A stretch of DNA of 64,000 nucleotides. It comes from an uncultured Phycisphaerales bacterium. GTDB taxonomy: Bacteria; Planctomycetota; Phycisphaerae; Sedimentisphaerales; Anaerobacaceae. The notes below the pieces were generated by a model. It saw only the letters and a list, made by a program, of their open reading frames with translations. It searched no databases and had not been told where the DNA came from. The DNA lies in the NCBI GenBank assembly GCA_937927975.1, contig CALEZT010000228.1, positions 3,487-67,486 on the forward strand, in the 5' to 3' direction. This document shows, piece after piece, positions 1 through 64,000 of the stretch. Every line of letters starts with the position of its first letter. The stretch's first letter is position 1. Made by a program: the position numbers and the translations under genes.

Positions 1-2
1 GC

Positions 3-1724
<1,722 letters not shown>

Positions 1725-2198
1725 CGAATGGGACGGGCACGCGACGATCACCTGATTCTTCCGGGGGAAATCAGGGAGTTGCCTTGGCGTCCTGTTTCTG
1801 CGCAAAAGAAAACATCGAGTAACATGGCGCTACCCGATGTTTTCCGGAGGGGAGAAAAATCATTACTTGGGCTCTTGTCGTATCGGCTTCTGAGCCCATC
1901 CCCTTGAGCCCAAGATTCTTAACTTCTTACGTCCTATAAGGGATACGCCCTGCGAGGGAGGAAGTTCGCAGGGTCGTGCAGAAATTGTCCGCAGGAATCG
2001 ACTTTCTTGCGTGCGATTTTGGCGGAATCCTCGCGGGAAACCCCCTAATCTCGTGCCGGAGTCATGGGATACGACCCTGTGCAAATTGCCTATATCCTCT
2101 CCCTCGACGCGCCGCGGGCCGCTTTCCGACTTGGAGGCGTAGAATGCGGTTTTCGATCTTGACACACGGGTCTCGCGTTGGCATGGTAGGAACGTGAA
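1725..2198. other. 474-base gap between secA and the sensor kinase, rich in inverted repeats
   Basis: No convincing ORF. Besides the stem-loop at 1808-1844, CTTGGGCTC (1866-1874) is complementary to two downstream segments: GAGCCC at 1892-1897 (6 bp) and GAGCCCAAG at 1906-1914 (9 bp). The two pairings exclude each other. A further 8-bp hairpin joins CCCTGCGA (1948-1955) to TCGCAGGG (1966-1973). A perfect TTGACA lies at 2159-2164, but the -10 region 17 bases on is poor. The region could be an RNA leader or a small RNA; nothing matches a riboswitch known to me. Confidence 0.4.
1808..1844 (+). terminator. Stem-loop after secA, possible terminator
   Basis: A perfect 10-bp inverted repeat, GAAAACATCG (1808-1817) and CGATGTTTTC (1835-1844), encloses a 17-base loop 83 bases after the secA stop. 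The 3' arm ends in four T but no longer U-tract follows, so termination is plausible, not certain. Confidence 0.45.
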
Positions 2199-5100
2199 AT
2201 GGCCGTTCTGCGAGGCAGAGGCATGCGGCCGGATATTCTCAGGATTGTGGACCGGGTGGCTGGAGGCGTGGATTCGGAGGAAGGGAACCAGTGTTCCTTT
2301 TCCGGTTCGGTTCTACGGATGGGCAATATGCACACGCAGGCAAAGACCGAGCACACGCAGGATGTACAGAGCGCCTATGCCCTGGTCAAGGAGAGCTTTC
2401 CCGAAGTCCTGATCGATGCGCTGCCATGCGCCTTCTTCGTCGTGAGCCAGGAATTGCGGCTTGTTCTCTGGAATCGCTACTTTCAGATCGTAACCGAATT
2501 CTCCGACGAGGAACTGGCTTCGGCATCGATTCTGGACACGGTGGGAGACGACTACCGCAAGGCGGTCGAGGACGCCGCACGGCGGGCTTTCGACGGTCAA
2601 ATGATCCAGATGGATTCGGCCTGTCGGAGCAGGAGCGGACGCGTCGTGCCGATGTTCGTCACATGTCGCCGGGTCGCAATCGCGGGGCAGACCTGTCTGG
2701 TTGTGACCGGCTGGGACGCCACGCAGCATCGGTTGGCCGAGCAGGGACTGGCGGACGAGCGCAATCTCCTGAGCACGTTGATCGACAACCTGCCGGACGC
2801 CATCTACGTCAAGGATCGACAAGGCCGGTTCGTGTTGTGCAATCGCGAGGTCCTGCGGCGCAACCAGCTCGGGTCCGTCGAGGAGATCGTAGGGCGGACG
2901 GACGCGCACTTCGATTCTCCCGAGGTGGCCCGCGGCGTCCAAGCCGACGAGCAGGAACTGATGCAGACCGGCCGATCCATCATCAACGAGGAGCGATGCG
3001 TCGCGGATAAGGCCACCGGCCAGCCCACGTGGAGCCTGACGACGAAGGTGCCCCTGCGAAACGCGGCCAACGAGATCGTCGGCATCGTGGGCATCGGGCG
3101 CGACATCACCGAGCGAAAACGCACGGAAGAGGCATATCACACGATCGTGGATTGCTCTTTGCAGGGCCTGCTCGTCATCCAGAACATGCGGATCGTTTTC
3201 GCCAACCGGGCGATGGCCAAGATCAGCGGGTACACCCTCGACGAAATGCTCAGCGGGTCGGGCCAACGGCTTCAGGAATTCGTGCATCCGCTGGATCGGG
3301 AACGGGTCTGGGCGAACCACGAAGCGCGTCTGCGGGGAGAATCGCTGCCCGAGCAATACGAGTTTCGCGGGATCCGCAAGGACGGTACGGTTCGCTGGAT
3401 CGAGATCATGACGAGCCGGATCGACTACCAGGGGCAACCCGCGATTCACGCCGCGTGCATCGATGTGACGGAGCGTCATCGGGCGCAGGAAGCGCTGCAG
3501 CGCAGCGAAGCCCGCAACCAGGCGTTGTTGAACGCCAATCCTGATCTGATGTTCCGGCTGACCCGAGGCGGGGTGTTTCTCGACTGCAAGCCGTCGAAGG
3601 AGAACGCGGTCTCGACCTCGCCCGCACAATTCGTAGGCAAACATCTGGACGAGGTCTATCCCGCATCGACGGCGCGAGCTTTGATGCAGCTCATTCAGGC
3701 GGCGATCGACACCGGGCACGTGCAGACGCTTGAGTACAGCCTGCCGCGGACGGAGGGGGAAAGCGCCGATTTCGAGTGCAGACTGGTTGCCTGTGCGGAA
3801 CAGGAAGTGGTGGCGATCGTCCGGGACATCAGCGACCGAAGGCGGGCCGAACGGCTGGCGAGACTGCAGCGGGATATGGCGATCCGTCTGAGCAGTCAAT
3901 CCAGCCTGGAGGAAGGACTGAGGTATTGCCTGGACGCGGCCCTCCAGAGTTCGCACCTGGATTGTGGCGGGATCTACACGCTGGACGAACACACAGGCTG
4001 CCTGAAGATGGACGTCCATGTCGGGTTGTCCGCGGATTTCGTCGCGGAGGCCGCCGTCTACCCGCCGAACTCCCGCAACATGCGCCTGATCATGGAGGGG
4101 GAGCCCATCTACACCCGGCTCGACCAGATTGGAGTGCCGATCGGGCCGGGCCAGAAGGGCGATGGACTGCGCGCGGTGGTGATCATTCCCATCCGGCATG
4201 AGGATCGCGTGGTCGGCTGTCTGAACGTCGCATCCCATACGACCGAGGACATTCCGCAATGGTCCCGCGTGGTTCTGGAGACCATCGCGGCCCAGATCGG
4301 AAATGCGATCAGCCGCCTGAAGGTGCAGGAAGCTCTGTCGCGGGCGGAACGCGAGAAGGCGATCATTCTGAACACGATGCCCCAGATCGTGACCTATCAC
4401 GATGCCTCCCATCGAATTCTCTGGGCCAATCGGATCGCCCTGGACGCTTTGAAGGTGACGGAGGACGAAATCGTCGGGCGACGCTGCTACGAACTGTGGG
4501 AGAACGCGGCAATGCCCTGCCAGGGTTGCCCGGTGGATCTGGCGCTGCGGACCGGGTGTTCGCAGGAAGCTGAGATCATCGGGTACAACGGCGGCACCTG
4601 GCTGGTCCGCGGGGAGCCCGTTCGCGACAGCGCCGGACGGCTGCTGGGCGTCGTTGAGTTGGCCATCGACATCACGCGTCGCAAGCAGGCCGAGGAGGGG
4701 CTGCGGAGGCGGTTGGAGTTCGATGGGCTGATCACGAGCATCTCGACCGATTTCGCGAATTTGCCCGCAGATCGGGTGGAGGAGGGCGTCGAGCGAACGC
4801 TGGCCGGGATCGGTGGGTTCGTCCAGTCGGACCGTTGTTACGTGTTCTTGTTCCACGACGACGCGAAAATGAGCAAGGTTCGCGAATGGTGCGCCGAGGG
4901 GATCGACCGGGTGCAGGGGCGGATCTGGGACGTGGAGACCAAGAACATTCCGCTGGGCCTTGAACGGCTCAATCGCGACGGGATTCTGCACATTCCTTCC
5001 GTGCGGCAACTCCAGGGCCCCGAGGCGGAGGCCAAGGGAATCCTCGAATCGATCGGTGTGAAGTCCCTTCTCGCGGCGCCGATCAAGGTCGGCGGCGAGC

Positions 5101-7247
5101 TTTTCGGCATTCTGGGCGTGTCGGCCGTTCGCGAGGAATGCGTTTGGCCGGAGGATGCCGCGCCGTTGCTGAAGATCGCGGCCGAGATCATGGCCAACGC
5201 CCTGGAACGCAAGCGGGCCGGCGACGTGCTTCGCGAGCGGCTGGCCTTCGAGACCCTCCTGTCCGAATTGTCGGCGACCATCATCAGTCTTCCCGCGGAG
5301 GAAATCGACGGGCAGATCAATCGATGGCTGGCTCGAATCGGCGAACGGCTCCAAATCGACCGGAGCAGGGTCGTGCAGTTTCTAGGCCCCAAGATGGTGG
5401 TCACGCACTCGTGGGTGGCCCCAGGATTGGACGAGGCTCCCCTCGACGTGAGCAAGGAGGATTTCGTGTGGGCTCTGGGGCAGTTGCGCAAAGGGGACAT
5501 CGTCGCATTTGCCCGGATCGAGGATGCGCCGGAGGAAGCAGCCTCCGAGAAGGAATACTGTCGTCGATACGGCATCAAGTCCATCATCATCATGCCGTTG
5601 GAGGTGGCCGGCTCTCCTTTGGGCGTGGTGTCGTTCTCCTGCGTGAAGGCTCATCGGGAATGGTCCGAGGAATTGGTGCAGCGGCTGCGTCTGGTCGGCC
5701 AGATCTTCGCCAACGCGATCTTGCGCGCCCGGGCCGAGGAGGCTCTGCGGGCCAGCGAGACGCGGTTCCGCAGTCTTGTCCGGGCCGTTCCCACAGGCAT
5801 CGGTCTCATATTAGACCGCGTCCTGCTGGAGGTAAACGACCGGATTTGCGAGATGACCGGATACTCCCACGCTGAACTGGTCAACCGAAACGTGCGGATG
5901 CTGTATCCCACCCAGGAGCACTACGATGAAGTCGAAGCGGTGGCCTACCGCCGGATTCGGGAAACCGGAAGCGGGATGATCGAAACCTGTTGGCGGCGCA
6001 AGGATGGACGCGTCATCAACGTGGTCCTCAACGGCACATTTCTGGACCAGACCGACCTCTCCAAGGGATACACGTTTTCGGTCCTGGACGTCACCGAGCG
6101 GAAGAAAGCGGAACTGGCTCTGCAAGAGAGCGAACGGCGGTTGCGGACTCTGATGGCAAACCTGCCCGGCGTCGCCTACCGTTGCGCCAACGCGCCGGCA
6201 TGGCCTTTCCAGTTCGTCAGCGAGGGGTCGGTGGCTCTCACCGGTTATACGTCACAAGAGTTCACCAGCGGCCAAATCCTCTATGGCAGCCTGATTCATC
6301 CCGACGATCAGCGGAAGGTATGGGATGTCATTCAAGACTCCGTCCTGCGGGACACCTCTTTCGATCTGGAGTATCGCATCCGTGCCAGGGATGGGATGGA
6401 GAAGTGGGTGTTCGAACGGGGACGTCCGGTGTCGTCCCTCCATGCGGAATCCTCCTTCCTGGAGGGGTTCATCATGGACATCACCGACCGCAAGAAGGCC
6501 CAGGTGGAGGCCCAGCGACATCTGGCGGAACTGACACGGGCCTGGCACGCCAACATGCTCGGCCAGATGGCCACGGAGCTTGCGCATGAGCTGAATCAGC
6601 CGTTGTGTGCCATCGTGAACTACTCCAACGGCTGTCTGCGACTGACGCGGCGCAAGGACTATTCGCTGGAGACCGTGCAGGACTCGATCGAGCGGATTGC
6701 CGTGCAGGCACAGCGGGCGGCCGACATCCTCAAGCGGATCCGGGGCCTGATCGCCAAGCACGAACCCATGCGTGCGACCGAGGATCTGAGCGTCATCTTG
6801 ACCGGCGCGGTCCAGATGGTCAAGGACGAGGCGGTCAAGAACAACGTTGCGATCGTCTGTCGGTTTCGGCCGGATCTGCCCAAGGTCAAGGCGGATCGCG
6901 TCGAAATCGAACAGGTCGTGCTGAATCTCCTGCGAAACGCCATCGAGGCGATGAGCGATCCTCAGATCGTCCGCAGGAGACTGACGATCACGAATCGCCT
7001 GATCGAGTCGTGCAAGATTGAGGTTTCGGTGGAGGACACGGGCCGGGGCATTGCTCCGGACCTCTCGGAGAAGATCTTCGAGTCGTTTTTCTCGACCAAA
7101 TCCCAGGGACTCGGAGTCGGTCTGTCGCTGAGCCAGCGGATCATCGAGGCCCACGGCGGCCGGCTCTGGGTCGAGTCGGACGGTCAGTCCGGCGCCACAT
7201 TCAGATTCACGTTGCCTGTCATAGGAGGTGCTCATGGAGATGGATAA
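2199..7247 (+). CDS. Multi-PAS/GAF sensor histidine kinase, cytosolic, 1682 aa
   Basis: Sensor kinase without signal peptide or membrane segment, so probably a cytosolic sensor. Approximate domain order: PAS 66-175, PAS 186-302, PAS 313-422, PAS 439-545, GAF 558-707, PAS 719-825, GAF 843-1000, GAF 1011-1178, PAS 1189-1304, PAS 1313-1430, then HisKA and HATPase_c. The phospho-acceptor is H1463 in A-H-E-L-N-Q-P-L; the ATP-binding lid shows N-L-L-R-N-A-I-E-A-M (about 1577) and D-T-G-R-G-I (about 1614). The A-H-E-L-N-Q-P-L form is typical of FixL/TodS-type kinases. PAS 719-825 has three cysteines (C763, C774, C777; motif P-C-x-x-C-P) that could bind a cofactor. The ATG at 2199 follows TAGGAA by 6 bases. 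It overlaps the next gene, its likely partner. The signal is unknown. Confidence 0.93.
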   Translation: MAVLRGRGMRPDILRIVDRVAGGVDSEEGNQCSFSGSVLRMGNMHTQAKTEHTQDVQSAYALVKESFPEVLIDALPCAFFVVSQELRLVLWNRYFQIVTEFSDEELASASILDTVGDDYRKAVEDAARRAFDGQMIQMDSACRSRSGRVVPMFVTCRRVAIAGQTCLVVTGWDATQHRLAEQGLADERNLLSTLIDNLPDAIYVKDRQGRFVLCNREVLRRNQLGSVEEIVGRTDAHFDSPEVARGVQADEQELMQTGRSIINEERCVADKATGQPTWSLTTKVPLRNAANEIVGIVGIGRDITERKRTEEAYHTIVDCSLQGLLVIQNMRIVFANRAMAKISGYTLDEMLSGSGQRLQEFVHPLDRERVWANHEARLRGESLPEQYEFRGIRKDGTVRWIEIMTSRIDYQGQPAIHAACIDVTERHRAQEALQRSEARNQALLNANPDLMFRLTRGGVFLDCKPSKENAVSTSPAQFVGKHLDEVYPASTARALMQLIQAAIDTGHVQTLEYSLPRTEGESADFECRLVACAEQEVVAIVRDISDRRRAERLARLQRDMAIRLSSQSSLEEGLRYCLDAALQSSHLDCGGIYTLDEHTGCLKMDVHVGLSADFVAEAAVYPPNSRNMRLIMEGEPIYTRLDQIGVPIGPGQKGDGLRAVVIIPIRHEDRVVGCLNVASHTTEDIPQWSRVVLETIAAQIGNAISRLKVQEALSRAEREKAIILNTMPQIVTYHDASHRILWANRIALDALKVTEDEIVGRRCYELWENAAMPCQGCPVDLALRTGCSQEAEIIGYNGGTWLVRGEPVRDSAGRLLGVVELAIDITRRKQAEEGLRRRLEFDGLITSISTDFANLPADRVEEGVERTLAGIGGFVQSDRCYVFLFHDDAKMSKVREWCAEGIDRVQGRIWDVETKNIPLGLERLNRDGILHIPSVRQLQGPEAEAKGILESIGVKSLLAAPIKVGGELFGILGVSAVREECVWPEDAAPLLKIAAEIMANALERKRAGDVLRERLAFETLLSELSATIISLPAEEIDGQINRWLARIGERLQIDRSRVVQFLGPKMVVTHSWVAPGLDEAPLDVSKEDFVWALGQLRKGDIVAFARIEDAPEEAASEKEYCRRYGIKSIIIMPLEVAGSPLGVVSFSCVKAHREWSEELVQRLRLVGQIFANAILRARAEEALRASETRFRSLVRAVPTGIGLILDRVLLEVNDRICEMTGYSHAELVNRNVRMLYPTQEHYDEVEAVAYRRIRETGSGMIETCWRRKDGRVINVVLNGTFLDQTDLSKGYTFSVLDVTERKKAELALQESERRLRTLMANLPGVAYRCANAPAWPFQFVSEGSVALTGYTSQEFTSGQILYGSLIHPDDQRKVWDVIQDSVLRDTSFDLEYRIRARDGMEKWVFERGRPVSSLHAESSFLEGFIMDITDRKKAQVEAQRHLAELTRAWHANMLGQMATELAHELNQPLCAIVNYSNGCLRLTRRKDYSLETVQDSIERIAVQAQRAADILKRIRGLIAKHEPMRATEDLSVILTGAVQMVKDEAVKNNVAIVCRFRPDLPKVKADRVEIEQVVLNLLRNAIEAMSDPQIVRRRLTITNRLIESCKIEVSVEDTGRGIAPDLSEKIFESFFSTKSQGLGVGLSLSQRIIEAHGGRLWVESDGQSGATFRFTLPVIGGAHGDG

Positions 7248-7854
7248 ACCGGTTGTGTTTGTCGTGGACGACGACGAGGCGATCTGCGAGTCCCTGCGTC
7301 TGCTGATCGGAGACATCGGTTTGGAGGTCCGCACGTTCACCAGCGCGCGGCAGTTCCTGGAGGAGTACGATTCCTCTCGTCCGGGCTGTCTGGTGCTGGA
7401 TGTCCGCATGTCGGGCATCAGCGGGCTGGAACTTCAGGCGAGACTGAACGAGACGGGGGTTCCCATCCCGACAATCATCATCACGGGGCATGCCGACGTG
7501 CCGATGGCCGTGGAGGCCATGAAAGCCGGCGCGACCGATTTCATCGAGAAGCCCTTCCGAGACCAGGTCTTGCTCGACAGCATCCAGAAGGCCATCGATT
7601 TGGACCTGCGGATCCGACGCCAGCGGCAGGAACACCAGGACGTTCAGTCCCGGCTCACGCATCTCACGCAGCGGGAACGGGAGGTCATGGATCGTCTGGT
7701 CGCTGGCAAGAGCAACAAGAACATCGCGTTCGACCTGGGCATCAGCCAGAAGACCGTCGATTTCCACCGCGCCAACATCCTGGACAAGATCGGGGTCAAC
7801 AGCGTGGTGGAGCTCGTCCGCCTGGTCCAGAAGGCGTCGGGAGGCCGACAGTAG
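7234..7854 (+). CDS. FixJ/NarL-type response regulator, receiver plus LuxR HTH
   Basis: DNA-binding response regulator of 206 aa and the likely partner of the kinase upstream, whose last 14 bases it overlaps. The receiver has acidic pocket residues in V-D-D-D-E, phospho-acceptor D56 in V-L-D-V-R-M, a Thr in I-I-T-G-H and a Lys in I-E-K-P-F. The C-terminal LuxR-type helix-turn-helix begins at L-T-Q-R-E-R-E-V and includes the recognition segment I-S-Q-K-T-V-D-F-H-R. The T-G-H-A-D-V and E-K-P-F signatures are FixJ-like. I chose the ATG at 7234 because AGGAGG (7223-7228) lies 5 bases before it; GTG 7228 and ATG 7240 are alternatives. Targets are unknown. Confidence 0.94.
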   Translation: MEMDKPVVFVVDDDEAICESLRLLIGDIGLEVRTFTSARQFLEEYDSSRPGCLVLDVRMSGISGLELQARLNETGVPIPTIIITGHADVPMAVEAMKAGATDFIEKPFRDQVLLDSIQKAIDLDLRIRRQRQEHQDVQSRLTHLTQREREVMDRLVAGKSNKNIAFDLGISQKTVDFHRANILDKIGVNSVVELVRLVQKASGGRQ

Positions 7855-8357
7855 AATCCTGTCGATAGTCCTTATTTGCTACAGGCCTAGGTCTGGGTCG
7901 TCCTGGGAAAAGGCTGGGTTTTGCGGCCTGGACATCCGAGTGAAGGACAGGTCCTGCCAGAAGAGTCCCTATTAACTCGATCCACAGGATATTCGATTAT
8001 ATGGGTGGACACCCGCGAGTCGCGACGGGCCGAGGGTTGCGTGTCGCGGTGTCGGGTTCTTTGTCAAGACCAAGGATAGGGCGATTGTGCCGGGATCTCG
8101 GCAGTGTTGTCAGGTCCTCCGCAACGAAAGCGACTGCGAGAGACCGGCACTTTCGACCCCTGTGAATGATGCTGTTGCCCGTGCGGCGGGCGAAGGGGTA
8201 CAGACCCATGCTCGCGGCTCAGGGCAGCAGCGTCATTCCCGTCTCGGATGTTCTGTCGCTGCAGGCATCGGGTGGAAATGTGGTGGGACCGGCTGGGGGA
8301 AGCTGTTCTGCTGTGAGAACGAATGTTCAGTGACCATTTGAGATCGGGTGGTATTGC
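7855..8357. other. 503-base gap between the FixJ-type and receiver genes
   Basis: No ORF with convincing coding character on either strand. I see no strong hairpin, no tRNA and no clear promoter. An AT-richer patch around 7970-8003 could hold a weak promoter (TTAACT, 18 bases, ATTATA). The stretch next to the start at 8358 has no good ribosome binding site. Confidence 0.5.
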
Positions 8358-8765
8358 ATGCAATTCAGGAGACCGATGCTGCTTGTCGAGAGCCCTGAGG
8401 CCGACCTGTCGGCGACCAGTTCCGCATTGGACCATCTGGGCGACGCCGAGCGTGTGGCTTGGACTGCTGTGACGGAGGTGTTCACCTACCTGAAAAGGCA
8501 TGGAGAACAGAGGCCGTGTGTCGTGCTTCTGAGCGTCGATGAATCGGGCGACCGCTTGGCGACTCTGCGGACGATCAAGCAGGACGATCAGCTCAGGAGC
8601 ATTCCTGTCGTGGTTCTCGGGCCTTCCGGCAACCGCCGGATCGTGGAGGAGAGCTTTGGTTTGGGGGCCGCCGGATACATGACCAAGTCCTCGGATACCG
8701 AGGAACTTTCCGAGACGATGCGTACGGTCTATGAGTACTGGAGCCTGAGCGAACTGCCGAAATAG
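8358..8765 (+). CDS. Degenerate Rcp1-like receiver protein (pseudo-receiver)
   Basis: A 135-aa single-domain receiver without output domain. The layout L-L-V-E (8-11), V-V-L-L-S-V-D (55-61), I-P-V-V-V-L (82-87), Y-M-T-K (107-110) and a closing E-Y-W-S-L-S-E-L-P matches the phytochrome-regulator Rcp1 family, which ends in F-W-x-x-x-x-x-L-P. The phospho-acceptor position holds Ser59, not Asp. The second acidic-pocket residue is Ser12 and the Thr/Ser after strand 4 is Gly88; only Lys110 is kept. It probably cannot be phosphorylated in the normal way and may work as a protein-binding module. It lies 503 bases after the two-component pair, so a link with it is only positional. Confidence 0.8.
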   Translation: MQFRRPMLLVESPEADLSATSSALDHLGDAERVAWTAVTEVFTYLKRHGEQRPCVVLLSVDESGDRLATLRTIKQDDQLRSIPVVVLGPSGNRRIVEESFGLGAAGYMTKSSDTEELSETMRTVYEYWSLSELPK

Positions 8766-8798
8766 GCGCACGCCCGCCGAACGCGGATTACGGAACTC

Positions 8799-8918
8799 TC
8801 AAAACGTTCGTCGGATCCAGCGGAATCGAAACGCATTCCGGAGCCGTTCGGTGAACCGTACTCCCATTCCTTGCGTGCACGTCCGGTAATCGTGTTTCTT
8901 CAGATCGGCGTTGCTCAC
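8799..8918 (-). CDS. Possible small basic protein, 39 aa
   Basis: Short GTG-initiated frame on the minus strand, between two larger genes. GAGGAG sits 7 bases before the GTG at 8918, a better ribosome binding site than many annotated genes here have. The product is basic and Arg/Phe-rich at its end (R-F-R-W-I-R-R-T-F). It has no membrane segment and no recognised family. Without homologues it could be chance; the binding site is the main support. Confidence 0.35.
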   Translation of the reverse strand: MSNADLKKHDYRTCTQGMGVRFTERLRNAFRFRWIRRTF

Positions 8919-9047
8919 GCGGACTCCTCGCCCACAGGACAGCCGCGCCAGCAGGCCGCACGCCCAACCCAGACACAGAGCCCTCGTCCGCGGCTCTCGA
9001 TCCCGCGTTCTTGGATCATGCAGTCTCACAAGCCTCGCTGCCACAGA

Positions 9048-9629
9048 TCACCTTTGTACCGCGAGAGCCACCGCTCCCAGCAGTTCTTCGCCCGTGCGGT
9101 GAAGGTCGTCCTTGACGCCGAAGAGCTGATGTCGATCGAGGATCGCAGGATTTTCGCGGTAGTATCGCTCGACGGCTTCGATGCCGCCTTCGGCCGGTCC
9201 GGAAGTTCGATAGTCGCCTTCCAGCAGCCACGAGCTGACCTCGTCGTCATACTCGGCCGGGTAGATCAACGCCACGACACAACGGTCCTTCGCATATTGA
9301 GCCAGGTGCACCTTCGCCCGACAAGGCGGCATCGCCTGCACCGCCAGCGAGATCAGACGCTTGAAATCGTCCCGCGCCGTCGTTTTGTCGTTCGCATGGA
9401 AGAACATCCCGGTTTCGAGCTGGAACCGCTGGGCGGGGACGCCTTTGAGTTCCAGACGACCGTCGGGATAGGCACGGTGGATCTTGTAGACTTTGCCATG
9501 GGCGTACCGTTCGCTCTCCAGCAGTTCGGCCACTTCCTCCGCGGTGAATCCGACCCCGGCGTGGTCGCCAAAGTCGAACACGTACAGTCCTTCGTATCGG
9601 TCAGGTCTTTCCAGTTTCGGTAGTTTCAT
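9048..9629 (-). CDS. Conserved-looking hypothetical protein, 193 aa
   Basis: Soluble protein without signal peptide or membrane segment; family not recognised. It begins M-K-L-P-K-L-E-R-P-D-R-Y-E-G-L-Y-V-F-D-F, has well-mixed charged and hydrophobic composition, and codes over its whole length. A TATAAT box (minus strand, 9636-9641) lies 6 bases before the ATG and there is no Shine-Dalgarno sequence, so its message may be leaderless. It is transcribed away from the lipoprotein gene starting at 9800. Function unknown. Confidence 0.72.
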   Translation of the reverse strand: MKLPKLERPDRYEGLYVFDFGDHAGVGFTAEEVAELLESERYAHGKVYKIHRAYPDGRLELKGVPAQRFQLETGMFFHANDKTTARDDFKRLISLAVQAMPPCRAKVHLAQYAKDRCVVALIYPAEYDDEVSSWLLEGDYRTSGPAEGGIEAVERYYRENPAILDRHQLFGVKDDLHRTGEELLGAVALAVQR

Positions 9630-9635
9630 GCAGGC

Positions 9636-9641
9636 ATTATA
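9636..9641 (-). promoter_or_regulatory. TATAAT -10 box for a possible leaderless gene
   Basis: Read on the minus strand, TATAAT is followed by 6 bases and the ATG at 9629. No clear -35 hexamer lies at 16-18 bases. Transcription would start at or next to the start codon. Confidence 0.4.
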
Positions 9642-9734
9642 CGTCGCCTTGACGCGGGGTGCACACTTTTTTCGATCACTCGGTCACGGATCCGGTCGAG
9701 CCCCGGAGGCTCGGACCCTGCATCCGCAAGACGG

Positions 9735-9763
9735 TTGTCTCTCGTGGCGACCTATGCTACGAT
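9735..9763 (+). promoter_or_regulatory. Sigma-70-type promoter for the lipoprotein gene
   Basis: TTGTCT (9735-9740), a 17-base spacer and TACGAT (9758-9763), 36 bases before the ATG at 9800. The same spacing recurs at several other genes in the window. Confidence 0.5.
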
Positions 9764-9799
9764 GCCACAACAATTTGTGATTCTGATCGTGCAGGGTAC

Positions 9800-10936
9800 A
9801 TGAAGTATCGTTCTCGACATGTTCGTTGGATCGTTCTGTTGTCGGCGGTTTCGGTCTGCGCCCTCGGGTGTCGGCCGACGACTTTTCTTGCGAGTGCAGC
9901 CATAAGCCAGAGCGCGCAGTGGCCCGCGCGAGGCGGCGCGCCGGGCCAGTGGACTTTCAGAGGGCTTGACCCGCGCGTGCCTCCGCGGATACGACCGGGC
10001 TCGTACGCCACCGCGACGCACAGCGTGCATTTCGTGGATGCGGGAAATCTGGGGCCTCACAGTTATCGGTTTCTCTGGTCGGAACACAACGGGATCGCCT
10101 ATGCGTGTCGGGCGGGGCACCTGGACATGGCGCATGCGCGCAAAGCCGCGGATTGGACCGGATATCTGGCCGCAGTGACGCTGCGAAATCTGGAAGAGGA
10201 CCGCGATGCCTTTCAGTTTCGCGGGATAGAGCCTTCGGTGTATTCTGTCACATTGGTGTTTCCTCCTGACTGGGATCGCCTGGAGGTGGCCGACCGTGAA
10301 CGGGCGGCGCGCGATGTCTCGCGAGAGCTCGGCCGGTACCTCTCCTTCACCGCGTTGACGTGGCACGAGATTCTCACCTGGTTCGGATATCGACCGAGGC
10401 CGCACGTGTCGGAGTTCCCCTCGGCGTTCTCGTGGGAGGACACCTATTCGAATCTTCTGGGCGTGCATGCCGCCGGGATGGCTCTCGAAGACGAGGATCT
10501 GCCCTTCAGTGAAGCGGTGACAGCGGCTTTCGCCCGACTGATCGAGGAACTGGGCGGTCAGCCGGCGGAAGTGGCCAAACGCGCCGCCCAGTCACAGAGA
10601 GGACGATGGTATTCCAAGAGGTGGTTTTCGACCGTGGTTCACAAAAGGAACTTCGACGTGGGGCTCGATGACGGCTTCGTCACGCCGTGTCTGGTTCCTG
10701 GGGTGGACGTTTGTGAGGGGCAGGTCCCGCTGCCTCTGGCTGTGCCGACCCTGGAAGCCCTGGCCCGCCACGGGTTTTCGGCGCACGTTCAGATCGAACC
10801 GCGAGTCTGGGAGCAGAAGAAGATCCTGGCCGCCCTCGCAGACGGGGGTTGCCCGCCGGCCAAGCGTCTCGATCCGGCGGTTCACTTTCCGTTTCTCCTG
10901 CGGTATTGCCAGAGGCATGCGGACGTAGTGGACTGA
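9800..10936 (+). CDS. Lipoprotein, probably DUF4056 family
   Basis: Exported lipoprotein of 378 aa: a basic N terminus, a hydrophobic stretch, and the lipobox A-L-G-C with Cys24 as the lipid-modified residue. The body contains H-E-I-L-T-W-F-G-Y and a later S-A-F-S-W-E-D-T-Y-S-N-L-L-G segment, which I associate with DUF4056, a family without assigned function. The start at 9800 is the first Met before the signal peptide; an in-frame extension to 9659 has no export logic. A promoter-like sequence lies 36 bases upstream. The gene converges on the secreted protein at 11054, with a strong hairpin between them. Confidence 0.75.
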   Translation: MKYRSRHVRWIVLLSAVSVCALGCRPTTFLASAAISQSAQWPARGGAPGQWTFRGLDPRVPPRIRPGSYATATHSVHFVDAGNLGPHSYRFLWSEHNGIAYACRAGHLDMAHARKAADWTGYLAAVTLRNLEEDRDAFQFRGIEPSVYSVTLVFPPDWDRLEVADRERAARDVSRELGRYLSFTALTWHEILTWFGYRPRPHVSEFPSAFSWEDTYSNLLGVHAAGMALEDEDLPFSEAVTAAFARLIEELGGQPAEVAKRAAQSQRGRWYSKRWFSTVVHKRNFDVGLDDGFVTPCLVPGVDVCEGQVPLPLAVPTLEALARHGFSAHVQIEPRVWEQKKILAALADGGCPPAKRLDPAVHFPFLLRYCQRHADVVD

Positions 10937-10983
10937 CGACCAGTGACTCCGACGGCAACGGCGGACCCGCATTTCGCGAATCC

Positions 10984-11022
10984 AAAAAGAGCGGGGCCCG
11001 CTCCTTATGGAGACGGGCCCCG
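10984..11022 (-). terminator. Rho-independent terminator for the 1008-aa secreted protein
   Basis: Arms CGGGGCCCG (10992-11000) and CGGGCCCCG (11014-11022), extended inside by CTCC/GGAG around a TTAT loop. On the minus strand a T5 tract follows (A5 at 10984-10988 on the plus strand). It may also stop transcripts of the converging lipoprotein gene. Confidence 0.85.
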
Positions 11023-11053
11023 TGAGCTATCCAAAGATCAAGCGACCTCGTTT

Positions 11054-14000
11054 CTACTGAGCTGGATGGCCGAAGCCGATGTCGTCGATGTACAGCTTGC
11101 CGTCGCCGCTCTTGACGGGGTTGGCCTTGCTGCCGACGCTGAGAGACAGCTTCTTGACCGACTTGAGGTTCACCCCTGCCAGACTGCTGAATGGGATCTT
11201 CCACTGGGTCCAGTCGGCTGAGTTGACCGCCGTCGGATGGGCCACTGTGACGGTCTTGCCCGTGCTGTCCTGAAGGGTGAGATACAACCCGTCCGAAGCA
11301 TTTGCGGGCTGCGGATCGTTGCCGATCGCCTGCACCTGCCACGAGGTACCGGCGACATTGCCGGTGATCGCAACTCCCGACATCACCGCCGTCGTCGTCG
11401 CCGCGACGTTGTGGCTGGTCACACATAGACCCACGTATACCGGGTTGCTCATCGCCACCGTAGTCGAAGCGACCGTGCCGTCGGCAGCTTTCAGATCTGT
11501 CCAGGTCGTGCCGTTCGCCGAGTACTGGGCCGTGAAGACATCTCCCTTACGGATCAGCTTGACCCACTGCGGGGCCGTAATGCCCGCCGTGGCGGGAACG
11601 CTGGCTGCCGCGACGGCCGGAGTCGCACGCCACCCCAGCGAAACGCCGCTGCCGAACGACTGGATGAAGTACACGAACTTGGAGTCCTCATCGAGGCTCT
11701 GGCGGATCATGACGCCCGCCTTGGCCCAGACGTTCGTGTTGACCAGGCTCTCGACCTTCACTACGATCGAGCCGTCGCCTGTAAGCGTCTTGAACGCGTA
11801 GCGGAAATCGTCGGCAGTGCCCCAGATGTCGGTGCCCGCCGCGCTCATCGTGATCGTGTCCCCGTTCTGCACGAAGGGGGCCGGCGCGCCACGGACCCAC
11901 AGGCTCAGCGTGTCTGCCTCATTGGTCGTCCAGTTCTGAACCGGGTTGAATTCCCGCTCCGCCTCGCTGTAGAATGGAGCCTCCGCGTTGCGGTACTCGA
12001 ACGGCATCGACTGCTTGCCGCTGCGGACGATGGTCTTCTCGGCGAAGGGAGCGTCGATATAGCCGACGATCGAGCCGCTGGCCCCGGTGGTCATGCCGTC
12101 GATCCAGCTCTCGTAGATTCGGTTGTCATCGTCGTTGTAGCTTTCCATGTCATCGATGACCAGATACTCGCGCGTGGTGAAATTCCAGAGATCGCCTTCC
12201 CACGTAGCAGGCGTCGCTGCTTCGTTGACCTCGACCACCCTCCAATAATACGTGGTCCCCAGAGCCAGGGGGCCTGGATCCAAGCTGTTGTCGGCCAGGG
12301 TCTGGGCGGAGGCGGTTCCATCGCTGACAGTCTGCTCGTCGGTGCCAAAGAACACCTTGTGCGAGGCAGCCTCGCGACCGGCTCTCCAGGACAAGACCGC
12401 GTCGACGTCCACCTCTGTTGCAGCGGAGGCCGGCGCCGGTTCTCTGGGCTGGACCGGGACGTATTGGAATCGGACTTCGCTCAAGCCATACTGGGCGACG
12501 ATACCGCCCCAGTTGCTGTTGATCGTCAGCTTGACGAACTTGGCGACGGCTCCGTCAAAGTCTACTGGCTCGTCGGGCAGATACGTCGCGGCGCCGGGGG
12601 CCCGCGTGAACTCGAAGTCGCCCAACTGGGCCCAGGTCTCGCCGTCCACGGAGTATTCCACGGTTACGTCTTTGGCGCCGAAGCCGAGAATGGACTCGAG
12701 CGCCTGGTTGGAGTTCCAGACCTGCAACTTGTCGAGTTTGTACGCCTTGTCGAACTCGTACCGAATCCACGCCGGTTGCGCCGCGCCGGAGGCGCTGAGC
12801 CACATATGCGTGGGATCGACCGAGTGCTGATTGGCGGGATCGAGACCCAAACCGTTGATCGTGTTCTCCGGAACCATCCCGGGGTTGGAACTCGACGCGG
12901 TAACTACAAGGCTCGTGATCGGATAGGAGACCGGTTCAGCCGTGAACGACCAGATCAAGCCCTTGAATATCTCCGAAGACGGAGCAGCACCGACCTCATC
13001 CACGCGCCAATAGTAGACTTGGCCGTATCGGAGGCGCTGGGCGGGCGTGTAGGTTGTTCCGCTTTGGCCCTGGCTGACCAGCACGCCTTTCGGGTTGGCC
13101 CGGGTTGCGTCGGTAACGTCTGCAAGGGAGGTCCCGAAATACACGTCGTGCGCCGTGGCGCCATCGGCGGCCTTCCAGCTCAGAACTGCGTCGGAAGGCA
13201 CATCAACCGCTTTGTCCTGCGGATTCGGGCTGCTGGCGGTTTCGCCGGACTCGCCGAGCATGTAGCGGACAGCGTTGATGAACATCTTGGCGCCGTCCGG
13301 ATACAAATCATAGTACCCTGCGGTTTCCGAGTTTACGCCGTCCGTTTCGCGACTGCCGGTCAGGAACACCATGCGAGGACCGGCCAACACATCCGTTCCG
13401 GCTCCGTTCGCGTGCGTCACCGTTACCCCGGCCGGCCATTCGGCGATGACCATCGCTCCAACCGGACCGGCGCTGCCAGTAGCGACCGTGGCCAGAACCT
13501 TTCCATTAGCGTTGGCCGCTTCGGTCACGATGGAAATGCCTCGCATCGTCGCCCCGCTGACGGGGTGTTTCATGACGCCGGCATATGGATTCGCCATGGC
13601 GCCTCCAGCCAACTCAACTCCTGCAAAGACCTGATGCGCCGGGTCGACGGCGGTCAGCTTGATGTCGCCCGTGGTGTCCGGGATGGTGTTGCCGGTGGAG
13701 AAGCCCATGCGATTCTGACGGATGACGTAGCCTCCAAGGATCATCATAGGGGCGGTGATCGTGGTGTTCCACGTCGTGGCCGCGGCGTCCTGATAGTTGG
13801 CGCTGCCGACCGAGCGGCTGATGATGACCAGATCCGCGGCGTTGAGCAGGGCCGCGTCGGGGCTGGCTGTCGTGACGTAACGGGTCACAGTGTAGCCGTT
13901 GGCCGCCAGCAGATCCGTGTAGCCCTTGTCGGTGGCCGTGGTGAAGCCGGTCCCGGCGGCGCCGGCCCCGGGCGTGTTGTCGGCCGGATGAAACGAGACC

Positions 14001-14080
14001 CAGACGATGTTGGCCGCCGAGGCGGGCAGGCTCAGGCACAAGCCTATCGCCAAAACCAGAAGAGCAAGTTGTCTGTACAT
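11054..14080 (-). CDS. Large secreted multidomain protein with discoidin and CBM-like domains
   Basis: 1008 aa with a Sec signal peptide (about 1-22, ending A-S-A-A). The N-terminal 23-280 region resembles an alpha/beta ThuA- or flavodoxin-like fold, but I cannot name it. About 290-375 and 545-640 are fibronectin/Ig-like modules of the V-L-S-W-K-A / Y-Y-W-R-V type. About 385-540 is an F5/8 type C (discoidin) domain. The last part opens with V-I-D-D-M-E-S-Y and closes with L-Y-I-D-D-I-G-F, as in one jelly-roll carbohydrate-binding domain, but is interrupted by a DUF1349-like module (W-A-K-A-G-V-M-I-R). No catalytic motif was recognised. Probably cell-surface glycan binding. AGGAGG lies 7 bases before the ATG. 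Confidence 0.82.
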   Translation of the reverse strand: MYRQLALLVLAIGLCLSLPASAANIVWVSFHPADNTPGAGAAGTGFTTATDKGYTDLLAANGYTVTRYVTTASPDAALLNAADLVIISRSVGSANYQDAAATTWNTTITAPMMILGGYVIRQNRMGFSTGNTIPDTTGDIKLTAVDPAHQVFAGVELAGGAMANPYAGVMKHPVSGATMRGISIVTEAANANGKVLATVATGSAGPVGAMVIAEWPAGVTVTHANGAGTDVLAGPRMVFLTGSRETDGVNSETAGYYDLYPDGAKMFINAVRYMLGESGETASSPNPQDKAVDVPSDAVLSWKAADGATAHDVYFGTSLADVTDATRANPKGVLVSQGQSGTTYTPAQRLRYGQVYYWRVDEVGAAPSSEIFKGLIWSFTAEPVSYPITSLVVTASSSNPGMVPENTINGLGLDPANQHSVDPTHMWLSASGAAQPAWIRYEFDKAYKLDKLQVWNSNQALESILGFGAKDVTVEYSVDGETWAQLGDFEFTRAPGAATYLPDEPVDFDGAVAKFVKLTINSNWGGIVAQYGLSEVRFQYVPVQPREPAPASAATEVDVDAVLSWRAGREAASHKVFFGTDEQTVSDGTASAQTLADNSLDPGPLALGTTYYWRVVEVNEAATPATWEGDLWNFTTREYLVIDDMESYNDDDNRIYESWIDGMTTGASGSIVGYIDAPFAEKTIVRSGKQSMPFEYRNAEAPFYSEAEREFNPVQNWTTNEADTLSLWVRGAPAPFVQNGDTITMSAAGTDIWGTADDFRYAFKTLTGDGSIVVKVESLVNTNVWAKAGVMIRQSLDEDSKFVYFIQSFGSGVSLGWRATPAVAAASVPATAGITAPQWVKLIRKGDVFTAQYSANGTTWTDLKAADGTVASTTVAMSNPVYVGLCVTSHNVAATTTAVMSGVAITGNVAGTSWQVQAIGNDPQPANASDGLYLTLQDSTGKTVTVAHPTAVNSADWTQWKIPFSSLAGVNLKSVKKLSLSVGSKANPVKSGDGKLYIDDIGFGHPAQ

Positions 14081-14440
14081 GCCGATCCTCCTTCTACGAG
14101 ATTACTATGAACACACCCGCTGCGACAGCGAGTCTACGCACCAGCCAGGGATCATCGAAGAAGTCCGTGGAGCAGAAAGTCAAGGCGGTCCATCACACTC
14201 CATGTCCCTGCCAATATCCCGAAATATCGGCCATTCATGGGTCGTCATTGACGACCAATTGCCAACAATGCGACGATCTCGTTTTCCACGAGTGCCTCCG
14301 TATTCTCAGTATAGCCGAATCGGTCTGGAATGCCAAGCAGAAATCGCGTCGTCTCTTGATAAGATCGCTTTTCCCGGACGTTGGGAAGCGATATTTCAGT
14401 TCATAGTACCAGACTCGTACGCATTCACAGGGTGATCCTT
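14081..14440. other. 360-base gap with an operator-like palindrome
   Basis: No believable gene. GTCGTCA-T-TGACGAC at 14241-14255 is a perfect 15-base palindrome with a single central base, placed about 160 bases before the start of the secreted-protein gene at 14080. Its size suits a dimeric regulator's operator. Promoter elements for that gene are weak (TAGTAA at about 40 bases upstream). Confidence 0.35.
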
Positions 14441-17400
14441 CTACAGGACCACGACTTTCGTACGGTTCAGGCCGCCGATTTGTTTGTCGCCGGCGCAGTA
14501 GGCCAGGAGGATGCGGTTATCGACGAATGCGATCGCGGTGTAGCAGTACCACCCGTCGGGGTTGTCTTCGAGAACCCGTGAAGGGCTCCAGGTCTTGCCC
14601 TCGTCCTTGCTGACCGCCAGGCACAGAGGGGTGCGGCGGCCCTTGGAATAGGGATGGGCTCCGGAATGGTCGTTCCAGACGCAAACCAGCTCGCCTGTCC
14701 AGGGGATGCGCTCGATGGACGCCGGACTCAGAGGCGAGGCAAGGCTCGATGGGCCGGGCTTCGACCACGTTTCGCCTGCGTCGGAGGAATGGCAGATGTA
14801 CTGGCTTCCGGCGTCGGTGCGAATGAACATCATCAGACGTCCGTCCTTCAGCTCGACCACGCCGGGCTCCTGGAGGGTGACCCGCTGGCCGTCGGGACCA
14901 TATCCTTTGAACGAATCCCTGCTGCGTCGCCAGGTTCTTCCGTTGTCGTCGGAGAGATAGCACATGACGATTGCCGCCCAATCCCTGGGTTTTCCAGGGC
15001 CCTGGTGCCACGCCACCGGAAGGACCAGCCGGCCCGACTGCAATTGCACCACGCGGTCGTTGTTCAGTACGTAGTAGCCCACCTCGTCGGTGATGCAGCA
15101 CTCCGGCTCGCTCCAGGTCTTGCCCTCGTCGGTCGAGAGGCACATCATGGGCCGGCAGTCCTCGTTGGATGTCTTACGCAGGTAGAAGAAGGCGATCTCG
15201 CCGCTGGCCAGACGCAGCAGCGAGACGGACATCACGTTCATGCCGCCTGTTCGATGGACCAGGATCGTGTCCTCGCTCCAGGTCCGCCCGCGATCCGCGG
15301 AAACACGCATGGCCAGGTCGGCCTCCGCCTCATCGCCGCTGCCGCCGGTGAAGCGGGTGTAGATCAGGCACAGACGTCCGTCTTTCAATTCGATGATGTC
15401 CCCCTCGGAATTCCGGGGATTCCCAGGGCCCGGCTCGATCGTCAGCAGCGTCTCGACTTCGAGCGGGATCGCCTGACTCACGGACACGCTCCGATCCTCC
15501 TGAATCTCGATAGTGTCTGTGGTGTTTCCACGTTCCACGAGCACCTTGCGTGTGCTTCCTGTGGGCACGAGCCGGACACCGGTGACTTGGGGCTTGCCGT
15601 CCGCGGCCATCGGTTCCAGGACCGCCGCGAATCGCACGTTTCGTCCCTTCCTGCCGATCATCGTCATGGGCACGCGGTCGGTCACCGAGCCGCCGACGCC
15701 ATCGGCGACGATGACCGTCGTATCCGGTCCGGCGCCCATCGTCAGGTGGACGGGGACCTTTTCATCCTCGAATCGGATGCGGACCGTATCGGTCGTGATG
15801 CCTTGCGTGGCGTTCTGGATATACTCGCTGCCTTGGAACTTGCCCGCCAGAGGCGACGGGTTCTGCGCTGCCTCGCAGACGGCTTTGCGTCCTCGATTGT
15901 GGTAGATCCAATCGAATTGGCGGTCCACATCGCAATGGAGGTCGTCGAGAACGAGCAGATAAGCGTCGGTCATCACGAGCCAGCGGGTGTGACGCACACC
16001 TGGATAGGCCTCGTCGCAACTGGCGGCCACCGCGGTGTAGTTGTCGTTCTCTTTGAAGTGCAGCAGTTTCCCGGTCGCGGGCTGCTGGCTCTTGCCGTCC
16101 ACGATCACGGTGTTATGCGAGATCGTCGCCTTGTACCAGTTGCTGTGGATCGGCAGGCGATAGGCCTGGCTGCGGGCCCGGCCCGGGTCCACGCCCAGTT
16201 CCTCCTGGAAACCATAGAAGACGAAACTGAGCTTGTCGAAGTGGCCGTGGAAACCTCCGTAGGGGCCGAAGGTCATCGCGGCGGTCAAGCCGGCCGGGCC
16301 GTTCGTTCGCAGGATCGCATGGCCGGCGTCCTCGATGAGCCGACTGGCCAGGGCAGGGGGCGTGGCTGTGATGTCGGTCGGCCGTCCCAGAAGGATGCTC
16401 TCGAAGCTCGGCCTGGAACTGAGCAGCGAGAGGATCTCCGGGTCCTTGTATGCGTGATAGGCAGGCTCGAACGAACGACCCACGCCTTTGACCGAGGAGC
16501 CTGTGTCGTCGCCAAAGCGGGGCAGCATGCCGTCGGCCATCGTGTAGTGGATCGGCAGGGTGAACATGGCCTTGAGCCGCCCGTCCGACCACAGATCGAT
16601 GTCCAGCCGTCGGGCGGTCTCGGCAATGTTGATCAGCGCCTGGAGCGTGTAGAAATGGTATCCCCAGGAGTTCTCATACCACATGCCTTCCTTCGAGACG
16701 GAAACCTGCATCTGGTAGAAGAAGCCGTTCTGCGGATCGGTGACGGCTCTCTGAACCCAAGCGGGGTCCCTGAGCAGGGCGCCGCCCCAGATCATCCCGG
16801 CGCTGTGCCAGGTCTGCCAGTTGTTCTTGCCGGTGCGGTTCTTGTCGAGGTTCCGCAGCATGGGCAGGATGAGCTTCTCGCGGATCTTCGTGTGACTTGC
16901 AGCCGAGAGGACGCCGCTGTCGTGGATCAGGTCGTAGGCGGGGCCGATCTCCGTCGAGAGGCAGACCGCCTCGTTGAGGGTCTGTTCGAAGATGTGGCCG
17001 CCCGAACGATTCTTGGGATTCTGCGGGTTGGAGTTGCTGTGGTAGGGATACTGCTCGTATCGCTCGGCATACCCGAGCAGCACCTTGGCTGCGTAGTCGG
17101 CGAATCGCCTGTCGCCGGAGATGGCGTAGGCCCAGGCGGCGGTTCGCATCTGCCTGAGGTTGCGACTGTGCTCGCGGCTGAAAATCACATCGTCATATGG
17201 TGGGCCGGAATAGACCTGCCCGCACTTGGGGCATTGATGGTGCGCGGCGTCGATCGTCTTGAGAGCGATCTCGCATTTGTCGCACTGGTACCACTGATTA
17301 TGTTGCCCGCCGCGAGGGGGGAAATGGAGCGGCTCGTCGATGAACCGTTCGGCCTCCTTCACAGACGCTGCGACGATGTCACGCTCCTGGCCTTGGGTGC

Positions 17401-17593
17401 GATAGGCCTGACGCACGCGCGCGAGTTCCTCTGCTGTGCATGCCAGATAGGGGTGTGTTCGTTCGGGCAGGACCACCTGGATCTGGGGCTGCGCGATGCC
17501 TCGGCCCGCGATCAGAAGGCACAGCAGCGTCGCGGAAGTGGCAGATCGGATGAGGCTTGGGTGATGCGGATTGCATGTGGACATAGCGTTCAT
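14441..17593 (-). CDS. Secreted heparinase II/III-type lyase fused to an Asp-box sialidase
   Basis: 1050 aa with an N-terminal export signal. The first part (about 45-700) is an alginate/heparinase-type polysaccharide lyase: a helical toroid segment, then a beta-rich C-terminal part with G-G-F-H-G-H-F-D-K at about 450. Such enzymes cleave uronic-acid polysaccharides by beta-elimination. A four-cysteine knuckle (C-x2-C ... C-x2-C, about 103-125) sits in the lyase. The second part (about 710-1050) is a six-bladed BNR/sialidase fold with five Asp-boxes of S-x-D-x-G-x-T-W form (about 768, 822, 884, 937, 999). The frame is continuous through the junction. AGGAGG stands 5 bases before the ATG. Substrate is unknown; the pair of activities suggests a sulfated or sialylated acidic glycan. 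Confidence 0.88.
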   Translation of the reverse strand: MNAMSTCNPHHPSLIRSATSATLLCLLIAGRGIAQPQIQVVLPERTHPYLACTAEELARVRQAYRTQGQERDIVAASVKEAERFIDEPLHFPPRGGQHNQWYQCDKCEIALKTIDAAHHQCPKCGQVYSGPPYDDVIFSREHSRNLRQMRTAAWAYAISGDRRFADYAAKVLLGYAERYEQYPYHSNSNPQNPKNRSGGHIFEQTLNEAVCLSTEIGPAYDLIHDSGVLSAASHTKIREKLILPMLRNLDKNRTGKNNWQTWHSAGMIWGGALLRDPAWVQRAVTDPQNGFFYQMQVSVSKEGMWYENSWGYHFYTLQALINIAETARRLDIDLWSDGRLKAMFTLPIHYTMADGMLPRFGDDTGSSVKGVGRSFEPAYHAYKDPEILSLLSSRPSFESILLGRPTDITATPPALASRLIEDAGHAILRTNGPAGLTAAMTFGPYGGFHGHFDKLSFVFYGFQEELGVDPGRARSQAYRLPIHSNWYKATISHNTVIVDGKSQQPATGKLLHFKENDNYTAVAASCDEAYPGVRHTRWLVMTDAYLLVLDDLHCDVDRQFDWIYHNRGRKAVCEAAQNPSPLAGKFQGSEYIQNATQGITTDTVRIRFEDEKVPVHLTMGAGPDTTVIVADGVGGSVTDRVPMTMIGRKGRNVRFAAVLEPMAADGKPQVTGVRLVPTGSTRKVLVERGNTTDTIEIQEDRSVSVSQAIPLEVETLLTIEPGPGNPRNSEGDIIELKDGRLCLIYTRFTGGSGDEAEADLAMRVSADRGRTWSEDTILVHRTGGMNVMSVSLLRLASGEIAFFYLRKTSNEDCRPMMCLSTDEGKTWSEPECCITDEVGYYVLNNDRVVQLQSGRLVLPVAWHQGPGKPRDWAAIVMCYLSDDNGRTWRRSRDSFKGYGPDGQRVTLQEPGVVELKDGRLMMFIRTDAGSQYICHSSDAGETWSKPGPSSLASPLSPASIERIPWTGELVCVWNDHSGAHPYSKGRRTPLCLAVSKDEGKTWSPSRVLEDNPDGWYCYTAIAFVDNRILLAYCAGDKQIGGLNRTKVVVL

Positions 17594-17630
17594 AGGGTCC
17601 TCCTGGATTCACCGTGTTCAGGTTCCCCAC

Positions 17631-17659
17631 AGGATACTCGCCCTTTGGCAATCGATCAA
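17631..17659 (-). promoter_or_regulatory. Promoter for the lyase-sialidase gene
   Basis: On the minus strand TTGATC (17659-17654), 17 bases, TATCCT (17636-17631), 37 bases before the ATG at 17593. Confidence 0.45.
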
Positions 17660-17721
17660 ATCCAATGTCTCAGACAAAGCCAAAGCACAGGTTTTCTCCG
17701 GATTGTGCCGGCCTGAAGCGT

Positions 17722-18798
17722 TCAAGACGTGGACGCAGGCCGGGCGACCGCCCATCGGAATTTGGCCGACGCGCTGCGCGGATTCTCGCGAACCTCACGG
17801 CTGCCTGGGACGACGACCTCTCGGGCGGTCGATTCGTAGACCCCGGCCCGGTATCCGTCGCGAAAGGCGTGCTTGACGAGGCGGTCCTCGCCGCTGTGGA
17901 AGCTGATGATGCCGATTCGCCCGCCCGGCTTCAGGCATTGAGGGGCCTTCAGGAGAAACGCTTTGAGTGCGTTCATCTCGTCGTTGACCAGGATCCGCAG
18001 GGTCTGAAAAGTGCGGGCGGCAGGGTGCAGAGAGCCGAGTTTGTCCCGCTGTCGCCGCCAGGTCTCCGGGGTCAACCGCTTGGCGTCGAAGACCAGTTGC
18101 ACGAGTTGAGAGGTATGCGTGAGGGGCGTCTTGGCCCTGGTCTCGACGATCCGGCGGGCGATCTTTTCGGCGTCAGGTTCGTCGGCCAACTCGACGAGAG
18201 TTTTAACCAAATTCTGCTCGGAGAGCGTCCGCAACAGATCGGCGCCGGTCCGCTGGAGGCGGTCGTCCATTCGCATGTCGAGCGGACCCTCGTGTTTGTA
18301 GCTGAGCCCTCGCTCGGGGTTGTCGATCTGCATGCTGGATACCCCGAGATCCGCGAAGATCACATCGACGCCCGCGAGGTTCTCCTTTTGCACCACCTTG
18401 GCGATCCCGGCGAAGTTGCTGCGATGGCAACTCACGGTCGCTCCGCCCTCGGAAAGCCGCTTGAAGGTGCGCTCCAGTTCGACCCCGTCGATGTCCAGAG
18501 CGATCAATCTGCCGGTGGGACCGATTCGCCTGAGGAACTCGGACGCATGGCCGCCGTAGCCGAGCGTGCAATCGACGACGATCTCGCCGGGGGCGGGCCG
18601 GAGGAACTCCATGACCTCTTCAACGAGGATGGGGATGTGCGTGCCCGCAGGCGTGTTGCCTTTGGCTCGCAGGTGAGTCTCCATCTCGGGATACGCCTGG
18701 AGGTTGTGCTCTTTATATTTCTCCGCGTAGTTCCTCGGATGGGTGCCGCTGTATCGCGGTCGCCGAGTCCGCTTATGTGATGGATCGGGGGTCGTCAT
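17722..18798 (-). CDS. rsmH: 16S rRNA (cytosine(1402)-N(4))-methyltransferase RsmH
   Basis: RsmH (MraW) methylates N4 of C1402 in the ribosomal P site using S-adenosylmethionine. The 358-aa product has the SAM-binding motif V-V-D-C-T-L-G-Y-G-G-H-A (about 74-85), F-A-D-L-G-V-S-S and the D-M-R-M-D segment typical of the family. It is about 45 residues longer than E. coli RsmH, the extra part being a basic N-terminal extension. In most bacteria rsmH sits in the division and cell wall cluster; here it is the last gene of a tyrS / endonuclease-phosphatase / rsmH set, 22 bases after its neighbour. Planctomycetes often lack an intact cluster, which fits. Confidence 0.95.
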   Translation of the reverse strand: MTTPDPSHKRTRRPRYSGTHPRNYAEKYKEHNLQAYPEMETHLRAKGNTPAGTHIPILVEEVMEFLRPAPGEIVVDCTLGYGGHASEFLRRIGPTGRLIALDIDGVELERTFKRLSEGGATVSCHRSNFAGIAKVVQKENLAGVDVIFADLGVSSMQIDNPERGLSYKHEGPLDMRMDDRLQRTGADLLRTLSEQNLVKTLVELADEPDAEKIARRIVETRAKTPLTHTSQLVQLVFDAKRLTPETWRRQRDKLGSLHPAARTFQTLRILVNDEMNALKAFLLKAPQCLKPGGRIGIISFHSGEDRLVKHAFRDGYRAGVYESTAREVVVPGSREVRENPRSASAKFRWAVARPASTS

Positions 18799-18820
18799 CC
18801 GTGTTCAGCTCAATACAACC

Positions 18821-19609
18821 TCAGTTGTCTCCTTGCCACTGCAGGACGACCAGAACGGGATCGTGATCGGACGCAATGGGCTCGTCCAGGATGATTACGT
18901 CCTTCACGGTCCAGGGATCGCAGCCGCGGATCAGGACGTAATCGATCACCGAGCGGGGCGCGACCGCATCGACCCAGCCTGCGTTGAGCAGAACGTTCAT
19001 CGGGTCGCTGCCGGGCCGGGCGTTGAAGTCGCCCGCCAGGATCACCGGCTTGCCCTTCTGCGCGGGGAACAACTGACTAAGACGCTGAGTCTGAAGGGTA
19101 CGGAGTTCGTTGCTCTGGTGGCACAGGTGCGTGCCGACGAAGGAGATCGGCCCGATGCCCGGGGGAGCGATCACGACTTCGATGGCCGATCGCGGTTCGC
19201 GGTCGAGTTGGTAGGGCAGCGGATGGACGAAGGTCTTCTCGATGGGAAACCGCGAAAGGATGGCTTCGCCATACTGGCCGCCTTGGTAGGGCATCGCCTG
19301 GCCGAAGGCGTAGTGCATGCGACAGAGCTTCGCCAGGAGCTTTGCTTGGTCGGCGCCGGAGGCCCGTTCGGTGCCATGATCCACCTCCTGCAGTGCGATG
19401 ATGTCAGGGTTGAGCCCATTGATTACGCCGGCCAGCCGTTGGTAGTCGAACTGCTTGTCGGTGCCCTCGCCGTGATGAATGTTGTACGTGAGCACGCGAA
19501 GCGTTTGCGGCGAGCGAGCCGTTCCCGGCGCGGCCCGGCAGCCTGCTATGAGCAGCGATGCGAGAACACCCAACGCGAGGGCGGCAAATTCTCTTCTGGC
19601 GTAGTCCAT
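18821..19609 (-). CDS. Endonuclease/exonuclease/phosphatase family lipoprotein
   Basis: 262 aa, exported: Met-Asp-Tyr-Ala-Arg-Arg, a hydrophobic stretch and the lipobox L-I-A-G-C. The mature part has the four-layer fold motifs of the DNase I/sphingomyelinase/inositol-phosphatase superfamily: T-Y-N-I-H-H, L-Q-E-V-D (metal-binding Glu), G-D-F-N-A-R-P and S-D-H-D-P-V. Such secreted members hydrolyse phosphodiesters or phosphomonoesters; the substrate cannot be read from sequence. The ATG at 19609 follows GGAGAG by about 7 bases; the longer frame would begin with TTG at 19624. It lies between tyrS and rsmH on the same strand. Confidence 0.88.
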   Translation of the reverse strand: MDYARREFAALALGVLASLLIAGCRAAPGTARSPQTLRVLTYNIHHGEGTDKQFDYQRLAGVINGLNPDIIALQEVDHGTERASGADQAKLLAKLCRMHYAFGQAMPYQGGQYGEAILSRFPIEKTFVHPLPYQLDREPRSAIEVVIAPPGIGPISFVGTHLCHQSNELRTLQTQRLSQLFPAQKGKPVILAGDFNARPGSDPMNVLLNAGWVDAVAPRSVIDYVLIRGCDPWTVKDVIILDEPIASDHDPVLVVLQWQGDN

Positions 19610-19646
19610 GCTGAGGCTCTCCAATCCTTTGATGAAGTGTTACGCG

Positions 19647-20858
19647 TCACTTGACAAGCAGTTTGGCGAAACGCCGCTTGCCGATCTGGATGACCATGCC
19701 GTCGCGCGGTGTGATCTCCGCGTTCGGGTCGGCGGCCTTCTGTCCGTCGACGGTGACGCCGCCCTGGGCGCAGAGCCGTTTGGCCTCGCCGCCGGTCTCG
19801 ACGAGTTGGCACAGGGTCAGCAGGTTCTTGATCGTGATCGGCGCCGCCGGCAGGGCGATCTCGGGCATATCGTCGGGAAGCTGGCCCTTGGCGAAGATCT
19901 TGTCGAACTCCGCGGCGGCGGCCTCCCCGGCCGCCTGGCCGTGGAACTGGGCGACGATCGTCTTGCCCAACAGGACCTTGGCCTCTTTCGGATGCGTGAC
20001 CGCGGGATTGGTCAGCTCGGCGATTCGCTCGGTGGGCAGGTCGGTCAGCAGCGTGTAGTAGTTGGCCATCATCTCGTCGGAGATGCTCATGACCTTGCCA
20101 AACATGTTGGAGGGCTCGTCGGTGACGCCGACATAGTTGCCTTTGGACTTGCTCATCTTCTGCACGCCGTCGAGGCCCACGAGGATCGGGCTGGTGATGA
20201 CGATCTGCGCGGGCTGGCCGTTCATCCGCTGGAGGTCCCGGCCGACGAGATTGTTGAAGGTCTGGTCGGTGCCGCCGAGCTCGACGTCGCTGCGAATCAT
20301 CACGGAGTCATAACCCTGCATCAGCGGGTAGAGGAATTCATGCACGCCGATAGGGTCGCCTTTCTTGTAGCGGATCTCGAAGGTGTCCCGTTCGAGCATT
20401 CTCGCGACGGTCATATTGCTCGCCAGGCGGATGATATCCGCCAGCCGTAGGTCCGCGAGCCATTCGCTGTTGTGACGGACCTCGAGCTTATCGGGCGACG
20501 TGTCGAGAATCTTGCCGGCCTGCTCGAAATAGGTCTTGGCGTTTTGCTCGATCTGCTCGGGCGAGAGCATCGGCCGGGTCGTGTTCTGACCGGTCGGGTC
20601 GCCGATGCGGGCGGTGTAGTCGCCGATGATCAGAACCGCCTTATGACCGAGGTCCTGGAACTGACGCATCTTGCGGAGCACGACCGTGTGGCCCAGGTGG
20701 ATGTCGGGGCTCGTCGGGTCCAGGCCCAGCTTGACTCGCATCTGCCGGCCCGCCTGCGCGGCCTCCGCAAGCCTCTGGCCCAGCTCCTGCTGCGTGTAAA
20801 TCTCGACTGTTCCCCGGCTCAATTGCTTGAGCTGTTCGATCACAACCTGTGTGCTCAT
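19647..20858 (-). CDS. tyrS: Tyrosyl-tRNA synthetase, TyrZ type
   Basis: Class I aminoacyl-tRNA synthetase charging tRNA-Tyr. 403 aa from the chosen start. ATP-binding H-L-G-H at 54-57, K-M-S-K-S at 234-238, and a C-terminal S4 RNA-binding domain (about 335-403). The R-G-T-V-E-I and V-K-L-G-L-D-P-T segments place it in the TyrZ-like branch. I chose the ATG at 20858 because family members begin about 15 residues before R-G-T-V-E-I. However, an in-frame GTG at 20960 has an excellent AGGAG 8 bases upstream and would add 34 unconserved, proline/glutamate-rich residues. First gene of a three-gene set. Confidence 0.95.
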
Positions 20859-21004
20859 CGGTACCCCGTCCAAAGGCGTAGAAGGTGGGAAGGGACGAAG
20901 GACAGCCGGCCGACGGGACTCGCCCTGCGGCCTTTCTCCTTCTTCTTCCATGGTTTTCACAGCGATCTCCTGCCGTCGAACCGGGCCGAGCAGCAGAATT
21001 CAAT

Positions 21005-21033
21005 ATTATACCCGCGCAGGCCAGCGCGGGCAA
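21005..21033 (-). promoter_or_regulatory. Promoter of the tyrS operon
   Basis: Minus strand: TTGCCC (21033-21028), 17 bases, TATAAT (21010-21005). Transcription would start near 20998, upstream of the GTG at 20960. It is back to back with the promoter at 21069-21097. Confidence 0.72.
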
Positions 21034-21068
21034 GCGCGGACGCCGAACCACCGCGTACCGATAACGTT

Positions 21069-21097
21069 TTGACCCAGGGGCCGCGAAGTGCTACAAT
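21069..21097 (+). promoter_or_regulatory. Promoter of the CotH/lamin-tail protein gene
   Basis: TTGACC (21069-21074), 17 bases, TACAAT (21092-21097). The 5' leader to the ATG at 21255 would be about 150 bases. The divergent gap 20859-21254 holds nothing else that I can support. Confidence 0.7.
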
Positions 21098-21254
21098 GAT
21101 CTTGGCCGATTTGCGGGATTCGTCCCGTCGTCCGGTCGATAGAAAGTATGTGCGTCACGGAGCAATCAGTCAGATACAGTCGTCGCCTGCGCGGATCCAC
21201 AAGGGGGTGGGCCGGGATGGTTGCCGGCGTCAACGCTTCGGAGGAGCTTGCCTC

Positions 21255-24200
21255 ATGAGGTCAAAGTCACTGGTCGTCTTGTTCTGCCTTCTCGGGTCTG
21301 TCGCGATCGGGGCCGACGCGCCTGGGCCGGTGATCAACGAGTTCATGGCCAGCAACGCCAGCAAACTGCCGCTTGACGCAGGCGAGCTTCTGGACGCCGA
21401 CGGCGACTCCTCCGACTGGATCGAGCTGCATAACCCGACGTCGCGGGCGGTCGAGCTGGGCGGCTGGTATCTGACGGACGACCCGGACGACCTCACGCAG
21501 TGGCGGTTTCCCGCCGGGACGAGGCTCGCGGCCAACGCCTATCTGGTCGTATTCGCCTCAGGCAAGAACCGCACGAGCGGGCAACTGCATACGAATTTCA
21601 AGCTCGCCGCAGACGGCGGATACCTGGCTCTTGTGCAGTCCGACGGCCGGACCATCGCCCACGAGTGCGCCCCAGCCTATCCGGGCCAACTGTCGAATAT
21701 CTCGTACGGGCTCACCACGTGCGCGGCCCAATTCGTCGCTGCGACGTCCACCCTATCGTACCACGTGCCGACGTCCGAGGATGCAGGGCTGGCCTGGACC
21801 TCGCCGGGCTTCAACGCCGACGTCTGGCCCACGGCGCAAGCCAGTTTGGGTTTCTCCCAAACCTCCCAACTGGTCGGGCGGGATATCGGCAACCCTCGGG
21901 TCCCCGGTTTCCATGGCCCGCAGGGGCCCAGCGTGATCACCGTCCTCGGCGGCGGCGCCGACATCGGGGGGACCTCGGATTCGTTCTACTTCCTCCACAT
22001 GCCCCTCCAAGGCGACGGCGAACTGACGGTCCAGGTCATTGGCATGGTCAACACGAACCCCTGGGCCAAGGCCGGCGTGATGATCCGCGAGACGCTGACC
22101 GCAGGCTCCCGCCACGCAATGCAGGTCATCTCGCCGACCAGCGGGACCGCCTTCCAGAGGCGGATCGCGGTCAACGGGGCCACCACCTCGAACCAAGGCA
22201 ACAGTCTGGCCTCTCCCTACTGGCTGCGGATCGCCCGACGTCGCAACATGTTCACCGGGTACCATTCTCCAGACGGCGTGAAATGGACCCAGCAGGGCTC
22301 TGAGACCATCGCCATGGGTCAGGACACGTTCATCGGCATCTGCGTGACAGCCCGCAGCGCGACCGACTCCTGCGCCGCGGTGTTCGACAACGTGGCTTTC
22401 GGCAGCGCGGCCGACAATCGTCTCCGCAGCGAGATGCTGGGCAAGAACGCTTCGCTCTGGACGCGGGTCGAGTTCGAGGCCGACCAGATCGAGTCTTTCG
22501 ATTCGATGCTCCTGCAGGTTCGCAGCGAGGACGGCTTTGTCGCCTGGCTCAACGGCGTGGAGGTCGGCCGGGGCAACTTTGCAGGCGTGCCCCAGTGGAA
22601 TTCCGCTGCCGCTGTGGATCGCGGCGATGCCCTCGTGGGCACGCCGATCGAACTGGATATCTCCGACCGCGTGGATCTGCTCCGCGAAGGACGCAACGTC
22701 CTGGCCGTCCAGGGACTCAACGACGACAAGAACAACGAGGCGTTCTTCCTGTCGCCGGAACTGTCGGGTACCGGCCAGGCACTGGTCTGGCAGTACTTCT
22801 CCACGCCCACGCCGGGCAAGGCCAATACCACCGGGGCGTTGAGTGTCGTTTCACGCCCACAGTTCAGCAGCGAGCGCGGCTTCTATACGGCGCCGATCAA
22901 CCTGTCTCTGTCGTGCGACACGCTGGGGGCCGTGATCCGCTACACCCTCGACGGCAGCGTGCCGACGGAGACCACCGGGTTGCTCTACAGTACGCCCATC
23001 GTGATCGCCTCGACCACGTGCGTCCGCGCCGCGGCCTTCAAGCCCGGCTGGATGAGCAGTCCGGTCGAGACGCACACCCTCATTCGGATCGACCAGGTCC
23101 CCAATCAGCCGGCCAAACCCGCGGGTTTTCCGACCCTTTGGGGCAGCACCGCAGCCGACTACGAGATGGACCCGGACGTGGCCAACAACGCGGCGTATCG
23201 CACGCAGATGAGGGCGGCCTTGCAGTCCATTCCGACGATGTCGGTCGTGACCTCGATGGACAACCTGTTCGGGACCCAGGGGATCTACTCGAATCCCTGG
23301 GGCGAGGGCGAGGCGTGGGAGCGGCCGATTTCCCTCGAGTGGATCAACACCGACGGCACGACCGCCTTTCAGATCGACGCCGGGCTGAAGATCTACGGCA
23401 ATGCCTTCCGCGGATTCAATCTGACCCGCAAGAAGTCGTTCCGCCTGCTGTTCCGACGCGACTTCGGTCCCGCGAAGCTGGACTATCCTCTTTTCAAAGA
23501 GCCCGACGCGACGACGCGATTCGACACGCTCATCCTGCGAGGCGGCGCCAACGACGCATGGAACGACTGGGGTCGGGACAACACCCAATACATCATGGAC
23601 GAGTTCATGCGGCGGACGCAGCTGGCGCTGGGCTGGCCCTCGCCGCACGGGACGTTCGTTCACCTGTACCTCAACGGCCTGTACTGGGGCCTGTACAACG
23701 TCGTGGAGCGGCCGACCGAACCCTTCTGCGCCGCATACTTCGGCGGCGATGAGGAGGAGTGGGATGCGACCAACAGCGGCGAGTCTCGGCCCAGCAACAG
23801 TATGGCGACCTGGAATGCGATGATCAGTCGGTCGCGGGCCGGACTGTCCGATGTCGCGTCGTATCAGCGGATTCAGGGCAACAATCCCGACGGGACCCGC
23901 AATCCCGCGTACGACAACCTGCTCGACGTGGACAACTATATCGACTACATGTACTCCAACTTCTGGGGCGGCACCGGCGACTGGCCCGGGCACAACTTCT
24001 ACGCGGCGTGCCGGCGGCCCCCGAATTCTACGGGATTCAAGTTCTTCAACTGGGATGCGGAAGGGGCCCTGGTCATCTGGTCCAGCCTGAACGCCAACGT
24101 CACCGGCGTCAGCGACGGGGCCGGCATTCCCTATGCCGCCTTACGACAGAACACCGAATTCTGCCTGCGTTTCGCCGACGCGGTTCAGAAGCATCATTTC

Positions 24201-26771
24201 AACGGAGGACCCATGACGTCCGAGGCTGCCTACGCCCGATACAAGCAGCTCGCGGACGAAGTGGAACTTGCGATCATTTGCGAATCAGCCCGCTGGGGCG
24301 ATCAGTCCAGTTCGACGCCATACACCCTGGCCCGTTGGCGCACGACGCGGGACTACATTCTGAACACCTACATGCCCCAGCGTCCGGCGATCGTGTTGAA
24401 CCAGTTGAAGAGCGCGGGCCTGTACCCCGCGACGGCAGCGCCGACCTTCCAGATCAACGGTGTCGCCAAGCACGGCGGGGCGGTTCCCGCCAACAGCCAG
24501 TTGGCCTTCGTCGCCGGCGCAGGGGCGAATGTCTACTACACCACCGACGGCTGCGATCCTCGCCTGGCCCCGGCTGCTACCGCCAGCGACAAGATCGTGA
24601 CGCTTCTGGGCGAGAATGCCCCCAAACGGGTTCTGGTCCCCAGTGTCGCCAACGGCGGCAACCTGCTTAGCAACGTGCCTGCTGGATTCGAGGTCACCTT
24701 CTACAAGGCCCGCGGGACCGTCGACAGCATCACCGCGGCCGAGGCGGTCATCGCCAATGCTTCGCTGCGCAGCACGACCGCCAGGGAGCAGGCCCTGACC
24801 ATCAATTACTTCAATACAGGCAGTCCCGGCAACTTCGACGGGGACCGTCCGTTCCCCGGCACGACGATGAACGCCGACATGGAGGATTTCGTCGTGTTGG
24901 TCACCGGAAAGGTGATCATCCCGCAAACCGGCAACTGGACCTTCGGGGTCAACAGCGACGATGGTTTCGCTCTGACCCTGACGCGGCAGGGCAAGACGTA
25001 CAGTAGTTCCTATCCGAGCCCGCGCGGTCCGGCGGATACCCTGACCGTTTTCAACATCACCGAGCCCGGCGCGCATGACCTGCGGCTGGTCTTCTACGAG
25101 CGCGGCGGGGGCTCGGAGTTGGAGCTCTTCGCAGCCCGTGGCAGCTTCACGAGCTTCTCGGCAACGAACTTCCGCCTGGTCGGCGACGTCACGAAAGGCG
25201 GACTCCAGGTCGGCGAAGCCGGCGTGTGGTTCGCGAACGCCTTCAACGATTCCACCTGGCGGCTCGGCACCGGCGGCGTCGGCTTTGAGACCAGCACGGG
25301 CTACGCGCCGTATTTCAACATCGACGTCCGTCAGGAGATGCACAACGTCAACGGGAGCTGCTACATCCGAATCCCGTTCGTCGTGGCGAATCCGAACTTC
25401 TCCAACGTGATCCTGAGAGTTCGATACGACGACGGGTTCATCGCCTATCTCAACGGCGCCGAGATCGCCCGCAGGAACTTCACTGGCACGCCGCAGTGGA
25501 ACTCCGTCGCCAGTGCGGGGAACCCGGACGAATCCGCCGTCACCTGGATGACGATCGACGTCTCGGAGGCCGCGGGCCTGCTCTGGGAGGGTACGAACCT
25601 GCTGGCGATCCACGCGATGAACACCCCCATCGACAGCAGCGATTTCCTCTTCTCGGTCGAGCTGGCAGCCGGCGAGATCAGCCAGGGCGGTGTCTCGCCC
25701 AAGGCGATCGCGTACGGCGGGCCGGTCCCCCTGACGCGAAGCACGCTTGTCAAGGCGCGGGCCTTCGACGGCAAGTGGAGCGCGTTGAACGAAGCGGTGT
25801 TCTCGGTTGGACCCGTCGCCCAGAATCTGCGGATCAGCGAGATCATGTACCATCCGCCCGAGACGGGCCGGCCCGACGATCCGAACGTCGAGTACATCGA
25901 ACTGACCAATGTTGGGACACAGGCGATCGACCTGAATTTCGTGCGATTCACCAAGGGAATCGACTACACATTCCCGAGTTTCGTTCTACCGGCGGGCGGC
26001 TATTGCCTGCTGGTCAGAGACCTCGCTGCTTTCGGGGCCAGGTACGGGGCGAATCTGCCTGTCGTCGGTCAATACTCCGGCGTTCTGAGCAACGCCGGCG
26101 AACGGATCGAACTGGTCGATGCCATCGGCGGCGTGATCCAGAGCTTCGAATACTCGGACGATTGGTTCGATCTGACCGATGGTGGCGGTTTCTCTGTGAC
26201 GGTTCGCGATCCTCGCAGTGCAGATTTCGGCAGTCGGGACGCCTGGCGACCGAGCGCATATTGGGGTGGTTCCCCTGGAGAGGGTGATGAAGGACTGGTT
26301 CCCGAGCCTGGATCGGTTGTCATCAACGAGGTTCTGGCCAACTCCGCCGGGAGCGGTCCCGACTGGATCGAGTTGTTCAACGCGACCGCTCAGGCGATCG
26401 ACATCGGCGGCTGGTTCCTCAGCGACGACTCGAACGACCTGACCAAGTACCGGATCTCGGCCGGTACGATCGTCCCGGCGGGGGGATACATCGTATTCGG
26501 CGAGACCGAGCACTTCGGCAATTCTGCAGACCCCGGCTGCAAGACTCCTTTCGGCCTGAGCAAAGACGGTGAAACCGTATATCTGCACTCGGGCCTCGAT
26601 GGAGGTTTGACCGGCTACAGCGAGAAGCAGAAATTCGGCGCCGCCGAACCGGGCGTCACCTGGGGCCGGGCGCCGAACGGCAAGGGCGGTTACGTGTTCG
26701 TGCCTCTAGAGAAGCCTACGCCTGGACGTGAGAACGCGGCCCCCCGGACTGATTGGGCCACAGGGAATTGA
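21255..26771 (+). CDS. Giant secreted CotH-kinase protein with lamin-tail and PA14 domains
   Basis: 1838 aa with a Sec signal peptide (about 1-20). Approximate order: lamin-tail domain (LTD) 28-132; DUF1349-like jelly roll 229-382; a jelly-roll segment 395-515; chitobiase/hexosaminidase C-terminal-like domain 534-612; CotH kinase domain 660-1046 (K-K-S-F-R-L-L-F-R, Y-I-M-D-E-F, L-Y-N-V-V-E, F-N-W-D-A-E-G); a second chitobiase-like piece 1066-1130; PA14 domain 1176-1302; a repeat of the jelly-roll segment 1312-1473; LTD 1524-1640; LTD 1684-1816. CotH-fold proteins are secreted kinases that phosphorylate other exported proteins; LTDs bind surfaces or DNA. GAGGAG stands 8 bases before the ATG. 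It converges on the prepilin gene with 3 bases between stops. Likely a cell-surface structural or modifying protein. Confidence 0.88.
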   Translation: MRSKSLVVLFCLLGSVAIGADAPGPVINEFMASNASKLPLDAGELLDADGDSSDWIELHNPTSRAVELGGWYLTDDPDDLTQWRFPAGTRLAANAYLVVFASGKNRTSGQLHTNFKLAADGGYLALVQSDGRTIAHECAPAYPGQLSNISYGLTTCAAQFVAATSTLSYHVPTSEDAGLAWTSPGFNADVWPTAQASLGFSQTSQLVGRDIGNPRVPGFHGPQGPSVITVLGGGADIGGTSDSFYFLHMPLQGDGELTVQVIGMVNTNPWAKAGVMIRETLTAGSRHAMQVISPTSGTAFQRRIAVNGATTSNQGNSLASPYWLRIARRRNMFTGYHSPDGVKWTQQGSETIAMGQDTFIGICVTARSATDSCAAVFDNVAFGSAADNRLRSEMLGKNASLWTRVEFEADQIESFDSMLLQVRSEDGFVAWLNGVEVGRGNFAGVPQWNSAAAVDRGDALVGTPIELDISDRVDLLREGRNVLAVQGLNDDKNNEAFFLSPELSGTGQALVWQYFSTPTPGKANTTGALSVVSRPQFSSERGFYTAPINLSLSCDTLGAVIRYTLDGSVPTETTGLLYSTPIVIASTTCVRAAAFKPGWMSSPVETHTLIRIDQVPNQPAKPAGFPTLWGSTAADYEMDPDVANNAAYRTQMRAALQSIPTMSVVTSMDNLFGTQGIYSNPWGEGEAWERPISLEWINTDGTTAFQIDAGLKIYGNAFRGFNLTRKKSFRLLFRRDFGPAKLDYPLFKEPDATTRFDTLILRGGANDAWNDWGRDNTQYIMDEFMRRTQLALGWPSPHGTFVHLYLNGLYWGLYNVVERPTEPFCAAYFGGDEEEWDATNSGESRPSNSMATWNAMISRSRAGLSDVASYQRIQGNNPDGTRNPAYDNLLDVDNYIDYMYSNFWGGTGDWPGHNFYAACRRPPNSTGFKFFNWDAEGALVIWSSLNANVTGVSDGAGIPYAALRQNTEFCLRFADAVQKHHFNGGPMTSEAAYARYKQLADEVELAIICESARWGDQSSSTPYTLARWRTTRDYILNTYMPQRPAIVLNQLKSAGLYPATAAPTFQINGVAKHGGAVPANSQLAFVAGAGANVYYTTDGCDPRLAPAATASDKIVTLLGENAPKRVLVPSVANGGNLLSNVPAGFEVTFYKARGTVDSITAAEAVIANASLRSTTAREQALTINYFNTGSPGNFDGDRPFPGTTMNADMEDFVVLVTGKVIIPQTGNWTFGVNSDDGFALTLTRQGKTYSSSYPSPRGPADTLTVFNITEPGAHDLRLVFYERGGGSELELFAARGSFTSFSATNFRLVGDVTKGGLQVGEAGVWFANAFNDSTWRLGTGGVGFETSTGYAPYFNIDVRQEMHNVNGSCYIRIPFVVANPNFSNVILRVRYDDGFIAYLNGAEIARRNFTGTPQWNSVASAGNPDESAVTWMTIDVSEAAGLLWEGTNLLAIHAMNTPIDSSDFLFSVELAAGEISQGGVSPKAIAYGGPVPLTRSTLVKARAFDGKWSALNEAVFSVGPVAQNLRISEIMYHPPETGRPDDPNVEYIELTNVGTQAIDLNFVRFTKGIDYTFPSFVLPAGGYCLLVRDLAAFGARYGANLPVVGQYSGVLSNAGERIELVDAIGGVIQSFEYSDDWFDLTDGGGFSVTVRDPRSADFGSRDAWRPSAYWGGSPGEGDEGLVPEPGSVVINEVLANSAGSGPDWIELFNATAQAIDIGGWFLSDDSNDLTKYRISAGTIVPAGGYIVFGETEHFGNSADPGCKTPFGLSKDGETVYLHSGLDGGLTGYSEKQKFGAAEPGVTWGRAPNGKGGYVFVPLEKPTPGRENAAPRTDWATGN

Positions 26772-26774
26772 GGA

Positions 26775-27644
26775 CTACTTCAACGGATAAGCCAGAGGGA
26801 ATGTCTCCGAGCGGGCGTGCGCGTCGACGTGACCGTCCAGAAAGGCGGCATTGCCTCGGCCTTTGAGCAGATCGCCCGTGGGGGCGTTGTGGTAGCCTGC
26901 AAGGACGTCGTAGAACGTAGGGGAAGTGCCGGGGCCCGGTTCGACGTTCCATGGATTGCCTCCAGCGGCCGCGAGCCAGGACTTCACCATGCTGACGTCT
27001 CCTGGGATCATGTAGGTGTCGTTGAGTCCGGAGATGTTGAACTTGGTGTCAACGTACGCACTCTCCTCACAGAAAGAGAACGTGGTGGCGGGATTCTTGA
27101 CCTGGCCGATGCGGTCGACACGGATGTCCTTGAGCGCGTGGTCGGCGCCGCCTATTCTGCGGGGGCCCAGATAAGCGTTCATCGTGTAGTTGTACCAGGG
27201 CTCGTAGTTCTTCAGGTTTGCGGCGTCGGCCTGAAAGAAGTGATCCTCCGACTGCCGGACCGCGACCGTTTTGTACGTCGGGCAGATGAAGGCTTTGGCG
27301 TTGGCGAGATACTTGAACAGGTGCCCTCCGTACTGGGGATGGCTCTTGAGGTCGATGTTCCCGTTGCACCAGCGGACGTGAATGTACGATGAGAGTCCGC
27401 TCTCGACGGGAAACGCGGTCGACTGGGAGAAATAGCACGTGGCGGGTTCGCAGAACTTGCCGTCGTTGTCGTCGCAGTACATCGCGACCGCCAGCGTGTA
27501 GTTCTTCATGTTGCCTTTGCAGGCGATGCCCTGGGCGAGGTTCTTGGCCTTGCCCAGCGCAGGCATGATGATCGCCATCAGGACCGCGATCACTGCGATG
27601 ACCACCAACAACTCGATCAATGTGAATGCGTGAGAACGCCTCAT
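26775..27644 (-). CDS. Prepilin-type N-terminal cleavage/methylation domain protein
   Basis: 289 aa. Type IV prepilin leader: short basic start, then A-F-T-L-I-E-L-L-V-V-I-A-V-I-A, cut by prepilin peptidase before Phe, with Glu at +5. The remainder has several cysteines and ends with G-N-A-A-F-L-D-G-H-V, the H-x9-D-G-type tail common to the large planctomycete pseudopilin families (DUF1559-like). These proteins are probably parts of secretion or surface filaments. GGAGGA stands 5-6 bases before the ATG. It lies 149 bases after the GH27 gene on the same strand; the gap holds a small GGCCCC/GGGGCC hairpin at 27678-27693. Confidence 0.88.
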   Translation of the reverse strand: MRRSHAFTLIELLVVIAVIAVLMAIIMPALGKAKNLAQGIACKGNMKNYTLAVAMYCDDNDGKFCEPATCYFSQSTAFPVESGLSSYIHVRWCNGNIDLKSHPQYGGHLFKYLANAKAFICPTYKTVAVRQSEDHFFQADAANLKNYEPWYNYTMNAYLGPRRIGGADHALKDIRVDRIGQVKNPATTFSFCEESAYVDTKFNISGLNDTYMIPGDVSMVKSWLAAAGGNPWNVEPGPGTSPTFYDVLAGYHNAPTGDLLKGRGNAAFLDGHVDAHARSETFPLAYPLK

Positions 27645-27793
27645 AGGGAAATCCTCCAGGTCGTGGAATGCGAAGGGGGCCCCAGGCGGGGCCAGACCAG
27701 ACTCTCAAAGAGCCCATGTTGCGGTGTGTTCAAACCATCACGCCGTCATTCTACCCGAAGGATTCGCCCGATGCAAGGCCGGCGGGCGGATTG

Positions 27794-29770
27794 TCATTGA
27801 GGCCGCAGGCGAAGGAGGGCCACGCCGTGGCGGGGGACCGTCGTCGCGAAGCGGTCCGCGAAGACGCCCAGGTCCTTCTGCCGCCAGAGGTCGCGGACCG
27901 TCTGCTTGCCCTTGACGCCCAACAGCGACCAGTCCACCGACATTTCCTGGGGCGTCTGGGCCAGGTTGAACAGGCCCACAGCGAGGGATCCGTCCGCCAG
28001 GGGTTTGGACAGGATCAGCGTCAGGTCGTCCTGGACCAGCGGCTTGGCCTGTTTGCCCAGCGGGTCCAGGTCGATCTCGATGACTTCGGGACTGCACAGC
28101 ACGCCCAACGTGAAGTCGTCCAGCAACGCCATGTCGCCCGAAAAGAACAACGGCGCCGCCATCAGGCACCACATGGACATGTAGCTGTACTGCTCGTTCG
28201 GGGTCAACTTCGTGGGGATCGCGGGGTCGTTCTGGCTGCGGGCATTTCCGATATAGCCGATCAGAATGTAATCCGGATCGTTCCATCCTCCAGGACCTGC
28301 GTATTCGTAGCGTTGAGCGTTGCTCAGGCCGATGTGATAGAAGCCCGGCAGCAGGGTGTCCTGGGCCAGGCCCAGGTCTCCTGTGGTTCGCCAGCAGTGG
28401 CCGGTCTCGGCGCCCCAGGTCCAGACGTCGCCCATCCCGTATTGGCACAGGTTGTGGACGATGTCGCGATCAAGCGCTTTGAGGATATCTCCCATCTTCC
28501 GGTAGGGCCGTTTCATGTGTTCGAGGGTGTTGCCGCCGGCGACCTCGGTGTACGAACACCAGTCGTACTTCAGAAAATCGAAGCCCCACTCGGCGAACTT
28601 CTCGGCGTCGATCCGCTCGTGCTCGTAGCTGCCGACATAGCCGGCGCAGGTCCACGGCCCGGGCGACGTGTACAGCCCTGCCTTGAGGCCTTTGGTGTGG
28701 ATATAATCAACCATGCCGCGGATGTCGGGGAACTTGGAGTTCGGCAGCATCGCCCCTTTTTCGTCGCGGTAGGGTTCGTCGCCCCTTCTCTTCATCCAGC
28801 AATCGTCAATGTTGACGTACTCGTATCCGGCGTCCGCCATGCCGGAGGCGATCATCACGTCCGCAGCCTGTCGCATGTGCTGCTCCGTGACGCGGTGGTA
28901 GTGGATATACCAACTGTTCCAGCCCATCGGCGGGGTCAAAGCCAGGGTGTCGCCGACGACGATCTTGAAGGGCCGCTTGGCGGTGCCGTGGGCATTGGCG
29001 GCGCTGAGGATTACGGAGTACTCCCCGCGTTCGGCCGGCGTCTTGCCCTCGATGATGCCGGTGCCGGGGTTGAGGCGAAGGTCTTTCGGCAAGCCGATCG
29101 CCGTGAACTGGATCGGTCGGGTCCCGGTGCAGGGGATTCGATACAGGAAGGGACGCCCCGGTCTTGCGCCGTAGACCGTGGGGCCGTTGATCCGAGGTTG
29201 CGGGCCCGGCTTGGGCGTCAGGATCACCTTCTCCTCAGCGGGTGGTTTGGGGGCGTCGACGGCCTTGGGCTTCTCGCCTGCATAGACGAACCGGGCCTGA
29301 GCCCAGTTGGCGTGGTCGAAATCGACTCCGTCGCCGCCCGAGCCGGCCAGGAGCATCACACGCCGCACGCCGGCCACGGGCACGTCCAGGGCCTTGGCCT
29401 CCTGCCCACCCTTCAAGATCCCGCTGTCGAAGAACTTCTTTCCGTCGCCGTAGACTCGAAAGGCCACGGTGCCCCGGCCGCCGGCCGCGTCGTCGATACC
29501 GACGCTGGCCTGGAAGCGTTCCACCTTGCCGTCCAGGTCGATGTAGAGCACGGAATCCGCGTGGGTCCCCACGCCACGCTCGAAGACCTGGCCCCCAATG
29601 GAGAGGGCCTTGCCGGTGACGCTCTTGTCCACCTGGGGTTGCCCCCAGCCGCTGGACATCTTCGTGAGGTCCAACTCCGAGAGAAGAACGGTTTCTGCGA
29701 TTACAGCGTCGCCGACGACGAGGGACAGGACCATGGCGGCGCAAACGGACGGACGAAGACGCGTGGTCAT
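27794..29770 (-). CDS. Secreted GH27 alpha-galactosidase with NPCBM domain
   Basis: 658 aa with a signal peptide (M-T-T-R-L-R-P-S-V then a hydrophobic stretch). The first domain (about 25-155) is an NPCBM-type carbohydrate-binding module (G-T-H-A-D-S-V-L-Y). About 180-280 is a putative Ig fold. The GH27 (alpha/beta)8 barrel begins P-P-M-G-W-N-S-W (about 290) and has the catalytic nucleophile Asp403 in F-L-K-Y-D-W-C and the acid/base in W-N-D-P-D. The reaction is retaining hydrolysis of terminal alpha-galactose; GH27 also holds alpha-N-acetylgalactosaminidases. The ATG at 29770 follows AAGGAAAGG by about 6 bases; an in-frame extension to 30046 is not coding-like. Confidence 0.93.
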   Translation of the reverse strand: MTTRLRPSVCAAMVLSLVVGDAVIAETVLLSELDLTKMSSGWGQPQVDKSVTGKALSIGGQVFERGVGTHADSVLYIDLDGKVERFQASVGIDDAAGGRGTVAFRVYGDGKKFFDSGILKGGQEAKALDVPVAGVRRVMLLAGSGGDGVDFDHANWAQARFVYAGEKPKAVDAPKPPAEEKVILTPKPGPQPRINGPTVYGARPGRPFLYRIPCTGTRPIQFTAIGLPKDLRLNPGTGIIEGKTPAERGEYSVILSAANAHGTAKRPFKIVVGDTLALTPPMGWNSWYIHYHRVTEQHMRQAADVMIASGMADAGYEYVNIDDCWMKRRGDEPYRDEKGAMLPNSKFPDIRGMVDYIHTKGLKAGLYTSPGPWTCAGYVGSYEHERIDAEKFAEWGFDFLKYDWCSYTEVAGGNTLEHMKRPYRKMGDILKALDRDIVHNLCQYGMGDVWTWGAETGHCWRTTGDLGLAQDTLLPGFYHIGLSNAQRYEYAGPGGWNDPDYILIGYIGNARSQNDPAIPTKLTPNEQYSYMSMWCLMAAPLFFSGDMALLDDFTLGVLCSPEVIEIDLDPLGKQAKPLVQDDLTLILSKPLADGSLAVGLFNLAQTPQEMSVDWSLLGVKGKQTVRDLWRQKDLGVFADRFATTVPRHGVALLRLRPQ

Positions 29771-29825
29771 GCTCGAACCTTTCCTTGTGTGAAGGAGCGA
29801 AAGATGATGCCTCACTGGACGGTCG

Positions 29826-29854
29826 ATGCTATCAGAACGCTGGGGCAAGGGCAA
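29826..29854 (-). promoter_or_regulatory. Promoter for the GH27 gene
   Basis: Minus strand: TTGCCC (29854-29849), 17 bases, TAGCAT (29831-29826), giving a leader of about 50 bases. Confidence 0.5.
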
Positions 29855-29905
29855 GTCGTTCCTGGGGGTAATCTGGTCCCGATGCGAAAATGTCGAATTT
29901 CGCAC

Positions 29906-29934
29906 TTGCAGAGCGTGGATTGTCCGGATATGGT
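29906..29934 (+). promoter_or_regulatory. Possible promoter for the RRM protein gene
   Basis: TTGCAG (29906-29911), 17 bases, TATGGT (29929-29934). The leader to the ATG at 30156 would be about 215 bases, which could carry cold-shock-type control. The divergent gap 29771-30155 holds no other gene. Confidence 0.35.
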
Positions 29935-30155
29935 GAGGGCATGTCGTGGATTTGGAATATGGATGATGCGTCGCGATTGTGGAGTGTGTTCGGATTGATG
30001 ACTTGGTTTCCTGCCTGTGATCCCCTCGTCTTTGCGGATTTTGCATGGTCTGGAACAGGTGATCGCGGTCGATAGAAATGCAGCCGGATGCTGTGTGGTG
30101 GCTGGCACCGAAGAAGTCCGGGCTGCATACGGTGACGTGTTATAGGAGAGAAGAA

Positions 30156-30458
30156 ATGAACATCTATGTCGGCAATCTTCCCTTTGGGACCACAGACGAT
30201 GACCTGCAGCGGCTCTTTGCCGCCTATGGCGACGTGAGCAGCGCCAATGTCATCAAGGACCGGTTCAGCGGGGAATCCCGCGGTTTCGGTTTCGTCGAGA
30301 TGCCCTCGCGGGAAGACGCGATGGCCGCGATCGAAGGTCTCAATGGAACGGACTTCCAGGGGCGGTCCATCACGGTCAACGAAGCCAAGCCCAAGAGCCC
30401 CCGGGAAGGTGGCGGCGGTGGTGGCGGACGCGGCGGGCGCGGCGATCGTCGATACTAA
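30156..30458 (+). CDS. RRM RNA-binding protein with glycine-rich tail
   Basis: 100 aa, one RNA recognition motif: RNP2 I-Y-V-G-N-L at the N terminus and RNP1 R-G-F-G-F-V-E-M, then a Gly/Arg-rich tail (G-G-G-G-G-G-G-R-G-G-R-G-D). This is the layout of the cyanobacterial/planctomycete Rbp family, single-stranded RNA binders often linked to cold stress. AGGAGAG stands 5 bases before the ATG. A strong nested hairpin follows the stop. Confidence 0.95.
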   Translation: MNIYVGNLPFGTTDDDLQRLFAAYGDVSSANVIKDRFSGESRGFGFVEMPSREDAMAAIEGLNGTDFQGRSITVNEAKPKSPREGGGGGGGRGGRGDRRY

Positions 30459-30482
30459 GTCACAAGCGGATATGTCTTGAAC

Positions 30483-30527
30483 GGCAGGTCCGTGGCCAGG
30501 CGTGTTCGCCGACGCCTTGGACCTGCC
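30483..30527 (+). terminator. Nested stem-loop after the RRM gene
   Basis: GGCAGGTCC (30483-30491) pairs with GGACCTGCC (30519-30527), and AGGCGT (30498-30503) with ACGCCT (30512-30517) inside it. No U-tract follows, so it may be a structured 3' end rather than an intrinsic terminator. The rest of 30459-30695 looks empty. Confidence 0.5.
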
Positions 30528-30695
30528 GATCCTTCGAACGTCGGCTGTGGTCACGGTAGTGAGGATTTGCAGGCTGCGGTTGCCTGCAGCACAATCCTGG
30601 CGTCGTGGTTTGTCTTCGTGAGGGAGCTTTCCCCGTTGGAGACGGCTGAGCCGTTCATCCTGGGGGGCGTCTGCACTCATTTAGATCGGATCGGC

Positions 30696-31925
30696 TTACA
30701 GCACCTGTCCGCCCTTGCCTTGCTGGATCAGGGGGATATAGCGTTCGATCTCGCTGAGAGTCGCGGGGTCGGTCAGATCGACCACCTTGCGTTTCTCGTG
30801 CGACATGTACGCAGCCATGATCAGCAAGGTGATCTGTTTGCCGTATTCGAGGTTCAGCAGGGCGTCTCGGCCCTGTTCGAACGCAGCCAGCGCATCGATC
30901 CACTCGGCGACGTATCCGTACAGACCCGCTTCGTCGGGCTGGAGGATCAACGAACCCCGGGATGCCTGTGATTTCTCCAGGGCCAGTTCGCTGTCGCTGA
31001 CGGCCGACGCCGCGGCGTCGCTGATGAACAGGCCCGCCGGAGATTGGAGCGAGTTGACTGTGTACGAATACCCCGGTCCGAACGTCTCCATGAGCAGCCG
31101 CAGGCCGGGCGCGTCGTACATCCAGGAGTTCGTTGCCTGGACGATGCTGCGGTGCTTCGTCTCAGGGTCCTCGAACTCGATCGAGACGCTGGAGTAGTCT
31201 TCCGCTGGCGTCTTGGAGTAGTCCACGCCGCGCTGCTGAAGCTGGCTCTTCCAGGGTTCTTTGCCCCACTTGAGCAAGGCCATCGTAGCGTTCACTCGAA
31301 GAGGCTTCAGATGGGTCAGCGGTTTGCCGGCCGGCGTCACCATGTACATGCCGCAGGCAATGCTGTGGCAGCCCATGTCGCAGCAGACGCCGCCGCCCTG
31401 GGTGGTGGGGTCCCAGAACCACGGCTCGTGCGGGCCGCCGTGCTCTTCGGCGCTGCGGGCCAGGTGCGGCGCGCCCATCGCCTTCTCCACCTGCATCAGT
31501 TGCGTGCGGGACTGGACGACCGAAGGCATGTGGATCTGGTTCTCGAAGTAGGCGGTTGGAACGTTCATCGCCTTGACGATCCTCGTCAGGGTCTCCGCCT
31601 CCGCGTAGTTGCGAGCCAGCGGCTTTTCCACGATGATGCCCTTGATCCGCGTCCCGTCCTCGACGGCCGCGGCGATCTGTCTCATCATGTCCACGCGGAC
31701 GAAGTTCGGCGCAAAAACGCACACCACATCGACCGCTTTGACCAGCTCGGCGATGGTCCCGTAGACCTTCGTGTCCCCCAGATGGTCCTGGCGGGCCTTC
31801 TGGGCCAACGTCTCAGCGCCCTTGAGAGCGCAAATTCCCGCCAGCTCCGCGTTCCGCACGGACTGCAAAGCCCGCTCGTGGAACGTCGCGACGAACCCCG
31901 CTCCGATCATTCCAATTCTCAACAT
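30696..31925 (-). CDS. Gfo/Idh/MocA family oxidoreductase
   Basis: 409 aa. N-terminal Rossmann domain starts at once with R-I-G-M-I-G-A-G-F-V-A (NAD(P) binding), then I-V-E-K-P-L-A, the catalytic-lysine motif of the family, and a C-terminal alpha/beta domain with G-G-G-V-C-C-D-M-G-C-H-S. Members oxidise or reduce sugars, inositols and sugar derivatives. There is no signal sequence, so this one is cytoplasmic. AAGGAT stands 7 bases before the ATG. It stands alone, transcribed away from the release-factor-like gene. Substrate unknown. Confidence 0.92.
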   Translation of the reverse strand: MLRIGMIGAGFVATFHERALQSVRNAELAGICALKGAETLAQKARQDHLGDTKVYGTIAELVKAVDVVCVFAPNFVRVDMMRQIAAAVEDGTRIKGIIVEKPLARNYAEAETLTRIVKAMNVPTAYFENQIHMPSVVQSRTQLMQVEKAMGAPHLARSAEEHGGPHEPWFWDPTTQGGGVCCDMGCHSIACGMYMVTPAGKPLTHLKPLRVNATMALLKWGKEPWKSQLQQRGVDYSKTPAEDYSSVSIEFEDPETKHRSIVQATNSWMYDAPGLRLLMETFGPGYSYTVNSLQSPAGLFISDAAASAVSDSELALEKSQASRGSLILQPDEAGLYGYVAEWIDALAAFEQGRDALLNLEYGKQITLLIMAAYMSHEKRKVVDLTDPATLSEIERYIPLIQQGKGGQVL

Positions 31926-32133
31926 CGGCAGATCCTTTCAAGAAGAGAGCCGCAATCGGGACCTCGGCTTTCTCACACGCCCGGGCTGGGAACGGGCGGC
32001 GAGTCGGGTTCCCTATCTACCGGAACAGGCCTGCCAATGCAAGTACAAAGCCGACAAAATGCCGCCTGCGTGCGACGCGACGCGAAACGGGGTAATGATG
32101 CCGGCGAAACGGCAGCCGGTCGGTCGAATGCGG

Positions 32134-32162
32134 TAGGCACCGGTCCGGCGATCTTGTATAAT
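32134..32162 (+). promoter_or_regulatory. Possible promoter for the GGQ protein gene
   Basis: A perfect TATAAT (32157-32162) with a poor -35 (TAGGCA, 32134-32139) at 17 bases. The leader to 32345 would be about 175 bases. Nothing else is supported in the 419-base divergent gap 31926-32344. Confidence 0.4.
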
Positions 32163-32344
32163 CCCGGATACAGAGAAGACCTGGGACGACGACCAGGACT
32201 CGCGGCGGGCGGACCCTGCCACGTGTTCGGCACTGCGTCTGTGACCGGATTGACCTTAGGTGACGCTGTTGACCGTGTTGGCAATCGGGTTACAGAAGAG
32301 CGTGCCGGCGCCGTCGTGTTCAGTATCGAGAGGAAACCGCACCC

Positions 32345-32707
32345 ATGGATTTCGGCATAACACCCAAGAAGCAAGAAGAACTGGAGGCCCGGATGGCGGC
32401 AGTGGGCATCCGCGAACAGGACTTGCTCGAAAAATTCATCCACTCCGGTGGTCCCGGCGGCCAGCGGGTGAACAAGACCTCCAGTTGCGTCTATCTCAAG
32501 CACCTGCCTTCCGGCCTGGAGGTGAAGATGCAGCGGGAACGCCAGCAGCGGCTCAACCGCTACTACGCCCGCAAGCGGCTTTGCGAGATCCTGGAGGAGC
32601 GTCACTTCGGCGTCAAGAGTCCCGCGGCGATCAAATCCGAGAAGATTCGCAAGCAGAAGCAGCGACGCCGGCGACGCGCCCACAGGAACACGACCGACGA
32701 GTTGTGA
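32345..32707 (+). CDS. Peptide chain release factor-like GGQ protein
   Basis: 120 aa, made of the catalytic RF-1 domain only: H-S-G-G-P-G-G-Q-R-V-N-K-T with GGQ at 38-40, then a long Lys/Arg-rich C-terminal tail (K-S-E-K-I-R-K-Q-K-Q-R-R-R-R). It lacks the codon-recognition domains of RF1/RF2. This layout matches the ArfB/YaeJ and PrfH-like rescue proteins that hydrolyse peptidyl-tRNA on stalled ribosomes, with the basic tail entering the empty mRNA channel. Which subgroup it belongs to cannot be decided by eye. The ATG at 32345 follows AGAGGA at about 10 bases. Confidence 0.88.
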   Translation: MDFGITPKKQEELEARMAAVGIREQDLLEKFIHSGGPGGQRVNKTSSCVYLKHLPSGLEVKMQRERQQRLNRYYARKRLCEILEERHFGVKSPAAIKSEKIRKQKQRRRRRAHRNTTDEL

Positions 32708-33076
32708 CGTTCAGTATCGCGAGCGTTCTTCGCTATCACTAAAAGCATACGTATAACTACGTAGATCCAGCAACCGCCAATGGGTGCCTGCCCGAATCTC
32801 CTATTCGTGAATAGAGAATGACCAGTGCGTGAAGTCGCCCGATTGCGACTAGGGGTCTCGGTGTATGACGAATAGGCAGGAACTCTGATTGAAACTGGGA
32901 ATTGGCGAGGAATAGAGGCGTAATATCCCTGATTTTGCTTGACGACCCGGACAGGTTCCAGGTAAACTTGACTCGTTTTTGGTGGGGAGCGTACTTTCCT
33001 CCCTCAAAAAGGATGCTCCTCAGCAAAACCACTGCGTTACATTTTTGTAGTAGCGAGGGGTCAAAGGAGCAGTACT
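32708..33076. other. 369-base gap before the cold-shock gene
   Basis: No supported gene; a 91-codon frame on the minus strand (32757-33032) has no family features and crosses the promoter. The last 70 bases would be the 5' leader of the cold-shock message. Confidence 0.5.
32968..32997 (+). promoter_or_regulatory. Promoter for the cold-shock gene
   Basis: TTGACT (32968-32973), 18 bases, TACTTT (32992-32997). The leader to the GTG at 33077 is about 70 bases. Confidence 0.5.
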
Positions 33077-33280
33077 GTGAGCAAAGGCAAGGTCAAGTGG
33101 TTCGATGCGAAGAAAGGGTTCGGCTTCATCACGCCGGACGACGGAGGCGAGGATCTGTTCGTGCATTTCTCGAACATCGAGGCCGACGGATTCAAATCGC
33201 TGTTGGAAGGTCAGTTGGTGGAGTATCTGGTAGGGCAAGGACGCAAAGGGCCGCAGGCGACGCAGGTACGCATGTGCTAG
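33077..33280 (+). CDS. Cold-shock domain protein
   Basis: 67 aa, a complete single cold-shock domain: G-K-V-K-W-F-D at the start, RNP1 K-G-F-G-F-I and RNP2 L-F-V-H-F-S. It binds single-stranded RNA/DNA as an RNA chaperone. It starts with GTG; AAAGGAG lies 6 bases upstream. A classic terminator follows the stop by 30 bases, so it is a single-gene unit. Csp paralogues cannot be told apart by eye, so no symbol is given. Confidence 0.96.
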
Positions 33281-33310
33281 GACAAGTCTGGTAAGACCGA
33301 AGGTCAAGCA

Positions 33311-33340
33311 GGTCCCGTCGGAGAGGCGGGACCTTTTTTT
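33311..33340 (+). terminator. Rho-independent terminator of the cold-shock gene
   Basis: GGTCCCG (33311-33317), a 9-base loop, CGGGACC (33327-33333), then T7. Confidence 0.93.
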
Positions 33341-33495
33341 GTTTCCCCGGCGTTATCCCCCGCTGCATGCTTCTGGAATCCGTCTTCTTTGCGTCGAGCA
33401 GGCCGGCATTTGCCTCGCGGCCTTGGTGATCCCTGGTTTGTTTGTCATGATTTGGATACAGACCTACGGTTTGGGTCTTGTGTTTGGGGGTGGTT

Positions 33496-33954
33496 ATGTA
33501 TTTGCGTTTCTTGGCATTATTGCCTCTGTTGGTCGGACTGGCCACATGCACAGGCGGCTGCCTGGCCGTCGCGGTGGGGGCCGGCGCCGCCGGGACCGTT
33601 GCCTACATGAAGGGGGACCTGGAAGCCGAGGAACCCTACGACATCGAGAAGACTTACGCTGCCGCACGCACCGCGGTGGAGGAATTGAAGCTGAAGATCA
33701 TCGAAGGCGAGACGGGCGCCGACGCCTTATCCGCTCGTGTGGTGGCCAGGGATTCGTCGGACAAGAAGGTCGAGGTTCGTCTCAAAGCCATCACGTCGAA
33801 CACGACCAAGCTTTCCGTCCGGGTAGGCACGTTCGGCAACGACGGCAAGGAGCGCCGCATCTACAATACGATCCGGGATCATCTCAAAGCCTCCGCGAAG
33901 AAGCCTGAGGAAGCTCCGCCTGCGTCCGATTCTCCGGAGGCGTCGACGGGGTGA
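33496..33954 (+). CDS. DUF3568 family lipoprotein
   Basis: 152 aa. Signal peptide M-Y-L-R-F-L-A-L-L-P-L-L-V-G-L with cysteine at T-C-T-G-G-C, then A-V-A-V-G-A-G-A-A-G-T-V-A-Y and the DUF3568-type pattern: Y-A-A-A-R-T-A-V-E-E-L and V-R-V-G-T-F-G-N-D-G. The family is small, periplasmic or outer-membrane anchored, of unknown function. The ATG at 33496 is the first Met before the signal peptide. It converges on the coiled-coil membrane protein gene with 9 bases between. Confidence 0.82.
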   Translation: MYLRFLALLPLLVGLATCTGGCLAVAVGAGAAGTVAYMKGDLEAEEPYDIEKTYAAARTAVEELKLKIIEGETGADALSARVVARDSSDKKVEVRLKAITSNTTKLSVRVGTFGNDGKERRIYNTIRDHLKASAKKPEEAPPASDSPEASTG

Positions 33955-33963
33955 CGGAACCGG

Positions 33964-34359
33964 TCATTCGCCTTCGGCCTGCTTTCGGATCTCGCGCAAT
34001 TGCCTCATGATCTCGTTGATTCGCCATTCGAGCGAGGACAGGATCCAAAACACGAAGTGGGCCACGCGCATCTGCGAGTGGATGAGGTAGATGATCTTGA
34101 TCGAGAGCGTGACCGTCGCCACCTCGATCATGGGCAACTGCCAGTCTTTTCCCCCCAGGATGGACAAGAGGACCGAGATCCCGACGATCGCGATGAACAG
34201 GATGTTGATCAGGCGAGCCTGGGTCTTGGGCACACCGCCGATGGTGCCGATGATCGAGCGGATACGTTCCCTCTCCTTCTGGAAGTTCTCGAGCTCCTTG
34301 CGAAGATCCTCCAGTTCGCTTTCGAGGTGCTCACGCCTCTCGTGGGATTCGTCTGCCAT
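33964..34359 (-). CDS. Small membrane protein with N-terminal coiled coil
   Basis: 131 aa, not recognised. The first 45 residues are charged heptad-like sequence (R-R-E-H-L-E-S-E-L-E-D-L-R-K-E-L-E-N-F) expected to form a coiled coil. Two membrane segments follow, near 61-80 (L-I-N-I-L-F-I-A-I-V-G-I) and 88-107, with a third weak hydrophobic stretch (F-V-F-W-I-L-S-S-L) and a basic tail. I use the ATG at 34359; the longer frame to 34554 overlaps the htpX-like gene. It is the third gene after lemA and htpX on the same strand, with a 98-base gap. Confidence 0.68.
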   Translation of the reverse strand: MADESHERREHLESELEDLRKELENFQKERERIRSIIGTIGGVPKTQARLINILFIAIVGISVLLSILGGKDWQLPMIEVATVTLSIKIIYLIHSQMRVAHFVFWILSSLEWRINEIMRQLREIRKQAEGE

Positions 34360-34457
34360 GACTGCTCTCTCAAATCCGATTCTCTCTCGTGTCGGCCCAA
34401 TGCGTTCGGCAGGGACAGGATACCGTCGGCGGTTGCGTCGTTCAAGCTTCGCGTCTG

Positions 34458-35681
34458 TTACGAATGGATCGGGAGAGTCCGGCTGCACCGGGGACATCGG
34501 ACCGTGTCGGACGGGAACTTCGGGGGGATCTTGAGCTTCAGTCCGCATCCGCACGTCAGGAACGAGAACCCGTTGACCTTTCGCATGATGTCGCCGACGT
34601 CGTGGGCCTGCTTGCGAGCCGGCGGCTCCTTGGCGGGTTCGGCCTGCGTCGCACGAATCTGCACTGCCTCGTCAGCCAGGGCTGCGGCCGGCACGATGCT
34701 CTTGCCGCGGGTTACGGTCGCGTACGCGTTGGCATAGTCCTTGTACGAGGCGCCTTGCGACATGCTCCGCAGGACGCGGATTCGTTCCGAGATCGGCGGA
34801 TGGGTGCTGGTCAAATCGGATAACCCTTTCTGCCCACGCTTCTTGAACGGGTTCGCGAAGAACATCGGGGCTGTAACCCCATTCGCCGCAGCCAGTTGCG
34901 GCGAGGGGTCGGCTGCGATTTTCTCCAGAGCGCTGGCGAGCCCCTCGGGGTAGCGGGTCAACCTCGCGCCGCCGGCGTCGGCCAGGTACTCCCGTCTCCT
35001 CGATAGAGCGAAATAGAGCAATTGCGCCAGGATCGGCGCCAGGATCGCCGCCGCGACCGCGATCACGACCAGGACGATCTGCGCCTGGTTGCCGCCTCGA
35101 CTATCGGAGGAGTACCGCCGGCGGGAGCCCATCGAGCCGTAGAACATGCTCCGCATGAAGACCTGCGAGAGCAGCGCCACGCTTCCGAGCATGATCCCGG
35201 CCAGAGTCACGTAGAGAATGTCGCGGTGGAGGATGTGGCTCATCTCGTGTGCGACCACGCCTTGAAGCTCGTCGCGGTTGAGTCGGCCCAGCAGCCCCGC
35301 GGTCACTGCGATGGAGGCCGACTGGGGGTTGCGACCGGTGGCGAAGGCGTTGGGAGCCGGATCGTTGATGATGTAGACCTTGGGCATGGCAGGCAGACCC
35401 GCCGCAATCTTCATCTCCTCGACCACGTTGAACAACTGCGGGTGCACGTCGTGGGTGACCTGCTTGGCGCCGCTGGCTGCCAGGAGGATCTGGTCGCCGG
35501 AGGAGAGGCTGATCAGCGTCAGGACGAGCCAGATCGTCGCCGCGATGCCCAAGCCGAAGAGACCGCCCTCCGGGCCGACGGCCGCCATGCCGATGGCGGC
35601 CCCCAGGACCAACAGCACCACCGCCATCAGCGCCATCAGGAGGACGGAGTTGCGTTTATTGGTGTGAATCAGTTCCCACAT
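34458..35681 (-). CDS. htpX: M48 (HtpX-like) membrane zinc metalloprotease with C-terminal zinc ribbon
   Basis: 407 aa. Two N-terminal membrane segments, the zinc motif H-E-M-S-H at 145-149, two more membrane segments, and E-Y-L-A-D-A with the third zinc ligand Glu. HtpX-type proteases degrade damaged membrane proteins. Unusual here is a C-terminal tail of about 110 residues ending in a zinc-ribbon-like C-G-C-G ... C-P-R-C, absent from E. coli HtpX (about 290 aa). It starts 2 bases after the lemA stop, so the two are surely one operon. Assignment to HtpX rather than another M48 branch rests on the membrane layout and the lemA pairing. Confidence 0.88.
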   Translation of the reverse strand: MWELIHTNKRNSVLLMALMAVVLLVLGAAIGMAAVGPEGGLFGLGIAATIWLVLTLISLSSGDQILLAASGAKQVTHDVHPQLFNVVEEMKIAAGLPAMPKVYIINDPAPNAFATGRNPQSASIAVTAGLLGRLNRDELQGVVAHEMSHILHRDILYVTLAGIMLGSVALLSQVFMRSMFYGSMGSRRRYSSDSRGGNQAQIVLVVIAVAAAILAPILAQLLYFALSRRREYLADAGGARLTRYPEGLASALEKIAADPSPQLAAANGVTAPMFFANPFKKRGQKGLSDLTSTHPPISERIRVLRSMSQGASYKDYANAYATVTRGKSIVPAAALADEAVQIRATQAEPAKEPPARKQAHDVGDIMRKVNGFSFLTCGCGLKLKIPPKFPSDTVRCPRCSRTLPIHS

Positions 35682-35683
35682 AA

Positions 35684-36250
35684 TCAGGAGAAGCTCACCT
35701 TAGGCGCCTCGCGTTCCAGGGCGGTCTCCACCTGGAAGAAGTCCCGTTTGGTGAATACGAACATCCCGGCGACGACGTTCGACGGGAACATCTGGATCTT
35801 GTTGTTGTAGAAGAGCACCTGGTCGTTGTAGTTCTGCCGGGAGAAGGCGATCTTATTCTCGGTGCTGGTCAGCTCTTCCTGGAGGGCCAGGAAGTTCTGG
35901 TTGGCCTTGAGTTCGGGGTAGTTCTCCACGACGAGCATGAACTTGCTCAGGGCGTCCGCGAGCTGGCCTTCGCTCTTGGCGACCTCGGAGACGCTCTTGG
36001 CGCCCATCGCCGCGCTGCGGGCCTTCGTGATGGATTCGAAGGTCTCCCGCTCGTGTTTCATGTAGCCTTTCGCGGTCTCGACGAGGTTCGGAATCAGATC
36101 GTGCCGGCGTTTCAGTTGCACGTCGATCTGCGCCCAGGCGTTGTCCACCTGGTTTCGCGAGCCGACCAGGCCGTTGTAGATGCCGATCCCGACGATCGCC
36201 ACCAGACCCAGGATGCCCAATACGACAAGCAACGCCACCAATCCAACCAT
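35684..36250 (-). CDS. lemA: LemA family protein
   Basis: 188 aa. One N-terminal membrane anchor (L-V-A-L-L-V-V-L-G-I-L-G-L-V-A-I-V), then the helical LemA domain with Y-N-G-L-V-G-S-R-N-Q-V-D-N-A-W-A and R-R-H-D-L-I-P-N-L-V-E-T. LemA proteins are often encoded next to M48 proteases, as here; their job is not settled. The ATG at 36250 follows AAGGGAG by about 5 bases; the longer frame to 36265 adds five codons from a GTG. The upstream gap to 36420 holds no clear promoter. Confidence 0.94.
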   Translation of the reverse strand: MVGLVALLVVLGILGLVAIVGIGIYNGLVGSRNQVDNAWAQIDVQLKRRHDLIPNLVETAKGYMKHERETFESITKARSAAMGAKSVSEVAKSEGQLADALSKFMLVVENYPELKANQNFLALQEELTSTENKIAFSRQNYNDQVLFYNNKIQMFPSNVVAGMFVFTKRDFFQVETALEREAPKVSFS

Positions 36251-36420
36251 GGGATCTCCCTTCACTTCGACAAAGTGTTGACTACGGTTTCCTCTTGGTT
36301 ATGAGCAGGGCCGCCATGACAGCTACGGCCGAAATACTGACTAAGACGAGCGCGATGATGATCCGTCCTTTCGTTATGCGATCCTGGTTCGGGTCGGAGC
36401 ATCATACGCCGACCCGTGTT

Positions 36421-37551
36421 CTACTTCGTTTCCTCTTCGTCGTCCAGCCGGTCACGATCGACCCTGGCCAGCACGATTCGTTCATAGGGATTCTGGTCTC
36501 CTGCCTCGAAAAGGCAGGCCAGAGCCCCGTCGGGCAACATGGCCAGGCAGGAATAGGCGGCCGGGCCCGGCCACAGGACCCTCTTGATCGGCCACGTCTT
36601 ACCTTCGTCCAGGCTCACACGAACGGTCATGTCCTGTCGTTTTGTCGTATGAGCCGGATTGGAGAAGGCCAGGCGAGACGGGTTCATCGTGCATCGGAGA
36701 AAGCCGGCCTGGCACACGGGTTCGATCAGAGCAGGATCGTGCCGAACGCCAGACCACGTGAGCCCGCCGTCGGCGCTGGTCGCCAGAGCACGGGTCGTCT
36801 GCGACCGGTCGTAGTTCCGCATGTTGATCAGAAGCGTTCCATCCGCGAGTTCGACGACCTGGCACTCGTTGACCGCCGGGCGAATGACGCCGCCCAACTG
36901 CCAGGTTTGACCGTGATCGTCGCTGTAGACGATGTGCGAACCGTAACCGTGCGGATCGTCGGGTTCGACGTAGCTGTGGTCGCACGGGATCACCAGTCGG
37001 CCCTTCCAGGGACCTTGCGTCAGTTGGATACCGACGCCGGGACCGGTGGCGTACCATCGCCACTCGGGGCGTTTGACCCGCGCGGTGATCTCCCGCGGCC
37101 GGGCCCACGTTCGACCATTGTCGTCGCTGGACGTGATGAAGACCCGACGGGTGTCCTTCGCGGCATTCTGCATGATCTGGCTTTCGGTGTCCTTGCCGTG
37201 ATTCCAGGTCAAGGGAAGCCAGATCGTGCCGGTGGTTCGATCCACCACAGGGCAGGGGTTTCCGCAGGTGTTTTCTCCATCATCCCATACCACCTGTTGG
37301 GGGCCCCAGGTTCTGCCGCCATCGGCAGATCGTTTCACAAGCACGTCGATGTCGCCGGCGTCGGACCGACTGCCTTTGCGCCCTTCGCAGAAGGCCAGAA
37401 GGGCGCCGTCTGGAGCGACGACCAGGGCGGGGATCCGGTAGGTGTGATAGCCGTCGCGGCCGCTGACGAAGACGTCGGTGAGTTGGGGATCGGCGACGCA
37501 GCAGAATGCGGATGCGACCAGGTAGAATGTAAGGTCTGTAACGAGTATCAC
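36421..37551 (-). CDS. Exported exo-alpha-sialidase (GH33-like)
   Basis: 376 aa with an N-terminal signal peptide. Six-bladed propeller with the sialidase F/Y-R-I-P motif (T-Y-R-I-P-A-L, about 38-44), which carries the first of the arginines that hold the sialate carboxylate, and five Asp-boxes (S-A-D-G-G-R-T-W, S-D-D-N-G-R-T-W, S-D-D-H-G-Q-T-W, S-A-D-G-G-L-T-W, S-L-D-E-G-K-T-W). The conserved E-G-R-K-G ... D-I-D is close to bacterial GH33 enzymes that release terminal sialic acid. It starts with GTG, sharing GTGA with the stop of the zf-TFIIB gene upstream, so the two are translationally coupled. Confidence 0.88.
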   Translation of the reverse strand: MILVTDLTFYLVASAFCCVADPQLTDVFVSGRDGYHTYRIPALVVAPDGALLAFCEGRKGSRSDAGDIDVLVKRSADGGRTWGPQQVVWDDGENTCGNPCPVVDRTTGTIWLPLTWNHGKDTESQIMQNAAKDTRRVFITSSDDNGRTWARPREITARVKRPEWRWYATGPGVGIQLTQGPWKGRLVIPCDHSYVEPDDPHGYGSHIVYSDDHGQTWQLGGVIRPAVNECQVVELADGTLLINMRNYDRSQTTRALATSADGGLTWSGVRHDPALIEPVCQAGFLRCTMNPSRLAFSNPAHTTKRQDMTVRVSLDEGKTWPIKRVLWPGPAAYSCLAMLPDGALACLFEAGDQNPYERIVLARVDRDRLDDEEETK

Positions 37552-37967
37552 GCCTGTGAGTCCTTGGTAGTCTGGGGTGTATCTTTTCCGAGCATATCGG
37601 CCAGGAGCCTGAGGATTCGATTCTCAGGGTCCAGTTGACCCCGGCGGAGGATATCCTCCAACTCGCCGCGATCGAACCAGAGCCCATGACTCCGTCGACA
37701 CTGGTCGATTCTCAAGGGCAGCGTCGCCTGCCCCACCAGGATCTTGTTCATCCGTTTGTCGCAAATCGGACACAGGCGGGGTTGCTCGGTCCCGGCGGTG
37801 TCCTTACGAAAGGAACGTAGGAGTTGTCCGGCCTTCTCGGGGGCGTCCATGAGCAATTCCAGTTCGCCGCTATCGAGCCAGACGCCGCCGCAGGAGACGC
37901 AGTAGTCGATCTCCACATTGGCCATCTCCAGCGTTATCATCGCGTTCTTGCACGCAGGACAGTTCAT
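37548..37967 (-). CDS. Protein with two zf-TFIIB zinc-finger modules
   Basis: 139 aa, cytosolic. First module: M-N-C-P-A-C then D-Y-C-V-S-C-G-G-V-W-L-D-S-G-E-L, a complete four-cysteine zf-TFIIB ribbon. Second module: C-P-I-C-D-K then D-Q-C-R-R-S-H-G-L-W-F-D-R-G-E-L, where the usual fourth Cys is replaced by His (C-x3-H). Function of the family is unknown. The stop overlaps the GTG of the sialidase gene by 4 bases. Confidence 0.88.
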   Translation of the reverse strand: MNCPACKNAMITLEMANVEIDYCVSCGGVWLDSGELELLMDAPEKAGQLLRSFRKDTAGTEQPRLCPICDKRMNKILVGQATLPLRIDQCRRSHGLWFDRGELEDILRRGQLDPENRILRLLADMLGKDTPQTTKDSQA

Positions 37968-38216
37968 TCAGAGGCTCCAGGCACTCCTGACTACTATTCA
38001 TATCGGCCTGGCGGCGTATATTCCATGATTGCCGATTCGACGCAGGCAGACGGTTAGCCGCAGGATACGGATATAGACGCATGGGCGTGCGGGATATTCA
38101 AGGGCCTGGCACCACAAAAATTTCGCATTCCTGCGTTTTTTTTCATCTACATCGACCGTACGAGAATCGCCTTGATAGACAAGAGTCAATCCCTTGCGAG
38201 GGTGGCCTGTGGATAT

Positions 38217-38254
38217 GGCGAAGACGCAGCGAGCGGGCGGGCTGCGTCTTCGCC
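38217..38254 (+). terminator. 13-bp perfect stem-loop with no gene before it
   Basis: GGCGAAGACGCAG (38217-38229), a 12-base loop, CTGCGTCTTCGCC (38242-38254), then CTTCATTT. Nothing codes on the plus strand before it, so it may end a small RNA or stop read-through from either side. Confidence 0.5.
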
Positions 38255-38401
38255 CTTCATTTACGCGTGCAGTCACGCCGGTTTCGCACTTCTTCTGCAG
38301 TCGCTTCAACAATGGTGGAGCATGTCCAATCGAAGCCGGATGAGCCCAGGATGCCGCCTGCCGACAAAGGAGAAGGTTGGCGTTTCACTTGCGGCCCACC
38401 A

Positions 38402-38430
38402 TTGCAGGGAGTGTGGGAGCAGGGTATAAA
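38402..38430 (+). promoter_or_regulatory. Promoter for the DUF1080-RraA operon
   Basis: TTGCAG (38402-38407), 17 bases, TATAAA (38425-38430). The leader to the ATG at 38672 is about 235 bases. Confidence 0.6.
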
Positions 38431-38535
38431 GGGATGGCTTCAATAGGAGTATGGCAGCACGATGCCTGCTTTCGCCAAGACGCTGGTTTCGCACGAAGTT
38501 ATGTGGATTGGGCCTTTTCTTACGGGGAGAAGGTC

Positions 38536-38552
38536 GCAGGTTCAAGTGCTGC
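38536..38552 (+). other. tRNA T-arm-like fragment
   Basis: GCAGG-TTCAAGT-GCTGC has the stem-loop-stem pattern of a tRNA T-arm, with one stem mismatch. No matching acceptor strands, D-arm or convincing anticodon arm are found at the right distances, so it is at most a remnant. Confidence 0.3.
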
Positions 38553-38671
38553 ACCGTTCATTCACCGACGATATCGAACGCGAGTTGCAGTGGAGGGGGA
38601 TCCCCGACAGAGATCCCCGATTAACTCGGCTGACGAGGTCATGCGACAACAACAGGTGAAAGGAGTGCCGA

Positions 38672-40279
38672 ATGAATTGCAGAAGGATGCTTTGGCTTGC
38701 GGCTGCGCTGGTGTTGGCAGCGACCGGTGCGGGTATGGCCCAGGAACAACGCCAGGACTCGTGGGTCGCTCTTTTCGATCCGAATGTGCACAAGGACCTC
38801 GCGGGATGGTCCGTCCACAGCGGGACGGCCAGGTATCACGTCGAGGGCAATGAGATCGTCGGCACGACGGTCAAGGGCAGCCCCAACACGTTCCTCTGCA
38901 CCGAGCGGGAGTATGGCGACTTCGTCCTGGAGTTCGAGGTCAAGGTCGATCCACGGCTCAACTCCGGCGTTCAGATCCGCAGCCAGATCGCCCCGAAGGA
39001 GATGGCGTTCGTATTCCCCGATCGCGAGGGGAAGCCTCAGTCCCGCGTAATTCCCGCCGATCGCGTGTACGGCTACCAGGTGGAGATCGCCACGGAGAAG
39101 GCCGGCTCTTCCGGCAGCATCTACGACGAGGCGCGTCGCGCGGTCATGCTGGCCAGCACGAATGCGGATCCCGTTGCGAGCAAGGCTTTCAAGGACAACC
39201 AGTGGAACAAGTATCGGGTCGAGTGCAAGGGCGACCGGATCCGCACATGGATCAATAACGTGCCCTGCGTCGATCTGCGGGACAGCATGACCCTGCGAGG
39301 CGTGATCGGCCTGCAGGTGCATGGCATCGGAAACCAGGAAGGGCCATACGAGGTCCGCTGGCGAAATCTCCGCATCCAGGCCGCCGACGGAGGCGTCGAG
39401 CCGGTGGATATTTCCGGCCGCACGCGCGTGCTCCAGTGTACGCCGAAATGGACCGGGCCGCGGATGGCGGACGGACGGCCGCGAGTTTCGGACGATCTGA
39501 TCAAGCGGATGAGGAATGTGCCGATCACGATGGCCTGGAGCGTCGTCAGCAACGCGGGCTATCACAACTGCTATGAGACGGCGCTGGGCTGGCAAATCAT
39601 GCGTCCGGAAGAAGCGATTGTGGGTCGCGTGCTCACCGCGCAGTACATCCCCATGCAGCCGGACTTCAACAAGGCGATCATGGATCAGGGACACGCCGAG
39701 GGCCGGTTGGGCAACTCCAATTCCTGGCCGATCGACATGCTCCAGAAAGGCGATGTCTACGTCGCCGACGGGTTCGGCAAGGTGCTCGACGGCACTCTGA
39801 TCGGCGACAACCTGGGCAACGCGATCTACGCCAGGAGCGGCAACGGCGTGATCTTCAACGCAGGCGTTCGCGACCTGGAAGGGCTCGAAGAGATCGAAGG
39901 CTTCAACGCCTGGCACAAAGGCGCGGACCCGAGCTACCTCAAAGAAGTGATGCTCAGTGCGATCAACGTGCCCATCCGGATCGGTCGGGCGGTGGCCTGC
40001 CCAGGCGACGTGGTGCTGGCCAAACGAGAGGGAATCGTCTTCATCCCGGCTCACCTGGCGGAGAAAGTCGTCACCGAATCGGAGGCGATCACGCTCCGCG
40101 ACATGTTCGGGCATCGGCGGCTCAAGGAGGGCAAGTACACGCCGGGACAGATCGACAGCCGATGGACGCCCGAGATTCGCGAGGATTTCCGAGGCTGGCT
40201 CAAGCAGAACATCAACCAACTGCCGGTGCCCAGGGAAGTGATCGAGGAGATGCTCGATCCCAAGGCGAGGAACTGGTAA
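38672..40279 (+). CDS. Exported fusion of DUF1080 (3-keto-disaccharide hydrolase-like) and RraA-like domains
   Basis: 535 aa with a Sec signal peptide (ends G-M-A-Q). Residues about 28-240 form a DUF1080 jelly roll (W-V-A-L-F-D, D-L-A-G-W, F-E-V-K, N-S-G-V-Q-I-R-S, Y-E-V-R-W-R-N-L); some family members hydrolyse 3-keto-glycosides. Residues about 273-520 are RraA/HMG-aldolase-like: G-D-V-Y-V-A-D-G-F-G, G-D-N-L-G-N-A and N-A-G-V-R-D-L, with the Arg-Asp pair that handles substrate and metal. RraA-fold proteins include RNase E inhibitors and aldolases; export rules out the RNase role. GGAG stands about 7 bases before the ATG. First gene of a four-gene operon. Confidence 0.88.
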   Translation: MNCRRMLWLAAALVLAATGAGMAQEQRQDSWVALFDPNVHKDLAGWSVHSGTARYHVEGNEIVGTTVKGSPNTFLCTEREYGDFVLEFEVKVDPRLNSGVQIRSQIAPKEMAFVFPDREGKPQSRVIPADRVYGYQVEIATEKAGSSGSIYDEARRAVMLASTNADPVASKAFKDNQWNKYRVECKGDRIRTWINNVPCVDLRDSMTLRGVIGLQVHGIGNQEGPYEVRWRNLRIQAADGGVEPVDISGRTRVLQCTPKWTGPRMADGRPRVSDDLIKRMRNVPITMAWSVVSNAGYHNCYETALGWQIMRPEEAIVGRVLTAQYIPMQPDFNKAIMDQGHAEGRLGNSNSWPIDMLQKGDVYVADGFGKVLDGTLIGDNLGNAIYARSGNGVIFNAGVRDLEGLEEIEGFNAWHKGADPSYLKEVMLSAINVPIRIGRAVACPGDVVLAKREGIVFIPAHLAEKVVTESEAITLRDMFGHRRLKEGKYTPGQIDSRWTPEIREDFRGWLKQNINQLPVPREVIEEMLDPKARNW

Positions 40280-40320
40280 GACGACCGAATCAACCTGACT
40301 CGTATAAGGAAAGACACACG

Positions 40321-41682
40321 ATGAAGCAGCAGAAGCACGAGGCAGCCTGTTCGAGACGCTCTTTGTTCAGAACCGCCGGCGCGGGGTTTGCCGGCCTGAC
40401 GCTGGCAGGTTTGGTGGACGCGCCGATTGAGGAGCAGGTGGCGTGCGCCACGCAGAACATCTCTCGCAGTTCCAGTCCTTCGGAACTGCGGATCACCGAT
40501 CTTCGCATCGCAGTGGTCGGACGGGCGCCGATGCGATGTCCGCTGATCCGCATCGATACGAATCAGGGCATCTCCGGTTACGGCGAAGTCCGCGACGGGG
40601 CCAGCGAACGCTACGCGCTGATGCTCAAGGCCCGCCTGCTCCGGCAGAACCCCTGCAACGTCGAGCTGTTGTTCAAGCGAATCCGACAGTTCGGCGGTCA
40701 TGCCCGCCAGGGCGGGGGCGTCTCCGGCGTGGAGATGGCCCTGTGGGACCTTGCGGGCAAAGCCTATGGCGTCCCGGTCTATCAGATGCTCGGCGGACGC
40801 TATCGCGAAAAAGTTCGGCTGTACGCGGACACGCCCGACGGGCAGGTCACCGGCTTGAAGAAACGGATCGAGCAGGGATTCACGTTCCTCAAATACGATT
40901 GCGGAATCCGAAGCGTTCGCGACGTCCCCGGCGCGCTGACCTATCCGACCCGGGAGACCAACTGGCAGGGCAAGCACCCGTTCACCGGCATCCAACTGTC
41001 CGACAAAGGGGCGGCGTTGATGGCTGAGAAGTTCGCCGCGGTTCGGGAGGTGGTCGGGTGGGAAATCCCTGTGGCGTCGGACCATTTCGGCCATATAGAC
41101 GTCAACAGTTGCATCAAACTGGGCAAGGCGGTGGGACCGTATCAGTTGGCCTGGCTTGAGGACATGGTTCCGTGGGAATACACGGATATGCTCAAGGAGA
41201 TCAAGCATGCGATCGATGTCCCTCTGCTGACGGGCGAGGACATCTACACCCTCGACGGAGGCTTCAAGAAGCTGATCGACGAGCGTGCGATCGATATGGT
41301 GCACCCCGACCTGGCCACCGCGGGCGGCATCCTCGAAACCAAGAAGATCGGCGACTACGCCGAGGCTGCGGGCATTGCGATGGCACTGCATTTCGCGGGA
41401 ACGCCGGTGTCGTTCATGGCCAATCTGCACTGCGCCGCGGCGACGGAGAACTTCATCGCTTTGGAGCATCACTCAGTAGACGTCGAATGGTGGGAAGACT
41501 TGGTCGCCGGAGTCCCGAAGCCGCTTCATACAGGCGGTTTCGCCCGTGTGCCGGATGGGCACGGCCTGGGCATTGAGCTGAACCTGGACGTGCTCAAGGA
41601 GCATCTCGATCGCGGCTGCGAGCTGTTCGCGCCCACCGACGAGTGGAACCAGGATCGCTCCAACGACCGGCTCTGGAGCTGA
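40321..41682 (+). CDS. Tat-exported enolase-superfamily (mandelate racemase/muconate lactonizing) dehydratase
   Basis: 453 aa. Tat signal S-R-R-S-L-F-R-T-A-G-A-G-F-A-G. The capping domain is followed by the TIM barrel with F-L-K-Y-D, metal ligands Asp (A-S-D-H-F-G), Glu (W-L-E-D-M) and Glu (T-G-E-D-I), H-P-D-L-A-T-A-G-G and a late His (A-L-H-F-A-G). The arrangement resembles sugar-acid dehydratases such as galactonate or mannonate dehydratase. The substrate is not readable. The ATG at 40321 starts the Tat peptide; the gene follows the DUF1080-RraA gene by 41 bases. Export of this class is unusual outside Planctomycetes. Confidence 0.9.
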   Translation: MKQQKHEAACSRRSLFRTAGAGFAGLTLAGLVDAPIEEQVACATQNISRSSSPSELRITDLRIAVVGRAPMRCPLIRIDTNQGISGYGEVRDGASERYALMLKARLLRQNPCNVELLFKRIRQFGGHARQGGGVSGVEMALWDLAGKAYGVPVYQMLGGRYREKVRLYADTPDGQVTGLKKRIEQGFTFLKYDCGIRSVRDVPGALTYPTRETNWQGKHPFTGIQLSDKGAALMAEKFAAVREVVGWEIPVASDHFGHIDVNSCIKLGKAVGPYQLAWLEDMVPWEYTDMLKEIKHAIDVPLLTGEDIYTLDGGFKKLIDERAIDMVHPDLATAGGILETKKIGDYAEAAGIAMALHFAGTPVSFMANLHCAAATENFIALEHHSVDVEWWEDLVAGVPKPLHTGGFARVPDGHGLGIELNLDVLKEHLDRGCELFAPTDEWNQDRSNDRLWS

Positions 41683-41800
41683 CCGGCTTTCGCCTTGGGC
41701 TCATACGCAATGAATTTGGCAGACACGGCTCAATGCCGACGTTGACGAAATACGTGGTGTCACGAAGGATGGGTTTGAACGAGAACTTAGGAGTGCGATC

Positions 41801-42793
41801 ATGCAAAATCAAGCACAAACCAGAGAACGACGAACAATGTCCCGCCGGGAGTTACTGGGCGGCGCGGCGGCAGTGGCAGCTCTCGCCATGGCGCCGAATG
41901 GCGTGTTGAAAGACGCTGCGGCCCAGCCTGCGGGCAAGCCCAACTCCAATTTCGGCGGCGTCCAGATCGGAACGATCACCTACAGCTTCCGCGGCCTGCC
42001 CGGCTCGGCCGAGGACATTCTCAAGTACGTCGTTCAGTGCGGGATCAGCTCAATCGAGTTGATGGGCGAGCCCGTCGAGCAGTTCGCGGGAGTTCCCACC
42101 GGGCCCCGTGGCGGCCGACGCGGGGAGATGACCGACGAGCAGCGAAAGGCGATGGACAAGAGTGTTGCAGATCAGCTCCAGTGGCGCGTGTCGGCACCGA
42201 TGGACAAGTTCCAGGCCCTTCGCAAGCTGTACAACGACGCAGGCGTCAACATCCACATCGTCAAGTTCGGCAACATCGGCGACCGCAATATGACCGACGG
42301 CGAAATCGATTACTACTTCCGAATCGCCAAGGCGCTGGGGGCCAGGGGCATCACTCGCGAACTCTCGGAAGAGGCCGCCAAACGACTGGGCCCCTTTGCG
42401 GACAAGCACGAGATCATGATCGGCTTCCACAATCACACGCAGATGACGCCTACGACCTACGAGGGATCGATGCTTTCGTACGGGAAGTACCTGGGCATCA
42501 ATTTCGACATCGGCCACTATGTCGCCGGCACGAACCGTTCGCCGATTCCCATCATCGAGAAATATCACGACCGGATTCTCAGCCTCCACCTGAAGGACCG
42601 CAAGATCAACAACGGTCCGAACATGCCGTTCGGGCAGGGCGATACGCCGGTGGCGCTGGTGCTCCAGTTGCTCAAGAGAGAGAAGTGGCCCATCCCGGCC
42701 GACATCGAGCTGGAGTACCCGGTCCCGCAGGACTCCGACCCGGTCGCCGAGACGGCCAAGTGCGTCCAGTTCTGCAAACAGGCGTTGGCCTGA
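41801..42793 (+). CDS. Tat-exported sugar isomerase/epimerase (AP-endonuclease 2 TIM-barrel family)
   Basis: 330 aa. Tat signal S-R-R-E-L-L-G-G-A-A-A-V-A-A. The TIM barrel is of the xylose-isomerase-like type: G-I-S-S-I-E-L-M-G-E-P at the start, I-G-F-H-N-H-T (metal ligands), F-D-I-G-H-Y, L-S-L-H-L-K-D-R and a late I-E-L-E-Y. Such proteins epimerise or isomerise sugars; in planctomycetes they occur with DUF1080 proteins, and some are linked to 3-keto-sugar pathways. TAGGAG stands 8 bases before the ATG. It lies 118 bases after the dehydratase gene and 46 before GH31. Confidence 0.9.
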   Translation: MQNQAQTRERRTMSRRELLGGAAAVAALAMAPNGVLKDAAAQPAGKPNSNFGGVQIGTITYSFRGLPGSAEDILKYVVQCGISSIELMGEPVEQFAGVPTGPRGGRRGEMTDEQRKAMDKSVADQLQWRVSAPMDKFQALRKLYNDAGVNIHIVKFGNIGDRNMTDGEIDYYFRIAKALGARGITRELSEEAAKRLGPFADKHEIMIGFHNHTQMTPTTYEGSMLSYGKYLGINFDIGHYVAGTNRSPIPIIEKYHDRILSLHLKDRKINNGPNMPFGQGDTPVALVLQLLKREKWPIPADIELEYPVPQDSDPVAETAKCVQFCKQALA

Positions 42794-42839
42794 TCGACGT
42801 TGCGGTACCTGCACGGGATCTGTTCTATAGAAGGCGGCA

Positions 42840-45266
42840 ATGAGAAGGTCTTTGCGTGTTCTGGCTGTTGTAGGCGTTCTTACGTTTTCACAGTTCGCTG
42901 GCGCCGCCGGTGCCGAGTCGATCGATTTGACGCTCGGCACCGGCGATATCCTTCGCGTCGAGCCTGTGGCTGCCGGCATCCTTCGCGTTCGAGTGGGGCC
43001 CAACGCTCGATTTGAACGCTCGCTGATGGAACGCTACGGCATCGTCCGGACCGAGTGGCCTGCGTGCGAGGCTTCGGTTCGCGAAGAACCGGAGGTCACG
43101 CGAATTGCCACCGGCGCCGGGGCATTGGAGGTCCGTCGCAGCGACGGACGGATGCGGCTTCTCGACTCGCAGGGCAAGACGCTCTGCGAGGGCATTACGC
43201 CTCAGCTTTCCCGCATGAGTGGGGCCTCGCTGGAGGCGTTCAAGACGCGACAGGCCGCGATGGCGGAGTATTTCAAGGGGGAGAAACGCAAGGGCGGCCA
43301 GATCCAGATCATCGGCGCCGTGTCGCAGGATAAGGCCGAGCACTCTGAGGTCATGCACGAGTTCGACCTGCCGAACAACTCCTTCGGCGCGACCTTCAGT
43401 ATCCGCGACGACGAGCGTTTCTACGGTTTGGGGACTGCCTCTTCCCACCGTCTTCAACTGCGTGGTCACGGTTATCGGCTTTGGACCCAGTACCGAGGCA
43501 ACTTCGGGTATAGCGGAAGGCCGGGCGGTTGGGAGCAGACCGAAGGCCCGATCCCCCTCTTGCTCAGCACGGGCGGCTGGGGGATCTTCGTGAACACCAC
43601 CTGGGTCCACTACTACGACATCGGCCGGTATGAGGCGGACAAGATGTTCTTCTGGGGTCCCGGCGGGCAACTCGACTTCTACCTGCTGATCGGCGACAAG
43701 CTGCCCAAGCTGATCGACTTGTATACCGAGATCACGGGCAAACCGCGTCTCTTGCCGCTGTTCGGCTATGGCCTGACCTACGTCGGCCAGATCACGCAGA
43801 ACGAGCATGAGATCTGCAACGACGCCAGGCTCTTTCGCGACAAGGGCATCCCGTGCGATCTCATCGGCCTCGAGCCGCAGTGGATGAAGAAGAACTACGA
43901 CACGTCACATGAGAAGGAGTGGAACCCGGACAAGTTCTATATTCCTTCCTGGATGGGCCCGGACTCCAAGAACGGCACCTTCATCGGCGGGCTGGATCGT
44001 ATCGGCTTTAAGCTCTCGCTGTGGCTGGTCTGCCGGGACGATCTGACCGTGGAGGAGGAGCGGCAGGTCGCGATCCGGGAGGGACGAGGCAAGGACTTCC
44101 CGCCCAAGCCTGATGCGTGGTTCAACCACCTTCAGAAGTTCGTCCGAAACGGCGTTCGCGCCTTCAAGATGGACCCGGAGAACCTCATTCAGGAGCATCC
44201 CGACTGGAAGTACTACAACGGCCGCTGCGACCTGGAGAATCACAACCTGACGCAAGTCCTCTATCACAAGCAGATGTGCCTGGGCTACGAGCAGTTCACG
44301 AATCGCCGCGCGATGACGCACTACTGCGCCGCGTGGGCCGGCGTGCAGCGATGGGGCGCAACCACGATGGGCGACAACGGCGGGGGCCCGAAGGCCCTCG
44401 TCTGGATGCTCAACTACGCCATGAACGGGCATATGAACACCTCGTGCGATATGCAGACCTCGAGCCAGGGCCTCCATTTCGGATTCCTCCAGCCCTGGAG
44501 CCAGCACAACAACTGGGCCTACACGACGCAGCCCTGGTTCCTGGGCAAGCAGAGCGAGGCGATCTACAGGGACTACGCCCGCCTGCGGTACAGCCTGATC
44601 CCGTACATCTACTCGGCCGCCCACGTTGGGCATCTCACATCGATGCCGATCCTGCGGCCGATGCCCCTAGCGTTCCCTGACGACCTGCGGCTCAGCGACT
44701 GCACGACGCAGTACATGCTGGGCGACAGCCTGTTGGTGACCGCGTTCACGGACAAGGTGTCCCTGCCCGCCGGACGCTGGATCGATTACTGGACGGGGGC
44801 CGTGCACATGGGCCCGAAAGAGATGCCGTTGGCCTATCCCAAGAACCGGGCGGGAGGCCTGTTCGTGCAGGCCGGCGCGATTCTCCCTTACTGGCCTGTG
44901 ATGGATTACGTTGGCGAACAACCCGCCGAGACGCTGACGCTGCATGTGTATCCCGAGGGCAAGAGCGAGTACACGCTCTACGAGGACGATGGCGACTCGC
45001 TGGAATACCTTAAAGGAGCCGTCGCTCGCACGCAGATCCGCTGTGACGCGAGCTCCAGACAGGTGACGCTGACGATCGATCCCCGCCAGGGCTCGTACCG
45101 CGGCATGCCTGCGACGCGGAGCTACGAGGTGCGGGTCCACATCGCTGAGCCGAAGTCTGTGACAGCGGCCCAGTGGAGCTACGATCCTCACACCAAGACC
45201 GTGTGCGCGGCTGTCAAAGAGGACCCGCAGCGCAACACGCCAATCGTCATTCAATGCGATCTGTGA
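42840..45266 (+). CDS. Secreted GH31 glycosidase (alpha-glucosidase/alpha-xylosidase type)
   Basis: 808 aa with a Sec signal peptide (A-G-A-A-G-A-E). N-terminal beta-sandwich, then an (alpha/beta)8 barrel with the nucleophile Asp445 in F-K-M-D-P-E and the likely acid/base Asp512 in M-G-D-N-G-G-G, and C-terminal beta domains. GH31 enzymes remove terminal alpha-glucose, alpha-xylose or alpha-galactose with retention, or act as lyases or sulfoquinovosidases. The nucleophile context differs from the common D-(M/F)-x-E form, so the substrate may not be glucose. Its stop abuts that of the MFS gene on the other strand, with no base between. Confidence 0.92.
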   Translation: MRRSLRVLAVVGVLTFSQFAGAAGAESIDLTLGTGDILRVEPVAAGILRVRVGPNARFERSLMERYGIVRTEWPACEASVREEPEVTRIATGAGALEVRRSDGRMRLLDSQGKTLCEGITPQLSRMSGASLEAFKTRQAAMAEYFKGEKRKGGQIQIIGAVSQDKAEHSEVMHEFDLPNNSFGATFSIRDDERFYGLGTASSHRLQLRGHGYRLWTQYRGNFGYSGRPGGWEQTEGPIPLLLSTGGWGIFVNTTWVHYYDIGRYEADKMFFWGPGGQLDFYLLIGDKLPKLIDLYTEITGKPRLLPLFGYGLTYVGQITQNEHEICNDARLFRDKGIPCDLIGLEPQWMKKNYDTSHEKEWNPDKFYIPSWMGPDSKNGTFIGGLDRIGFKLSLWLVCRDDLTVEEERQVAIREGRGKDFPPKPDAWFNHLQKFVRNGVRAFKMDPENLIQEHPDWKYYNGRCDLENHNLTQVLYHKQMCLGYEQFTNRRAMTHYCAAWAGVQRWGATTMGDNGGGPKALVWMLNYAMNGHMNTSCDMQTSSQGLHFGFLQPWSQHNNWAYTTQPWFLGKQSEAIYRDYARLRYSLIPYIYSAAHVGHLTSMPILRPMPLAFPDDLRLSDCTTQYMLGDSLLVTAFTDKVSLPAGRWIDYWTGAVHMGPKEMPLAYPKNRAGGLFVQAGAILPYWPVMDYVGEQPAETLTLHVYPEGKSEYTLYEDDGDSLEYLKGAVARTQIRCDASSRQVTLTIDPRQGSYRGMPATRSYEVRVHIAEPKSVTAAQWSYDPHTKTVCAAVKEDPQRNTPIVIQCDL

Positions 45267-46667
45267 TCAGTCTTTGACGCCGAGGCGCTTCTGGAGTTCC
45301 TCGAGCGAAACGCCCTTGGTCTCAGGGAGATACTTCCAGACCAGGACGAACTGCACGACCATCATGACCGCGAAGAATACGAACGCCGGAGCGGCCGATG
45401 TGCCTGCCGCGGCGGGGTCGGTCGGCTTGCCGGCGACGATGGGGAAGCCCCACGTCACGCCGATGCACAGCAGCCAGATCAGGAAGCACGCGGCGGCCGA
45501 GCCGGACGCGCGGACCGCGTTAGGCAGCAACTCGTTGATGATGACCCAGACGACCGCGCCCTGCGAATAGGCGTGCGAGCCGACGATTCCCATCATCGCG
45601 ACCAGGACGATCCAGCCTTGGGCGTGCGTGTGGAACACCCAGGCGGCCAGGGCGTGCGAGAGGACGAAGGTGACCGAGCCCGCCAGCAGGAGCGACTTGC
45701 GGCCCACGCGGTCGATCACCGCCATCGCCAGGACGGTCATGACGAGGTTCGTCAAGCCGATGATGACCGACTGCTTCAAGGCGCTGGTCTTGTCCATACC
45801 GGCCATGCGGAAGATGTCCGTCGTATAGTAGATGACCGCGTTGATGCCGTCCAACTGGTTGAACGCGGCGATCATGGCGGCCAGCAGGAGCGGCTTGAGG
45901 TACTTGCGCTGCAACAGGCTCTGGCGGCCCTGCGCGAGGTCGGAGGCGAGCGATGCGGAGATCTCGGCCACCTCGCCCGCGGGATTCTCATGGCCGAACC
46001 GGTCCAGGACGTCCTCGGCCTGGGAGCCACGTCCCTTTTTGACCAGCCAGCGAGGGCTCTCGGGGATTCGCAGGGAGGCGATCAGAAACGCCATGGCGGG
46101 AATCGCTTCCACGCCAAACATCCACCGCCACGCATTCGGGTGATCTGCCCCCATCGCACGCGCCACGAAGTAGTTCGAGAAGTAGGCGGCCAGGATGCCC
46201 ACGACGATGTTCAACTGGCTGACCGCCACGAGCAAGCCGCGACGTCGAGGAGGAGCGATCTCGGTGATGTACATCGGAGACACGACGGAGGCCCCGCCGA
46301 CTCCGATGCCGCCGAGCCAGCGGAAGAACAGCAGCGACCACCAATTCCACGCCAGGCCGCACCCGACGGCCGACACCACGTAGAAGCCAGCCAGCGCCGT
46401 CAGCACGGGTCGCCGGCCCCATCGATCGGAGAGACGGCCCACCAGCAGCGCGCCGAACAAGGTCCCGATCAGCGCGCTGGCGACGGTGAAGCCTTTGAGA
46501 CTGTCGCTGAGCGAGTATAGTTCCTGCAGTCTCTCTGTCGTACCGGCGATCACCGCAGTGTCGAACCCGAAGAGGAACGATCCGAGCGCCGCGATGACCG
46601 CGCTGGTCAGCAGCAGGGCGCCGCCCGGCGGGGTATGCGCCTGGTTCTGTCTGATGGATGCATCCAT
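45267..46667 (-). CDS. MFS sugar-porter transporter
   Basis: 466 aa, 12 membrane segments expected. Sugar-porter signatures: G-F-D-T-A-V-I-A-G in TM1, R-L-S-D-R-W-G-R-R-P in loop 2-3, P-E-S-P-R-W-L after TM6, D-R-V-G-R-K-S in loop 8-9 and P-E-T-K-G-V-S-L at the end. It should import a mono- or disaccharide with protons or sodium. It starts 4 bases after the GH38 stop and is the last gene of the minus operon. It is paralogous to the transporter at 55491. Confidence 0.94.
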   Translation of the reverse strand: MDASIRQNQAHTPPGGALLLTSAVIAALGSFLFGFDTAVIAGTTERLQELYSLSDSLKGFTVASALIGTLFGALLVGRLSDRWGRRPVLTALAGFYVVSAVGCGLAWNWWSLLFFRWLGGIGVGGASVVSPMYITEIAPPRRRGLLVAVSQLNIVVGILAAYFSNYFVARAMGADHPNAWRWMFGVEAIPAMAFLIASLRIPESPRWLVKKGRGSQAEDVLDRFGHENPAGEVAEISASLASDLAQGRQSLLQRKYLKPLLLAAMIAAFNQLDGINAVIYYTTDIFRMAGMDKTSALKQSVIIGLTNLVMTVLAMAVIDRVGRKSLLLAGSVTFVLSHALAAWVFHTHAQGWIVLVAMMGIVGSHAYSQGAVVWVIINELLPNAVRASGSAAACFLIWLLCIGVTWGFPIVAGKPTDPAAAGTSAAPAFVFFAVMMVVQFVLVWKYLPETKGVSLEELQKRLGVKD

Positions 46668-46671
46668 GGTC

Positions 46672-49365
46672 CTATGGACTCCCTTTCAACGGTGTTGATA
46701 TGACGAAGCTGGCCGGGGCGAACGCGGCGAGATTCACAGTGAAATGGCCCTCCTTCACAGGTAGCGGCTCTCCGTTCGGTTCGCCGCGAAGGTTCACCGG
46801 CTGAATGCTCTCGATATCGAGTGTCTTGGGCAACTGAACCCGGCAGGGGCCTGTTTGCCCTGCACACTCCCAGAGCCGAATCACGATGCCCGATCCGTCA
46901 GGATTGGGGCCGAACGCGGTAACCAGCGTGCCGCGGGTCGAGAGTTCCAGACCGCTCTGAACGAGGGGCAAGGCGCCGGCCTTTCCATCCGACGCCGTTG
47001 CCAGCAAGGGATACCTCGCTTCGAGCGAGGGCGTGATCAGGCTGGACTCTGCGTCGAATCCGTCGAGCGCCCAGAGCCGAATGCGAGCGGTCCAGGTCCC
47101 TTCGTTCCAAAGGCGGAAGTTCGTCGTCCACTGATTGTTGAAGAGATTGATGAAAGCGACGGGCTTATGCGGTGCGAAGTCCCGCGAATACCGCCAGAGT
47201 CCGGGCCGGTCGAGGCTCACGAGCGGATTGTCGAGCGGGCAGATCCCCATGCCGCGGCCTTGGCGGTCGGTGATCGTCAGGCCCGTGTGAACGGCCTGGA
47301 CATCGAGGTTGGAGCCCCGGACAAAATCGCGCGCCGGGTCTGCGATGCCGCCCAATCGACCCAGGCGAAACTGCGGCTCAGTCGCGTTGACCGGCAGGCA
47401 GACCCATCCGGCCTCCGGCCAGTTGTCCGCCAGCTTGTCGTGGACAGTTACCTCCAAATCAATGAAGGGCTGGTTTGCGCGGAGAGTCACGCGGGTTGTC
47501 ACGGGATGGGGTATGGCCGATGACGGCTCCGCACACATCGTGGTTGAGACAGACACAGCGGATTGCGTCACCTGGAGGGTCCCGAATCGAGGCGACGAAG
47601 CCCGATAAGGGACCTCGCTCGCTGTCGGCATGGCGGGCTTGCCCAGCTCGGCTTGCGCCCAGTCGGAGTCGTTCTTCACATAGGCTCGGACATAGGCCGC
47701 GACCTGATTGGCGTCGAAACGCTCGTAGAGGTATTGGCCGAGGGTATAACTGGAGTCCGGATCCACCATCTCACGCCCGGTTCGCTTGTCCACCACGGAG
47801 CGAATCCCCCCTCGGTCGCGGTCCAGCGTGACCTTGAGGAACTCGTTCTCGATGACCCCAGCCTGTGGATCGCTTCGCAGGTCATTGCGTGTCTCGGTCG
47901 TCTCAGTGGGAACGAAGGTGCGGTAGCCCATCGCGGGGATATCCCGGGCAATGAAGCAGAAACCGTCGCCCTCCGACGCCACCGATATGGAAGGGTCTCC
48001 ACCGGTCGGTCGCAGTGCAGAGAGGCTCAAGCCGGCCGACTTTATCCGCACGACACCATGTCGGGACCAAGGAAGGGGATTGAACACGACGACGCGTGGA
48101 CCGTCGCGACTCACGCCAGTGGCCAGGGTATGCATGGCGCTCTCGACGAGAGGGGCGATCTCCTGCTGAGCTTGCTCGATGTAGCGAGTGTGCTGTGCCC
48201 AGGACTGCTCCAGTCTCTCGAACCGCTCCGCGGCACGATCTGCTTTCCAAGCGTCGCCGTAATCCCACTTGAGGTCTTTGCCGTACCTCGTGACCCAGTA
48301 CAAGGCGCCGCCCCAGGTGTGCTCGCCGTAGAGCAACCTACCTTCGCGAGCCCGCGCGATGCGGCTGGCCCAATCCGCATCCGGCATGGGCCGGTTCCAG
48401 ATACCGAGCAGGGTGATCAGCGATTCGATGGTGTCCAGTTCAGGCCGGAGATTGCGGGCGATCTTCGCCCCGGCAGGATCGCACATCGGGCCGTGGATCC
48501 AGGTGTCCGGCATGTCGCCGCGGATGACCGGGATCTGAGGTGTTTCCGCGAGAATCGCGTCGGAGAAGTCCGACAGCCGTCCGATGCGGACCTTCACGCC
48601 GGGGAGTCTCTCCGCTGCCTGGGCAAGAAGCTGTCTGACCTCTTCAGGGGTGGGCGGGCCGTGATTGTCGCCTGTGTGCTGGACGACCAGCCAGGTGCGA
48701 TAGGGCCAATCCACGGGCGGAACCAGGCCCGTCCCGTATCCGGAGGCCGAGTACATCGTCAGCAGACGCGAGCCGTCGGGGCCTTCCCACCAGAACAGGA
48801 GCGGAACTTCAGGCGAGCTGCTGGCCGAATTGCAGCCCAGGTGCAGGAACTCGATGCCGGCATGTCGGAGCAGCGTGGGGAGGATCCACGAATGGCATGG
48901 AACGTCGGTCATCTTGGCGTCTCGCGGGAGAGCCAAGCCGAGCTCGCGAGACAGCCTGGATGCGAAGCCGAGCCCCCGCACGAGGTCCTCAGGCTCCAGC
49001 AGTTCGGTGTGCGTCGTGAACGGCAACCCGTGGACCACGAAGCGACCGTCTTTCATCGCCTGAAGAACCCGGGCCTTTCGGCTCGCAGTCTGGCCCGGCC
49101 AATCTTCCGCAATCTTGCTCATTGGCCAGCCGGGGACGGTCCAGACGAATTGCTGCTCCGGCGGCAGAGCCCGGCTGCGATCGGCCACATCGAGGGCCTG
49201 ATCGATCATCGTCGTGCGGTAGCGGTCGACGACGACGCTTGGAAGGTCCGTGTAGCCGATGTCGAAGTGGGTCTTGAATGTGACGATCACCTCGCGGATC
49301 TGAGCCGGCGCCGCGGTCGGCAGGACCAGTCCCGACAGCACCGCCAGTGCGAGAAGCTGTCTCAT
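46672..49365 (-). CDS. Exported GH38 alpha-mannosidase-like protein
   Basis: 897 aa with a Sec signal peptide (M-R-Q-L-L-A-L-A-V-L-S-G-L ... A-P-A-Q). The GH38 zinc-site motif appears as T-H-F-D-I-G-Y-T, and the following T-D-V-P-C-H-S-W region holds the likely nucleophile Asp. Y-G-E-H-T-W-G-G is a further family motif. GH38 enzymes remove alpha-mannose from glycans. The ATG at 49365 overlaps the stop of the upstream gene as ATGA; the longer frame to 49575 only runs through that gene. The divergent sequence suggests a substrate other than classic N-glycan mannose. Confidence 0.88.
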   Translation of the reverse strand: MRQLLALAVLSGLVLPTAAPAQIREVIVTFKTHFDIGYTDLPSVVVDRYRTTMIDQALDVADRSRALPPEQQFVWTVPGWPMSKIAEDWPGQTASRKARVLQAMKDGRFVVHGLPFTTHTELLEPEDLVRGLGFASRLSRELGLALPRDAKMTDVPCHSWILPTLLRHAGIEFLHLGCNSASSSPEVPLLFWWEGPDGSRLLTMYSASGYGTGLVPPVDWPYRTWLVVQHTGDNHGPPTPEEVRQLLAQAAERLPGVKVRIGRLSDFSDAILAETPQIPVIRGDMPDTWIHGPMCDPAGAKIARNLRPELDTIESLITLLGIWNRPMPDADWASRIARAREGRLLYGEHTWGGALYWVTRYGKDLKWDYGDAWKADRAAERFERLEQSWAQHTRYIEQAQQEIAPLVESAMHTLATGVSRDGPRVVVFNPLPWSRHGVVRIKSAGLSLSALRPTGGDPSISVASEGDGFCFIARDIPAMGYRTFVPTETTETRNDLRSDPQAGVIENEFLKVTLDRDRGGIRSVVDKRTGREMVDPDSSYTLGQYLYERFDANQVAAYVRAYVKNDSDWAQAELGKPAMPTASEVPYRASSPRFGTLQVTQSAVSVSTTMCAEPSSAIPHPVTTRVTLRANQPFIDLEVTVHDKLADNWPEAGWVCLPVNATEPQFRLGRLGGIADPARDFVRGSNLDVQAVHTGLTITDRQGRGMGICPLDNPLVSLDRPGLWRYSRDFAPHKPVAFINLFNNQWTTNFRLWNEGTWTARIRLWALDGFDAESSLITPSLEARYPLLATASDGKAGALPLVQSGLELSTRGTLVTAFGPNPDGSGIVIRLWECAGQTGPCRVQLPKTLDIESIQPVNLRGEPNGEPLPVKEGHFTVNLAAFAPASFVISTPLKGSP

Positions 49366-52300
49366 GGTTTGAACTCCACACGGAGCGCAACCAACCCGCA
49401 GGCGGGGACATCGACCGGTCCGGAGACCGACTTGCCTGCCCGTTCGCTCGTGTCGCTCAGGAACGTCGCGGCGGGTTTGCGGCCGCTCCACTTCAGTCGA
49501 GCGGAACGGGCCTGATCCGATGCGCCAAATAGACGCACGATCAGCGCCCGGCCGTCGTCGCTGGGTTTCAGGCAAGTCACCAGGACGTCCGCGGGTTCAA
49601 CCGTCAGCAGGGGTCTGGCTGCGGGGCTCTTGCCAGCCGCCGGCGCGACGAGTAGCGGCTGACTGAAACCGGTGGCGAATCGCGAGGCTTCCGCGGCATC
49701 CGCCTTGCGATGCGGACGCAGGACGAAGCGGAACACGGTCGGGCCTTCCTGGTAGGCGCGGTAATTGGTGCCCCAGTGATTGTTCATCGCCCATGAATAG
49801 AGCGTCTGCGTCGGCTCGACGCACGCTCGCCAGACGTTCGGATCGGTCTGCGAGTTGAGGAGGGTGGCTGTCAGCCCGCCCACCTGGAGCAAGGGGGCGT
49901 CGAGCGTCACCCAGGTGATGCCGCGATCTGCGTTCGACACGTCGGCCCAGCGGCCCACGGTGAACCAGTTCTTGCACGCGCTGGCCATCTGGTCGGCCTC
50001 GGGACGCATCACGCCCAAGGGAATATCCAGGAGCATCTCGCCATCGGGCACCGCGAAAGGGAACGCGAAGTTGACGCTCTCTTTGCCTTCTCTGGCGTGG
50101 TAGCTCCTGGCCTGGAGGCGCTCCTTATCGACTGTGTTGATGATCTCGACGTAGTCGAGGCCTGCAACGACCCGCAGTTCACGCGTGAGCTTCTTGCACC
50201 CTGGGGCGGGCGACTCGATCACGAGCGACGCCACGAGGGGCCCTGCTTCGCCGGTGCGAATCGTCACGGCGTCATTGTGCCGAAGGCCCTTGAGATCATC
50301 TCCGATCAGGTAGAGGTAATCGTTCAAGGCCTCGTCTTCGCTGGTGTCGGCGAAGTTGCCATCGACGCCTTTGACCATCAGTTCGACGATACCGCCTGTC
50401 TTCTCATCCACTCGCAGGCAGACGGCTCCATTGGTCAGCGTCGGGCCCTGTGCGGCGGCCTGGCTCGCGACGTGCGATTGGCCCTCGGTCACTCTGTAGC
50501 GTCGGGAGGCGAAAGGCGGCATGTCTTTGGCGAGGAAGACCAGTTCGCCCGAGGCGAGTCGCTGCGAGGGAACCCGTCTACCCTTGTCGTCGCGAACGAG
50601 GTCTCCGCCAAGAGAGAGCGATTTCGGAACAGTCACCAGTTCCGTTCGCGGCCAAGAGGTGGTGTTGAACACGTCGATTGCCTTCGCGCCGCCAGTGTCG
50701 GCGTTTCCGAGCGATGCGTCAAGCAGATCGCGGGACTGTTTGTCGGCCGCTTCCGCGTAGCTCCGCTTGATTTCCCATTGTTCGAGTGTTTCCTTTCGCT
50801 CGGGCTCGCTGACGCTGCACCAGGCGCCCCAGGTGTGCTCGGAGTACAGCAGAACGCTGTTCCACGCGTCCTCGAAGGCCGCGGTCGGGTACTTAGCGGG
50901 CCGGAGCATCGCAAAGAGGGCCTCCGCCTGGGCGAGTCGGTCGGAGCTGGCCCGGTTCATCGCCGTCTCCAGGGCCGAGGAGCCCGCACCGTCCTCCCAG
51001 TAGGGCGTCCAGTCGCCTCGCGCGTGGGGCAACTGATCGCCGTATCGCGTCTCGAACGCGCGGAAGGCCTCGCCTGTACCGCAGATGACGAATCGCGGCC
51101 AGGCGTATTTCGCGTTCCAGTCTCGGACGAACTCGCAGATGGCCGGATCGGGCACCGCGTTGTCCCCGTGGCCGCTCCAGCGGACGTAGGCGATGTCAAA
51201 CGGGTAATTGCGTTTCTCCAGGCCGTCGGAGAAGTCCTCGACGAGCCGAGCGGACATCTTGCCGTAGCGGTGGGACATCGCGTAGCCCCAGAAGGGGATC
51301 CAGACGAGCACTTTCGAGCGGCCGTCGGGTCCGACCCAATAAAAGGGCTTGTTTTCCCATTCCCGCAGGATGGTGCCGATGCGATCGAAGTAGTTCGGCG
51401 CGACGGAGAAGTAGCGAATCCCGGCCTGCGCCATCGCGGTGACCGTGCCCCAGGTGTAGCCCGGGACGTCGGAGATCATGGCCGAGTCGATGGTTGCGCC
51501 GGTCTTCGCGGCCAGCTCCGTCGAGTACTTGAAGAGACGGACCAGCTCTTCCGGCCGGCACAGGCCCGTCAGCTCGTTGAGGTACATGCCGTTGAGGACG
51601 ACTTGGCCTTTGGCGACCGCGTCGAGGAAATCCGCCCGCTGCTGGTCGTCGAGCCGTCGCAGGTAGAGATCCGCCGCCCAAAGCACCTCGACGTTCCACA
51701 CGAAGCGGGCTCCCTCGGGATAGTCCGCGGTTCGTTTGGCGGCGGCGATGCCGTCCACGAGGTTCTGCACCTGCCTGGCCTCGATGGCGGTCTGGATCTC
51801 GGTGTAGCCGATATCGGTGTGCGAGTGCGGCGTGATGTAGACGGTCAGCTTCTTCACCGGTTTCAGGACGATCTCTCGCGATGCGACCGTCTTGCCGTCT
51901 ATGGCGACAATGACGGTCTGCTTCGTATCCGTCTGCACGTCGGGGGCCGCCAGTTCCACGTGCTGTGAGCCTTTGGCGAGCCGCAGGGGGACGGGGCGTC
52001 CATCGCCCAAGCGCACCTGAGCGTCGGCCTCGTCGCCGAAGTGGCGCACGCTGACGGTGACAGGCTGAACCATTCGCCCGTCACGGTCTTCCAGGGCTCG
52101 CATGGGCCTGGCCTGCTCGATGAGCGTTCGCGACTGGACATCGATCAAAGCGAGCCTCTCGGAGGCGATCAGCTCCACCGAGTCGTAGAGCATCCAACTG
52201 CCCCTGAGACTCGTGATAAGGATCTCATTGTCGCCAGCCTTCAAGGTCTCGGCGGGAAACGCGATTTCGAGCGTTCTCCTGGCGCCTTTCGCTGGTTCTC

Positions 52301-53972
52301 CGTTCACCGAGGCGTCGCCCGCACCGGCCGGCAGCGACCGTTCGAACGATTTGCCATTGATCTCGATCCGCGCGGTCGGCGGGCCGGAGCTGTGCGTGTC
52401 GAGAAGGTGGACCGCCAGACGGCAGTCGCCTGCGGTCGGCGCTGTGGCGAGTCCGAAGAGCACGACAAACGTGTGGCTTCGGGCGCCCGCCCAGGCATCC
52501 GAGGGGCCTGGGTGCGCGTAGGGCCAGTCCTTCCTGGGATCTGAACTGCCGACGACGTAGAACCCGTCGCTTTCATACTGCCCCCAGCCGCGCGGGGCCA
52601 GGGCGAACTCGGCGTTGTCTCCGTCGGTCTCGCCGATCCGCCAGAGGACAGCGGATGAATCCTGGTGTTCCTTCGCCCAGGCGAGCAACTCCACGATTGC
52701 GATTCCCAGGACACCCGCCGAGCCGCGGTATTGTCCGGAGCCTCGCGGCTGATTGTCCCTGGACCACCACTCGTAGAAGTCGCCATGGCGGAGCACCCGG
52801 CTGGTCATCGGGGTCAACTCGCGGTAGGCGTCTTCGATCAGGCCGTGGCGGATCAGTTGGCGGATCATACGGCCGCCGAACCAACACCAGTCGCCGCCGT
52901 TCTGATAGGAGTAGGGCCCCATCGCGGGATTCTTGAAGGTGCCCTGGGGATAGGGCGGGTAGAGCGTCAGGCCGATGGAGCTTGCGCCGGCTTGTCGGAC
53001 GTTGTCCTTCATCTGGCGGAGCGAATCCGCGATCTCCTCCTGTGTGAGGAGTCCCGCCTCGATGGCGACCGCGGTGCCGCCATGATAGTAGACCGCCGCC
53101 TCATCGAACGTCTCGGGGAAGGGGGAGCCTTCGAGATAGACGTGGGGCCGGAACTTGCGGCGGTCGGCGTCCCAGAGGTGCTTCCGCACGTTGGCCCGAA
53201 GATCGTCGCGCATCTGTCGCCAGCGGGCGGCCTGGGCGGCTGCGTCGCCCACGAGCGAGAGGTAATCGTCGATAGCGACCAGGAACATGGCGTTGTCGTA
53301 GATGTCGATCGCGCGGTGCGAATCCTCGTTGAGTTCGACGCCCCATTCGTGCTCAGGCTGGACGTCGCCCCAGTCGGTCGTGGTTGCGCCCCAGACGAGG
53401 CCGTGTTCTTCATCGAAACGATGAGTGCCCACGTAGTCGAGGGCTTTCGCGAGACGCTGTCGCACGGCGACACCGTCAACGCGTTCATCGAGAAAGGCGG
53501 TGTCCTTTGTGATCGCGACGTACCTCCGCACCGCCTGCACCAGCGACGACTCCTGGTCGGTCTCCACGGTGTTCTTGTGCGCCAGCAGGTCAGGCGCCAG
53601 GGCCGACTGGCGGTACTTGTACGCGACGTTGGCCTGCGCCTTCGGGATGTATCCGTCGGGGATGTTGCCATCGTCGCCCTGGAATTTGAAGAAAGTCAAC
53701 AAGGCCTCGCGGATCGACCGGGGATCGTTCACCTTCAACGACATTTCGATGAAGGTGTTCAGGTCGCGGATCCAGACTTCGCCGTAGCCGCTGCCGGCGG
53801 TGAACCCGGTCTTGAGCAGGCTCTCGGCCTTGGTCAGGACCGCAGGCAGATTCGGATCGTCCAGGATCCGTTTGGCCAGCGAGGAGGCCGGCTCCCGGGC
53901 TGAGGCTGCGAGCGTGCCGGCCGAGAGTGCAAACGTCAGGAGAAGGAGACGGATGATCGGTGTGTGCGACAT
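49362..53972 (-). CDS. Exported six-hairpin glycosidase-like / GH38 fusion, 1536 aa
   Basis: Signal peptide (L-L-L-L-T-F-A-L-S-A-G), then an (alpha/alpha)6-barrel glycosidase-like region of about 30-470 (V-W-I-R-D-L-N, W-G-V-E-L-N-E-D, D-I-Y-D-N-A, W-C-W-F-G-G-R), a beta-rich linker (470-700), and a GH38-like domain from about 705 to the end: H-S-H-T-D-I-G-Y-T (zinc ligands, about 712), I-S-D-V-P-G-Y-T-W-G with the likely nucleophile, and Y-S-E-H-T-W-G-A-W. The frame is continuous. The W-I-R-D motif recalls GH125 alpha-1,6-mannosidases and debranching enzymes, but I cannot assign the family. AGGGG stands 8 bases before the ATG. First gene of a three-gene operon with the second GH38 and the MFS. 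Confidence 0.88.
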   Translation of the reverse strand: MSHTPIIRLLLLTFALSAGTLAASAREPASSLAKRILDDPNLPAVLTKAESLLKTGFTAGSGYGEVWIRDLNTFIEMSLKVNDPRSIREALLTFFKFQGDDGNIPDGYIPKAQANVAYKYRQSALAPDLLAHKNTVETDQESSLVQAVRRYVAITKDTAFLDERVDGVAVRQRLAKALDYVGTHRFDEEHGLVWGATTTDWGDVQPEHEWGVELNEDSHRAIDIYDNAMFLVAIDDYLSLVGDAAAQAARWRQMRDDLRANVRKHLWDADRRKFRPHVYLEGSPFPETFDEAAVYYHGGTAVAIEAGLLTQEEIADSLRQMKDNVRQAGASSIGLTLYPPYPQGTFKNPAMGPYSYQNGGDWCWFGGRMIRQLIRHGLIEDAYRELTPMTSRVLRHGDFYEWWSRDNQPRGSGQYRGSAGVLGIAIVELLAWAKEHQDSSAVLWRIGETDGDNAEFALAPRGWGQYESDGFYVVGSSDPRKDWPYAHPGPSDAWAGARSHTFVVLFGLATAPTAGDCRLAVHLLDTHSSGPPTARIEINGKSFERSLPAGAGDASVNGEPAKGARRTLEIAFPAETLKAGDNEILITSLRGSWMLYDSVELIASERLALIDVQSRTLIEQARPMRALEDRDGRMVQPVTVSVRHFGDEADAQVRLGDGRPVPLRLAKGSQHVELAAPDVQTDTKQTVIVAIDGKTVASREIVLKPVKKLTVYITPHSHTDIGYTEIQTAIEARQVQNLVDGIAAAKRTADYPEGARFVWNVEVLWAADLYLRRLDDQQRADFLDAVAKGQVVLNGMYLNELTGLCRPEELVRLFKYSTELAAKTGATIDSAMISDVPGYTWGTVTAMAQAGIRYFSVAPNYFDRIGTILREWENKPFYWVGPDGRSKVLVWIPFWGYAMSHRYGKMSARLVEDFSDGLEKRNYPFDIAYVRWSGHGDNAVPDPAICEFVRDWNAKYAWPRFVICGTGEAFRAFETRYGDQLPHARGDWTPYWEDGAGSSALETAMNRASSDRLAQAEALFAMLRPAKYPTAAFEDAWNSVLLYSEHTWGAWCSVSEPERKETLEQWEIKRSYAEAADKQSRDLLDASLGNADTGGAKAIDVFNTTSWPRTELVTVPKSLSLGGDLVRDDKGRRVPSQRLASGELVFLAKDMPPFASRRYRVTEGQSHVASQAAAQGPTLTNGAVCLRVDEKTGGIVELMVKGVDGNFADTSEDEALNDYLYLIGDDLKGLRHNDAVTIRTGEAGPLVASLVIESPAPGCKKLTRELRVVAGLDYVEIINTVDKERLQARSYHAREGKESVNFAFPFAVPDGEMLLDIPLGVMRPEADQMASACKNWFTVGRWADVSNADRGITWVTLDAPLLQVGGLTATLLNSQTDPNVWRACVEPTQTLYSWAMNNHWGTNYRAYQEGPTVFRFVLRPHRKADAAEASRFATGFSQPLLVAPAAGKSPAARPLLTVEPADVLVTCLKPSDDGRALIVRLFGASDQARSARLKWSGRKPAATFLSDTSERAGKSVSGPVDVPACGLVALRVEFKP

Positions 53973-54035
53973 TTTTGGGGCCCCTGGAATACGTCAGTCC
54001 TTGAACTACCTGCAAACCTTCCAAATCAGAGGCCC

Positions 54036-54064
54036 ATCATAGCCTGCCAGGGATGGGGACACAA
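54036..54064 (-). promoter_or_regulatory. Promoter of the GH38-GH38-MFS operon
   Basis: Minus strand: TTGTGT (54064-54059), 17 bases, TATGAT (54041-54036), about 63 bases before the ATG at 53972. Confidence 0.55.
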
Positions 54065-54084
54065 GCCCGGTCCCAAGAGAGGAA

Positions 54085-54113
54085 TTGCCTGGACGATGCA
54101 GGTGGGCTACAAT
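54085..54113 (+). promoter_or_regulatory. Promoter of the UroD-fold gene
   Basis: TTGCCT (54085-54090), 17 bases, TACAAT (54108-54113). It is back to back with the promoter at 54036-54064, with 20 bases between, which would suit shared control of the two units. Confidence 0.6.
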
Positions 54114-54169
54114 GATCCTCAGCAATCGAAATGCTGCAAAGACGCAGCATGACCCAACGGGGAATGACT

Positions 54170-55384
54170 ATGACACCCAGAGAAAGAGTCCTGGCGGCAC
54201 TGAACCACATTGAGCCCGACCGTGTTCCGATCGATCTGTCGGGGCATCGCTCCTCGGGCATCGCCGCGATGGCGTATCCGAAGTTGCGAAAGCACCTGGG
54301 GCTGCCGCCCAGGCCCATTCGCGTGTACGACGTGATTCAGCAGCTCGCGGTGGTCGACGAGGACGTGCTGAGCCGCTTCGGCGTGGACTGCATCGAGATG
54401 GGACGGGGCTTCGCCCTTCGCGACGATGCGTGGAAACCCTGGGTCCTGCCCGACGGGACGGATTGCCTGATCCCGGCCTGGACCCGCGTGGAACGGCGTT
54501 CCGACCGCTGGGTCATCCTGTCCGCCTCCGGCAAGGTCTTCGCCCACATGCCCGACGGGACTCTGTATTTCGAGCAGACGTATTTCCCGCTGGCTGAATC
54601 CGATGCCGAAGGCATCCTCGCCGACGCCTTCGGCGAATGTATGTGGACCGGGGTCGCGGCCCCTCCCGGACCCGTCGACGCGGAGGCGCTCCACGACGGG
54701 GCAAAGCGGTTCCGCGAGAACACCAACCGCGCGATCATCGGCCTCTTCGGCGGCAACCTCTTCGAGACAGGCCAGTTCTTTTACCGCGCGGACAATTTCT
54801 TCATGCTCCTGGCCGGCGAGCCAAAGAAGGCCCATCGTTTTCTCGACAAGCTCGTGGAGATCCACCTGGCCAATCTGGAGAGGTTCCTGGCCGCGGTCGG
54901 CTCGTCGATCGACGTCATTCTCTTCGGCGACGACCTGGGCATGCAGACTGGTCCGATGCTCAGCCCGCGAATGTACTGCGAGTTCTTCAAGCCCCGCCAC
55001 CGGGCGCTCTGGACGCGGGCGAAAGACCTGGCCGACGTCAAGGTCATGCTCCATTGCTGCGGCGGCGTCCGCGAGTTGCTCCCGCACCTGATCGAAGCGG
55101 GCCTCGACGCCATCAACCCTGTCCAGATCAGTTGCGCCGGGATGAACGCGGCCGAGCTCAAGGCCGAGTTTGGCCGGGACCTGACCTTCTGGGGGGGCGG
55201 CTGTGACACGCGGGATATCCTCACAGCAGCGAGCCCCGATCAGGTGGCCGAGCACGTCCGAAAGCAAGTTCGTACGCTGGTGCCGGGTGGCGGCTTCGTC
55301 TTCCAGCAGGTGCACAACATCCTGGCCAACGTCCCGCCGGAGAACGTCGTCGCGATGCTCGACGCGGTAAACGCGGACCGGTAA
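54170..55384 (+). CDS. UroD-fold protein, probable methyltransferase (MtaA-like)
   Basis: 404 aa, family opening M-T-P-R-E-R-V-L-A-A-L-N-H. Overall it belongs to the uroporphyrinogen decarboxylase family. It shows H295-x-C297 in V-M-L-H-C-C-G-G and a later Cys345 in G-G-G-C-D, the His-x-Cys-xn-Cys zinc motif of the corrinoid methyltransferases (MtaA/MtbA), so heme synthesis is unlikely. GGGGA (54159-54163) stands 6 bases before the ATG at 54170; upstream in-frame ATGs lack a site. It sits between the mannosidase operon and a sugar porter, which suggests methyl transfer to or from a glycan-derived compound, but this is inference. Confidence 0.85.
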   Translation: MTPRERVLAALNHIEPDRVPIDLSGHRSSGIAAMAYPKLRKHLGLPPRPIRVYDVIQQLAVVDEDVLSRFGVDCIEMGRGFALRDDAWKPWVLPDGTDCLIPAWTRVERRSDRWVILSASGKVFAHMPDGTLYFEQTYFPLAESDAEGILADAFGECMWTGVAAPPGPVDAEALHDGAKRFRENTNRAIIGLFGGNLFETGQFFYRADNFFMLLAGEPKKAHRFLDKLVEIHLANLERFLAAVGSSIDVILFGDDLGMQTGPMLSPRMYCEFFKPRHRALWTRAKDLADVKVMLHCCGGVRELLPHLIEAGLDAINPVQISCAGMNAAELKAEFGRDLTFWGGGCDTRDILTAASPDQVAEHVRKQVRTLVPGGGFVFQQVHNILANVPPENVVAMLDAVNADR

Positions 55385-55430
55385 GCCTTCGGCGGGAGAC
55401 AGCGAGAGAGAGCACGTGCACGCTCTTGGG

Positions 55431-55460
55431 CCAGATCCTTCGCTTTGCTCAGGATGACAG
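55431..55460 (+). repeat. Half-copy of the dispersed palindromic repeat
   Basis: CCAGATCCTTCG and CTCAGGATGACAG match the right half of the full copy at 59198-59299. The left half is not recognisable. It sits in the 106-base gap between convergent genes. Confidence 0.6.
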
Positions 55461-55490
55461 GAGTTCTGCGTGAAGCGGTTGTCGCTTGTG

Positions 55491-56894
55491 TCACTCGATG
55501 CCGAGCTTTTTCTGAATCTGTTCGAGCGGCACGCCCTTGGTCTCGGGCATCGCCACGAGCACCCACACCAACTGGAGGACCATCATCGCCGCATAGAAGG
55601 CAAAGACCTTTGTGCCGGCCTGGCTGGCGCCGGGGGCGTCGGGCTTGCCCACCAGCATGGGGAAGGTCCAGGAGATCCCGGCGGCCATGACCCAGTGGGT
55701 GAACGAGCCGAGCGCCTGGCCGCGGGCGCGGACGCGGTTCGGGAAGATCTCGCTGATGAACACCCAGATCACGGCCCCCTGGCCGAAGGCGTGCGAGGCG
55801 ATGAAGACCATGAAGCTGACGAGAACGACGTACCCGCCGCGCTCGGTGTGGAACGCCCAGGCGGCGGTCCCGAGGCTGAGGATGTAGCCTAGCGAACCGA
55901 CGATCATGAGCTTCTTGCGCCCGAAGTGGTCGATGACCGCCATGGCCATCATCGTGAAGACCAGGTTCGTCAGGCCCACGATCACGCTTTGCAGGCGGGC
56001 GTCGCTGATGCTGGCGCCGGCCATCTCGAAGACTCGCTGCGAGTAGTACAGCAGGGCGTTGATGCCCGAGAGCTGATTGAACATCGCGATGAGAAAAGCC
56101 AGCAGGATCGGACGCAGGTACTTCTTTCGAAAGAACGGTTCCCTGACATGATGACGATCCAGGTGGATCGAGTCCTGGATGGCCGCCAGTTCACCCTCGA
56201 CGTTCTCGGCGTCGATCCGTCGCAGCACCTCTCTCGCTTCGTCGACCAGCCCCTTCGTCATCAACCACCGCGGGCTCCGCGGATTAGCGAACAGCAGCAG
56301 GAAGAAGGCGGCGGCGGGAAAGGCCTCGACTCCGAAGATCCATCGCCATTCGGCGTCGCCGAGATTCAACTTCCCGATGACGTAGTTCGAGAGAAAGGCC
56401 AGCAGGATTCCGAAGACGATGTTGAACTGGAAGAGGGCCACGAGGCGCCCGCGACTGGCGGCCGGGGAGATCTCTGCGATGTAGACGGGTCCGACGACGG
56501 ACGATCCGCCCACGGCCAGCCCGCCGACAAATCGGGCGATCACGAAGGACCACCAGTCCCAGGCCAGCGCGCTGCCGACGGCCGAGACGAAGTACAAGAT
56601 CGCGAGCACGGACAAGGTCTTTTTCCGGCCCCAGACGTCCGAGGGTTTGCCGGCCAGCCAGGCGCCGAGGATGGTGCCGATCAGGGCGCTGGCGGTCGTG
56701 CAGCCGTGCCAGAATCCCGGCGTGCCCAGGAAGCGGATGTTCTCGAAACCCGCGGCCAGCGAATCGTATGTCGCGTCGAACATCTGCTGCAGCGCCTGCT
56801 CAGCGCCGGAGATGACCGCGGTGTCGAATCCGAAGAGCAGGCCGCCCAGGGCCGCGACAAGAGCGCTTCGCAACAGGAATCCGCTTGCCTTCAT
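55491..56894 (-). CDS. MFS sugar-porter transporter
   Basis: 467 aa, 12 membrane segments. Sugar-porter motifs: G-F-D-T-A-V-I-S-G, K-P-S-D-V-W-G-R-K-K, R-S-P-R-W-L, D-H-F-G-R-K-K and P-E-T-K-G-V-P-L. It differs from the transporter at 45267 by an extra loop after TM1 (Y-D-S-L-A-A-G-F-E-N-I-R). GGAGG stands 6 bases before the ATG at 56894; the longer frame to 56999 is not membrane-like. It follows the helicase gene by 116 bases on the same strand but has its own good binding site. Likely imports sugars released by the glycan island. Confidence 0.93.
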   Translation of the reverse strand: MKASGFLLRSALVAALGGLLFGFDTAVISGAEQALQQMFDATYDSLAAGFENIRFLGTPGFWHGCTTASALIGTILGAWLAGKPSDVWGRKKTLSVLAILYFVSAVGSALAWDWWSFVIARFVGGLAVGGSSVVGPVYIAEISPAASRGRLVALFQFNIVFGILLAFLSNYVIGKLNLGDAEWRWIFGVEAFPAAAFFLLLFANPRSPRWLMTKGLVDEAREVLRRIDAENVEGELAAIQDSIHLDRHHVREPFFRKKYLRPILLAFLIAMFNQLSGINALLYYSQRVFEMAGASISDARLQSVIVGLTNLVFTMMAMAVIDHFGRKKLMIVGSLGYILSLGTAAWAFHTERGGYVVLVSFMVFIASHAFGQGAVIWVFISEIFPNRVRARGQALGSFTHWVMAAGISWTFPMLVGKPDAPGASQAGTKVFAFYAAMMVLQLVWVLVAMPETKGVPLEQIQKKLGIE

Positions 56895-57010
56895 AGAGCC
56901 TCCACGCAATCCATGCCGACCCCCACGGGCGGACACGAAGCCGCCGTGCCAGGGGATCGCGTCAGCATACCACAGGTCGCGGGCAAAGGACAATCGCATT
57001 CATGGGGCGG

Positions 57011-59155
57011 TCAGGGAGTGATGTCCTCTTCCCAGACCGTCCGATAAGCCTCAATGCCTTCGAAGTACTCGACCATCCGGCGGTAGAAGGGATGGGCGGA
57101 GAGAGTGGCGCTGTCGCCGATCAACAGGAGTTTTCTGCGGGCTCGCGTCATCGCGACGTTCATGCGGCGCACGTCCGTGAGGAAGCCGATCTCGCTCTGC
57201 GGATTGGATCGCACCAGCGAAATCACCACGGCCTCCTTCTCGCGGCCCTGGAACCCGTCCACGCTGTCGATCTCCAGTCCTGGGATGGACAACCGCTCGC
57301 GGAGGAGTCGCACCTGGGCTGCGTATGGCGCGATGACCGCAATGTCATTCGGCGTCACGCCTCTGTCGAGAAGTCCCTGCACCTTGCGACACACCAGGGC
57401 CGCCTCCTGCCGATTCAGGCGGCTCTCGCCGTCGGGCTCCACCTCTTCGTCGAAGCCCGCTCCGGCCGTATCGATGAACTCGACGGGCGATTGCGCGGCG
57501 TCGCTGTCTGCCACGCCCGGCAGATCGGACAGTACGTGTTCGCGCACCGACGGATCCGCCTGCAACTTGTCCTCGTAGAGCTCTCGGGAAGAGAACGCCA
57601 TGATCGCGTGGTGCATTCGATACTGGACGGTCAGCATGCGTGAAATGGAGGGGCCGTGCAGGGCCATCAGCCGTTCGAACAGGCTTACGCCGAGCCCACC
57701 CGCCGCCGCGTCAGGATCGATCACGGTGGGCGGCAACTGGCGATGATCGCCCGCCAGAACGAATCGATTGCACCATTGCAGCGGGACCCAGCAGCCGGGC
57801 TCGCTGCTCTGGCACGCCTCGTCGATGACGCCCAGATCGAATCGCCGCCTGCCCAGCAGTTCGCTGTCCAACGCGGTTGTCGTCGCGCACAGAACATCGG
57901 CCGTGTCGAGGATGTGCTCGACCGCCTGGGCCTCCAGACGCCGGGCATCGGCCAGAAGGTTTCTGGCTTCCTCGCGGGTCTGCCGGCGCTCGCCGGGCAG
58001 GGGCTTGGCACGCGTGTAGCGGCCTGCCTGTCGAAACAGACCCATCGCTTCTTTGACCAGCTTCCGCGCCAGCCGGACGTCCTGATGTTCTTCCACGAGC
58101 AGGTCCAGCGTGTGGGCCCTGAGATCGGCCATGACGCGGGCCGGATGGCCCAGGCGTACCGCTCGCGCCCCGGCGGCCAGCAGTCGCTCAAAGACATTGT
58201 CCACGGCCAGGTTGCTCGGGGCGCAGGCGAGAACCTTCTCGCCGCGACGGATAGCTCCGCGGATCACCTCGACCACCGCAGTGGTCTTGCCGGTGCCCGG
58301 CGGGCCGTGAATCAAGGCCACATCGCGTGCGGCCAAGGCGAACCGAACCGCCTCTCGCTGCGCGTCGTTGAGCTCGGAATCGAGGGCGGGATCATCGCGC
58401 TCGGAGGCGAACTCAGGGGCGCGCCGGCCCAGCAGGACGTCCCGTAGTTCGGCCAGTCGGTCGGCTTGCGCGAGCCGGGCCCGCTGGAGGGCGGCTCGCT
58501 GTCTTTGTCCGGCGATCTCGTCGGTGGACAAGTCCAGCCGCCAGGTTTCGTCTCCCTCCGAGTCCTCCAGCATTCTCGCGAGAGCGACTCGCAGGAAGCC
58601 GTTTGCACGCTCGCAGACCACGCCCCGGTATCCGTCTTCGCTCTTGCCCTTGTCGGGCGAGAGCACCACCGGACTGCCCACGCCCAACCGTGTCCAGGGA
58701 AGGGGAGCACGGCTGCGTTTGGCGAGTTGGAGGATATGCCGGCCGCCCAGGCCGCTCTCCTCGTCGGCGATGACCAGGTTGACCAGGGTGTTCCCCGCTC
58801 GTTCAGCCTCGGCGGGCGAGAGCTGCCGGCTGCGTTCGGCCGCTACGCGAGCCTCGGCCTGGCTCTCCCTGTCCAGCAGGCGGGTGAATCGTGCGAAATG
58901 GTCCTCGCCCGAGCTCTCGCCATCGGCCGGACCCTCCGCCCAGACGCGGACTCGACGTCCACCGAGCGGCTGTCCATCCAACGCCTGTGCCAGTCGGGCC
59001 TGCCAGCCGTCGGGGACCTCCATCACAGCCTTGTCGCCCAAGAGATCGATCCGGGCCACGCGCTGGCGGTCCATGCCTGGGACTGAATTGAGGAAGCTCA
59101 GCAAATCCGACTTGGTGGTCTGCCGGGGAAACGATTCTATGTGGATCAAGGCCAT
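57011..59155 (-). CDS. Upf1/IGHMBP2-like superfamily 1 DNA/RNA helicase
   Basis: 714 aa. Walker A G-P-P-G-T-G-K-T-T, Walker B V-I-D-E-A-C-Q, G-D-H-R-Q-L-P-P, Q-Y-R-M-H and the C-terminal V-D-G-F-Q-G-R-E-K and N-V-A-M-T-R-A-R motifs identify an SF1B helicase of the Upf1/IGHMBP2 type, a 5'-3' translocase on nucleic acid. The N-terminal 250 residues are a beta-rich/regulatory region. I use the ATG at 59155: TATAAT lies 7 bases upstream and there is no ribosome binding site, so the mRNA may be leaderless. The frame further upstream only translates the palindromic repeat. Confidence 0.93.
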   Translation of the reverse strand: MALIHIESFPRQTTKSDLLSFLNSVPGMDRQRVARIDLLGDKAVMEVPDGWQARLAQALDGQPLGGRRVRVWAEGPADGESSGEDHFARFTRLLDRESQAEARVAAERSRQLSPAEAERAGNTLVNLVIADEESGLGGRHILQLAKRSRAPLPWTRLGVGSPVVLSPDKGKSEDGYRGVVCERANGFLRVALARMLEDSEGDETWRLDLSTDEIAGQRQRAALQRARLAQADRLAELRDVLLGRRAPEFASERDDPALDSELNDAQREAVRFALAARDVALIHGPPGTGKTTAVVEVIRGAIRRGEKVLACAPSNLAVDNVFERLLAAGARAVRLGHPARVMADLRAHTLDLLVEEHQDVRLARKLVKEAMGLFRQAGRYTRAKPLPGERRQTREEARNLLADARRLEAQAVEHILDTADVLCATTTALDSELLGRRRFDLGVIDEACQSSEPGCWVPLQWCNRFVLAGDHRQLPPTVIDPDAAAGGLGVSLFERLMALHGPSISRMLTVQYRMHHAIMAFSSRELYEDKLQADPSVREHVLSDLPGVADSDAAQSPVEFIDTAGAGFDEEVEPDGESRLNRQEAALVCRKVQGLLDRGVTPNDIAVIAPYAAQVRLLRERLSIPGLEIDSVDGFQGREKEAVVISLVRSNPQSEIGFLTDVRRMNVAMTRARRKLLLIGDSATLSAHPFYRRMVEYFEGIEAYRTVWEEDITP

Positions 59156-59162
59156 CTCGCCC

Positions 59163-59168
59163 ATTATA
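59163..59168 (-). promoter_or_regulatory. TATAAT -10 box of the helicase gene
   Basis: Minus-strand TATAAT, 7 bases before the ATG at 59155, with a poor -35 (GCGCAC) at 17 bases. It overlaps the next in-frame ATG at 59164, which could not then be part of the message. Confidence 0.4.
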
Positions 59169-59197
59169 CGGATTCGGACTGATCCGTGCGCCAGTAT

Positions 59198-59299
59198 TGT
59201 CATCCTGAACGAAGCGCAGCGAAGAGAAGGATCTGGCTCGCGACCGAGAGAGACCTCTCGTCCTGTGCCCAGATCCTTCGGCTGCCCCTCAGGATGACA
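59198..59299. repeat. 102-base palindromic dispersed repeat (MITE/REP-like)
   Basis: Ends TGTCATCCTGA and TCAGGATGACA are exact inverted repeats, and inside them GAAGGATCTGG pairs with CCAGATCCTTC. The six-frame translation gives the C-H-P-E / S-F-R-M-T type peptide seen from dispersed repeats in many bacterial genomes. A half-copy is at 55431-55460. Confidence 0.75.
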
Positions 59300-59373
59300 G
59301 ATCCTTGTCGCGTACGAGTCGTTCCTGGTGTATTGTGAGGTTCGGTGCGACGACAGCAACAGCAGGTTCGCTG

Positions 59374-59403
59374 TTGAGCCTGCCGTTATGGACGATGTAT
59401 AAT
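59374..59403 (+). promoter_or_regulatory. Promoter of the radical SAM gene
   Basis: TTGAGC (59374-59379), 18 bases, TATAAT (59398-59403), 38 bases before the ATG at 59442. Confidence 0.55.
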
Positions 59404-59441
59404 CCGTCGATCGATTGAGTCGCATCGGAGTTGTTGTCTTC

Positions 59442-60689
59442 ATGGTCGAATCGTCTCGTGAGTTTCAGATCTTCGTCAAGCCGGTCGGTGCTGCGTGCAA
59501 CCTCGCCTGCCGGTACTGCTATTACACGTCGAAGAGCGATCTCTATCCGGACGGCGAGCCATCTCGCATGTCGGATCGGGTTCTGGAAGAGTATATCGCC
59601 CAGCACTTCGATGCCTGTTCCGATCCGGTGGTCCGCTTCTCCTGGCATGGCGGCGAACCGACGATTCTGGGCCTCGATTACTTCCGCAGGATCGTAGCGA
59701 TTCAACGCAAGCATCAGCCTCGCGGTCGGGCCTTTGCCAACGGCATACAGACCAACGGCACCCTCCTGGACGAGGACTGGTGCCGCTTCCTGGCGGCCGA
59801 GCGGTTCGCCGTCGGGCTGAGCCTGGACGGCCCGCGGGAGATGCACGACCGCTACCGTTTGACTCGAACCGACGAGTCCTCCCACGAGCAGGCGATGCGA
59901 GGGTATCGGTTCCTGCGTCAGCATGGAGTCCCTACCGAGATCTTGTGCGTGGTGAATGCAGGGAATGTCGAGCATCCGCTCGCGGTGTATCGGTTCTTCA
60001 AAGAGATCGGGGCGAGCTTCATGAGCTTCCTGCCCCTGGTGGAACGCGAGTCGGATGTCCCGGGCGGCGTCAGTGAGCGCAGCGTGCCGTCCGTAGCGTG
60101 GGGCGCTTTCCTGTGTGCGGTCTTCGATGAATGGGCGGCTCAGGACATCGGGCGGGTCAAGGTGCAGATTTTCGAGGAAGCGGCGAGGCCGGCCTTCGGA
60201 CAGGAGCACACGCTGTGCGTCTTTCGGACGACGTGCGGAGGCGTGCCGGTCGTCGAGCGCAATGGGGATTTCTTCTCGTGCGACCATTTTGTGGACGCAG
60301 AGCACCGCCTCGGCAATATTTTGTCCACGCCGCTGGCGCAACTGCTGGACGACCCCAGGCAGAAGGCATTCGGACAAGCCAAGCTTGATGCGTTGCCTCG
60401 CTGTTGCCGCGAATGCGAGGTCCTGGCCATGTGCCACGGCGGATGCCCGAAGGATCGGTTCCTCGTTTCACCCGAAGGCGAGGCGGGCCTGAATTACCTG
60501 TGTGCAGGATACAGACGCTTCTTCAACCACTGCCGGCCTTTTGTGGCCGAGGTGGCCGCCTTGTGGCGCCGGCAGCAAATGCCTCCCGCGTCTGCAACGG
60601 TTGCACCGAGAAACGAGAGAATCGGTCGCAACGACCCTTGCCCCTGCGGCAGCGGCCGCAAGTACAAGAACTGCTGCCTTCGCGGATGA
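59442..60689 (+). CDS. Anaerobic sulfatase-maturating-like radical SAM enzyme with SEC-C tail
   Basis: 415 aa. Radical SAM cluster C-N-L-A-C-R-Y-C-Y-Y near the N terminus, H-G-G-E-P-T (SAM binding), Q-T-N-G-T and L-S-L-D-G-P, and a SPASM-type cysteine-rich region (C-G-G-V-P, F-F-S-C-D-H, C-R-E-C, M-C-H-G-G-C-P-K-D-R). This is the anSME pattern; such enzymes turn an active-site Cys or Ser of sulfatases into formylglycine. The end adds a SEC-C zinc motif C-P-C-G-S-G-R-K-Y-K-N-C-C, which the family does not need. No sulfatase gene lies in the window. The ATG at 59442 follows CGGAG by 11 bases; TTG 59415 is an alternative. Confidence 0.9.
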   Translation: MVESSREFQIFVKPVGAACNLACRYCYYTSKSDLYPDGEPSRMSDRVLEEYIAQHFDACSDPVVRFSWHGGEPTILGLDYFRRIVAIQRKHQPRGRAFANGIQTNGTLLDEDWCRFLAAERFAVGLSLDGPREMHDRYRLTRTDESSHEQAMRGYRFLRQHGVPTEILCVVNAGNVEHPLAVYRFFKEIGASFMSFLPLVERESDVPGGVSERSVPSVAWGAFLCAVFDEWAAQDIGRVKVQIFEEAARPAFGQEHTLCVFRTTCGGVPVVERNGDFFSCDHFVDAEHRLGNILSTPLAQLLDDPRQKAFGQAKLDALPRCCRECEVLAMCHGGCPKDRFLVSPEGEAGLNYLCAGYRRFFNHCRPFVAEVAALWRRQQMPPASATVAPRNERIGRNDPCPCGSGRKYKNCCLRG

Positions 60690-60696
60690 TCGGGCG

Positions 60697-61548
60697 TCAG
60701 GTCTTGAGCTTCTCTTTGAAAAAGGCGATGGTCCGCTGCCAGGCGAGTTGAGCGGCTTCCTTATTGTATCGCGCCTCGTTCGTGTCGTTGTTGAACGCGT
60801 GCTCGGTTCCTTCGTAGACGTAGATCTTGTAGTCGACGCCCGCCTCCTTGAGAGCTTTTTCGAACGCCGGGATTCCCTTGTTGATCCGTTCGTCGCGGCC
60901 GGCGTAGTGCAGCAGCATCGCGGCTTTGATCTTGGGGACGTCCTCGATCGCAGGCTGACCGCCATAGTAGGGGGCCGCCGCCAGCAGATCGGGGGCGTTG
61001 ACCGCGACCTGGTTGGTCATGGCCCCGCCCCAGCAGAAGCCGGTACACCCGACCTTCCCGGTCGAGAGCGGATGCGTCTTGATGTACTGGACCGCGGCCA
61101 CGAAGTTCTTGACCGTGGCAGGGTAATCGAGCTTCTGAAAGAGAGGTTGAGCTTTCTGGGGGTCTTCCGGAGTTCCGCCCTGAGGCGACAGCGCGTCGGG
61201 GGCAACCGCCAGGAACCCTTCCAAAGCCATGCGTCGGGCGACGTCCTGGATGTGGGGGACAAGGCCGCGATTCTCGTGGATCACGATCACCGCGGGGCGT
61301 TTCTCCTCTGCTTTCGGTCTGGCCAGATAGGCCCGCATCGGACCGGTCTGGCCGGGGTATTCGACCCACTCAGTGTGAAGACGCGGATCGTCCTTGGGGA
61401 CAATCTCGCCCTGGGCGGTGGATCGGGGCAACAGGACACAGGCTGCTGCGGCACCTCCGACGAGCCCCGCGAACCTGGCAAATAGGTCGCGACGGCACAG
61501 CGACCCATCCCTGTTCCTGCCCAACGAATCGACGATTCTCTGTTCCAT
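60697..61548 (-). CDS. Exported dienelactone hydrolase family protein
   Basis: 283 aa. A Tat-like N terminus (C-R-R-D-L-F-A-R-F-A-G-L-V-G-G-A-A-A) and then an alpha/beta hydrolase fold with the dienelactone-hydrolase triad: Cys in G-F-C-W-G-G, Asp in Y-A-G-R-D-E-R and His in G-T-E-H-A-F. H-E-N-R-G-L is the family's oxyanion loop. The members cleave lactones or esters; the substrate here is open. AGGAGAAC lies 8 bases before the ATG. It converges on the radical SAM gene with 7 bases between and is divergent from the sigma factor gene. Confidence 0.92.
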   Translation of the reverse strand: MEQRIVDSLGRNRDGSLCRRDLFARFAGLVGGAAAACVLLPRSTAQGEIVPKDDPRLHTEWVEYPGQTGPMRAYLARPKAEEKRPAVIVIHENRGLVPHIQDVARRMALEGFLAVAPDALSPQGGTPEDPQKAQPLFQKLDYPATVKNFVAAVQYIKTHPLSTGKVGCTGFCWGGAMTNQVAVNAPDLLAAAPYYGGQPAIEDVPKIKAAMLLHYAGRDERINKGIPAFEKALKEAGVDYKIYVYEGTEHAFNNDTNEARYNKEAAQLAWQRTIAFFKEKLKT

Positions 61549-61735
61549 ATCCCGTTCTCCTGATTTGCGATATGATGTTTGAGACCGGTCGGCAGCGTTC
61601 GAACACCGCCAATATACCCTCGGTGGGCACCGGACGCCATGCCATCTTTCGAGGGCGATCCTCAGATCTGATGAGGTGATTCCGGCAACCACACATTTTC
61701 TCTGGTACAGCGGCCGAAATTCTTCGTCTAAGAAT

Positions 61736-62332
61736 ATGATGAATGGCAAGACCGTCCAGATCGGTGAGCACAGGCCGGCTCGTGCAGCCCAATGCGAGAA
61801 TCCCTCGCTGCCGAGGGCTGAGGATCTCCTGGCAACCGTGTCCCACTATCAGAGTTCGCTGCTGCGATACGTGGGCCGGATGCTGGGCGGCGCGGCCAGC
61901 CAGGGAGAATCCGAGGACATCGTCCAGGAGACGTTCATCCGCCTACACCGTCAGGTGAGCACGCACGGGTCCGGCAGCATCGAGCATCTCACGACGTGGC
62001 TGTTCCGCGTGGCTCACAATCTGGTCCTGGACGCCCTGCGGCGACGGGAACGCCAGGGGCCTGCGGACCCGGCCGCCGGGGCTCAAGAACAGGCCGAAGA
62101 GATGGATGCTCTCGGGGAGATCATCCGCCAGGAAGCCCGCCAGGTGGTCCTTCGTGAGTTGAACGAGCTTGACGACTCGTACCGCCAGGTCGTGCTGCTC
62201 AAGGTGGTCCAGGGCATGTCCCTCCGCCAGGTCGCGGAGGTCGTCGGGGTCTCCGTCTCGACCATCAACTACCGGCTCAACCAGGGCCTGGGCCTTCTGG
62301 CCCAGCGTCTTCGCAAAGCGGGGGTGGTTTGA
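61736..62332 (+). CDS. ECF-type RNA polymerase sigma factor
   Basis: 198 aa. Region 2 (S-E-D-I-V-Q-E-T-F-I-R-L-H, then W-L-F-R-V-A-H-N-L-V-L-D-A-L-R-R) and region 4 (Y-R-Q-V-V-L-L-K-V-V-Q-G-M-S-L-R-Q-V-A-E-V) with the helix-turn-helix V-S-V-S-T-I-N-Y-R-L. A linker of about 30 residues rich in Gln/Glu separates them; no region 3 is present. The start at 61736/61739 has a weak binding site; a GTG at 61676 is an alternative. Its stop is 1 base before the next ATG, so the two are coupled. Confidence 0.9.
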   Translation: MMNGKTVQIGEHRPARAAQCENPSLPRAEDLLATVSHYQSSLLRYVGRMLGGAASQGESEDIVQETFIRLHRQVSTHGSGSIEHLTTWLFRVAHNLVLDALRRRERQGPADPAAGAQEQAEEMDALGEIIRQEARQVVLRELNELDDSYRQVVLLKVVQGMSLRQVAEVVGVSVSTINYRLNQGLGLLAQRLRKAGVV

Positions 62333-62333
62333 T

Positions 62334-64000
62334 ATGAACCGTGAACAAGCAGAAAAACTGTTGGCCGCCTTGATCTTCGACGATCTCGATGAGCCGTCCA
62401 AGGCCGAACTTCTGGCCTACCTCCAGACCGACGACGAACTGCGGGACCGCCTGGCCGATATGCGGATGGCCGCCAAGCTTGCCTGCGACGCAGTGAACGA
62501 CGGGCCGGCTCCAGTTTTGAGCGAGCACCGACTGGAGCAGTTGAAGCGACTGGCCGCGCGCAAGAAGAGTGGGACGCGGGTCTTTTCCACGCGTTACTTC
62601 GGAGCTCTCGCTGCGGTTCTGATGGTCGGCGTCGCGTTTGTGGGATTGATGATGCCGTCCCTTTCTCGCGTGCGATTCCAAAGGCGGTCTGCCTCGGAGG
62701 CTTCTGAACAGGCTGTTGCTCGATTGTCTCAGCGCACTACCCAGTCTGAGGACTTGCCGGCGTTATATTATGAGTCGAGGTCTGGTGAGCGTTTCGGCCT
62801 TGGGGCGTCCGACACGACAAACCTCTCTCCCGAGGCCGGAATGGGCGGCATGGGTGGTATGAGAGGAGGCATGATGGGGGGGATGGGTACGATGCAGGGA
62901 AGCAGACGAGCCCTGTCCGAATCCGCTCTACCGTCGTTTTCCCTTGATGAGGCTGTTGCCGGTGATCAAAGGGTCGTCGATGGATACAGCGTGGACTTCA
63001 AAGCAAAGAGTCGAGGAGCGGATGGAGGAAGCATATCCTACGCATGGTCAGGGGCTCCGATCTCCGGAAAGCCTGTTGTCACCACGCGTGAAACGGTCCC
63101 AAGCGGTTCGCCGGAGGTTCCCGCTGAGCCGCCTGCCACCACGCTCCACATCGTCAACGGCCCCGGCGAAGAAGCCACAAAAGCCCCGACGCTGGGGGAT
63201 GTGCCGCTTGCCGGTCGGCTCTTGCAGCAGCTTTCGGAATCAGACCCCTCGGCGCTCGCTGCGGGTGATCGCATGGAGCTCTGGAAACGGAAGGACGCCA
63301 TGGATCCGAAGACGAACGATTTCTCGTTTTCGTCCCGGTTCGCGGCGGTTCCGGTCAATCCGTGGGTGATGACGGATCGCGATGCCCTGTCGACGTTTGG
63401 CCTGGACGTGGACACCGCTTCGTACGCCTTGTGCCGGCGCTACATCCGTGGCGGATTCCTGCCGCCGGTGGGCGCCGTCCGGATGGAGGAGTTCATCAAT
63501 GCGTTTGACTACGCCTATCCCCAGCAGCATGACGCGACATTCGCGGTGCATGCGGAGGGGATGCCCTCGCCGTTCGCGCCGGCAGGTCGGGATCTGACGC
63601 TGCTGAAGATCGCGGTCAAGGCACGCACCGTGGGGCGGGACCAGCGGCGGGCCTCACATATCGTTTTCGTGGTGGACGCTTCGGCTTCGATGGGCCAGGC
63701 GGATCGGCTGCCCCAGGTGCAGGCTGCGATGAACCTTCTGGTGGACAAGCTCTCCGAGGCGGACCGCGTCTCTGTGGTCACCTGCGCGAACGAAGCCAGA
63801 CTGCATCTGGAGGCGGTCTCTGCCAGAGAGAAGGACAAGATCCGACAGACGCTGGACGCCATCCAGCCGGCGGGGTCGACGAACCTGCTGGCCGGCCTGC
63901 GGCTCGGATACGCCCTGGCCCGGCGGGCGTTCGTCGCAGGGCAGATCAACCAGGTCGTGCTCTGCTCGGACGGCGTCGCCAACGTCGGCCAGACCGAGGC
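62334..64000 (+). CDS. Membrane VWA-domain protein with anti-sigma-like N terminus (3' end outside window)
   Basis: 555 codons seen, open to the right edge. The N-terminal about 60 residues (E-Q-A-E-K-L-L-A-A-L-I-F-D-D-L) resemble the small cytosolic head of planctomycete anti-sigma proteins. A membrane segment follows at about 88-106 (F-G-A-L-A-A-V-L-M-V-G-V-A-F-V-G-L-M-M), then a Gly/Met-rich stretch (about 165-185) and a proline/threonine-rich linker. The YfbK-type N-terminal domain (F-G-L-D-V-D-T-A-S-Y-A, about 360) and a von Willebrand A domain end the visible part: MIDAS D-x-S-x-S at D448, S450, S452, with G-S-T-N-L and C-S-D-G-V. Likely it holds the sigma factor just upstream. Confidence 0.9.
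   Translation, partial: MNREQAEKLLAALIFDDLDEPSKAELLAYLQTDDELRDRLADMRMAAKLACDAVNDGPAPVLSEHRLEQLKRLAARKKSGTRVFSTRYFGALAAVLMVGVAFVGLMMPSLSRVRFQRRSASEASEQAVARLSQRTTQSEDLPALYYESRSGERFGLGASDTTNLSPEAGMGGMGGMRGGMMGGMGTMQGSRRALSESALPSFSLDEAVAGDQRVVDGYSVDFKAKSRGADGGSISYAWSGAPISGKPVVTTRETVPSGSPEVPAEPPATTLHIVNGPGEEATKAPTLGDVPLAGRLLQQLSESDPSALAAGDRMELWKRKDAMDPKTNDFSFSSRFAAVPVNPWVMTDRDALSTFGLDVDTASYALCRRYIRGGFLPPVGAVRMEEFINAFDYAYPQQHDATFAVHAEGMPSPFAPAGRDLTLLKIAVKARTVGRDQRRASHIVFVVDASASMGQADRLPQVQAAMNLLVDKLSEADRVSVVTCANEARLHLEAVSAREKDKIRQTLDAIQPAGSTNLLAGLRLGYALARRAFVAGQINQVVLCSDGVANVGQTE

Follow-up and report, generated by a model that had tools for sequence, protein, structure and literature searches.

Exported-looking RraA-fold proteins and enolase-superfamily dehydratases in Planctomycetota and Bacteroidota: a candidate extracytoplasmic route for sugar acids

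The locus and its four products

We analyse a window of 64,000 nucleotides from an uncultured Phycisphaerales bacterium, in which the stretch from 38672 to 45266 holds four open reading frames, all on the plus strand and separated in the ORF list by 41, 118 and 46 bp (Table 1). In order, they encode a fusion of a DUF1080 domain with an RraA domain (RraA), an enolase-superfamily dehydratase (ENO), a xylose-isomerase-like protein (AP) and an alpha-glycosidase (GH31). The original prediction described four same-strand genes for exported-looking enzymes of usually cytoplasmic kinds, and here the reading frames, the Pfam domains and the signal-like N-termini all agree with it: genes 1 and 4 begin with Sec-like sequences and genes 2 and 3 with twin-arginine signals. 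Its placement of these genes after one promoter fared worse, as a scan for the sigma-70 consensus returned 0 sites (mean of 1.7 in shuffled sequences); an Rfam scan gave 0 matches and a terminator scan nothing useful. The spacing of the four genes suggests that they may be co-transcribed.

Table 1. Features of the locus, in window coordinates
Feature	Position	Strand	Evidence or remark
DUF1080-RraA fusion	38672..40279	+	Sec-like N-terminus; PF06439 + PF03737 (Pfam)
DUF1080 domain of fusion protein	38762-39379	+	Pfam
RraA Pfam core of fusion protein	39593-40039	+	Pfam
RraA motif D379-X20-R400-D401	39806..39874	+	aligned to 3NOJ D102, R123, D124
ENO, predicted enolase-superfamily acid-sugar dehydratase	40321..41682	+	Tat-type signal SRRSLF; PF13378 + PF02746
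ENO-AP intergenic junction	41683..41800	+	SBF/BASS symporter gene at same place in L001 + L002
AP, xylose-isomerase-like (AP_endonuc_2)	41801..42793	+	Tat-type signal SRRELL; PF01261
GH31 alpha-glycosidase	42840..45266	+	Sec-like N-terminus; GH31 domains + DUF5110 (Pfam)
MFS sugar porter, convergent	45267..46667	-	also adjoins AP in L001 (93% identical)

The fusion protein matches the DUF1080 family with 134.5 bits against a cut-off of 26.8, and its RraA domain shows both the Pfam match and the fold of RraA-like / HMG-CHA class II aldolases; a structure model of the whole fusion was unusable (mean pLDDT 52.4). The motif D-X20-R-D, which we take to be the metal and pyruvate motif of these aldolases, is kept in 86/86 RraA sequences, and its three residues here align with those of the P. 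putida HMG/CHA aldolase 3NOJ listed in Table 1, with 20% identity to RraA in the structural alignment. Data on R123 mutants of that enzyme are given in PMC5065237. Both domains occur in 108 of 120 homologues among the matches listed, and among the best 80 of 525 relatives the fusion is found in 14 loci (L001-L013, L017), all from planctomycete taxa by record name, the remaining loci having RraA without DUF1080. We know of no activity for this RraA clade, whose members are named at source either RNase E regulators or 4-hydroxy-4-methyl-2-oxoglutarate aldolases; we predict RraA to be a pyruvate aldolase that depends on a metal, like the HMG/CHA enzymes.

ENO, which starts at an ATG internal to a longer ORF, has both the N- and C-terminal MR_MLE domains of the enolase superfamily together with D254, E280 and E306, presumably the acidic metal ligands, and H357, presumably the catalytic histidine; all four residues are conserved in 44/44 cluster members. 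At the position of D-M-H-G in 2QQ6 and in the L060 paralogue, ENO reads D-H-F-G. It is a predicted sugar-acid dehydratase, but we assign no named substrate, since it falls under every NCBIfam equivalog cut-off in the comparison (galactonate, mannonate, gluconate/galactonate, arabinonate and rhamnonate dehydratases), the best being 185.7 against 311 bits for galactonate dehydratase. In GH31, the aspartate of an FKMD motif aligns with an aspartate of 6JR6 (alanine in 6JR8), within a weak stretch of 11.8 bits.

From their N-terminal motifs we infer that RraA, ENO, AP and GH31 are exported. A twin arginine is present in 42/44 ENO cluster members, the exceptions being the fragments L044 and L045, and RRx[LFIM] is present in 116/119 AP relatives. 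By a home-made rule, the N-termini of RraA proteins are signal-like in 79/84 cases compared with 2/240 internal control pieces, and because the same rule is also positive for 323/798 neighbouring background genes, we read this as consistency with export and not as proof. The conserved, signal-like N-termini led us to reject a role for RraA as an RNase E regulator.

Neighbourhoods of RraA in relatives and across genomes

The window is compared with 80 relatives, the best of 525 that were confirmed; they represent the close end of the family and, with the window, give 81 loci, many of which stop at contig ends. Single-linkage clusters of proteins required 25% identity across 60% of the longer sequence. 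Pfam domains were assigned for example proteins from each cluster, not for all members, and a home-made rule called the genes in GC-rich loci. The labels Planctomycetota and Bacteroidota follow record titles. L016 and L022, whose titles say 'bacterium', were grouped with the planctomycetes; L049, an Acidobacteriota record, and L069, from Rhodothermia, were placed in the other group.

What is conserved in both groups is a core of an exported-looking RraA, a Tat-type ENO and an SBF/BASS sodium symporter. The symporter is found in 58/81 loci, ENO in 38/81 and a DgaE-like lyase in 32/81, and the latter two alternate as partners of RraA: ENO alone occurs in 37 loci, the lyase alone in 31, both in 1 and neither in 12 (two, L004 and L006, break off at RraA; in L020 the contig end truncates ENO; nine are without either). 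Median gaps in the 81 loci are short, with 63.5 bp between RraA and ENO (36 pairs), 12 bp between BASS and RraA (33) and 54 bp between ENO and BASS (23). A UxuA bearing an RR motif stands next to RraA or ENO in five loci (L009, L012, L013, L017 and L069) and follows BASS in L007. Among the best 80 of 525, the DgaE loci carry a GSDH-cytochrome c in 28/32 cases, an amidohydrolase in 32 loci and RidA in 31, and an SGL lactonase flanks 7 loci (Pfam-tested in three); an aldonate route would call for such enzymes in its earlier steps. The DgaE-like lyase of L043 misses the cut-offs of TIGR01437 (198.6/385.3) and NF047797 (164.4/600). The enolase dehydratases, UxuA and DgaE-like lyases next to RraA are unrelated, exported-looking enzymes, whose known relatives make 2-keto-3-deoxy sugar acids, and paired paralogues (RraA2-ENO2) are also found among the loci.

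Co-occurrence was counted in an order sample of 118 genomes (cut-offs 1e-40 for RraA and AP, 1e-80 for ENO and BASS) and in a family sample of 199 Flavobacteriaceae genomes (cut-off 1e-60). RraA is present in 11/118 genomes of the order, ENO in the identical 11 and BASS in 15, including all 11. In 8 of these 11 the RraA and ENO genes adjoin; one further genome has them on two different short contigs, and in two they lie apart. BASS adjoins RraA or ENO in 8/11. Eight of the 11 genomes are also the source of loci in the comparison, and to that extent the positives are not independent of the 80. In the family sample, where G007 is the home of L043, 17/199 genomes have RraA, and ENO or DgaE is present in 16 of these 17 versus 1/182 of the others. 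Fisher tests, both of which ignore phylogeny, give 1e-15 for the order and 1.8e-21 for the family sample. The 33 RraA copies of the family sample have ENO within 5 kb in 12 cases and DgaE within 5 kb in 10; of the remaining 11, nine adjoin another enolase-superfamily gene, one sits in a PfkB/KDPG-aldolase/UxaC/UxuA cluster and one is without such a partner. RraA is found in 2/248 genomes of the class sample.

The four-gene set is rejected as a conserved system, since among the best 80 of 525 relatives AP is adjacent to the core in 2/80 (L001 and L002) and GH31 in 1/80 (L002). The original prediction of a single pathway made up of these genes is not supported. Within the stretches compared, all four occur in one of the 80 relatives, L002, with its GH31 cut by the contig end and a symporter gene inserted between ENO and AP. 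L001 has AP and lacks GH31, and the other loci of the best 80 contain no AP or GH31 match at E 1e-4. In other genomes of the order the AP relative lies on a separate contig. A Tat-type Gfo/Idh/MocA oxidoreductase stands beside the AP relative in 3/10 AP loci (L104, L106, L107), and its gene also lies upstream in L002; in the window, two Gfo/Idh/MocA queries gave no match (E up to 1e-10, over 120 residues).

The window itself is without the symporter that its two closest relatives, L001 and L002, both carry between ENO and AP, as are 10 further ENO loci among the 81. Both outer edges of the ENO-AP junction can be aligned to L001 and L002 and the central ~60 bp only poorly; an assembly error at this junction is conceivable.

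A putative route and its rivals

What we have computed are the genes, their conserved signal motifs, the fold and metal motif, the conserved neighbourhoods, the co-occurrence and the way in which the partners alternate. As the best explanation of these we propose, with moderate confidence, an extracytoplasmic route resembling the non-phosphorylative Entner-Doudoroff pathway, coupled to import of an acid. The Tat-exported ENO would convert an aldonic acid to a 2-keto-3-deoxyaldonate, which the exported RraA-fold aldolase would cleave to pyruvate and an aldehyde; in loci other than the window, the adjacent sodium symporter would import a resulting acid, a part that a TRAP transporter may take in some loci without it. 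The planctomycete aldolase may bear its DUF1080 domain for binding or hydrolysing a glycan, and in the window, where the symporter gene would be gone, AP and GH31 would be accessory feeder enzymes attached to the core. Substrates and chemistry are inferred in this way, as are the location of the enzymes and what the transporter carries and in which direction. The originally predicted dehydration and cleavage outside the cytoplasm, with ENO acting before a lyase of RraA fold suited to sugar acids, is supported; the four-step pathway built around it is not. Pyruvate-forming cleavage outside the membrane looks wasteful.

The data could also be read with RraA as a 2-keto-3-deoxyhexarate dehydratase/decarboxylase, in which case ENO would act on an aldarate in the same exported route, the products of RraA would be CO2 and alpha-ketoglutarate semialdehyde, and the transporter would import the latter or a related acid. 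There is a precedent in FlDet, an RraA-like protein of the alginate-using Flavobacterium UMI-01, which has this activity and, as we propose for RraA here, acts on a 2-keto-3-deoxy sugar acid (PMC8563752, whose main text contains neither 'signal peptide' nor 'periplasm'). As a member of the RraA family that is no aldolase, FlDet also counts against our main reading. Aldarate dehydratases do occur in the enolase superfamily. However, the DgaE partners (31 loci without ENO among the best 80 of 525) would yield the monocarboxylic 2-keto-3-deoxygluconate, and the UxuA partners likewise suggest KDG. FlDet-type chemistry needs a second carboxylate, which 2-keto-3-deoxygluconate is missing, and we consider this reading unlikely. 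We regard it as quite unlikely that the four genes are one co-evolved unit, with a glycan or 3-keto-glycoside opened by GH31 and DUF1080, the sugar then modified by AP and ENO, and the product cleaved by RraA. The four genes do lie side by side in the window and all occur in L002, an AP relative is found in 9/11 RraA genomes of the order sample, and the Gfo/Idh/MocA neighbours fit such a route, but the scarcity of the full set (1/80, with the fusion at 14/80), the lack of AP or GH31 matches in the other loci compared and the unmatched oxidoreductase queries in the window count against it. PMC9007349 links DUF1080 to 3-keto-glycoside hydrolysis in some bacteria and describes a periplasmic route that shares with the window an exported DUF1080 protein in sugar breakdown; that route needs a sugar 3-dehydrogenase, for which the same two queries found no candidate in the window, and unlike there the DUF1080 of the window is fused to an aldolase-fold domain. 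A 3-keto-glycoside step by the window proteins is possible.

Very improbable, in our judgement, is that the exported RraA is no sugar-acid lyase at all but, for example, a scaffold, its link with ENO reflecting joint transfer of neighbouring genes. In PDB titles, RraA proteins from E. coli and other sources are called inhibitors of RNA processing, and the patchy spread in the class sample fits gene transfer. Yet the metal motif is invariant, ENO is replaced by unrelated enzymes of the same expected product, the paralogues RraA2 and ENO2 are paired, and control of RNase E would be a poor match for an exported protein.

Known systems and the cargo of the symporter

Entner-Doudoroff-type chemistry is regarded as cytoplasmic, and this holds for the non-phosphorylative Entner-Doudoroff/aldonate pathways, whose aldolases are unrelated to RraA. 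As in the proposed route, those pathways pass from an enolase-superfamily aldonate dehydratase to an aldolase that splits a 2-keto-3-deoxyaldonate into pyruvate and an aldehyde, whereas here both enzymes bear export signals and the candidate aldolase has the RraA fold. In the D-glucosaminate pathway (DgaE and DgaF) a DgaE-type PLP lyase feeds an aldolase. The loci described here share with it such a lyase beside an amidohydrolase, with an aldolase to feed; they differ in showing no sign of phosphorylation, in the Tat-type lyase and in having an RraA-fold protein where that pathway has a KDPG-type aldolase. Compared with the P. putida HMG/CHA aldolase as PMC5065237 presents it, RraA is exported-looking and has sugar-acid instead of aromatic-pathway neighbours. 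Our literature search, which covered few subscription papers, turned up none that we recognised as dealing with exported aldolases of the RraA family or with RraA and BASS together.

More tentatively, at a level of belief somewhat short of even, the loci may represent a widespread and undescribed extracytoplasmic module in which non-phosphorylated sugar acids from unrelated exported enzymes (enolase-type dehydratase, UxuA or PLP ammonia lyase) are cut to pyruvate on the far side of the inner membrane by a new class of exported RraA-fold 2-keto-3-deoxyaldonate aldolases, with sodium-driven import of small acids only. If so, these aldolases would be a common hub, and the cell would import one small acid instead of many sugars, simplifying transport for complex glycans. 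It would also provide many exported proteins that now bear the names of RNase E regulators or aldolases with a function open to testing, account for the Tat-type enolase-superfamily dehydratases of Planctomycetota and Bacteroidota, and offer a candidate cargo for bacterial BASS symporters.

The symporter, absent from the window and hence invisible to the original prediction, is a main clue to the product of the RraA-ENO pair. PF01758 scores are 134.6 bits for the L002 symporter and 149.5 bits for that of L043, whose closest solved relatives are 4N7W and 3ZUX, and the relatives' symporters (235.3 and 256.2 bits) miss the cut-off of 400 of the PanS model NF047939. According to PMC10645422, plant BASS2 transports pyruvate and BASS5 2-keto acids, and ASBT-NM binds pantoate but not ketopantoate, which its authors attribute to Asn265. 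The equivalent of this residue is retained in the L043 symporter, which weakens the case for pyruvate; by analogy, a hydroxy acid would be as likely a cargo. Among the DgaE loci without BASS in the best 80 of 525 relatives, 4/5 carry a TRAP transporter.

Gene content and predicted export signals

The original prediction described four open reading frames between 38672 and 45266, and all four are real and lie on the forward strand, separated by gaps of 41, 118 and 46 bp. A consensus scan found no promoter for the operon, so that its control by one promoter is unconfirmed. The enolase-superfamily dehydratase (ENO) of the window falls below every listed NCBIfam equivalog cut-off.

Features of the window, with the basis of their assignment
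Feature	Coordinates	Strand	Remarks
BNR_2 sialidase-like protein	36421-37551	-	Upstream of the operon, opposite strand
DUF1080-RraA (3-keto-disaccharide hydrolase and RraA-like)	38672-40279	+	Pfam; Sec-like N-terminus
ENO (MR_MLE N and C, enolase superfamily)	40321-41682	+	Pfam; twin-arginine motif
AP (AP_endonuc_2)	41801-42793	+	Pfam; twin-arginine motif
GH31 with DUF5110	42840-45266	+	Pfam; Sec-like N-terminus
Two adjacent GH38-type alpha-mannosidase-like genes	46672-53972	-	Larger also has a region like domain III of polysaccharide lyase family 4
Alginate lyase, heparinase II/III C-terminal and BNR_2 sialidase-like domains	14441-17593	-	Single long ORF
Second MFS sugar porter	55491-56999	-	50% identical to the MFS porter at 45267-46667
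Radical SAM protein with SPASM and SEC-C motifs	59415-60689	+	Resembles sulfatase-maturing enzymes

Both Pfam domains of the first gene, DUF1080 and RraA, are found in 108 of the 120 best homologues listed for it; most of the others consist of RraA alone, have about 323-341 residues and share 75-80% identity in the RraA portion. At least 525 relatives were confirmed in a scan of 84,980 species genomes, and among the loci of the best 80 of these the fusion to DUF1080 occurs in 14, with RraA standing alone elsewhere, Bacteroidota loci included.

Among 44 ENO members, 42 carry the twin-arginine (RR) motif and two are fragments that lack it; RRx[LFIM] occurs in 116 of 119 relatives of AP. For RraA, a home-made rule detects a signal-like N-terminus in 79 of 84 proteins; its misses among all 86 number six, one of which (in locus L010) begins at a contig end. 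This rule is weak, since of 798 background genes it labels 323 Sec and 58 Tat, and since its Tat calls on two neighbouring families are uneven: 26 of 32 for the DgaE-like PLP lyase and 4 of 31 for RidA, though the RidA sequences listed carry RR. It is possible that uncleaved signals hold the proteins at the membrane.

The conserved neighbourhood of RraA

Across the 80 best loci, the RraA gene of planctomycetes and of many Bacteroidota has an ENO gene after or beside it. No locus but L001 and L002, the closest relatives of the window, has AP alongside, and GH31 is alongside in L002 alone. What stands of the original prediction is a predicted exported core of dehydratase and lyase, and not its extension to four genes. 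L001 and L002 both have an SBF/BASS sodium symporter gene between ENO and AP, where the window has a stretch of 118 bp whose outer edges both align to these relatives; unless the assembly is wrong, the symporter is missing from the window as a deletion would leave it.

We clustered the neighbours in 81 loci (the window plus the best 80 of at least 525) and tested cluster examples with Pfam or NCBIfam. The symporter occurs in 58 loci and ENO in 38. Found only outside planctomycetes are an amidohydrolase (32 loci), the DgaE-like lyase (32, among them L043 of Ulvibacterium marinum), RidA (31) and a GSDH-cytochrome c protein (28). ENO and DgaE hardly ever share a locus: 37 loci have ENO alone, 31 have DgaE alone, one has both and 12 have neither. 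Of the five DgaE loci that lack BASS, four (L035, L046, L047 and L078) have a TRAP transporter in its place, with DctP, DctQ and DctM confirmed in L035, and neither transporter is seen in the fifth, L027. Both are present in L062. No BASS is in view in 11 ENO loci, the window included.

In L009, L012, L013, L017 and L069, RraA or ENO has next to it a UxuA-type D-mannonate dehydratase that carries an RR motif; in L007 this enzyme comes after BASS. SGL lactonase genes flank seven loci (three of them Pfam-tested). Two paralogous RraA-ENO pairs occur in each of L060 (from the culturable Chryseolinea serpens), L069, L071, L074 and L080, as if the pair had been duplicated together; the second ENO of L069 is cut by the end of the stretch.

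Co-occurrence in whole genomes

In 118 genomes from the order of G003 (the home of locus L003), RraA is found in 11 and ENO in the same 11. BASS is found in 15, including all 11, and AP in 14, of which nine also have RraA. Because eight of the 11 positives are homes of loci already analysed, the new information comes mainly from the 107 genomes without RraA, in which no ENO was found at the cut-off used. The two genes are adjacent in eight of the 11, are split between short contigs in G304 and are apart by coordinates in G279 and G293; BASS adjoins one or the other in eight. A class-level sample has RraA in only two of 248 genomes, G003 being one.

Among 199 Flavobacteriaceae, RraA is found in 17, DgaE in 12 and ENO in 12, and ENO or DgaE is present in 16 of the 17 RraA genomes versus one of the 182 others. 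Of 33 RraA copies in these genomes, ENO lies within 5 kb of 12 and DgaE within 5 kb of 10. The remaining 11 were checked as a test, and nine adjoin a different enolase-superfamily gene (three Pfam-confirmed); eight of these genes match earlier ENO cluster members at 68-79% and one at 26%. Another copy, exported-looking, lies in a hexuronate cluster (L121, G007 contig 7) with PfkB kinase, KDPG/KHG aldolase, UxaC and UxuA, and the copy in L122 has no partner enzyme of the kinds sought.

Interpretation of the core and its possible feeders

We lean towards a predicted exported aldolase route for RraA and ENO. The work on FlDet, an RraA-family protein of Flavobacterium UMI-01, describes dehydration and decarboxylation of 2-keto-3-deoxyhexarate rather than cleavage (PMC8563752); that RraA likewise dehydrates and decarboxylates here seems unlikely to us, with this precedent in its favour. 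The single four-gene pathway of the original prediction, set against the restricted adjacency of AP and GH31, we hold to be more doubtful still, and an unrelated role for RraA is the least probable. For the favoured aldolase route, each enzyme family is already known; an exported aldonate-to-pyruvate route paired with a symporter would be new, as far as literature searches can tell.

Exported 3-keto-glycoside chemistry may feed the core in some relatives, as genes for a Tat-type Gfo/Idh/MocA protein lie directly upstream of the DUF1080-RraA fusion in L002 and beside AP relatives in G003, G304 and G223 (L104, L106 and L107, on contigs other than that of RraA). The other seven AP loci gave no match to this protein, and two Gfo/Idh/MocA queries found no such oxidoreductase in the window. 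A 3-ketotrehalose hydrolase and an endo-xanthanase/lichenase are among the DUF1080 proteins, according to one study (PMC9007349). Many E, D and H residues are invariant across the 119 AP relatives. GH31 of the window is probably active, judging from a weak alignment in which it keeps the aspartate of structure 6JR6 that is alanine in 6JR8.
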